A stretch of DNA of 30,728 bases from positions 1-30,728 of the IMG/VR virus record IMGVR_UViG_3300044641_005248. One strand, 5' to 3'. Numbering within the stretch: the stretch's first letter is position 1; each line of letters begins with the position of its first letter. Positions 1 to 30,728 of this stretch are shown here, in pieces. Made by a program: the position numbers and the translations under genes. The notes under the pieces were generated by a model, which had not been told where the DNA came from, did no database searches, and saw only the letters and a list, made by a program, of their open reading frames with translations. This DNA comes from a virus.

Positions 1-796
1 AGTCGATTATGTCTAACATTAAATTTTTTCCAAGTACGGACTCTAAGTCCCAACCAGTGTAAGACTTTAAATAAGTTATTAACCCCGAATAAGAGCCTTT
101 ATTTTTATAAATTTTCATGGCGTTTCTTAAAAGAACTCTTGACTGTTGTAATCCAATTTCAGGTTCAAATTTTAAACCAAATTGCTGCATCATAGGTGCA
201 ATGTATCGACCATCAACATAGGTAGTGTCCCCTGAGTACATTAAGTTTGTTGCAAGAGTTTTTTCTAAGTCGTATTCAAAAGCAAAAATACTTAAAAGAC
301 TTCTAAGGTCTTCATTTTCTCTACTGCTTGTGTAATCGTAGATAGTCGTACCAGTAATGGGGTTTGAAATAGCTAAGTCTGTATTCCGGTAAACAATAGG
401 TAAGTAGTTCCACATTCTATCAAGAGTATTAAAGTCTTTTACAGAGATTCCATAAGCATTTCCTGCTCTAACCCAGTCAGTCACGTTTGCGGGTAAAAGA
501 AAAATAGAATAGTAGTAAGTTCTACCTTGCTCTAAGTTAGAGTCTTCAAAGTACTCTTCAAAACTTTCATTGTTTTTTTCAACAAGAAGAACGCCGTCGT
601 CAGGGTCTACTGGAAACCCGTATTTATTTCTTACTAATCTAAACTTAGTCCAAGCACCCGTTGGAGTATTCCATATTACGTTAATAGTCCCATATGCTTT
701 TGGGACAGTGTAAAACGGAGCAGCACTAAACTGCACAAGAGCGGCGTTACCGTAACGTACTCCTGTGCCGTAAAAATCAACTCCATAACGACCCAT
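1..796 (-). CDS. Baseplate protein, P2 gpI-like (tail protein I family), C-terminus cut by window edge
   Basis: I read 265 codons from an ATG at 796 to the window edge without a stop, so the C-terminus is missing. The first ~115 residues look like a beta-sandwich of fibronectin type (VIWNTPTGAWTKFRLVRN and a later TYYYSIFLLP). The next part matches the P2 gpI/tail protein I pattern: WNYLPIVYR near residue 135, LRSLLSIFAFEYDLEKTL near 165-185, and a KGSYSGLITYLKSYTGW segment near 240-255. Members of this family form the outer baseplate wedge with gpJ and connect tail fibres. In P2-like phages gpI directly follows gpJ; here four genes lie between them. It starts 7 nt after the stop of the six-Cys gene, with only a weak ribosome-binding site. 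The family call is by pattern recognition. Confidence 0.75.
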   Translation of the reverse strand, partial: MGRYGVDFYGTGVRYGNAALVQFSAAPFYTVPKAYGTINVIWNTPTGAWTKFRLVRNKYGFPVDPDDGVLLVEKNNESFEEYFEDSNLEQGRTYYYSIFLLPANVTDWVRAGNAYGISVKDFNTLDRMWNYLPIVYRNTDLAISNPITGTTIYDYTSSRENEDLRSLLSIFAFEYDLEKTLATNLMYSGDTTYVDGRYIAPMMQQFGLKFEPEIGLQQSRVLLRNAMKIYKNKGSYSGLITYLKSYTGWDLESVLGKNLMLDIID

Positions 797-802
797 TTTA
801 AA

Positions 803-1030
803 TTACCATTTCTCTAACGGACAAGCAGCAAGTTTTAACTTTGTCTTCATAGACATAATACAGCCGCACTCTTTGCACTGCTTTGTTAACTTAATTAACT
901 TAGGACATCCGTTACATATTGTCATACGTGCATCAGAGACCTCTTCGTCAACGTATTCAGTTTTTGGGTTCAGTATGTCCCACGGGCGAGTATCACCAAG
1001 TTTGGCTTTGTATTCATCCCATTTACTCAT
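803..1030 (-). CDS. Small six-cysteine protein, likely zinc-binding (copy B)
   Basis: A 75-aa protein. Its second half carries C39-x2-C42, C52-x2-C55-x-C57 and C70, within CPKLIKLTKQCKECGC and a C-terminal CPLEKW. The spacing suggests a small zinc ribbon with four to six metal ligands. Proteins with this CxxCP-LIKLT-QCKxCGC-M-KTK-CPxxKW pattern are familiar as conserved hypotheticals in aquatic myoviruses; no function is known to me. A clear paralogue lies at 26065-26298, sharing the whole cysteine pattern and the DxLNP segment near residue 20. The ATG overlaps the previous stop as TAATG, so it is translationally coupled to the 129-aa gene upstream. A late structural or assembly role is inferred from position only. 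Confidence 0.85.
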   Translation of the reverse strand: MSKWDEYKAKLGDTRPWDILNPKTEYVDEEVSDARMTICNGCPKLIKLTKQCKECGCIMSMKTKLKLAACPLEKW

Positions 1031-1419
1031 TACTCCATCTCCCCAGGGATAATGAAGTCTCCATCAACATAGAGCCAACCTTCTCCAAGTATCTGGTAAT
1101 GCTTATGAATAGATGGGTCAATTTTAATAATAAGAGGCTCTGACAACAAAACAGCATGAAGCATTTCATCGCAGGTTAGCTCAGTAGTCTTGTTGTCTTT
1201 TGAAGTAATTTTTACACAAAATGACCCGTCTGTTGTAACAACCTCTTTAAAAGAAGTTGCAGTTAGCATTGTTTCAGAGAAAAAAGAATCAAAAATTAGA
1301 CTTTTTACAACTTCTCCGTCTATAACGCAGACAAGCCAGTCCGAAGTAAGTCCGTTTGGCACACGTTGCGCTTTTACTCCTGGCATTTTCCAGTCAATAT
1401 CGGCGTAATTTAATTTCAT
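1030..1419 (-). CDS. Unknown 129-aa protein of the adhesin cassette (copy B)
   Basis: I do not recognise a characterised family. The protein is soluble-looking and beta-rich, with no signal peptide or membrane segment. It starts at an ATG after a GGAT-type weak ribosome-binding site and ends in a TAATG overlap with the six-Cys gene. Residues 29-117 can be aligned by eye with the 144-aa protein at 26304-26738: VCVIDGEVV against VFVIEGQCVY, then an EL..E.L...LL.. stretch, and near the end LYVDGDFII against ATFDGAQFTI. Both copies sit between a fibronectin-like protein and a six-Cys protein, which supports paralogy. A role in attaching or completing the neighbouring fibre protein is possible but not shown. 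Confidence 0.75.
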   Translation of the reverse strand: MKLNYADIDWKMPGVKAQRVPNGLTSDWLVCVIDGEVVKSLIFDSFFSETMLTATSFKEVVTTDGSFCVKITSKDNKTTELTCDEMLHAVLLSEPLIIKIDPSIHKHYQILGEGWLYVDGDFIIPGEME

Positions 1420-1428
1420 ATATTTATC

Positions 1429-3423
1429 CTAACACGCCGGTGGACAGCATCTAGTTCTAACCCCGGCTGGGTCAGAGTTAGCAGCGCATTGCCCAACGTA
1501 GTAGCACTGCCAGTAGTTAACACTTGCTGAGTTATTAACGTCATAATCGGAGCATTGATATTTTAATCCTTGACTACAACAGCTAAGGTTTGACGTACAA
1601 CCCGCGGCCGCCGTAGATTGGCAAGAGGGGTATGTTCCAGTGTTGTTATATAAGCAAGCAATATTATAACCAGTACCGCTACCAGCTTGATTGTTAGTGC
1701 TTCCACCATTGTCGCTGCAATTTCCCACACCAGCACATTGCGAACTTGTTCGACAATAATATAGATACGGGGCAGGAGCAGGAGGCGATGTAGCAGCAGT
1801 TCCAGCTCCTCCAGAACCAGCGCTGTTTGAAGCAAACACAGAAATTGATGTGTACTCGGAATTAGTTGCTGAAGTACCCGTTGTGGTGAGATACCCCCCA
1901 CCAAAGGTATAGTAGTAAGTAAAAGGGCCGGTTCCAGTAGGAGCAGACCAATTGAAGTAAGAAGCGCCCGCGTAATACCCAGAAACAAGTCCTGCCATAC
2001 TTCCTGGGGAGGTTACAACAGGAGGTCTAGTCACAGAAAAACTTCCAGTTCCTCCAGAACCAGCGCTATTTGACGCGTAAACAGTTATTGTTAACGAGTC
2101 TCCGTATTCTGAATAGGATGTACTGTTTGTGCTGTTATATCCATACCCATTAATGCTGTAGTAATAAGTAAAAGGCGAAGTACCCGATGGCGGTGACCAG
2201 CTAAAAGTTATTAAACCGTTGCTCCAAGAACCAGAAATAAGTCCAGACATACTTCCTGGAGAAGTTACAACAGGTGGCCTTGTTACTGTAAAACTTCCAG
2301 ATTCTCCAGTGCCAGCGCTATTTACTGCTCTAACTGTTATTGTCTGTGAGTCTGCGTATACGGAATAAGACGTACTGTTTGTTGATGTAAACCCATATCC
2401 AAGACTGTATTCATAACTAAAAGGCGCAGTACCAGTAGTTGGTGGTGACCACGTAAAAGTAGCTAACCCATTGCTCCAAGAGCCAGAAACACGTCCTGCC
2501 ATACTTCCTGGAGCAACTACTGGTGCAGGTTCAGCCCCAGTAGTAACGGTGTTAGATGTCATAGTTCCACTACCGTTACTGTTACTTGCTGTAACAGTTA
2601 CATAATATGAGGTTGAATAATTAGCAGTAAAAGAAAATGAAGTTGTAGAGGTAGGTACAGAACCACTTGTAGCTACGTATGCTCCAGAAATACTCCATAA
2701 CATATAAGTGTACGAAGTTGGAGTAGTTCCAGCTGCCCATTGACCTGAAGTACACGTTACTGTGTTTCCGCTGGCAGTAGCTACTGGAGAGAGGCTTCCA
2801 ATAGGTCCTTGTGGCGGTGCAACATATGTATATGGAGTTGCAGAGTTAGAGGCAGCGCTTGCTGCAGCAGACCCATTTGCGTTAGAGGCTACGACAGTAA
2901 AGGTATACGCCGTTCCATCTGATAAACCGCTAACAGAAATAGGTGAACCAGAGCTTGAGCCAGTAAACCCGCCTGGACTAGATGTTGCTGTATATGTAAC
3001 AGTTTTTCCGCCAGTACCATTTGGGGTAAACCCTACAGAAACTGTTCCTGTAGCACCTGTTGCTGTTGCTGTTCCAATAGTTGCTGGTTGAGGGATAGTA
3101 GTTGCAAAAACAGAACCACTAGAAAGTGAGGGGCCTGTTCCAAGAGAGTTTGTTGCTGTTACTCCATATGTGTAACTAGTACTAGAAGACAGCCCAGTAA
3201 TTGTTAAGGGAGAAGAAGTGCCACTTGCAGTTAATCCACCTGGACTAGACGTAATTGCGTAGCCTGTTACTGGAAGTCCTCCATCGTGTACAGGCGCTGT
3301 GAAGGAGATAGTTGCACTGGCGTTGTTGTACGCCCGAGCAGTTCCTACATCAACACCAGATACAGAAGCAGGGGCGTAAGGAACTTCCCTGCTTGAAGAA
3401 GAAACAATTCCAGAAATAGCCAT
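1429..3423 (-). CDS. Multi-domain fibronectin type III-like adhesin with Cys-rich C-terminal domain
   Basis: A 664-aa Ser/Thr/Gly-rich protein made of tandem beta-sandwich domains. Residues ~15-200 hold two FN3-like units (PASVSGVDVG...RAYNN, then PATIGTATATG), and ~200-300 hold an Ig-like unit. Residues ~300-550 hold three closely similar ~84-residue repeats, each beginning PGSM-G and containing SWSNGL-TF-WSPP and NSAG-G. Residues 552-664 form a different domain with 14 cysteines, including two CC pairs, and end in CCPPAC. The N-terminus matches that of the 334-aa protein at 26772-27776 (AP-SVS--VG--RAYNN--A--SF). Position between baseplate J and I suggests a baseplate-attached adhesin or fibre. 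The start ATG overlaps the previous stop (TGATG). Function is inferred from domain type. Confidence 0.8.
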   Translation of the reverse strand: MAISGIVSSSSREVPYAPASVSGVDVGTARAYNNASATISFTAPVHDGGLPVTGYAITSSPGGLTASGTSSPLTITGLSSSTSYTYGVTATNSLGTGPSLSSGSVFATTIPQPATIGTATATGATGTVSVGFTPNGTGGKTVTYTATSSPGGFTGSSSGSPISVSGLSDGTAYTFTVVASNANGSAAASAASNSATPYTYVAPPQGPIGSLSPVATASGNTVTCTSGQWAAGTTPTSYTYMLWSISGAYVATSGSVPTSTTSFSFTANYSTSYYVTVTASNSNGSGTMTSNTVTTGAEPAPVVAPGSMAGRVSGSWSNGLATFTWSPPTTGTAPFSYEYSLGYGFTSTNSTSYSVYADSQTITVRAVNSAGTGESGSFTVTRPPVVTSPGSMSGLISGSWSNGLITFSWSPPSGTSPFTYYYSINGYGYNSTNSTSYSEYGDSLTITVYASNSAGSGGTGSFSVTRPPVVTSPGSMAGLVSGYYAGASYFNWSAPTGTGPFTYYYTFGGGYLTTTGTSATNSEYTSISVFASNSAGSGGAGTAATSPPAPAPYLYYCRTSSQCAGVGNCSDNGGSTNNQAGSGTGYNIACLYNNTGTYPSCQSTAAAGCTSNLSCCSQGLKYQCSDYDVNNSASVNYWQCYYVGQCAANSDPAGVRTRCCPPAC
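1780..2515 (-). repeat. Three tandem FN3-like repeats of about 250 bp
   Basis: Three in-frame copies of about 84 codons inside the 664-aa adhesin. Copy boundaries on the plus strand are marked by the recurring catacttcctgg at about 1996, 2249 and 2500. The first two copies in translation order are the most alike (shared GSWSNGL, STNSTSYS and YADS/YGDS), which points to a recent duplication. The third has diverged (GYYAGASYFNW). Confidence 0.8.
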
Positions 3424-4172
3424 CAGCTTGTACTCAAGTCTCCAACTAGTACAAATGACTGTGAAGTATTTAGCTTAATAAGTGTTGCAGATGAGTTTGT
3501 AGCGCGTAAGAATAGCCCAGGCGCCCCAACTACAGACGCAGAACCAGCAGCTACAACTTGAACCGTTCCAGTGCCTTTACGAAGAATATGCAGCTGTGCA
3601 CCTTGAGGAAACGCTACTGATGAGTTATCTGGAACCGTAATAGTTACTGCCGAGGCACTATCTACAACAATCATGGAATTTTTATCAGTAAGTGCAAGGG
3701 TGTAATTTGCTGTTTTATTTGAAATAACTAAATCAGACATAGTAACTCCACCAGAGAAATTACCTGAAGCATCAATATATGACAAGACAGTTCCTGAGGA
3801 GTTCTGCCACTCAAGTAAATTAGCTGATTGAGACGCGGCTCCCTTCAAGATAAGGGGCTTAGTAGTAGCTGCTCCAGCAGTAATAACGTTTCCTGTATCA
3901 CCAGCTTTTTTAATATACTGAGTGTGGGTATCAGAAACAATTCCCGTTTCAATGTTTGCCAAACGAGCAGATACAGTTAAAAAGGGGTTAGAGGTGGTGT
4001 TAAACGTTCCACCAGAAGAGGGTGCTGTAGAAATATTTGGGTTTATTCCCAAAATTGTTTCAATAGCAATAACCTCATCTTGCAAAAGGTTTGGGTGAGA
4101 CGCATCAATAACGTCTACAACGTTTACTTTTGTAGAGTACGAGGCGATACTGGCTGGGTAGGTTGCTGTCAT
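3423..4172 (-). CDS. Minor tail / fibre-type protein with a C-terminal domain shared with the 808-aa fibre
   Basis: A 249-aa protein. The N-terminus (YPASIASYSTKVNVVDVIDA followed by QDEVIAIETILG) is a pattern I know from phage minor tail proteins encoded near fibres. Residues ~60-140 look like a linker with short fibre motifs (AGDTGNVITAG, TTKPLILKG). Residues ~150-249 match the last 100 residues of the fibre at 27798-30224: YTLALTDK, SASAVTITVP, FPQGAQLHILRKGTGTVQV, GAPGLFLRATNSSATLIKL and a terminal VGDLS. That domain is probably a trimerisation or receptor-facing tip; this is inference. It starts at an ATG 9 nt after the gpJ-like stop, with an AAGGA ribosome-binding site. Likely part of the baseplate adhesin set with the next gene. 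Confidence 0.75.
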   Translation of the reverse strand: MTATYPASIASYSTKVNVVDVIDASHPNLLQDEVIAIETILGINPNISTAPSSGGTFNTTSNPFLTVSARLANIETGIVSDTHTQYIKKAGDTGNVITAGAATTKPLILKGAASQSANLLEWQNSSGTVLSYIDASGNFSGGVTMSDLVISNKTANYTLALTDKNSMIVVDSASAVTITVPDNSSVAFPQGAQLHILRKGTGTVQVVAAGSASVVGAPGLFLRATNSSATLIKLNTSQSFVLVGDLSTS

Positions 4173-4181
4173 GTTTTTTCC

Positions 4182-6350
4182 TTAGCTCGTGATTCCGCCG
4201 GAAGCGTTGATAGTAATGGTTCCTTCTTCTGGTATCTCATTTACAGCACATACAATGTCTGCAACAGAGAATACTTGCACTCCAACTAAGCGTGCAGTTC
4301 CTGAAGCAGCTGTTGATTCCACAACAGTATTTCCAAGGCGTGCATACGTAAAAGTGTTTGGGGTAGTATCTAATATTTGATAAGTTCCGTTAAAATTAAC
4401 GTCCAACCCAGAAACAGTTACATATTTTTCAGCTTGGAACCCGTGGTTAGCAGAAGTAGTAATTGTAGCAACTTCACCGCTTAGTGCTTTATTTGTAATA
4501 GTCCATGAAGAGGTAACTGCAGCAGAAGTAACATCTGTTGCTGTTTTACTATAGGTAAAGGTAGTTGTAGTTGGAACGCTTAAAACAACATAAGTACCAT
4601 TAAATGTTGTATCTACATTTGTAATGCTGACCGTTTGACCCACCGACAACCCGTGAGCTGACGCAGTTGTAAGAGTAGCAACATTTGAAGTTAAAGCTTT
4701 GTTTGTAACGCTTGCAAACTGCTGTGCGTCACGACGCCTCAGAACATTAAACTGCGAGTAGTCAACGCCCGGTACATTTGCAATAACTCTCATTAAATAC
4801 TGCAGGCTTATGCGGTCTGAGAACAATACGTTATCAAACGTTAAGATTTCTGCCAAAGCTGCTAAGACCGCACTTTTAACGTTAATTTGACGATATTGCG
4901 GCAAAACTGTTAAATCTAAAGTAATATCAACAGGAACGTAAGAAGGTGGAGCAATAGTTAATGAGGTGTTTGCTGGTGCTTTACCTTGCAAATAAGTTGC
5001 AACAATTTTTTTAAGCACATTAAAAGTATACGTAGGAGTTACGTTATCTACTTCAACGCCTCGGTTTCCAAATATGGCCATGTATAAAACAACACTACTG
5101 TAGGTCTCGGCTTTTGAGTTTGCTTTTGCAACTCCAGAAACTTGTAAGGCCAAAGAAGAGTAATCGTTTAGAGAAACTGCTCTGTTTAGTGACTTAAGGC
5201 TAATAGGCGCATTAACTTTAATAGAGTCTGTTGTTTCAGCGCTTGCTCCGCCGCCAGCAGCTGCTGGATTTGTAACGCTAAGGCCAGCTTCGTTTATGTT
5301 TAATAATTCAGTAAGAGAACCGGCGGTAACGTTACCTTCTTCGCCCCCACCTACTCTATACGTAGCCCTAATAACTTTTCCTAGGGGAGGTATTTTTCCA
5401 CCAATATTGTCACCAAATTGAATAAAAGATATATCATCAGCATCAGTAAACACTGTAAACGCTGGGGTGCTTCCCGGAAAATCAATAAGGTATTGAGTTC
5501 GTTCGTATGAAACATAATCAACTGTTACAGCAACTGTTGACTCAATTACTGGAGAGGTCTTTAGTTGATAAACCTGATTAGGCTCTCCCGTAGAGCTATA
5601 AGTAACAACTTCTTCGGTAATTGTAACCCCTTGAGTTGCAAAAACATCTGTTTGACCAGGTTGAGCTCCGCCAAGGCCTGTGATAGTTCCTGTTGTAGAC
5701 GCACTAGCAACAGTTGATGAGCCAATTACAACAGTTAGGGTAGTTGAGCTAGGTACAGTTACAACTGTTGCAGTTCCAGTTACGGCTGCAAATGGTGACA
5801 CAGTATTTGTAAAAGTAACAGACTGCCCCACGTAAAAAATGTGAGCTGCTGAAGTAGTTACAGTCACAGTGCCGTTAGATATAGCTAAATTTGAAATTGT
5901 AGAAGTTGTTGTAGAAGCTGGAACTATAATAGTTTCGTCAGTTTCAAACACAACTTGAGATGACACTCCGTTAATAGAGGCTGTAGCGCTAACTTGTGTC
6001 AGTGCAGGAACCTCAATTGGAGCAGCAGAAGTGTTACTAAACGTAAGTTTTACGTATGAAGGGCTACTCTGAGTAGGTTGGTAATCTAAAAGAGCAGCCT
6101 GGCGCAAAATACTAGAACGTTTTGTAGCCGTTGAGATAAACGCTTCATTTGCGCTTCGGTCAATATAGTATGATTGCAAATCTCCCAGATAAGCTTGAAG
6201 TTGGATTAAAGCGTTACCAAAATCTGTAGAGTCTTTAAAGCTCTTCCATTGAGGTGCGTAAGTAGGTACTAGCAGATATAGGTCATCGCGGATAGACAAA
6301 AAATCTCGTGAGGTGTAATCCACTTGCGGTACAAAGTTTTGGTCAGCCAC
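4182..6350 (-). CDS. Baseplate wedge protein, P2 gpJ-like, with three Ig-like insertions
   Basis: A 722-aa protein. Residues 10-95 (YTSRDFLSIRDDLYLLVPTY, then a SYYIDRSANEAFISTA segment) are the usual start of gpJ-like baseplate proteins. The core continues at ~230-545 with FGDNIGGKIPPLG, the YRVGGGEEGNV segment and LNRAVSLNDYSSLA. GpJ binds gpW and gpI to form the wedge that anchors fibres and triggers contraction. Three beta-sandwich inserts interrupt it: residues ~148-223, ~547-616 and ~617-684. The last two are tandem copies of one domain (AT-TT-A-HG----VT---D--FNGTY). Without them the protein would be about 500 aa. The start codon is GTG and overlaps the gp25-like gene by 8 nt. Strong call from motif and gene order. 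Confidence 0.9.
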   Translation of the reverse strand: MADQNFVPQVDYTSRDFLSIRDDLYLLVPTYAPQWKSFKDSTDFGNALIQLQAYLGDLQSYYIDRSANEAFISTATKRSSILRQAALLDYQPTQSSPSYVKLTFSNTSAAPIEVPALTQVSATASINGVSSQVVFETDETIIVPASTTTSTISNLAISNGTVTVTTSAAHIFYVGQSVTFTNTVSPFAAVTGTATVVTVPSSTTLTVVIGSSTVASASTTGTITGLGGAQPGQTDVFATQGVTITEEVVTYSSTGEPNQVYQLKTSPVIESTVAVTVDYVSYERTQYLIDFPGSTPAFTVFTDADDISFIQFGDNIGGKIPPLGKVIRATYRVGGGEEGNVTAGSLTELLNINEAGLSVTNPAAAGGGASAETTDSIKVNAPISLKSLNRAVSLNDYSSLALQVSGVAKANSKAETYSSVVLYMAIFGNRGVEVDNVTPTYTFNVLKKIVATYLQGKAPANTSLTIAPPSYVPVDITLDLTVLPQYRQINVKSAVLAALAEILTFDNVLFSDRISLQYLMRVIANVPGVDYSQFNVLRRRDAQQFASVTNKALTSNVATLTTASAHGLSVGQTVSITNVDTTFNGTYVVLSVPTTTTFTYSKTATDVTSAAVTSSWTITNKALSGEVATITTSANHGFQAEKYVTVSGLDVNFNGTYQILDTTPNTFTYARLGNTVVESTAASGTARLVGVQVFSVADIVCAVNEIPEEGTITINASGGITS
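4299..4712 (-). repeat. Two tandem Ig-like domain repeats in gpJ-like protein
   Basis: Residues 547-616 and 617-684 of the gpJ-like protein are two copies of a ~69-residue unit. Both start TNKALSG/TSN, continue VATLTT/VATITT, then HG, and share FNGTY near the middle and TFTY near the end. A third, more distant copy lies at residues ~148-223 (about 5682-5909). Confidence 0.8.
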
Positions 6351-6750
6351 TGGTTACCTCGTTAATAATATCGCCAAATCGGGTGAAAGTTGCAGTTCTT
6401 ATTCTAACGGAATCTTGGACCCCAGTAACGTCAGCGTAGTAAATTTCTAGGTCAAAATACCCGGTGTCGTTGTCTAAAATGCCTGTCAAGTCATTAAACA
6501 TCAATGTAGGGAACCATTTTGAAAACGCCTCAGCTATAGTTGTTCGGCACATTTCTAGTGCTGCCTGTTCATTTTCAAAAACAGATTTTGGTACTAGGGT
6601 CCCGTAATTAGGAAGCATTACCCGCTCTCCTAAATTAGTTAGGACTACCAAAATAATTCTGTCTTTCCATATTTTTCTTTGGTCGTATGTATGCTCAACA
6701 AGCCCTGTGGCATTAAATTTAAACGGCCAAACTATTGCTGATTCTGCCAT
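6343..6750 (-). CDS. Baseplate wedge protein, gp25 / P2 gpW-like
   Basis: A 135-aa protein of the T4 gp25 / P2 gpW family, which joins the central hub to the wedges. The family signature is visible: WKDRIILVVLTNLGERVMLP near residues 28-47, followed by NYGTLVPKSVFE and a helix LEMCRTTIAEAFSKWFP. Length is normal for the family. It begins with an ATG overlapping the previous stop (TAATG) and its 3' end overlaps the gpJ-like gene by 8 nt. The V-W-J order is the standard one for contractile tails. Confidence 0.92.
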   Translation of the reverse strand: MAESAIVWPFKFNATGLVEHTYDQRKIWKDRIILVVLTNLGERVMLPNYGTLVPKSVFENEQAALEMCRTTIAEAFSKWFPTLMFNDLTGILDNDTGYFDLEIYYADVTGVQDSVRIRTATFTRFGDIINEVTSG

Positions 6751-7025
6751 TACAGTACTCCCATCCAGACTGGAAAATTAGGGTCTCCGCCTACAAACAT
6801 TACCCAAACAACGGCGTTTCTAGCGGGGACGCTTTCATTTGCGGCCACAGGAGTTCCGTTTGAAACCCCAGGTGCTCGGCATGGCAAAGCCCAATTAGAT
6901 ACAGCTTCCCCAGTTATTTGCGGAACAGTTAATTTAATGCGGCTTCTGCGCTCTGGGTCGTCAATATCTACACATTTTCCAGGGTAAATGCCATAAAAAC
7001 GGCGGTCGTAATCTTCAGAGGACAC
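6750..7025 (-). CDS. Minimal baseplate spike/hub OB-fold protein (gp5 N-domain / P2 gpV-like)
   Basis: A 91-aa protein resembling only the N-terminal OB-fold domain of T4 gp5 and P2 gpV: RRFYGIYPGKCVDIDDPERR, then RIKLTVPQITG and WALPC, then VWVMFVGGDPNFPVWMGVL. In this family the OB domain trimerises on the hub and normally continues into a beta-helix spike. Here the reading frame ends right after the OB fold, with no beta-helix, lysozyme domain or apex metal site. The start is GTG and overlaps the hub gene by 11 nt. A separate tip protein may be encoded outside the window. The OB-fold call is confident; the exact role is inferred. Confidence 0.82.
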   Translation of the reverse strand: MSSEDYDRRFYGIYPGKCVDIDDPERRSRIKLTVPQITGEAVSNWALPCRAPGVSNGTPVAANESVPARNAVVWVMFVGGDPNFPVWMGVL

Positions 7026-8349
7026 CTAAAGCACCTAACCTTTCACTTGCCGCTTGCGTTCTAACTGGTCCTTCACGCCGCTCTTGACGCCGTAAATCTC
7101 TGTTACCTCTAGCAACCCACTTTACAATGGTAGTTTCTTCAGAAGTTAAGGGGGCTCGATTTACCGTTTTTGAGATAGAGCGAGGAGATGAAGACAGCTT
7201 ACCTATGTTAGACACGGATAACCCCGTAAACCCCTTTAACTTGTCTTGGCTTTGGCCAATAATAATCTTACGAACTTCTGGAGTTGGACGAGCTAGTAAA
7301 GTGGTTCCGTCTTTCCATCGGTTTCCTTTTCCCAAAGAGTCAAGGCCAAGTATAAGTTTAGTTGTATAGCGTAAACTTTCAATTACGTGTTCGGCCTCTA
7401 AAATTATCCAGTACCCCTCATAAGACTCTCCAATACCGGACAAATAAATAGGCATTCCTGGGCGTAAAGAAGCGTTTCCTAGCACCTCAGCAGTTGCTCT
7501 GTAAGGAAACATAGCCATAAGGTCTACAGATTCAGCCTCATAGTTAGCTGAGCTGTAATCTAAAGCTACAACATCAGTATTAAATCTATCAAAAAACTCT
7601 TCAGTTCTGTTCTGTCGAACGGTTATGTCTCTAGTTTGTTTAGTTATTGCAAAGTTTGTTTTGGCACTTGTAGTTAAATCAATTCCAGAAATAGCTGTTG
7701 CAGACTTGGAGCCCTCTTCCCAGTGTAAAGTTTCTCCAATAATCGGGTTAAATGAGTACAACGTACTTCCTTCAGGGTCGTTAGCGTTACGCATTTCAAA
7801 AATATTTGCTTGAGCTTTATAGGTTGTAAAATCTTCGTCTAAAGGCTCAAAATAAATTGAAGTATTTTCAGTGCGTAAAGAATAACCGCATTGTTTAGCT
7901 AAACGAACCATTAACAACCAGTCACTAATTCCAGCTTGAGCAATTTGAGGGTACACTCTGGGGTGGTCGACAACTGAGTAAGAAAATTCGTTTCTTTCAG
8001 CAATCTCTTTAACTACAGCAGAAGCCGTCATATTTTTGTATATTTTTTGAGAAGCTTGTTTTAAAACGTACGACGCGCTAATTAAAACTACTTTTACGTG
8101 GTCAGCTCCAGGAGTTTTTACAGGCTCAAGGTGGTGAACATACCCATAAAAAGTTCGCTCACTGTTAGGCTCTTGGTACAGAACGTCTACAGGAATTCCT
8201 GGTTTTATTAGGTCAAAAATAGGTTCCCACTCGTTAAAGGTAAGATAAGCAATCTCGTGCTTATACTTTTCTTGAACAAGGCGAAAAGAACTGAGTCTAG
8301 AAGGTGCATTGTCAATTCCGTTAAATTTAATGCTAATAAACTTAAGCAC
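7015..8349 (-). CDS. Baseplate hub protein, P2 gpD / T4 gp27-like
   Basis: A 444-aa protein placed exactly where P2 gene D lies. The N-terminus (KFNGIDNAPSRLSSFRLVQE) and the segment IKPGIPVDVLYQ followed by RTFYGYVHHLEPV form the first barrel of gpD/gp27 hubs. Residues ~110-185 (MTASAVVKEIAERNEFSYSV, then GISDWLLMVRLAKQCGYSLR) are a typical feature of the family. A later YWIILEAEHVIESLRYTTKL segment is the usual end of the hub core. The last ~90 residues are a basic, Arg-rich tail (RGNRDLRRQERREGPVRTQ), which may contact the spike or tape measure. The start is GTG, overlapping the LysM gene by 8 nt. The hub is the trimeric adaptor between tube and spike. Confidence 0.88.
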   Translation of the reverse strand: MLKFISIKFNGIDNAPSRLSSFRLVQEKYKHEIAYLTFNEWEPIFDLIKPGIPVDVLYQEPNSERTFYGYVHHLEPVKTPGADHVKVVLISASYVLKQASQKIYKNMTASAVVKEIAERNEFSYSVVDHPRVYPQIAQAGISDWLLMVRLAKQCGYSLRTENTSIYFEPLDEDFTTYKAQANIFEMRNANDPEGSTLYSFNPIIGETLHWEEGSKSATAISGIDLTTSAKTNFAITKQTRDITVRQNRTEEFFDRFNTDVVALDYSSANYEAESVDLMAMFPYRATAEVLGNASLRPGMPIYLSGIGESYEGYWIILEAEHVIESLRYTTKLILGLDSLGKGNRWKDGTTLLARPTPEVRKIIIGQSQDKLKGFTGLSVSNIGKLSSSPRSISKTVNRAPLTSEETTIVKWVARGNRDLRRQERREGPVRTQAASERLGALGVL

Positions 8350-8626
8350 GGCGAGGTATCCTAATAACTGTTCCCGGAGTAATGTTTAAAACATCTTCAA
8401 TTTCTGGGTTTGCTTCTGCAATAACCCACCAAGAGTAAGGGCTTCTGTAATTACTTTGAGCTATATTGTCTAACCTATCTCCGTCTTGCCAAACATAATC
8501 TGACCAGTTTAAGGTACCAAGCTCACCAAAATCGTAAGTTACTACAGATGTTATGTTGCCACCTTCTACAACAGAAATGTAATAAACATACGAGTCGTTG
8601 TACCTTGAGTTTCTTAGAATAGTCAT
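8342..8626 (-). CDS. LysM-domain baseplate protein (P2 gpX / Afp7-like)
   Basis: A 94-aa protein. Residues ~45-92 form a LysM-like module: DGDRLDNIAQSNYRSPYSWW, then VIAEANPEI and ITPGTVIRIP. In contractile injection systems and phage tails a short LysM protein sits between the tape measure/tube genes and the hub; it helps dock the hub to the tube end. The gene order here agrees. Its start ATG overlaps the previous gene by 1 nt, and its stop overlaps the GTG of the hub gene. Confidence 0.88.
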   Translation of the reverse strand: MTILRNSRYNDSYVYYISVVEGGNITSVVTYDFGELGTLNWSDYVWQDGDRLDNIAQSNYRSPYSWWVIAEANPEIEDVLNITPGTVIRIPRRA

Positions 8627-10026
8627 TATGCACCTTCTGCCAATCCAACGGAAGCCATAAGGTTTGCTTGAATTTGTATTTGACTTCTAATAGGTTTCAT
8701 ATCAGTAGTAAATTGTAAATGGTTTACGGCAATACCGTTGATGTACCCAAGGTAATTTAACGGGCCAATTTCAATTTTTACTAAGGTTGCAGACAAAAAT
8801 CCAATATCTGAAGTAACGCGACCAAGGGAGTTTTTCCACCCACCCGACATGTAATTAGCATTTGGACCATTAATAGTCTGATATAAAAATTCAATATCGT
8901 GCAAAGTGCCTAACTCATATAGCTCTCTAAGCTGCTTTGTCATCATCTCTGGGGTAGCTATACCTAGCTTATGTGGAGTGTAAAATTTAGAAAAGTTTTC
9001 TCTCCACTGTTTTTCTCTGTCTTTTCCTTGTGCAGGGTCCCATTGTTTTGGGCCTTTATGAGCAAAGCAAGCAAAATCGTTAATACGATTAATTTCAAGG
9101 TTTAACGTAATTGTCTCTTGACCAGGAAACGCGCCAGCAACTCCAACAAATCGGTCTTGCATAGATGGTGTTACATCTGGGTTTAAGCTAACTGATGTTC
9201 CAAAAGAATCTGGGTTCCACAAAAATTGAAAACCCATTTTACGAGCATCAGCGGTTGGCGTAGACCCGTTTCCAGTGAATTTAGTGTCAGATGCAGTGGC
9301 GTACCAAACAATTCTTCCACGACGCATTGCATTCTTTGGGCTAGTATTTGGGTTAGTTCCGACTACGTTTGCTTTTGTAGCAGAATTTCCTTTATCTTGG
9401 GCGCTACCCGGAGAAACAATATACTTTTTAAAATCTCTGTGGTCTACGGTAGAAGGAGCAAGAGGTAAGCTCCATTCATGTGGAGATAAATTAAATTTGT
9501 AGCCGGCTAAATCAATAGGTGGAGTAAATTCATCTTTACTTGACCTAGCTAGTTTTTCAGTAATATTGAAAGGACTATTTTTATCAAAAAATTTTCCAAG
9601 AACAAACCCCGCTACCCCTAATGGACCAGCAGCAGCCGCTGATACGACAGATTTTGGGTTAAAAGTTACTGCTGAAGTAACAGCTCCTCCAATTCTAGAA
9701 GTAAAGTAGTTAGAAGCAAATAAAGCCCCCCCTACCGCAGAAAAAACGGCTCCTGACGCTGATGCAGCTGGTCCGCCAGCAGCTACTTCCGTAGACACTT
9801 GTTTTACTGCTGTTCCAGTACCAAGAACAGGGTCAACTACTGCGGCTACTGTTTTTGAGGTTGTTGAACTAGCAACGTTTAGTGAGGCGCCTAGCCCAAG
9901 AAGCGGCCTACCACCAGGTGGTACAGCAACAACCTGTTCAGCGTTTACTCTGCGAACAGCTCTAGTTGTTGTGGTAATTGGGTAAGAAAGGTTATAGGTC
10001 GTCCCGTTTGTTGGTAGGTTGCTCAT
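8626..10026 (-). CDS. Tail/baseplate hub-associated protein in the P2 gpU position, unknown fold
   Basis: A 466-aa protein between the tape measure and the LysM protein, the slot held by gpU in P2. I do not recognise a named family. The first ~150 residues are Ala/Val/Gly/Ser-rich, with two hydrophobic stretches at ~88-107 (AVFSAVGGALFASNYF) and ~127-148 (VVSAAAAGPLGVAGFVLGKF). Residues ~160-466 are a compact-looking domain with FLWNPDSFGTSVSLNPDVTP, then QETITLNLEINRIND and a C-terminal beta-rich stretch IEIGPLNYLGYINGIAVNHL. The last part resembles hub and tube-like proteins that carry a gpU-type beta barrel. It overlaps both neighbours by 1 nt. A role at the tube end is inferred; the hydrophobic N-terminus could be a tape-measure-like or membrane-active element. 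Confidence 0.65.
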   Translation of the reverse strand: MSNLPTNGTTYNLSYPITTTTRAVRRVNAEQVVAVPPGGRPLLGLGASLNVASSTTSKTVAAVVDPVLGTGTAVKQVSTEVAAGGPAASASGAVFSAVGGALFASNYFTSRIGGAVTSAVTFNPKSVVSAAAAGPLGVAGFVLGKFFDKNSPFNITEKLARSSKDEFTPPIDLAGYKFNLSPHEWSLPLAPSTVDHRDFKKYIVSPGSAQDKGNSATKANVVGTNPNTSPKNAMRRGRIVWYATASDTKFTGNGSTPTADARKMGFQFLWNPDSFGTSVSLNPDVTPSMQDRFVGVAGAFPGQETITLNLEINRINDFACFAHKGPKQWDPAQGKDREKQWRENFSKFYTPHKLGIATPEMMTKQLRELYELGTLHDIEFLYQTINGPNANYMSGGWKNSLGRVTSDIGFLSATLVKIEIGPLNYLGYINGIAVNHLQFTTDMKPIRSQIQIQANLMASVGLAEGA

Positions 10027-12542
10027 TAGTGTGAGACTGCCTTTCTAATTAAGTTGTCATAATCAAGTGCTTTTTTAATTTCTGCAGCAAGTTTCGTTTC
10101 ATCCCAATTTGCGGAACCTTCAACTTTAATAGTTATGCCACCATAGTTGACGTTGTACCCGCCATTTCCTGAGGCACCTGAAGCTGATACAGGCCCACCC
10201 TCAGCACGAGCCCCTACAACGTCAGTTTGAAGTCCTTTACTTAGTTCAGCAACTAACTTTGCAAAGTCAGTCGGGGTAAGCGCTCCCTTAAGCTTGCCAA
10301 TAATTCCTTTAATTCCACCGAATGGGCCAGAAGTTGTAATAGTGTTAAAAATGTCGCCTACAACGTCACCAACTTTGTTGACTACTCCACCAGCAACGTC
10401 ACCAACTTTGTCGGCTACTCCACCAACAAAATTAGTGGCTCCTTGTGCTGCAACTCTAAGTTTTCCTTTAACTGTATCGTAATAAGGGTCGTTACGTCTA
10501 GGGTGCCCAAATATTGGGCCATCAAGACCGGCTTTTGTTTTAGTCGACCAAGATTTAAACTGTCTACCTTCACTTGATATTGCCCAAGCTGCTCTAGCAT
10601 TTTTAACTGGGTCATACAAATCCCAATAGTTATGTATACCGTACCTAGCATAATCTTTTAGACGTTTTTTACCCATATCTTCATTTGCACCGCCGCCCCA
10701 ATCATTTTTCATATTGATTTGAAACAGCCCATATGAAACGTCTTTGCCTTCAAAGTTTTCTCTGTCGGGGATGCCACCAGATTCGTATTTAATAATACTG
10801 AGCGCGTTTTCAATATCTTCTTCTGATTTCCATCCGCCTTTTATTAGCGCAGTTCTAAGTTCTGCTTTTTGGGCGGCGGTCCCGTTCAGCAGAGACTTTG
10901 ACTTGTCATACATTCGTGTTCCGTGTTTGTGTGGGGTGCCCTTATCCCATTCAGGGTGCATGTGGCCTTCACCAACGGCTTTTGTTGTTACATTTCCGCC
11001 TTGATGCATAAAGCCTGCAAAATTAAGTTTATTATTTGGAATAACTTGGCCATCTTGCTCAGGAGCAAAAAACTCAGGCCCGTTTACCCCAATCATTCTT
11101 TGTCCGCTTCCACCGCCGTGAGGAACAAAAAGTTCTGGTCCTTTTTCACCAACAATGTATGTATTTCTAGCCCCTGCGGTTCCGCCCTCTGCCAGTCCTG
11201 TAAATGGAATGCCAGTTATCATATCAAGAATGTCTCCGCCAATGCCGTTACCAACCCCAACTAGCGTGTCAGCAAACCCCTTGCTACCAGCAAACGTATA
11301 CATTAATTGCTTAAGGCCTGGCAGATTAGAAATTTTTACTAGTAAATTGCTCATACCGCGAGCCATTCCGTTTGCTATTTCAAACCCTTGAACAATTGAG
11401 TCTGTAAACTGACCAATCATATTACCTGATGCGTTATCTCTTTTACCCTTAGACTTAATAGCGTCTGGAATAACTCCGGCTGCAGATAGTTGTTCTTGAC
11501 TTCCTAAATCAACTACGCCAGAAGCTTTTGCTAAAAGACCGTCTTCAATAATTTTTCTAGTCATTGGGTCGTTGCCAAAATACTGTTCTAGTAAAGAGTC
11601 TAGAGCGTTTCCTGGCTGCAATGACATGTGTAAATCGTGCTTAGTAATTGCAGAGCCACCACGTTTTTGTTTATTTAATGTTGACCATAAATCTTCAATA
11701 ATTTGTTTTAAATCTCGCATGGTGCCTGTAGCGGCATCTCTAACGTTTACGCCAATAACTTTAAGATAATTAACGTTACGTGCTGCGTTTAAACCAGTAA
11801 GGGCGCTAGCAGCTCCTGTGAAGCCAATGCCAGGAGTTAAGTTAGAGGCAAGGGCTAAGCTATTTCCAATTCCTGGGATGTTTGTTCCTAAAGAGCGAGA
11901 GCTGTTTAACGCCTCAATTACGTCAGTAGCAGAGGTTTGCACGCCTTTCATTCCAAGGTCAGTGCCCATGTTACGAATAACAGTTTGTTGGTCATCAGGG
12001 TTGCCCGCTGAACCGCCCATTCCTGCAAATGCTGCACGGTTACGGTTGTACTCGTAGTCAAAGCTTTGTTGAACAGTAGGAAGCCCCATATAAGCCATTT
12101 TCATTGGCTTTACGAGTCCTTCGAGTATTCCTCCAATAATAGGGACTTTATTAACTTCCCCAAAAGGCCCTCTCTTCCAACCTTCGTTGGGGTCTGTCTC
12201 AACAACTCCAGGGTTGATTTTAGGTTGTTCAGGCATCCCATGTGCGCCCTTAGCGCCGGGATTAACTACCTGTGGTGCTGCGGCGGGCCCACCAGCGTGT
12301 GGTTGGGTAGGCATTCCATTTGCGCCAATAACAGGAGGGATGCCTGGGCTAGACATAACAGAGCTACCAGCTCCGTCAGTTGTTCCTTCTTTTCCTATGA
12401 TAGCCGCAGCATGCTTGGCCTGCCCCTGCATAAATTTTTCAGTGGCTTTTGCGGAGGCCTCAATACCATCGCCATGTTTATCAAGCTTGGCGTAGATATC
12501 TACAACAGACTGTAAGTTTTTTAATTTGTCTGTAAATGCCAT
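10026..12542 (-). CDS. Tape measure protein with lytic transglycosylase domain
   Basis: An 838-aa protein, the longest in the tail block and placed right after the chaperone, as expected for a tape measure. Residues ~1-450 are Ala/Gly-rich and helical. Residues 452-500 contain the recurring tape-measure motif twice (VGEKGPELFVPHG and IGVNGPEFFAPEQ). A His-rich patch follows at ~524-541. Residues ~565-670 form a soluble lytic transglycosylase-like domain: ALSIIKYESGG with Glu587 as probable catalytic acid, SYGLFQIN at 603-610, then YDPVKNARAAWAI and FKSWS. This would cut peptidoglycan as the tape measure leaves the tube. Using the usual ~1.5 angstrom per residue, the tail would be roughly 120 nm, an estimate only. 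A strong GGAGG site precedes the ATG. Confidence 0.93.
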   Translation of the reverse strand: MAFTDKLKNLQSVVDIYAKLDKHGDGIEASAKATEKFMQGQAKHAAAIIGKEGTTDGAGSSVMSSPGIPPVIGANGMPTQPHAGGPAAAPQVVNPGAKGAHGMPEQPKINPGVVETDPNEGWKRGPFGEVNKVPIIGGILEGLVKPMKMAYMGLPTVQQSFDYEYNRNRAAFAGMGGSAGNPDDQQTVIRNMGTDLGMKGVQTSATDVIEALNSSRSLGTNIPGIGNSLALASNLTPGIGFTGAASALTGLNAARNVNYLKVIGVNVRDAATGTMRDLKQIIEDLWSTLNKQKRGGSAITKHDLHMSLQPGNALDSLLEQYFGNDPMTRKIIEDGLLAKASGVVDLGSQEQLSAAGVIPDAIKSKGKRDNASGNMIGQFTDSIVQGFEIANGMARGMSNLLVKISNLPGLKQLMYTFAGSKGFADTLVGVGNGIGGDILDMITGIPFTGLAEGGTAGARNTYIVGEKGPELFVPHGGGSGQRMIGVNGPEFFAPEQDGQVIPNNKLNFAGFMHQGGNVTTKAVGEGHMHPEWDKGTPHKHGTRMYDKSKSLLNGTAAQKAELRTALIKGGWKSEEDIENALSIIKYESGGIPDRENFEGKDVSYGLFQINMKNDWGGGANEDMGKKRLKDYARYGIHNYWDLYDPVKNARAAWAISSEGRQFKSWSTKTKAGLDGPIFGHPRRNDPYYDTVKGKLRVAAQGATNFVGGVADKVGDVAGGVVNKVGDVVGDIFNTITTSGPFGGIKGIIGKLKGALTPTDFAKLVAELSKGLQTDVVGARAEGGPVSASGASGNGGYNVNYGGITIKVEGSANWDETKLAAEIKKALDYDNLIRKAVSH

Positions 12543-12554
12543 GTTGATGCCTCC

Positions 12555-12671
12555 TTACCTTCTGCTTATGGCTCGTGAAAGCCAATTGTTTCGCTCTCTA
12601 TACGAAAGCGCACGAATGTCAGATAATGTCCACCCAGTAAATACTCGAGATAGTAATTCGTATTGGTCCAT
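12555..12671 (-). CDS. Small downstream frame of the tail assembly chaperone
   Basis: A short frame between chaperone and tape measure. From its first ATG it encodes 38 aa (DQYELLSRVFTGWTLSDIRA onward), ending in an Arg-rich tail. The frame is open further upstream to 12710, so it overlaps the last 26 nt of the chaperone gene in the +1 frame. Myovirus and siphovirus tails often make a second chaperone form by programmed frameshifting just before the tape measure, and the W--SDIRALSYRERNNWL pattern fits such a C-terminal extension. The chaperone gene ends TTG TTT CGT TTC TAA; TTT-C would allow Phe-tRNA to slip +1. Separate start at the ATG is also possible. No good ribosome-binding site was seen for that ATG. 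Confidence 0.65.
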   Translation of the reverse strand: MDQYELLSRVFTGWTLSDIRALSYRERNNWLSRAISRR

Positions 12672-12684
12672 TAAATCTGTGTAA

Positions 12685-13485
12685 TTAGAAACGAAACAAA
12701 GCGCCGATGCTTAGTGGGGTCGGTACAGATTCCCCACATGCCTGACAAGCCTTGCTCACCTCCGAAAGGCGAGGACCCGGGTTGCGGGTACTGATATCGG
12801 AGACAAGTTTTTCTCTATCTGAAATGCTTAGTTTTAGCGCAGTATTTGGCTTAGCGGGAATCCCGTTAATAGCGTTAATAGCTGCAGATAACAACATAGT
12901 TGTTATTTCTGAAGAAGTCGTTGACTCAGGGGACTCTGTAATACGGCGTTGAGTCTTACCTGTAGGTAAAGATACATTTGCAACGTCGCCATTTTTTAGC
13001 GTAACGTTCCAAGTTCTATCTCTAATAGGGTCTTCAAGCGTTACGTATCGAACGTCTTCTTTTAAATTAATTGGAAGTATTTGGTCACGAGAACATTTTG
13101 GACAAGTAGCAGCGTACTCAATGTCCTCGCCAAAAGTTAAACACCTAATCCCAATCAAGATACTGTCTCGGTCTCCCGATAGTAGCTTGTCAAAATCTTC
13201 GGGTTCTGGCTCATAGTCACCAATGCTGACAGTTCCTCTAACTAACAACGCAGTTAAAGCCTTTGACCCAGTAGATGATTTAGCAATAACTTCTTCATCC
13301 TCTCCTGTTAATTCTCGGACTTCTGCGGTTGTCAATAGCTCACCATCTGCAGTGATAAACCCACCAGGTAGTTCTACAAGGGGGTTTGACGGAACCACAG
13401 TTTCTACTATTTTTTGTGGTTCCGCCATCGCCGCTTGTGCAATACGGTTGAGTTCGTCTTGATTTACAATTTGTTCTGTTGTCAC
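12685..13485 (-). CDS. Tail assembly chaperone / T4 gp26-like baseplate assembly protein with zinc-type Cys pairs
   Basis: A 266-aa acidic protein between the tube and tape measure genes, the usual chaperone slot. It starts at GTG, 8 nt after AAAGGAG. Residues ~45-110 resemble the T4 gp26-type region (TTAEVRELTGEDEEVIAK, then a LLVRGTVSIG stretch and LLSGDRDSILIGIR). Two cysteine pairs, C128-x2-C131 (CPKC) and C247-x2-C250 (CQAC), could bind one zinc ion and are typical of this family in several myoviruses. The protein would keep the tape measure soluble and initiate tube assembly. A short frame follows in +1 and may be added by frameshifting. Confidence 0.8.
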   Translation of the reverse strand: MTTEQIVNQDELNRIAQAAMAEPQKIVETVVPSNPLVELPGGFITADGELLTTAEVRELTGEDEEVIAKSSTGSKALTALLVRGTVSIGDYEPEPEDFDKLLSGDRDSILIGIRCLTFGEDIEYAATCPKCSRDQILPINLKEDVRYVTLEDPIRDRTWNVTLKNGDVANVSLPTGKTQRRITESPESTTSSEITTMLLSAAINAINGIPAKPNTALKLSISDREKLVSDISTRNPGPRLSEVSKACQACGESVPTPLSIGALFRF

Positions 13486-13509
13486 GATAAGTGCTCCTTT
13501 AGTTAAGTG

Positions 13510-14115
13510 TTATCCCTTTGGACCTGTTGATACAGGCTTGCGGGTTGTAGTTGCTGTGGTTGGGTCAACGTGGAATACAGTCAAACCTTCGTGGACAAGT
13601 GTCATTGTTTCGAAAAGCAATGAGTTATCTCCAGCGTTAAGGTCTGTAAATGCAAGCTGGTTAATCCACGCGTTATGAAGTTTGAAGCCCATTTTAGCAG
13701 TTGCAATATCTGATGGGTTTGTGTCGGGATGGTCCATTACATAGATGATTACATCGCAACGGAAATCCTTACCAGTTGTTGAAAGCCCATCTCCAGCTGC
13801 TGCTGCAAAAAGACCACGCATCCATTCAATAGCATTGTCGCTACCAAATAGGGCGCCGTGCTGCATTGCAACTGGCTGAAAGTTAGTCATACCAGGAATC
13901 TGGTGCGTGGTGGTGTTGTATCCACCCTCACGATATTGAATGTTTTGGGTTGTAATTGACAAGCCAGAGATTGTATTAAAACCTCCGCTAAACCCAAGGA
14001 TTTTGTCCGTGAATACGGAACCGTTGTTTGATGACGTTAGGAACTCTGCTTGAAACCGAAACCCGCGTAATGGGTCGGTAGCATGGGTTGACCAACGTTC
14101 TATTTTTTTAGGCAT
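13510..14115 (-). CDS. Tail tube protein (gp19/P2 FII-type)
   Basis: A 201-aa protein directly after the sheath gene. The N-terminal DPLRGFRFQAEF, the FNTISGLSITTQNIQYREGG segment and THQIPGMTNFQPVAMQHG are the hallmark order of contractile-tail tube proteins. It stacks as hexamer rings to form the inner tube. Length is slightly above the ~150-170 aa common in the family because of a Thr-rich C-terminal tail (TTATTTRKPVSTG). The ATG is preceded by AAGGAGATAAATAAAA. It should be one of the most abundant products of this block. Confidence 0.93.
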   Translation of the reverse strand: MPKKIERWSTHATDPLRGFRFQAEFLTSSNNGSVFTDKILGFSGGFNTISGLSITTQNIQYREGGYNTTTHQIPGMTNFQPVAMQHGALFGSDNAIEWMRGLFAAAAGDGLSTTGKDFRCDVIIYVMDHPDTNPSDIATAKMGFKLHNAWINQLAFTDLNAGDNSLLFETMTLVHEGLTVFHVDPTTATTTRKPVSTGPKG

Positions 14116-14129
14116 TTTTATTTATCTCC

Positions 14130-15893
14130 TTAGGCTGTCACAGTAACGGTGGCTCCACCGTCAAACTGACCGATTTTGATTACAACGAATTCAGCTGGAC
14201 GCTGTAGAGCCACGCCAACTTCGATGATTACTTTACCCTCGTCAATTACGGACAGAGTGTTTAGTTCTCCGTCGCACTTAACAAAGAATGCGCTTCCTGG
14301 AGTATCTCCACGAAGTCCGCCTTGTGTCCAAAAGTCTGTTAGGAAAGACGAGACGGTTGCGTTAAGGCTACGCCATAGGACAGCGTCGTTAGGCTCAAAG
14401 ACTGCATATTGAGTAAGGTCTGTAAGAGCTTTACGAAGGTAAATAAGCGTACGACGAACTGGTACGTAACGGTCTACATAACCAGCTTTAGTTGTGCGAG
14501 AGCCCATAACAACAAAACCAGAACCTGGAATATAACGAATAGGGTTAACTGGAACTGCTGCAGAGTTTAGTGCGTCAAGCTCTGCGTTTGTAAGAGGCTC
14601 TACTGCAACAACATCTGCTAAACGAGCAGATAGTCCTGCAGGTGCTTTAAAGACTCCTCGAGAAGAGTCTGTTGTAGCAAATAGTCCAGCGATTGCTCCG
14701 CCAGGATGCGCTAATGTTCTAGCTCCTGATGTTGAAACCGTTGGGTCACCAATAGTAACGTGTGGGTAGTACACCGCGCCAAGAGAGGTTGGTGTGTAGG
14801 TTAATGAAAGCGCTAACTGTTGAGCGGCGCTTAGAGGTGTTCGTGTAGGGTTTGGAGTCATAACATAACCTGGGTCAATAATTACAAATACGTCGTCACG
14901 TGACTCTGCATAACTAAGCAAAGATGCAACATCTGTGTTTGTAAAAACTCCAGGAGCGTTTAGAACAAGTGAGTTTAATACAGTGTCAAATGCAGAAACT
15001 GCTCCAACAATATTTGTTGAAGTTGGTGATGTTCCAATTGAACCTCCAACTAGTTGTTGAATTGAAACGTTAGATGGTTCGGCGGTTGTTGCTATTGAAG
15101 ATGCAACAACATAATTTGAACGAGAGTTAATGAAGTTAATTGCGTATCGAGAGTCTGTTGGATTTGTAAAAGTAACGTCTGTAAATGTTTCCACAACAGT
15201 TTCAATATCTGGATAAGCAATAACTACATCTTTACGGGATGAAACAGCAGATGCAACAATTGTTACAAATATGCTATTTCCCCATTGACCTGGGTTTTTA
15301 GCAGTAAGGGAAGCAATTGGGGCTTGACGAGTCCAAGTTGCTGTTGAGGTTGAGCCAGTAGCAGTACTTGCAACTGCAAAGCTAACTCCTGCAGAAATTG
15401 CAGTAATTACAGCAGAGGTTAAGTTGTAGGCTGCGGTTGAAGCTCCCGTAATTGTTACAACATCGCCAACTGCAAGGCCTGTTGTGCTTGATGTACTAAA
15501 GGTCACAGTTCCTGATGAAGCAGCAATTGCTGTAATGCTTCCTGTTGTACTACTTGGTGCTGTGAATGTACGTGCAGAAGAGACTGGTGTTCCAGCAGTT
15601 ACTCGCTTGATATAGCAATTTGCTCCGCCGTTATCAAAAAACAATTTAACAGCAGTTGAAAGCAAGTTGTTATTAGTTGTTGCATCAACGCCGTCATTTA
15701 ACTTAGTTACTGTGTTCCAGGTTCCGTACTTAGAAGCGTAGTCGCTCCAAGAGGTAACAAGGGTTGGTGCAATAGGGCCACGGTCAGATGCGCCAATAAA
15801 CGCAGCAACAGTTGTTGAGTTTGGCCCTACGGATGGAGCTAATGCGTTGAGGGATTCCTCAACATACACTCCAGGACGAAGGTAAGTTGTCAT
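14130..15893 (-). CDS. Contractile tail sheath protein with Ig-like insertion
   Basis: A 587-aa sheath protein. The N-terminus YLRPGVYVEE and the C-terminal half with YVPVRRTLIYLRKALTDLTQ, AVFEPNDAVLWRSL, GGLRGDTP, then VIIEVGVALQRPAEFVVIKI are diagnostic. The first and last strands make the handshake links between sheath subunits that drive contraction. A Thr/Ser/Ala-rich insertion at residues ~115-189 (TVTFSTSSTTGLAVGDVVTI) separates the N-terminal arm from the core at KNPGQWGNSIFVTI. It looks like the domain inserted three times in the gpJ-like protein. The ATG lies 7 nt from an AAGGAG site. Call is certain; the insertion's role is unknown. Confidence 0.97.
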   Translation of the reverse strand: MTTYLRPGVYVEESLNALAPSVGPNSTTVAAFIGASDRGPIAPTLVTSWSDYASKYGTWNTVTKLNDGVDATTNNNLLSTAVKLFFDNGGANCYIKRVTAGTPVSSARTFTAPSSTTGSITAIAASSGTVTFSTSSTTGLAVGDVVTITGASTAAYNLTSAVITAISAGVSFAVASTATGSTSTATWTRQAPIASLTAKNPGQWGNSIFVTIVASAVSSRKDVVIAYPDIETVVETFTDVTFTNPTDSRYAINFINSRSNYVVASSIATTAEPSNVSIQQLVGGSIGTSPTSTNIVGAVSAFDTVLNSLVLNAPGVFTNTDVASLLSYAESRDDVFVIIDPGYVMTPNPTRTPLSAAQQLALSLTYTPTSLGAVYYPHVTIGDPTVSTSGARTLAHPGGAIAGLFATTDSSRGVFKAPAGLSARLADVVAVEPLTNAELDALNSAAVPVNPIRYIPGSGFVVMGSRTTKAGYVDRYVPVRRTLIYLRKALTDLTQYAVFEPNDAVLWRSLNATVSSFLTDFWTQGGLRGDTPGSAFFVKCDGELNTLSVIDEGKVIIEVGVALQRPAEFVVIKIGQFDGGATVTVTA

Positions 15894-15932
15894 TTGTATA
15901 TCTCCTTAGGTTGTTTGAGTGTGTGCCGAATG

Positions 15933-16562
15933 TTAAACAGGTCGTTTGTCAGATGGGATGTAGGTTAGTGGTGCTGGGTTTATATTTACTTGCTGTACAA
16001 GCTTGGTTGCCTGTTCCGCGTCATAATGGGTTAGTTCACTCACAACACGTACAATAAAGATATTGTGAAGTAGGCGCCTTCCCTCCTCAACGGTGTCTCT
16101 TTTTAGAAACTCGTCAAGAAACATGTGGCGATAGGTTGTCTCAACACCTGAGTCGCTAAGAATTCCAAGCTTTCCGTACTTGCTTGGTAAACGTCGTTGG
16201 ATTAACTGAGTCATAAGTGCTCTGTCATGACGTGGGTGACGAGCAAAAGTACTAATTTGATAAACTAAATCGTAAGTCATAGGGTATTCGTAGCTGTAAA
16301 CAGTGCTGTTATTCCCCACGACTGTACCTGCTTTGTCCCTGTCGTATATAACACCTGACATTTGACGCTCTGGAGCAAGGCGAATATCCATCAAGTCAAT
16401 AGTTATAAACGGAAATTTTTGTTCTCTGAGCTCTACGTCAGGGGTTCCAAACCACACTTGTACTGGGCGAGGGGTAGATGTTCCGCCCGCTTTTTCATCA
16501 GTGACTGTAAGTCCGCTTAGTAGGGCTTTAAGCGCGGCGTCTTCCGCAAGAATAAAACTCAT
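15933..16562 (-). CDS. Tail terminator / tail completion protein
   Basis: A 209-aa protein that ends just before the sheath and overlaps the gp10-like gene by 4 nt (ATGA). It has a typical mixed helix-sheet start (EDAALKALLSGLTVTDE), a beta-strand pair FPFITIDLMDIRLAPERQMS, and YEYPMTYDLVYQISTFARHP near the centre, as in tail terminators that cap the tube and join it to the neck. The RMFLDEFLKRD-type helix and the VRVVSELTHYD strand follow. The order gp10-like, terminator, sheath, tube is the usual one. No catalytic motif is visible. Family assignment is by position and general pattern. Confidence 0.75.
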   Translation of the reverse strand: MSFILAEDAALKALLSGLTVTDEKAGGTSTPRPVQVWFGTPDVELREQKFPFITIDLMDIRLAPERQMSGVIYDRDKAGTVVGNNSTVYSYEYPMTYDLVYQISTFARHPRHDRALMTQLIQRRLPSKYGKLGILSDSGVETTYRHMFLDEFLKRDTVEEGRRLLHNIFIVRVVSELTHYDAEQATKLVQQVNINPAPLTYIPSDKRPV

Positions 16563-16879
16563 CCGGGTACCCCCCTGGTTAGCATAAAGTCAACTGTAAT
16601 GTCAGACAAGGCTCCAGAGATTTCATTGTCAATCATTTCTTCTACCTTTTTAATAAAATGAGAGGGGGACTTGCCCAAGGTTCCGTACTCTAAGTCTTTT
16701 ACTTGTTTGTCAAGGTCTGTAGGCCACACAACTTCAATGTACTCAGGAGTTACGTTAAGGGTTACCTTGTCACGAACATTAGAGGGCCACCCAGAAAGCG
16801 GGAGCATTAAATCAAACTTTTTACGCACAACAGGTTCTGCTTTAGTTACAGCAGCTTTAAAATCTAACGGGTGCGCCAT
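16559..16879 (-). CDS. HK97 gp10-like neck / tail completion protein
   Basis: A 106-aa protein if started at the ATG at 16879 (MAHPLDFKAA). That ATG begins 1 nt after the TAA of the 58-aa gene. A longer frame reaches 16909 but would overlap that gene and lacks a ribosome-binding site. The segment DLEYGTLGKSPSHFIKKVEE near residues 60-80 matches the (E)YGT...P.HFI pattern of HK97-gp10-like proteins, which sit in the neck between head and tail. It is followed by a 4-nt overlap with the tail terminator gene. Confidence 0.78.
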   Translation of the reverse strand: MAHPLDFKAAVTKAEPVVRKKFDLMLPLSGWPSNVRDKVTLNVTPEYIEVVWPTDLDKQVKDLEYGTLGKSPSHFIKKVEEMIDNEISGALSDITVDFMLTRGVPG

Positions 16880-16880
16880 A

Positions 16881-17057
16881 TTAGCGACCTCGGATAAAAC
16901 GCGACGCAAGAATTGCGTTAGCGGCGTCTAAAAACCCCTTAATATTGCTATCTACTTTATTGGATGCCCCAGGGATGTTTTGCACAATAACAGTATAAAA
17001 CTGATTGGCCTGGGCCTTATCAACCTTTTGAGGGCTGAGAGGTTGGAAATTAGACAT
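16881..17057 (-). CDS. Small 58-aa neck-region protein, unknown
   Basis: A 58-aa open frame that begins MSNFQPLSPQKVDKAQANQF and ends FIRGR, with an excellent ribosome-binding site (AAGGAG, 8 nt before the ATG). It is the first gene after the intrinsic terminator, and the next gene starts 1 nt after its stop, so it opens the neck/tail operon. A helical middle (VDSNIKGFLDAANAILASRF) suggests a small helical assembly factor. I recognise no family. Confidence 0.75.
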   Translation of the reverse strand: MSNFQPLSPQKVDKAQANQFYTVIVQNIPGASNKVDSNIKGFLDAANAILASRFIRGR

Positions 17058-17135
17058 ACTAATTCTCCTTAAAATAAACGCAGAACTACTAGCAAGGGTG
17101 GAGCTTTAATTCCCGCATGGAATCTCCCCAATGGT
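17058..17135 (-). promoter_or_regulatory. Probable promoter-bearing leader of the tail operon
   Basis: This 78-nt gap follows the strong terminator and precedes the first tail gene. Either a promoter lies here or the terminator leaks. I found no convincing -35/-10 pair on the minus strand; the best is TTGGGG with TAAAGC 17 nt later, which is weak. The ribosome-binding site AAGGAG lies at its end. The inference rests on the terminator rather than on a promoter motif. Confidence 0.35.
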
Positions 17136-17162
17136 AAAGCAAAAGGCCCCCTTTCGGGGGCC
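17136..17162 (-). terminator. Rho-independent terminator
   Basis: On the minus strand a perfect 7-bp GC stem (GGCCCCC / GGGGGCC) with a GAAA tetraloop is followed by TTTTGCTTT. The stem covers 17145-17162. It lies 6 nt after the stop of the lysine-rich 57-aa gene and about 80 nt before the next gene, so it separates the neck/small-protein group from the tail operon. The plus strand has no T-run after the stem, so it acts on minus-strand transcripts. Confidence 0.92.
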
Positions 17163-17168
17163 TAAGCT

Positions 17169-17342
17169 CTACTTCTTTTTAATCTTTTTTACAATCTTCT
17201 TATCCATTTTAGTGTCTTCTTCTTGGGACTTAGGCTTCTTATGCTTCTTGTCCATAGATTCAAACTTCTTCTTTTGGTCCTTATCCAGGCCCTTAGTGGT
17301 TTTGGCGTCTTGCTTCTTATCGGACTTCGCTGTGTATTTCAT
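17169..17342 (-). CDS. Very lysine-rich 57-aa protein
   Basis: A 57-aa protein, more than a third lysine, starting MKYTAKSDKKQDAKTTKG and ending VKKIKKK. No Cys and no predicted fold beyond a charged helix. It is the last gene before the terminator and starts in a TAATG overlap with the Cys-rich 44-aa gene. Strongly basic small phage proteins of this type may bind DNA or be packaged in the head; that is inference. Codon use (many AAG and AAA) and coupling to neighbours support it as a real gene. Confidence 0.7.
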   Translation of the reverse strand: MKYTAKSDKKQDAKTTKGLDKDQKKKFESMDKKHKKPKSQEEDTKMDKKIVKKIKKK

Positions 17343-17476
17343 TACTTCTTCTTACCCATCTTCTTAGGGGCAGATTTGCTTTTTGCGTTTTTCTTATCAA
17401 ACTTCTTGTTAGCGTCTTTTAAAGACTTCATGCCATGCTTATTCTTTGGGTCTCCACAGCCACAGGTAGCGCACAT
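17342..17476 (-). CDS. Small 44-aa protein with N-terminal CATCGCG cluster and basic tail
   Basis: A 44-aa protein that begins MCATCGCGDPKNKHGMKSLK and ends in a run of Lys. Three cysteines within seven residues (C2, C5, C7), with His14 nearby, could bind a metal ion. Similar MCxTCGCG-starting micro-proteins are known to me as unannotated phage hypotheticals. It overlaps the genes on both sides by 1 nt (TAATG), so all three small genes are translated together. Confidence 0.72.
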   Translation of the reverse strand: MCATCGCGDPKNKHGMKSLKDANKKFDKKNAKSKSAPKKMGKKK

Positions 17477-17625
17477 TACTTTTTACCAGCCTTCTTTGTA
17501 GTAGGTTTTGCAACTTTCTTCTTTCCAGAACCTGCGGGGACGCAGTTCGGAACCTTTTTGCCGTCCTTCATCTTCATACCTACTTGAACGTAGCCATCCC
17601 AACAAGGGTTTGCATCTTTAGCCAT
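17476..17625 (-). CDS. Small 49-aa protein with CWDGYxxxGMKxKxGxxVPNC motif and basic tail
   Basis: A 49-aa protein. Residues 8-29 carry CWDGYVQVGMKMK followed by KKVPNCVP, a motif widespread in aquatic phage genomes and sometimes found at the ends of larger virion or DNA-metabolism proteins. A Lys/Ala/Thr tail follows (GSGKKKVAKPTTKKAGKK). The two Cys (8 and 28) could form a disulphide or bind metal. Its ATG at 17625 follows AGGAG by 5 nt, the best start signal of the three small genes. Function is unknown. Confidence 0.78.
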   Translation of the reverse strand: MAKDANPCWDGYVQVGMKMKDGKKVPNCVPAGSGKKKVAKPTTKKAGKK

Positions 17626-17633
17626 TATTACTC

Positions 17634-18167
17634 CTAAGCTTGTGCGTACGCCAAGAACTGAGCATCATTGACAAGCTCGTCTGGCATTAATTGTATCAAA
17701 TCTAGCGAAATAATTGTATGGCGTTCGGCTATCTGCCCGTGTTGTTGGGTGCGAACTGGGCGGTATACCTGGCCTTGCCAAACAAGGCGGTACTTGTTGG
17801 CTATGTCTAGGCTGGTCTTAACCTCTCCTCTGGCATTAAACAGGGTTGGGCTAGCTAGCCTTAGGTCATCAATATTGAGGGTAATATGCAAAGAGTCGGC
17901 GTTGTAGAAACCGCGGTCATTTATGGCTGAAGTTCCCTGGGTTATCTTTGCGCTAATAATCTTAAGAGTAACTGGGCCAGTCCAGACACGACCAGCACCT
18001 AGAGGTTCTACATCGTAAATAGGGTCTTTAACTGAAGCCGCAGCGTTATAGGCCCACCATTGTCCAGTAGTACCCTTAGGATTAGTTGAGTCGGCGGTTA
18101 TGCCGTCGGCAATTTCATTTAGCTCAAAATCTGTGCTAAATCTTCCGCCTGGTGTGTATGCTCTCAT
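17634..18167 (-). CDS. Neck / head-closure-like protein
   Basis: A 177-aa protein starting MRAYTPGGRF at the ATG at 18167, which overlaps the stop of the sugar-transferase gene as ATGA. A longer frame to 18191 adds eight unlikely residues inside that gene. The sequence is beta-rich (VWTGPVTLKIISAKITQGTS, then LHITLNIDDLRLASP), with a C-terminal YRLVWQGQVYRPVRTQQHGQ and IISLDLIQLMPDELV. Proteins of this kind between head and tail genes often close the head (head completion or adaptor). The call rests on position before the gp10-like and terminator genes; no signature motif is certain. Confidence 0.55.
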   Translation of the reverse strand: MRAYTPGGRFSTDFELNEIADGITADSTNPKGTTGQWWAYNAAASVKDPIYDVEPLGAGRVWTGPVTLKIISAKITQGTSAINDRGFYNADSLHITLNIDDLRLASPTLFNARGEVKTSLDIANKYRLVWQGQVYRPVRTQQHGQIAERHTIISLDLIQLMPDELVNDAQFLAYAQA

Positions 18168-18817
18168 TTTTCTATTATAGGGGCAAAGCACGGTAATTCA
18201 TTGTAAGCGATGTACTTCCCATAGTAATTTACCTCAAAATTATCGTAAAAAGCCGACTTAAAATCTTTTGAATGCAGGGCACCGTAAAAGTCGTTACAAG
18301 CCGTGTCACTCGTAGAAGCTTGCTCAACAAAACGCGTTAATGGACAAGGCCACTTATCTAACTCCCCAGCTAAATAGTGTTTATCTTTCAATTTTTTTAT
18401 AATTATTTCAAGATTTTTTGAGTTCTTACCTACAACATAATTACAGTTATTATAATAAAGTGGACCTGATTGACTAGTTGCTAAAAGGTCGTGGTCACAC
18501 TGTAAGGTATCAAGCATGTAGTCTAGGGGAACTTGACATACCGAGTCCATATCTGCGTACGCTCCACCATATTTATAGGTTACTAAGTATCTCCATATAT
18601 CTGCTTGGGTTACAAAATTTAACTTTTTATAATGAGTATATAGTACAGGGTCTTCCGTTTTTACAAACTCTTCCCTATCTATATGATTAACGTACCTGTA
18701 CTCCCAGGTTGGATTTAAATTTATCCAGGTCTGTGTTACTTGCTTTAAATGTTTTGGCAACTCTTCATACAGGTAGTTATGTGTTTGCCAAATTATTTTA
18801 GGAATATCTTTAGGCAT
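18164..18817 (-). CDS. GT32-like glycosyltransferase (DXD sugar-binding family)
   Basis: A 217-aa protein. The start IPKIIWQTHN, the QADIWRYLVTYKYGGAYADM stretch at 71-90 and the D89-M-D91 motif are the hallmarks of the glycosyltransferase family with a DXD sugar-binding region (OCH1/capsular-type, GT32). The DXD binds a nucleotide-sugar through a divalent metal. No membrane segment is seen, so a cytoplasmic enzyme is likely. It follows the dehydrogenase by 6 nt with no clear ribosome-binding site and overlaps the neck gene. The acceptor is unknown; given the location it could be a virion protein, and a cell-surface polymer is an alternative. Confidence 0.85.
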   Translation of the reverse strand: MPKDIPKIIWQTHNYLYEELPKHLKQVTQTWINLNPTWEYRYVNHIDREEFVKTEDPVLYTHYKKLNFVTQADIWRYLVTYKYGGAYADMDSVCQVPLDYMLDTLQCDHDLLATSQSGPLYYNNCNYVVGKNSKNLEIIIKKLKDKHYLAGELDKWPCPLTRFVEQASTSDTACNDFYGALHSKDFKSAFYDNFEVNYYGKYIAYNELPCFAPIIEK

Positions 18818-18823
18818 ACAAGG

Positions 18824-19489
18824 TTAGTACTTACTACTATTTATATGACAAAGCTCAATTTCATTTATATTAACGTGACTTGGTAGCGACCCCACCCAGT
18901 AAATAGCTTCTGCTAAATCCTCTGCGGTTAAGGCTTGGTCTCGTTTTTGTTCTTGAGTATCAATAGTTGCTGGACAAATTTCTGTAATTTTAATTCCAAA
19001 TTGAGGAAATTCAAGTCTCATCGTTTCAATTAACCCGCGCTCACCCCTTTTGGCGTTTGTGTAGTTTCCTCCACCGCGATACGGCACCTTACCTCCAAAA
19101 GAGGTAATAAAAACAATTGTTGGGGAGTCTGACTTTTCCATACAGGGTACAAATAGTTGAGAAAGATACATAGGCCCAGATACGTTTATATCGTAGGCTC
19201 GTCTAAAGTTATCCATGGTTTCATTAATAATGTTAGTTGGGCCAGAACCACCACCAGCGTTATTAACCAAAAGGTCTAAAGTAATATCTTTATACTTTTC
19301 AAAAAAGCCCTCTATTGCTTTGGAGTCTGTTACATCTAGGCTGTATACCTCAACGTTGTCAGATACAAGCTTAGATACTTTGGAAAGGTCTCTTGAAACA
19401 GCAATAACCTTGTATCCGTTTTCGGATAGACGCTTGACTGTTGCTAGGCCTACGCCCTTACTTGCTCCAGTAACAATTGCTGTTTTCAA
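18824..19489 (-). CDS. Short-chain dehydrogenase/reductase (SDR)
   Basis: A 221-aa classical SDR. It has TGASKGVG at 7-14 (NAD(P) binding), NNAG at 76-79, catalytic Ser130 (FITSFGG) and the YxxxK pair Tyr143/Lys147 (YTNAK). Lys11 in the glycine motif and Arg33 after the second strand (AVSRDLS) suggest NADP preference. Length is slightly short (typical ~250), with a truncated C-terminus. The start is TTG, right after the TAG of the oxygenase gene; no usable ATG lies near. The substrate is unknown; a sugar or a hydroxylated product of the neighbouring enzymes is possible but unproven. Confidence 0.9.
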   Translation of the reverse strand: MKTAIVTGASKGVGLATVKRLSENGYKVIAVSRDLSKVSKLVSDNVEVYSLDVTDSKAIEGFFEKYKDITLDLLVNNAGGGSGPTNIINETMDNFRRAYDINVSGPMYLSQLFVPCMEKSDSPTIVFITSFGGKVPYRGGGNYTNAKRGERGLIETMRLEFPQFGIKITEICPATIDTQEQKRDQALTAEDLAEAIYWVGSLPSHVNINEIELCHINSSKY

Positions 19490-20245
19490 CTACATACCCT
19501 GGTTCTTATTAAGCTCCATGTTGTTATGAATCCAGTGACCAGGAATCATGTATTTAAACCCAGACTTTACAGTGTGTGCTGTATGGAAATATGGTGGAAA
19601 TGCTGGAAATATGACAACGCTATTTGCTTTTGGTTTTAGCCCAAAATCAATTGCCTTATTTGCAACAGACACGTCATAGTCTAAATCTACAGCTGGAGCT
19701 GACCCTTTAGAAAAACCATCAGCGCTAGTCCATCCTCCATCATAATCTTTTAACTGAAAAGAGATTTCGCCGCCTTCACAGTCATCGTTTAAGTACATTA
19801 CTAATGAATATCTTAAAGTTTTATCCCCGTCTAGCTGGTCAAAATGTGCGCCCATGCCCATTCCAGTATTGTATTTCTTTATGTTAAAAGTTGGAAAAAG
19901 ACGTGGCTCATCAAAATCGCCCAAAGAAGAGGCGTAATCTTTGCAAACATTGTACATTGTGGTCATAATAGCGTTGTAAATATATTTACTTTTTTCCGCT
20001 ACTTCGGCTGAATGCGGAGAAAAGATTGGACTAAGCCGATGTATTGCATCAATATCAAAAGTCTTTGTTTCTCCATAGATAAAAGAGGCATCGTTAGAAG
20101 AAGTCCAAGGGTTCCAAACATTTACCCCAGAATCTGGATATTGCTCAAGAGTGTCTAGCTCTTTCCAAACCTTTTTAAAGGTATCAAAGTCCTCAATAGC
20201 ATCCGTATAGTAGTACGCTTTTGGGTCTAGTATTTCTCTATTCAT
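19490..20245 (-). CDS. 2OG-Fe(II) oxygenase, prolyl-4-hydroxylase-like (no. 6)
   Basis: A 251-aa protein. The iron ligands are His134-x-Asp136 (MGAHFDQLDG) and probably His221 (YFHTAHTVKSGFKY), with Lys231 as the likely 2-oxoglutarate anchor. The family core MYLNDDCEGGEISF lies at 150-163. A ~30-residue insertion (GWTSADGFSKGSAPAVDLDY region) separates the core strands and is absent in the other five copies. Enzymes of this fold use O2 and 2-oxoglutarate to hydroxylate proteins or small molecules. The ATG is preceded by AAGGAG. The SDR gene starts with TTG directly after its stop. Confidence 0.88.
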   Translation of the reverse strand: MNREILDPKAYYYTDAIEDFDTFKKVWKELDTLEQYPDSGVNVWNPWTSSNDASFIYGETKTFDIDAIHRLSPIFSPHSAEVAEKSKYIYNAIMTTMYNVCKDYASSLGDFDEPRLFPTFNIKKYNTGMGMGAHFDQLDGDKTLRYSLVMYLNDDCEGGEISFQLKDYDGGWTSADGFSKGSAPAVDLDYDVSVANKAIDFGLKPKANSVVIFPAFPPYFHTAHTVKSGFKYMIPGHWIHNNMELNKNQGM

Positions 20246-20256
20246 TTGTATACTCC

Positions 20257-20919
20257 TTAGTACTTATTTTTTTCGTAGTGATTTTTTTCTTTAATGAATC
20301 CCACTGTAACATACCTAATAGGGCCATCTCCTACATGTCTTACTCCATGCTCATACTCTTCAGTGCCTGGAAAAATAAGTAAAGTTTTTGGTTTTGGTTT
20401 TATGTCTGATTGCTCTTTATTTTTAAAAAACAAAGTTCCATCTTTATAATCGTCATTAAGATATAGTATGGCGGCATATCTTATAGATGGGTCTGTAGTT
20501 TGGTCTGTGTGAGCCTTTAGTTCAACACCACTTTGCATTCTTTGCAGCGTTCCAAATCCAGCAAGCTCTAAGGTAGGGTCTGCAAGTTGAACCAGGTTGT
20601 TAAGTCTGTCTTGAATAGTTCTGCTTATTGGCTCATTAACCATCCTTAAGTTTTTATCTTCCCAGCCCGCAGTTATTTCAAACTTTCCTTCAGCAACAAG
20701 GTTGTCTACGTCTTCCCTTCCAAATTTTTCCATACAAAATAGAGCAAGGTTTCTTGTATATTCTACTGACCACTCTTCGTTAGGGGTGGTTTCAATTATT
20801 TTTAAAATTGTTTGCAGTTCTTCGTCGTCTAGAAAATTATCTACTGACAGAACACCCTCGTGTAAAACTTCAACAATATATCCGTTATTTTCAAACTCTT
20901 TTTTTAAAAAGATGCTCAT
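20257..20919 (-). CDS. 2OG-Fe(II) oxygenase (no. 5)
   Basis: A 220-aa protein. Iron ligands are His137-x-Asp139 (LKAHTDQT) and His191 (YEHGVRHV), with Arg202 (PIRYVTVGF) as the likely 2-oxoglutarate binder. The core motif LYLNDDYKDGTLFF is at 152-165. The N-terminal 110 residues are helical. Ends of the enzyme are charged (KEKNHYEKNKY). The fold is the prolyl-4-hydroxylase/2OG superfamily; the target is unknown. It abuts the next oxygenase gene upstream (stop at 20920 side, start ATG at 20919), so the two are translated together. Confidence 0.88.
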   Translation of the reverse strand: MSIFLKKEFENNGYIVEVLHEGVLSVDNFLDDEELQTILKIIETTPNEEWSVEYTRNLALFCMEKFGREDVDNLVAEGKFEITAGWEDKNLRMVNEPISRTIQDRLNNLVQLADPTLELAGFGTLQRMQSGVELKAHTDQTTDPSIRYAAILYLNDDYKDGTLFFKNKEQSDIKPKPKTLLIFPGTEEYEHGVRHVGDGPIRYVTVGFIKEKNHYEKNKY

Positions 20920-21666
20920 TTACAGCTCTTCTACTTTATATTTGTTTCCAGAAGCGTCCAGCTTCCAACCTTGCTTAAGCAAGTCTTGCCACTCTGCTCG
21001 TTCAATCTCTTGTTGCGCTCTAGTGGCCTTCATTTCTTCGGCCCATGCATCTCGCACCTCTTGTGGATACGCTGACTCTTCTCTATCATCCCAGAAAGAC
21101 CCAATGGTGTATCTGACCCCGCCTGTGATAAGAGAGACTTCGTGCATGTTGTTGAAGCCCCCATCAAATACAGCAAGCATTCCAACTTCTGGTTTAATCT
21201 CTAAATTTTGTGTTGGGAACCGTAAAAGCCCACCATCAAAATCATCGTTAAGATATAGAAACCCTGCGTAGCGGCTTCTTGTAAACGCACCTGAGTTTCC
21301 TTCAGCGTCTGTGTTGTCAGAGTGAATTCTTGCGTATGCTCCTGGCTCCCACTTCTGTGTGTGGTACCCAATTTTACAAATTGTTTTTGGGTCAAGGTCG
21401 TGTACGGAAGCAATTGCTTCTGGCATTGCCTTTTCAATATCTGAAAATATGGTTGGAGATAGCCCAGCATCAATAACCTCTTGGGCGTTATCTTGTGGCA
21501 AAACTGAAGAGTATGATTCATAGAATGATATTGGCATCCAAGAGATTGCTCCGCTGTCTGCTTGAGCATCTAGGGCTTGAATCATTTTTTTACAATCTTC
21601 TTTGCTTATAAAGTTCTCATAAACAACTATGTCTTTTGTTAGTCTTTTTTTGTTCGCTAGGTTCAT
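20920..21666 (-). CDS. 2OG-Fe(II) oxygenase (no. 4) with C-terminal helical tail
   Basis: A 248-aa protein. Iron ligands are His115-x-Asp117 (ARIHSDNT) and His175 (NNMHEVSLITGG), with Arg185 as likely 2-oxoglutarate anchor. The core LYLNDDFDGGLLRF is at 137-150. About 50 residues after the core (from EESAYPQEV) form a charged helix (EMKATRAQQEIERAEWQDLL), unlike the other copies; it may be an oligomerisation or docking arm. Residues 12-30 (DIVVYENFISKEDCKKMIQ) are the usual entry strand-helix of this family. Position, spacing and fold all fit the oxygenase run. Confidence 0.88.
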   Translation of the reverse strand: MNLANKKRLTKDIVVYENFISKEDCKKMIQALDAQADSGAISWMPISFYESYSSVLPQDNAQEVIDAGLSPTIFSDIEKAMPEAIASVHDLDPKTICKIGYHTQKWEPGAYARIHSDNTDAEGNSGAFTRSRYAGFLYLNDDFDGGLLRFPTQNLEIKPEVGMLAVFDGGFNNMHEVSLITGGVRYTIGSFWDDREESAYPQEVRDAWAEEMKATRAQQEIERAEWQDLLKQGWKLDASGNKYKVEEL

Positions 21667-21682
21667 TGTGCCTTTACTCCGT

Positions 21683-22456
21683 CTAGTTATTTATAAGGGA
21701 TTTATCTCCAGCAATAAGCTTTTCTATTTCCTGTTGAACAAGGGCGTACTCTTCATTAAACACTTCTGTGGTTCTGCCCTCTCCCAGAGAGGCAGGTGTA
21801 CCTTTAGCTATTAAGTCTTCTTTTAGTGTCTTTTCAATATCGTAGTTTAATACTGTGCATTGAAACCAGTTTGCTACATACCCATCTCTATCAATAAGGT
21901 ACTTTTCAAAGTTTCCGCCCTGCATTGCGCCATTAGCTACAGGTTGATTTAGCCAAGGCGACAGGTAACCATCTCTGTCTGGAATACCAAGTTCTTTTTG
22001 TTTTGCGGCGTACGCAAACATTTGCTCGGCTATTTCTTTATATAGCTCGTGCGTTTCTTTTCTTGGTTGACCTAAGCCGTTTACAGAGCTATTTCCCTTG
22101 TGGGGGCTAAGCTCAGTAGCACTCTCATTTGGGTTTGACGATACCATCTCTGAGAACTTAAACGTGGTTCCGTAGACTTCTTGACCATATTCTTGTGAGT
22201 CTAAACCACAGGTAATGCCTTCAGACCACTTACCCTTAGTAACTCCTGGTCCACAGAAGTCATTGGTAGGGATAGCAATAATTTGGAAATCATCTCCACC
22301 GTACTTATCTTGAAGCCATTGAAGAACTTCCATTTGATTAGCGTTACCACAGCCTACGGTTGTATTAGCCAGTAGGGTGACTTTACCCTTAAATTGACTT
22401 AAGAAGTCAGGAGAACCCTCAGCCGAGTTAAGCGGGATATCGTAAATTGATTTCAT
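21683..22456 (-). CDS. Glutathione-peroxidase-like thiol protein with altered catalytic tetrad
   Basis: A 257-aa protein of the thioredoxin-fold peroxidase family. IYDIPLNSAEG, FKGKVTLLANTTVGCGNANQ with Cys36, IIAIPTNDFCG at 59-69 and GGNFEKYLIDRDG at 180-192 align with GPx landmarks. Two of the four usual catalytic residues differ: the Gln of NQF is Asp66, and the Trp of WNF is Gly181; Cys36 and Asn182 remain. Cys68 and Cys83 could act as a resolving cysteine. The protein is longer than bacterial GPx (~160-180 aa) because of an insertion at ~95-175 and a C-terminal helix. It may protect against peroxide or recycle thiols, or it may no longer be a peroxidase. No good Shine-Dalgarno is visible. 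Confidence 0.78.
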   Translation of the reverse strand: MKSIYDIPLNSAEGSPDFLSQFKGKVTLLANTTVGCGNANQMEVLQWLQDKYGGDDFQIIAIPTNDFCGPGVTKGKWSEGITCGLDSQEYGQEVYGTTFKFSEMVSSNPNESATELSPHKGNSSVNGLGQPRKETHELYKEIAEQMFAYAAKQKELGIPDRDGYLSPWLNQPVANGAMQGGNFEKYLIDRDGYVANWFQCTVLNYDIEKTLKEDLIAKGTPASLGEGRTTEVFNEEYALVQQEIEKLIAGDKSLINN

Positions 22457-22477
22457 ATGTTTTATTGTACCCCGTCA

Positions 22478-23164
22478 TTACGGTTTTCTATCCCCTGTAT
22501 GCGCTGTAATTTCCCAGAAGAAAGGGCACGTAAATCTTAAGCCGCTTTTGATTTCAGTAACCCCATGGATATAGTTTTTATCCCCTGGGAAGAAGTAAGC
22601 GGCACCTTTTTTAGGCTTAAACTGCACGCCCTGTAGGGGGAAGTATAGTTCTCCGCCTTCATAGTCGTCGTTTAGGTAAAACAAACTTGATAGGTCATAG
22701 TTTGGGAAGTCGTTAGGTGTTCCCGCGTCAGGGCCCTCGTGAAGTTCTTTATCCGCATGGGGGTTTTGAAACTGCCCAGGAAGCCATTTAACAATAGTCG
22801 TACCAGTCGGAACAACTTCTACCTTATAAAACTCTTCAATAATTGGCCTTAGGCGTTGGAAGAGCCCCGCAATTACTGGGGATATCTTTGGGTCATTTTT
22901 ATCTAAGGTTGGTTGAGTTGCAACCCTATCTTTCCAATAGTCTGAGTCGTAGGTAACGGTGCCATTTTCATTTGTATGGCTTTGCGTCACGTCCCAAATT
23001 GTTAGCGACTTGGCGGCTTTTTCTAAAAACTCTATCTCTTCTTGAGTCATAAAGTTTTCTAGCTCGACAATCATGTCTTTGCTATCTCCAAACCAGCCAG
23101 ATGGGGTCATAGACGGCGTTCTTTTTGCCACGGTATACAAATCTTTATTTTGTTCCATGCTCAT
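22478..23164 (-). CDS. 2OG-Fe(II) oxygenase (no. 3)
   Basis: A 228-aa protein. Iron ligands are His136-x-Asp138 (NPHADKEL) and His200 (YIHGVTEIKSG), with Arg210 (LRFTCPFFW) as likely 2-oxoglutarate binder. The core FYLNDDYEGGELYFPL is at 162-177. An insertion of ~20 residues after HAD (GPDAGTPNDFPNYDLS) may shape the substrate pocket. The Pro-Phe-Phe-Trp end of the core is shared with many phage hydroxylases. The ATG overlaps the stop of the unknown gene upstream. Confidence 0.9.
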   Translation of the reverse strand: MSMEQNKDLYTVAKRTPSMTPSGWFGDSKDMIVELENFMTQEEIEFLEKAAKSLTIWDVTQSHTNENGTVTYDSDYWKDRVATQPTLDKNDPKISPVIAGLFQRLRPIIEEFYKVEVVPTGTTIVKWLPGQFQNPHADKELHEGPDAGTPNDFPNYDLSSLFYLNDDYEGGELYFPLQGVQFKPKKGAAYFFPGDKNYIHGVTEIKSGLRFTCPFFWEITAHTGDRKP

Positions 23165-23877
23165 AGTGTATCTCTTTTTGTTTTATCTATTACGTCAAGC
23201 TTTAAAACCTTTACTTCATGATTACCTAAAGACTCTTGTTTTTCATTTACGGCATCTCTATACCAGTCAGTCCATTTACCAGTAGTTATTAGTGCCTGTG
23301 TGGCCGCCCCATAAGACCTATTTGCTTTATCCCTTAAACCATTTTCATCTTTATAGTCAAAAATTTCTATAGTACTGTTGTTTAAGTTAGTTAAAGATAT
23401 AGGTATAATTGTTGCTAAGGGGGTCCCTGCTTTTATTACTACTTTTTCGTTTGCTTTTTTTGCCCTAATGGATAGGGGAAGGGGGTTCCCGTAAAAGGAT
23501 GTACTTATCATGCTAGACATTGTTTCAAAATATTCACTAAAGTAATTAACTGGGTTTATAGTAAAGAGACTTGTCTCCTCGTCTGTTTTAAATACTAAAC
23601 CGGTGTTTAAACTAATAGACGACTGTCCTCTTCCAGAGTAAGCCCCTTCAGGACTAAAGATTTGAACGTGCTCGGGTGTTGCATCTGTTACTCCATCCCA
23701 AATAAACTCAATATCTTGAGAACAAGAGAGGCTCCATCCTACGACATTTGCTTGTGTTACTGGGAAACATCTGTACGCATGGTTTTCTGCTGTTGCGTCC
23801 ATCCAGTCTCTTTTAATTGACATAGGCTGAATGTTAAACAAGGCCCCTTGCATTTTTTCAACTGAGATATTAAACAT
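23161..23877 (-). CDS. Unknown protein related to the 255-aa neighbour (possible DUF6065-like), copy 2
   Basis: A 238-aa protein of unknown function. By eye it shares a layout with the protein at 24544-25311: an N-terminal PVTQANVVGWSLSCSQDIEF region, then NPVNYFSEYF against SPMNRFDLPF, and IKAGTPLATIIPIS against LPAGTPCMQVLPFKR. This resembles the family I know as DUF6065, found beside phage oxygenases; I am not certain of the name. No metal triad is obvious. It is coupled to oxygenases on both sides (1-nt and 4-nt overlaps), so it probably works with them, perhaps as substrate adaptor or second enzyme. Confidence 0.6.
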   Translation of the reverse strand: MFNISVEKMQGALFNIQPMSIKRDWMDATAENHAYRCFPVTQANVVGWSLSCSQDIEFIWDGVTDATPEHVQIFSPEGAYSGRGQSSISLNTGLVFKTDEETSLFTINPVNYFSEYFETMSSMISTSFYGNPLPLSIRAKKANEKVVIKAGTPLATIIPISLTNLNNSTIEIFDYKDENGLRDKANRSYGAATQALITTGKWTDWYRDAVNEKQESLGNHEVKVLKLDVIDKTKRDTL

Positions 23878-24533
23878 TAGTCTAAGTCTGCGCTGTACAT
23901 CTCTGGGGTGTGGAACTTTTTGCTGTAATCAAGCATTGTCACAATAGAGTATTTAGTTCCCGAGGTTACTGGCATTGCTTGATGTGGGTACATAAAGTTT
24001 GATGGAAAAATAAATAGGTCTCCAGCCTCTGGCTTAACCTTTAAGTTTTGAAGTCTAAAATACAATTCCCCACCTTCATAGTCATCATTGACGTATGAAA
24101 CTAAAGACACAGTACAGTTGTAGGAAAACCCGTGGTCGTGGTGCTCCATAAAGTGCTGGCCAGGGCCGTATTTAATAAAGTTAAACGCTTCCCAATATTT
24201 TAAGTTGTTAATGTTATACATTCTTGAATAATCTTGAACTGCAGGCAGCTTAACATCGTATAGGTCTTGCCACAAAGCCTGTAGGTTTAAACTAACCTGA
24301 CTCTTGTCATGTTCAATGTCTGTTTTTTTAAACTTAAAGTCGTTGCAGTCTCTATACTCTGGCATAAGTTGTTTATAGCCAACATACGCAGGTTGCCACG
24401 CGTACCCAGTCGTATCTCCCTCTGGCTTAAGGTTTGCCTCAATTCTATTTACAACATCAATCTCTTTATTAATTACGCCCTTATAACGGAATATCCCATT
24501 ACCTAGGTCTTCTTTACCCGTCCATGTAGACAT
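23877..24533 (-). CDS. 2OG-Fe(II) oxygenase (no. 2), prolyl-4-hydroxylase-like
   Basis: A 218-aa protein when started at the ATG at 24533, which has AGGGAG 9 nt upstream. A longer frame to 24635 would overlap the previous gene by 92 nt and adds a hydrophobic, unconserved stretch, so I reject it. Iron ligands are His131-x-Asp133 (MEHHDHGF) and His184 (YPHQAMPVTSG), with Lys194 as likely 2-oxoglutarate anchor, as in collagen-type prolyl-4-hydroxylases. The core SYVNDDYEGGELYFRL follows. It is the closest relative of oxygenase no. 1: both share EAFNF-KYG/E-G-HF and a YNCTVS segment. Confidence 0.92.
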   Translation of the reverse strand: MSTWTGKEDLGNGIFRYKGVINKEIDVVNRIEANLKPEGDTTGYAWQPAYVGYKQLMPEYRDCNDFKFKKTDIEHDKSQVSLNLQALWQDLYDVKLPAVQDYSRMYNINNLKYWEAFNFIKYGPGQHFMEHHDHGFSYNCTVSLVSYVNDDYEGGELYFRLQNLKVKPEAGDLFIFPSNFMYPHQAMPVTSGTKYSIVTMLDYSKKFHTPEMYSADLD

Positions 24534-24543
24534 TATATTCTCC

Positions 24544-25311
24544 CTATTTGTACTCTCGTCTTGACCAAACTTTATTTTGATATACCCCGCCATCAGGCTG
24601 TCGGTAAAACTGCATGTTATTAACCATTTTATCATACATCGTAGACTGGTCTAAAAATTCTATCTTGTGTTCCCAGTTTTCTCGCTTAAAAGGAAGAACC
24701 TGCATACACGGTGTTCCCGCCGGTAATGTGCCCTCCCAACCTTCCGTAATAAAAAAGGGAAAGGTGCCAAGTAAATGAACTTTATCGGCGTCGACAACCC
24801 CAGTAGTATTTAAAAAGGGCAAATCAAACCTATTCATTGGGGACATAAACAACGCGCTGTATCCTTCTGGAAGTTCTAGTCCCCAAGGAATACTCCAAGC
24901 AAAATGATTTTGGTAGTAACCTTTTGGGTGCTCAAACTGAGGCATTGGAGGGCGTGCGGTACAAAAATCTTTATAGTTAGGGTCATCAATTTTTACATCT
25001 ATGATTCCCTGGCTATTTTTATAAAAGACTAAGTCGCACGGCGTTTTAAAAACGTACCCAGTTGTAAACGCGTCCATAATCGCAGGACACGCTTTCCATG
25101 TAGGAATCTTTCCGTAGTCATCGGTTGTGCCTTCTTTAGGGAACGGGCAAACTTCTTTTGGCGCCTTGTAGTATTCGCCGTTTGGCATTTTTGCAAATCT
25201 ATCTGCGTCCTTATACCAGTCTGGAATTTCTGTTTGTGTTGGGGCAGGAGAAGAAATATCTCCTTTTTTTATCCACGGTCTAAAAGGTCTAAATATGGCA
25301 ATCAAAGACAT
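24544..25311 (-). CDS. Unknown protein (possible DUF6065-like), copy 1
   Basis: A 255-aa protein. Landmarks are IPDWYKDADRF near residue 29, PTWKACPAIMDAFTTGYVFK near 70-90, WSIPWGLELPEGYSALFMSP near 139-158, NRFDLPFLNTTGVVDADKV and LPAGTPCMQVLPFKR. I recall similar proteins beside phage oxygenases under the name DUF6065; the identity is not checked. The fold looks beta-rich and enzyme-like but no catalytic residues can be assigned. The start ATG overlaps oxygenase no. 1 by 1 nt, so the pair is co-translated, and the same pairing recurs downstream. Confidence 0.65.
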   Translation of the reverse strand: MSLIAIFRPFRPWIKKGDISSPAPTQTEIPDWYKDADRFAKMPNGEYYKAPKEVCPFPKEGTTDDYGKIPTWKACPAIMDAFTTGYVFKTPCDLVFYKNSQGIIDVKIDDPNYKDFCTARPPMPQFEHPKGYYQNHFAWSIPWGLELPEGYSALFMSPMNRFDLPFLNTTGVVDADKVHLLGTFPFFITEGWEGTLPAGTPCMQVLPFKRENWEHKIEFLDQSTMYDKMVNNMQFYRQPDGGVYQNKVWSRREYK

Positions 25312-26018
25312 TATTTGTGTCCTAACTCGTTAATATCTGTCATAACAACAACGCAATACTTTGTTCCTGAGTCTATAGGAAGAGATGCGTGTTCGTAAAT
25401 ATAGTTTGACGGAAATACAGCAATATCTCCAACTTTTGGTTTATAAACTAAGTTGTCAAGTCTTGGAAACTTTAGGTCCCCGCCCTCATAATCATCATTA
25501 ATGTATATAACAGCAGACACTGTACAGTTATACGCTGGGCCGTGGTCCGCATGAATATTAAAGTGCGTCCCTGCACCTTCGTACTTTACAAAGTTAAAAG
25601 CCTCGTAATAGACAACATTTATCCCCCAATACCTCGCATAGTCATCTATGCAGTATTTTAGTTTTTGATAAATCTCTTCATGCAGGTCAATTAATTCTGA
25701 ATTACTTTCGTTTCTTGGCCCTAAATTTTCCTGCTTGTATTTAAAATCTACAGCGTCTCTAGCCTTCTTAATTGGGGTTGTAGAGTTTGTTACTTGTGCT
25801 TCAGACCACTTATAAGGTCCATTTTGCCCTAAGTTTGACTCAAGGGTATTGATGTATCTATTTGCATCATCTAAAGAAAATGTGTTGTGGTAAACGTGTA
25901 GCCCTAAACCAAGGTTTTCAGCGGTAATGCCGTTACCAACTTCTTTTACAGGAACTCTGGTTGACGCGGTTTCTGTTCTATCTTTTGTAAACCAGATATT
26001 TTCATTTTCGTTATGCAT
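25311..26018 (-). CDS. 2OG-Fe(II) oxygenase (no. 1), prolyl-4-hydroxylase-like
   Basis: A 235-aa protein. Iron ligands are His156-x-Asp158 (FNIHADHG) and His210 (YEHASLPIDSG), with Lys220 as likely 2-oxoglutarate anchor. The core IYINDDYEGGDLKF is at 171-184, and VYYEAFNFVKYEGAGTHF precedes the HxD. It is the first gene of the enzyme island, starting at an ATG with GGAG a few nt upstream and a TATAAT box further up. Target residue and protein are unknown; Lys in place of Arg is the arrangement used by animal prolyl-4-hydroxylases. Confidence 0.92.
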   Translation of the reverse strand: MHNENENIWFTKDRTETASTRVPVKEVGNGITAENLGLGLHVYHNTFSLDDANRYINTLESNLGQNGPYKWSEAQVTNSTTPIKKARDAVDFKYKQENLGPRNESNSELIDLHEEIYQKLKYCIDDYARYWGINVVYYEAFNFVKYEGAGTHFNIHADHGPAYNCTVSAVIYINDDYEGGDLKFPRLDNLVYKPKVGDIAVFPSNYIYEHASLPIDSGTKYCVVVMTDINELGHK

Positions 26019-26049
26019 ATAGTCTCCGTCTTTTTTACTAGATACTTTT

Positions 26050-26055
26050 ATTATA
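26050..26055 (-). promoter_or_regulatory. Candidate -10 box upstream of the enzyme island
   Basis: A perfect TATAAT on the minus strand lies in the 46-nt gap between the six-Cys gene and oxygenase no. 1, about 32 nt before the ATG. The matching -35 (TTTCTA, 17 nt upstream) is poor. It could be a sigma-70-type or extended late promoter; one hexamer in AT-rich DNA can arise by chance. Confidence 0.35.
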
Positions 26056-26064
26056 GCTTATAGG

Positions 26065-26298
26065 TTACCATTTAGAAATTGGGCATTTAGATATTTCTAT
26101 TTTAGTCTTTGCAACCATAAAACAACCACATTTTTTACACTGCATAGTGAGTTTAATAAGCTCTGGACAAGACTTACAAATATCAAGTCTTGCTTGTGCG
26201 GCCTCGCTAGACACCTTTCGTGTATTTGGGTTTAACATATCTAGAGGAGTGGAGCCGTTTTTTTCCCGATATTTTTGCCAAACAGTCTTGTCTGTCAT
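26065..26298 (-). CDS. Small six-cysteine protein, likely zinc-binding (copy A)
   Basis: A 77-aa protein with C41-x2-C44, C54-x2-C57-x-C59 and C72, inside CPELIKLTMQCKKCGC and a terminal CPISKW. The six-Cys layout, the LIKLT and KTK segments and the C-terminal Trp match the 75-aa protein at 803-1030 almost position for position. N-terminal 35 residues are charged and share D-LNP with copy B. A zinc-ribbon-like fold is likely; function unknown. It closes the first adhesin cassette and directly precedes the enzyme island. Confidence 0.85.
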   Translation of the reverse strand: MTDKTVWQKYREKNGSTPLDMLNPNTRKVSSEAAQARLDICKSCPELIKLTMQCKKCGCFMVAKTKIEISKCPISKW

Positions 26299-26303
26299 GG
26301 TGC

Positions 26304-26738
26304 CTACAGGCTAAAAAAAGTAGCGGAGGTAAAAGGCGGCTCATATGGATTAGGGTCTAGCGTATCCATATCTATATTTGTGATAGTAAACTGTGCCCCG
26401 TCAAAAGTTGCGTGTGGTGAAACTACATACGCCCCAAATGGGTAATCATAAAGACATAAAGTTAAGTGCGGGGTTAAAAGTATAGACCCAAGATATTCTG
26501 AGGTTTGTAACTCCTCAAACTTTCCTCCGTCCATGATAATTCTAACCGTTATCCCATCATAATCCGGATATTTTTCAGAAATATCAACAATGCCCTTGTT
26601 ATTAAAAAATAATTCTGAACCGTACCTAGTTGATGAGAAGTCATAAACACATTGGCCCTCAATAACAAAAACCAACGGCATACCAACTACGCTTGTTGGC
26701 GTCAGTGGGTCATACATTAAATCTTCTATGGTTAACAT
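26304..26738 (-). CDS. Unknown 144-aa protein of the adhesin cassette (copy A)
   Basis: A 144-aa acidic, beta-rich protein with no signal or membrane segment. Segments PLVFVIEGQCVYDFSS, YDGITVRIIMDGGKFEEL and a late SPHATFDGAQFTITNID can be matched to the 129-aa protein at 1030-1419 in the same cassette position. The start ATG follows AAGGAAGAG. Its stop lies 5 nt before the six-Cys gene. It is probably a partner of the fibronectin-like protein encoded just upstream; no known family. Confidence 0.75.
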   Translation of the reverse strand: MLTIEDLMYDPLTPTSVVGMPLVFVIEGQCVYDFSSTRYGSELFFNNKGIVDISEKYPDYDGITVRIIMDGGKFEELQTSEYLGSILLTPHLTLCLYDYPFGAYVVSPHATFDGAQFTITNIDMDTLDPNPYEPPFTSATFFSL

Positions 26739-26750
26739 AGTTCTCTTCCT

Positions 26751-26759
26751 TATTTTATA
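26751..26759 (-). promoter_or_regulatory. TATAAAATA box upstream of the 144-aa gene
   Basis: On the minus strand TATAAAATA lies 12 nt before the ATG at 26738, inside a 33-nt gap. It resembles a T4-type late promoter (TATAAATA) or a -10 box, but it is too close to the ribosome-binding site AAGGAAGAG to be comfortable and is not repeated at other genes. Weak evidence. Confidence 0.2.
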
Positions 26760-26771
26760 GGGTGCTGCATA

Positions 26772-27776
26772 CTAGCAGAACCCTTCGCTTGCAGCGAGAC
26801 AACAGCAATGGCTCGGGAACTGACACCCAATTCCTCGAGACATATCGGCACTCGTGCATCGTCTTTTGTTGGTTGCAAAGTATGGGAAGAACGGGAAGTA
26901 TGGGCCCGCAAAGTATGGGAAGAATGGCGGGAAGAACGGGAAGAATGGCGGGAAGAAGGGTGGGAAGAACGGAAAGAATGGGAAGAATGGCGGGAAGAAA
27001 GGCGGGAAGAATGGGAAGAATGGTGGGAAGAATGGAGGAAAGAATGGGAAGAAAGGAAAAAATGGAGGAAAGAATGGCGGGAAGAATGGGAAGAATGGAG
27101 GGAAAAATGGCGGAAAGAAAGGAAAAAACGGCGGGAAGAAAGGTGGGAAAAATGGGGCAATAGTAGTAACAGTAGCTGTTGAACCGGCGTCTGAGGTTCC
27201 TACTGAGGTGTTAGCAACAATAGAGTAAGTCTGTGCTCCTGGAGAAGCCGCGGAGGGGGTATTGTCTGTAGCATCGAAAGATACCGCCGAACCTGAGATA
27301 CCTGTGTAGTTTGTTCCATCAGAACCAGAAATGGTATAGGAGGTAATTGCGCTACCGCCGTTGGCTCCAGCAGTCCAACTGATTCTGTTAATGTTTGCAG
27401 AAACTGTAGTGCCAGACACCGACTGCGGTGCCTGCGGCTTTGTTGTAATAGCAATTGCAGAAGAAGCAGCAGATGCGGCAGAAGTTCCTGCAGCATTTGT
27501 TGCAGTTACTGTAAAAGTTACAGATGCACTAACAGGAATACCAGTAACTGTAATTGGCGATGATGACCCAGTCGCTGTTTGGCCTGAGCTTGCGGTTACG
27601 GTAAAAGATGTAGCTGCAGGAGAAAGCGCGGGCAAAGAGAATGAAACAACTGCTGCTCCGTTGTTATAGGCTCTTCCTGAGCCCACGTTTGAAGCAGATA
27701 CGCTTGTTGGCGCCAGTGGCTCTAAAAAGTCGTTTGAAGCCTGTGACTTTTTACCTATTCTTTTACCTGATGCCAT
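26772..27776 (-). CDS. Fibronectin-like protein with FFP-repeat rod and Cys-rich tail
   Basis: A 334-aa protein. Residues ~20-112 and ~113-205 are two FN3-like domains (APTSVSASNVGSGRAYNN; APQSVSGTTVSANINRISW). Residues 208-300 are almost only Phe and Pro in FFP and FFPP units, with Tyr appearing near the end (FFPYFAGPYFPFFPYF). The last 34 residues are basic then Cys-rich (six Cys, including CCC). The FN3 start matches the 664-aa protein of the second cassette. The FFP stretch has no charge at all and is unusual for a soluble protein; it could form a stiff polyproline-type rod, an aromatic stack or a membrane-interacting segment. It follows the 808-aa fibre by 21 nt and is likely on the virion surface. 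Confidence 0.8.
   Translation of the reverse strand: MASGKRIGKKSQASNDFLEPLAPTSVSASNVGSGRAYNNGAAVVSFSLPALSPAATSFTVTASSGQTATGSSSPITVTGIPVSASVTFTVTATNAAGTSAASAASSAIAITTKPQAPQSVSGTTVSANINRISWTAGANGGSAITSYTISGSDGTNYTGISGSAVSFDATDNTPSAASPGAQTYSIVANTSVGTSDAGSTATVTTIAPFFPPFFPPFFPFFPPFFPPFFPFFPPFFPPFFPFFPFFPPFFPPFFPFFPPFFPPFFPFFPFFPPFFPPFFPFFPPFFPYFAGPYFPFFPYFATNKRRCTSADMSRGIGCQFPSHCCCLAASEGFC
26877..27155 (-). repeat. Phe-Phe-Pro coding repeat (imperfect 9-12 bp units)
   Basis: About 280 bp of low-complexity DNA coding for residues 208-300 of the FN3-like protein. The minus strand reads TTC TTT/TTC CC-N in units of three or four codons; the plus strand is purine-only over long runs (ggaagaatgg and similar). 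Units differ at third positions, so selection has probably kept the amino-acid pattern. The DNA is prone to slippage and copy-number change. Confidence 0.9.
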
Positions 27777-27797
27777 TTTATTTTCCCTTGTATTTTC

Positions 27798-30224
27798 TTA
27801 AGCTGTCAAGTCGCCGAAGACAACCCAAGTGTTTGCTGCTCGCTTAAATAGGGTTGCAGATGACCATTGAGTTCTTAGCTTTAATCCTGGTGTTGCGTTT
27901 ACTGTTACCCCACCAGCACCTGCAATTGTGACTTGACCAGTTGATGTCTGAAGAACATCAAGAGAGGTTCCGATTGGAAAATCTAGTGTTGAATCTGTAG
28001 GTATTGTAAGTGTCACAGCTGATGCTGACGACATTTCAATTAAGTCATCTCTTTCAGTTAGTGCTGAAAGGGTATAAGACGCTGTCTTTTGAATGATTGG
28101 AGTCCGTGATGGAACGCCTTCTTTTGTCTGTGTGCCATCTGTAAATGCTATTCCAGATGCTGCAACTGTTACAGTTCCAGTAAAAGTAGGTGAGGCAAGT
28201 GGCGCCTTATCTCCTAGAGCAGCGGTAAGGCCTGAAATCTTAGACTGGGCAATTTCTGCTGATGCATTAATATCCCCATCAACAATTGTTCCGTCTGCAA
28301 TCTTTGCTGATGTAATTGCTCCATCTGCGATAGAGAATGTATTACCAGTTAATGTAAGTGCGCTACCTGCTAGGAATGTTCCAGCGCCTGAGAACTGAAC
28401 AAATTCTATAGCATCAGTTCCAATAGTTGCAGGAGTATTAATTTGTACAAATCCACTATTAGCCTGAGTGGTACCTTGGTCTACGAATACGAAGTCACCA
28501 GAATCAACTTCTGATGCTGTATCAAAATCTGCAGCACGAGTTGGTGCTCCACTTGGCTGAACAATGTAAATACCATTTTGAGATGCTGTATTTTGATTCT
28601 TTACAAGAATTCTGTCGTTATGTGCAAGAGTTACTCCATCAAGAGTATCGCCTGCCTCAACTTGACTGTTAAGGTTTACATTTTCAGTTGTTGCTGCTTT
28701 TACAGATGGATGAACATGAAGCCCTTCTACTGCAGAATCTACATATGCCTTAGTTGCTGCATGAAGAGATTCTGTTGGTGCACCTGATAGTGTAATTGCC
28801 CCTGTCATTGTTCCGCCAGTTTTAGACAACTTATCGTCTAACTGAGTCTGAATTGCAGAAGTTACGCCGTTTACATAGCCAAGTTCAGTTGCTGAAACAT
28901 CTCCAACTGATGTTGTTGAAGGAAGTACAACTGTTCCCGTAAATGTAGGGTCAGCTTTTGGCGCCTTTAGGTCAAGCGCCGTTTGAGTAGCAGTTGATAC
29001 TGGCTTGTCTGCATCTGCTGTGTTATCTACACTGCCAAGTCCTACGTGAGACTTAGTTACGCCTGATACTGTTCCAGTAAATGTTGGTGAAGCAAGTGGG
29101 GCTTTATCATTAAGCTGGGTTTGAATTGCAGAGGTGACCCCATCAACATAATTAAGTTCTGTTGTAGAAAGTGTTGCGCCAGCAAGAATATTAAGCTCTG
29201 CCGTGCTTGAAGTAACTCCATCTAAAATATTTAGCTCTGCGGTGCTTGAGGTAATTCCGTCTAAAACATTTAGCTCTGTAGCTGTAGATGTAACAGCTAC
29301 ATTCTCATTAATTTTAGGTGAAGTTAAAGTCTTATTTGTAAGAGTTTGAGTTCCAGTTGTTGTTACAAGGAGGCTAGTGTCTGCTATTCCATGCACATTT
29401 ATTGTATCTGCTTCGTGTGTACCGATTGATGTAGAGACTGCATTAGCGGCCGCATTATCTGCATATGTCTTTGTAGCAAGTTCTGCAGTGTCCGCAATTC
29501 CGTGAACAGAAGTCGTATCTGAGTTATGCGTGCTGATAGCAGTGTCCGCATATGACTTTGTAGCAAGGTCTGCAGTGTCCGCAATTCCATGCACAGAAGT
29601 TGTGTCTGAGCTATGTGTGCTTACGGCAGTGTCTGCATAGGTCATTGTAGCAAGGACTGAGGTATCACCAATCCCGTGTACTGAGGTTGTATCTGCGCTA
29701 TGCGTTCCTAGTTCATTTGTTACATATTCCTGTGTAGCAATTGTTCCTGTTGAATTTGGAAGAGTTAGGGTTCTATCTTCTGTAGGGTCTGTTGCTACTA
29801 ATGTTGTTTCAAAAGCATTTGCTGTTGCGCCTTCAAATACCAGGCTGACACCAGTGTCTAAAGACACTGTGCCAGTAAAAGTTGGGTTAGCAAGTGGTGC
29901 CTTTAAACCAAGAGCAGTCTGTTGCGCTGTAGATACTGGCTTGTTTTCATCTGAGGTGTTATCTACATTTCCTAAACCAACCATAGACTTTGTAATACCA
30001 TTAACAGTGCCAGTAAAAGTTGGGTTAGCACTTGTGGCGTATAGGCTTGCTGCAGCTGCTGGAGTTAAATTAATATAAGGTAGAGAAGCCCAAACTGTAA
30101 GTCCGTCTCCAACTTTAAGTTTCTTAGTGTCAGTCTCTACACCAACTTCACCTTCAAGAAGAGTTGGGTTTGAGGCGGTCCACTCAGCCGCAGTTCCCCT
30201 GCGTAGTAGAATATTAACTGCCAT
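27798..30224 (-). CDS. Large repeat-built fibre protein with Mtd-type N-terminus
   Basis: An 808-aa fibre protein. Residues 1-55 (ILLRRGTAAEWTASNPTLLE, then GEVGVETDTKKLKVGDG) match the beta-prism N-terminal domain known from Bordetella phage Mtd and many fibres. Two PTFTGTV...VGLGNVDNT-D--KPVST blocks lie near 68-120 and 380-432. A 29-residue DTTSVHGI repeat occupies 175-289 and a TELN-LDGVTSS repeat 317-362. AATKAYVDSAVEGLHVH at 489-505 marks a trimeric stalk, followed by a ~110-residue globular domain. The last 100 residues match the end of the 249-aa protein at 3423-4172 (SASAVTLTIP, GVTVNATPGLKL, SSATLFKR, FGDL). It could be a tail fibre or a head fibre, since it lies upstream of the neck genes. 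Confidence 0.88.
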   Translation of the reverse strand: MAVNILLRRGTAAEWTASNPTLLEGEVGVETDTKKLKVGDGLTVWASLPYINLTPAAAASLYATSANPTFTGTVNGITKSMVGLGNVDNTSDENKPVSTAQQTALGLKAPLANPTFTGTVSLDTGVSLVFEGATANAFETTLVATDPTEDRTLTLPNSTGTIATQEYVTNELGTHSADTTSVHGIGDTSVLATMTYADTAVSTHSSDTTSVHGIADTADLATKSYADTAISTHNSDTTSVHGIADTAELATKTYADNAAANAVSTSIGTHEADTINVHGIADTSLLVTTTGTQTLTNKTLTSPKINENVAVTSTATELNVLDGITSSTAELNILDGVTSSTAELNILAGATLSTTELNYVDGVTSAIQTQLNDKAPLASPTFTGTVSGVTKSHVGLGSVDNTADADKPVSTATQTALDLKAPKADPTFTGTVVLPSTTSVGDVSATELGYVNGVTSAIQTQLDDKLSKTGGTMTGAITLSGAPTESLHAATKAYVDSAVEGLHVHPSVKAATTENVNLNSQVEAGDTLDGVTLAHNDRILVKNQNTASQNGIYIVQPSGAPTRAADFDTASEVDSGDFVFVDQGTTQANSGFVQINTPATIGTDAIEFVQFSGAGTFLAGSALTLTGNTFSIADGAITSAKIADGTIVDGDINASAEIAQSKISGLTAALGDKAPLASPTFTGTVTVAASGIAFTDGTQTKEGVPSRTPIIQKTASYTLSALTERDDLIEMSSASAVTLTIPTDSTLDFPIGTSLDVLQTSTGQVTIAGAGGVTVNATPGLKLRTQWSSATLFKRAANTWVVFGDLTA
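29139..29276 (-). repeat. Tandem TELN-LDGVTSS repeats, 15-residue period
   Basis: Four copies in the 808-aa fibre, residues 317-362: TELNVLDGITSS, AELNILDGVTSS, AELNILAGATLS, TELNYVDGVTSA. A fifth, isolated copy is at ~447-456 (TELGYVNGVTSA). These repeats are common in trimeric phage fibres. Confidence 0.85.
29358..29702 (-). repeat. Tandem DTTSVHGI repeats, 29-residue (87-bp) period
   Basis: Four in-frame copies in the 808-aa fibre (residues ~175-289). Each has H--DTTSVHGI-DT--LAT--YAD; the fourth carries DTINVHGI and follows an eight-residue expansion. Each unit has one or two His residues, spaced regularly along the presumed trimeric stalk. Confidence 0.85.
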
Positions 30225-30496
30225 TACGAAACTCCTCCATCATAAGAACCTGTAAACGTAGAGGATGTGTACCCACCCTCTACAGCTGGCGTTCCACCGT
30301 AGAAAGACGCTGGTGTCCCACCATCTACTTGAAGTTGAGATGACCCACCAGTACCAACAATGTCAATCCAAAGTGTTCCATCATATATTCTTAGCTTTAA
30401 TGTAGTTGTATCAAAGTACAAGTCACCTGCACGTTGGCCAACAGGCTCGCTGCCTTTAGCCAGTACGTTTAAAGGTACTAGTGCCTTTGTACTCAT
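30224..30496 (-). CDS. Fibre-associated 90-aa protein
   Basis: A 90-aa protein. Residues 8-44 (LNVLAKGSEPVGQRAGDLYF, then DTTTLKLRIYDGTLW) are the motif found at the start of many phage fibre proteins and collagen-like appendages. The C-terminal half is Gly/Ser/Thr-rich with GGTPASFYGGTPAVEGGYTS repeats, as in fibre tips. It overlaps the 808-aa fibre gene by 1 nt (TAATG) and lies 5 nt after the previous stop. It may be a short fibre or an adaptor for the large fibre. Confidence 0.7.
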   Translation of the reverse strand: MSTKALVPLNVLAKGSEPVGQRAGDLYFDTTTLKLRIYDGTLWIDIVGTGGSSQLQVDGGTPASFYGGTPAVEGGYTSSTFTGSYDGGVS

Positions 30497-30501
30497 TTAT
30501 A

Positions 30502-30728
30502 TTACCCGATTACAACTACTCTGTAGGCATCAGCTGTTGGTGCAGATGCAAATCCAAGTGTTACGGTGGATGTTGTTGCTCGCACGTTATCTACAATAAC
30601 TTCTTCTCCAGTAGCCACTTCATACACTTGAACGTGAACATCTAGTGTTCCTAGGTTGTGGGTTACTGTGTATGAGGTAGCTGAGGTAGAAAGTGTTGTT
30701 GAGTACTTTCTAGCTACTACTGTCGCAT
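30502..30728 (-). CDS. Fibre protein, C-terminal end only (5' end beyond window)
   Basis: I read 75 codons plus a TAA at 30504-30502; the frame enters from the window edge. The sequence contains TSATSYTVTHNLGTLDVHVQ and YEVATGEEVIVDNVRATTST, ending YRVVVIG. This is the familiar THNLGT-DV-V-VY---G-EV--D beta-domain at the C-terminus of many phage fibre or decoration proteins. Too little is present to name the whole protein. It extends the adhesin region beyond the window, so head genes may lie further right. Confidence 0.75.
   Translation of the reverse strand, partial: ATVVARKYSTTLSTSATSYTVTHNLGTLDVHVQVYEVATGEEVIVDNVRATTSTVTLGFASAPTADAYRVVVIG

Follow-up and report, generated by a model that had tools for sequence, protein, structure and literature searches.

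Two related four-gene sets in an aquatic phage suggest an exchangeable receptor-binding module, one of them lodged between baseplate genes J and I

The window, that is, the whole stretch of DNA analysed here (30,728 nt), is IMG/VR record IMGVR_UViG_3300044641_005248, from an aquatic phage. All of its structural genes lie on the minus strand, and they include two four-gene sets whose coordinates and gene-by-gene correspondence in order, as proposed in the first-pass annotation, were confirmed. Set 1 is located downstream of baseplate gene J and consists of A1 (249 aa), B1 (664 aa), C1 (129 aa) and D1 (75 aa), followed by an I-like ORF. Set 2 consists of A2 (808 aa), B2 (334 aa), C2 (144 aa) and D2 (77 aa), followed by 2OG-Fe(II) oxygenases and other enzymes. 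The features are the following.

4182..6350, minus strand: baseplate J (gp6-like wedge) of 722 aa, which borders the slot upstream (phrog_219, E 3e-31)
3861..4172, minus strand: A1 residues 1-104, the "AN" domain, resident attachment domain of the J-I fibre (LuckySocke gp99, E 6e-8)
3432..3719, minus strand: A1 residues 152-247, C-terminal tip domain 1, a candidate adaptor (HMM E 8e-37; pLDDT >90 over most of the stretch)
1429..3423, minus strand: B1, putative adhesin with an FN3 start (fn3, E 4.6e-13), later repeated beta domains and a Cys-rich C-terminal knob (14 of the 15 Cys fall within the final 108 aa)
1030..1419, minus strand: C1, small candidate partner protein, long form of family C
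803..1030, minus strand: D1, six-Cys protein (DUF6171, E 7e-6; phrog_13558, E 5e-17)
2..796, minus strand: I-like baseplate protein, 5' part, truncated by the window end (LuckySocke gp100, E 8e-34)
27798..30224, minus strand: A2, long fibre with an Mtd_N start (PF18454, E 3.5e-16) and tip domain 2 at residues 712-808 (27801-28091; tip HMM E 2e-41)
26772..27776, minus strand: B2, putative adhesin with an FN3 start (BLASTP to the first FN3 of B1, profile search), an (FFPPFFPF)n stalk at residues 208-287 and a six-Cys end
26304..26738, minus strand: C2, small candidate partner protein, long form of family C
26065..26298, minus strand: D2, six-Cys protein
18164..26018, minus strand: likely modification array after D2, with six PF13640 2OG-Fe(II) oxygenases, a GPx-like protein, an SDR and a DXD glycosyltransferase (profile matches)

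Set 1 had been described as a second copy of set 2, with a shared tip of about 100 aa, a shared FN3 start and a near-identical six-Cys layout. By pairwise BLASTP, A1 and A2 align across the C-terminal tip only (46% identity over 99 aa, E 5e-21) and B1 and B2 across the first FN3 domain only (49% identity over 78 aa, E 4e-14), whereas D1 and D2 align over their full length (53% identity over 72 aa, E 2e-28). The six Cys of D1 and D2 are identically spaced (2-9-2-1-12), so the layout proposed earlier is borne out, and they are invariant in 39 members of the D family. C1 and C2 show no relationship by pairwise BLASTP (E 3.8). Family C was assembled from small proteins adjoining D in other loci, with the motif VIDGxV...LLSxP...GWxYDGxxF, and a profile built without C1 or C2 matched C1 with E 7.6e-7 among ~5,000 ORFs. 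C2 matched the wider profile, relatives of C1 included, by hhalign (E 2.4e-5), better than any of 2000 shuffles of itself, and the direct alignment of C1 and C2 is collinear (E 0.0017). The same layout is found in longer C proteins of L168 and L171 (near C2) and L177 (near C1), L numbers denoting loci used for comparison. Given the BLASTP matches for A, B and D and the profile and hhalign evidence for C, homology holds for all four pairs, though only remotely for C; the relationship thus extends well beyond the six-Cys pair. However, "second copy" is too strong a term: the common tip and FN3 start are both real, but they are all that A and B share, most of these two proteins being confined to one set, and DNA-level comparison of the modules yielded no convincing similarity (best blastn E 0.012).

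The borders of set 1 can be compared with those of P2. The J protein carries the Baseplate_J domain expected of a P2 gpJ (PF04865, E 1.9e-12), and LuckySocke gp100, the match of the I-like ORF, is a Tail_P2_I protein (PF09684, E 5e-6); a Pfam search with the I-like ORF itself and with its 770-aa homologue in L002 returned no match. The J homologue and the putative I homologue are in the same order as in P2, but, unlike P2, the window lineage and its sisters have an AN fibre and an adhesin module between them. Slot occupancy was surveyed in loci from IMG/VR contigs, which are often partial and many of which are close relatives, so the counts should be read as samples and not as a complete tally; proteins outside the window were assigned to families by HMMs built for this analysis. 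Where both J and I are present, at least 41 loci read J-I, at least 22 read J-AN-I without a tip (AN proteins of 117-226 aa), and one reads J-x-AN-I, in agreement with the earlier proposal that a surface module interrupts J and I. Among the matches listed, the order J-AN/tip-FN-C-D-I is found only in the window lineage (the window, L002, L006 and L008). In LuckySocke, a Streptomyces phage, the J-I gap is occupied by gp99, which is homologous to the N-terminal 104 aa of A1 only. The graft does not start at the boundary of gene A, the N-terminal ~100 aa of A1 being those of the resident J-I fibre.

A scan with the AN protein of the closest outgroup identified the slot contents of sister lineages. 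In L220-L222, J is followed by AN+T2, a 600-aa adhesin containing 38 Cys and PT repeats, then D, an HxD/H protein of 191 aa, a PF11397 transferase (GT60; E 8e-18) and I; in L224, J is followed by AN+T2, an adhesin of 261 aa whose stalk is Thr-rich, then C and D, a pair of sugar-enzyme-like genes and finally I. Here T2 is a different C-terminal motif on the AN proteins of these loci. AN is kept across the sister lineages, whereas the tip and everything behind AN vary, which places the exchange breakpoint inside fibre gene A. Because this position is taken up by different modules in two sister lineages, each with D, the J-I slot appears to be an adhesin socket and the module to be exchangeable. 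The multi-gene module is also widespread and recurs, in order, in other phages. The occupancy counts by themselves cannot separate gain from loss, and the module could in principle be the ancestral state of the J-I gap, lost in relatives that read J-I or J-AN-I. This is quite unlikely, however, given that the slots of the sister lineages hold different adhesin and tip types, so that replacement is required anyway, and that the knob, C and D of module 1 are closest, among the matches listed, to those of L177, where another fibre precedes them.

Elsewhere, the tip is located at the C terminus of the protein in nearly all cases. In the structural model of A1, residues 150-249 are mostly of high confidence and the remainder of low confidence. 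Foldseek matched this model to the Pa223 capsid spike (E 2.8e-5) and to CBA120 TSP4 (E 4e-4), with low TM-scores and large rmsd; because the superposition is poor, these matches serve solely as a hint that the tip may be a tailspike-like beta domain.

The gene that follows the tip is hypervariable in other loci, with FN3, PASTA or lectin-like starts, stalks of the FFPPFFPF, PPTFTP, PAPAP or poly-T type, and a Cys-rich end. In L042, L198 and L211, a single protein joins the tip, a Thr/Pro stalk and a Cys-rich part, and D follows after 22-27 b. The N-terminal class of B clusters on the tip tree (11 changes against a shuffled mean of 26.4; none of 200 shufflings as low), although linkage alone could produce this pattern. 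It is quite likely that B docks on the tip of A, the fusions being indirect evidence of a location at the fibre tip. The arrangement resembles gp37-gp38 of T-even phages and S16 (PMC12892980, PP01 gp38), in which a fibre likewise bears a separate distal receptor-binding protein encoded by the next gene, and in S-SRM01 D lies directly behind a gene annotated as "gp37-gp38 adhesin tip complex". B1 and B2 differ from gp38 in having FN3 starts and Cys-rich ends; their PDB matches are limited to titin, fibronectin and other FN3 proteins, with none to a solved gp38, so they were not assigned to the gp38-type tip adhesins by sequence. No counterpart of C and D was found in T-even phages.

With regard to the small proteins, an assignment of C to the tail fibre assembly chaperones was rejected, there being no match to that Pfam family (TFA / Caudo_TAP) among 54 C members. 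The model of C1, of moderate confidence (mean pLDDT 73), gave no PDB match below E 0.001, the weak hit 7ypx_a (Pam3 fibre complex) having E 0.78. In the Pam3 gp24-gp25 system of a simplified fibre and TFA chaperone (PMC9608196), a baseplate fibre likewise has a dedicated partner encoded alongside; C differs in that it has no TFA profile match. Against DUF6171 (PF19668; cut-off 27 bits), D2 scores 29.8, above the cut-off, D1 26.8, just below it, and a D-transferase fusion in L208 28.0. A D-profile scan of 84,980 genomes, based on one peptide pattern, returned only two D relatives, and a literature search on DUF6171 and on hydroxyproline with phage tails found nothing.

The loci that contain D (1.34 Mb) hold at least 65 tips, at least 98 C and at least 129 D, compared with 1 tip and no C, D or FN in J-locus controls (0.84 Mb); as these loci were selected for D, the tip and C counts alone are informative. 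A tip or C lies nearby for 46 of the 53 D genes that have 2 kb on both sides. The gene before D, chosen by skipping C, oxygenase, D and distant tip genes, contains 2.8% Cys, against 0.6% in the remaining genes of those loci (n = 64; a value reached in none of 5000 resamplings). In most loci on aquatic viral contigs, D follows Cys-rich adhesins; outside an adhesin context, it was found in ACP17 and RHph_TM30. It might be argued that there is no functional module at all, only minor tail genes with shuffled common domains, next to which C and D lie by operon structure. The tip and FN3 domains are indeed widespread, and the fibres of Gordonia siphophages, for example, have the tip without D, the next gene not being Cys-rich. 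This is nevertheless an improbable explanation: C and D are absent from the 0.84 Mb of control loci, among the matches listed, yet recur beside adhesins in different phages and genome positions; each of three different modules found in the J-I slot keeps D; and tip-adhesin fusions exist.

Additional evidence on D comes from its enzymatic neighbours. A single protein unites D with a PF11397 GlcNAc-transferase in L198 (E 2.6e-39) and in L208 (E 4.1e-39), and in several other loci D abuts or overlaps such a transferase. Eukaryotic relatives of PF11397 act on hydroxyproline of Skp1. An oxygenase or PF11397 transferase lies beside D for 24 of 30 adhesins with a Pro-rich stalk versus 7 of 39 others (p 4e-7), where the adhesin was taken as whichever upstream ORF had the highest number of Cys, with a minimum of 4, and the 25% proline threshold was set during exploration, not beforehand. 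The association persists when the 191-aa family is left out (20/30 versus 6/39, p 2e-5) and when the set is collapsed at 70% D identity (17/18 versus 6/20, p 5e-5); in a tree-based independent-pairs test, the informative pairs nearly always agree, the 3-4 supported pairs being too few for significance. The 191-aa HxD/H protein (L221) is oxygenase-like only by iterated profiles and through a fused relative in L057, and is labelled ferrochelatase in PHROGs. Within the window, B2 has both an FFPPFFPF-type stalk and oxygenase and glycosyltransferase neighbours, whereas B1 has neither, and the array at 18164..26018 would serve module 2.

Together, the D-transferase fusions and the stalk-enzyme association allow the tentative suggestion that D recruits 2OG-Fe(II) hydroxylases and PF11397 GlcNAc-transferases to the Pro/Thr-rich stalks of Cys-rich adhesins, such that these phages would hydroxylate and O-glycosylate their own receptor-binding proteins; that the stalks are modified at all is likewise a possibility on the weaker side of even. 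Alternatively, D could be a zinc-ribbon protein with a regulatory or nucleic-acid role, a passenger in tail operons unrelated to adhesin maturation. Such a role would suit a small CxxC-rich protein, some D genes are surrounded by genes of DNA metabolism, and one ACP17 note reads "DNA-directed RNAP"; the fusions to and overlaps with PF11397 transferases, together with the Cys-rich adhesin upstream of D in most loci, make it unlikely. A possible precedent for the enzymes is the PBCV-1 prolyl 4-hydroxylase (Eriksson et al. 1999, as cited in PMC9301287), likewise a virus-encoded 2OG-Fe(II) enzyme, which that secondary account gives as active on proline-rich peptides of viral proteins. The putative enzymes described here differ in being encoded next to D and adhesin genes, in some cases together with a PF11397 GlcNAc-transferase.

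The first-pass annotation had suggested a mobile or duplicated surface module. Its multi-gene, exchangeable nature holds, but signs of self-mobility do not: no flanking repeat pair was found around 803-4172, none of the ORFs of the insert resembles a recombinase, and a self-mobile cassette was discarded. Nor does duplication fare better. An origin of the J-I set by duplication, within this genome, of the set at 26-30 kb would account for the identical gene order and the four homologous positions, yet it is already largely refuted and very improbable. A sister relation of tip 1 and tip 2 is rejected (AU p 0.009), tip 2 grouping with tips from other phages in a starred clade (99/97); an older common clade holding both is not rejected (p 0.07), and the D trees favour neither arrangement (p 0.19 and 0.41, the former from the sister test of D1 and D2). 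Among the matches listed, the nearest relative of module 1 is L177 (knob 48%, C 37% and D 68% identity), where knob, C and D follow a PASTA-type B and another fibre, whereas C and D of module 2 are nearest, outside their own lineage, to L167, L168 and L171 (C2 42% identical to C of L168 and L171). Combined with the lack of convincing DNA similarity, these relationships make it probable that the two modules were acquired separately.

From the homologies, gene order and slot occupancy, the junction within gene A, the distinct nearest relatives of the two sets, the fusions of tip and adhesin elsewhere and the placement of D beside Cys-rich adhesins, tip-B-C-D is probably an exchangeable receptor-binding module. 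A would be the fibre, with its C-terminal tip acting as an adaptor, and B a separate hypervariable adhesin (docking domain, stalk and Cys-rich knob) seated on that tip. The chances are about even that C and D serve B as small dedicated partners in its assembly or maturation. Module 1 would have been grafted onto a resident short fibre (AN domain) between J and I, and module 2 would sit on a long Mtd_N-type fibre upstream of the modification-enzyme array. Gene context suggests that the modules occupy two virion sites, so that two adhesins would be presented from two fibre types.

These findings provide a context for the uncharacterised DUF6171 protein and for 2OG-Fe(II) oxygenase genes beside phage tail genes. 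In the isolated Synechococcus phages S-IOM18, S-SRM01 and S-SSM7, D adjoins adhesin-like or oxygenase genes, so the module could be tested without the uncultured phage. Aquatic phages seem to swap whole receptor-binding assemblies by means of one modular unit, with J-I as a named slot and a breakpoint inside the fibre gene; as the slot in relatives is empty or holds a different kit, phages may replace their host-contact parts wholesale.

Between D2, one of the window's two small six-cysteine DUF6171 proteins of type D (26065-26298, minus strand), and the neck genes lies an enzyme array. Six of its genes encode PF13640 oxygenases; it also codes for a DUF6065 protein, a protein resembling GPx, an SDR and a DXD glycosyltransferase. 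The array is listed here with features of the comparison loci.

18164-26018, window: enzyme array
4666-6925, S-IOM18 (L245), isolated cyanophage: D-bearing gene group
L249, Helicobacter sp.: D relative
L250, Rhodobacteraceae MAG: D relative
4703-5899, L200: adhesin-position protein, Hint/intein-like end (by eye)
2053-3327, L204: the same
4702-5970, L206: the same

The S-IOM18 group encodes a 9-Cys fibre-like protein of 316 aa, a protein weakly similar to thioredoxin, and D. It also encodes an HxD/H protein, which has no Pfam match and looks like a 2OG oxygenase. In a second isolated cyanophage, S-SRM01 (L216, 3327-6273), D immediately follows an adhesin annotated as a gp37-gp38 tip complex, itself immediately preceded by a flavin-dependent halogenase gene. 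Among 84,980 bacterial and archaeal genomes, the pattern used recovered only the two D relatives listed, possibly prophages.

In a group of near-identical contigs (L037, at 7773-8715, L039, L040 and L041), the D-adjacent PF11397-type transferase is split between an ORF of 104 aa and one of 223 aa that overlap, and is a frameshifted or decayed gene. The Hint/intein-like stretch (..IIAGNMVVHN), recognized only by eye, forms the terminal part of some adhesin-position proteins; these ends suggest autoprocessing or an intein.

Finally, several contigs (L012, L016 and L056) each have at least two sets of adhesin genes, or else D in two to three copies; multiple adhesin modules per phage thus look common.
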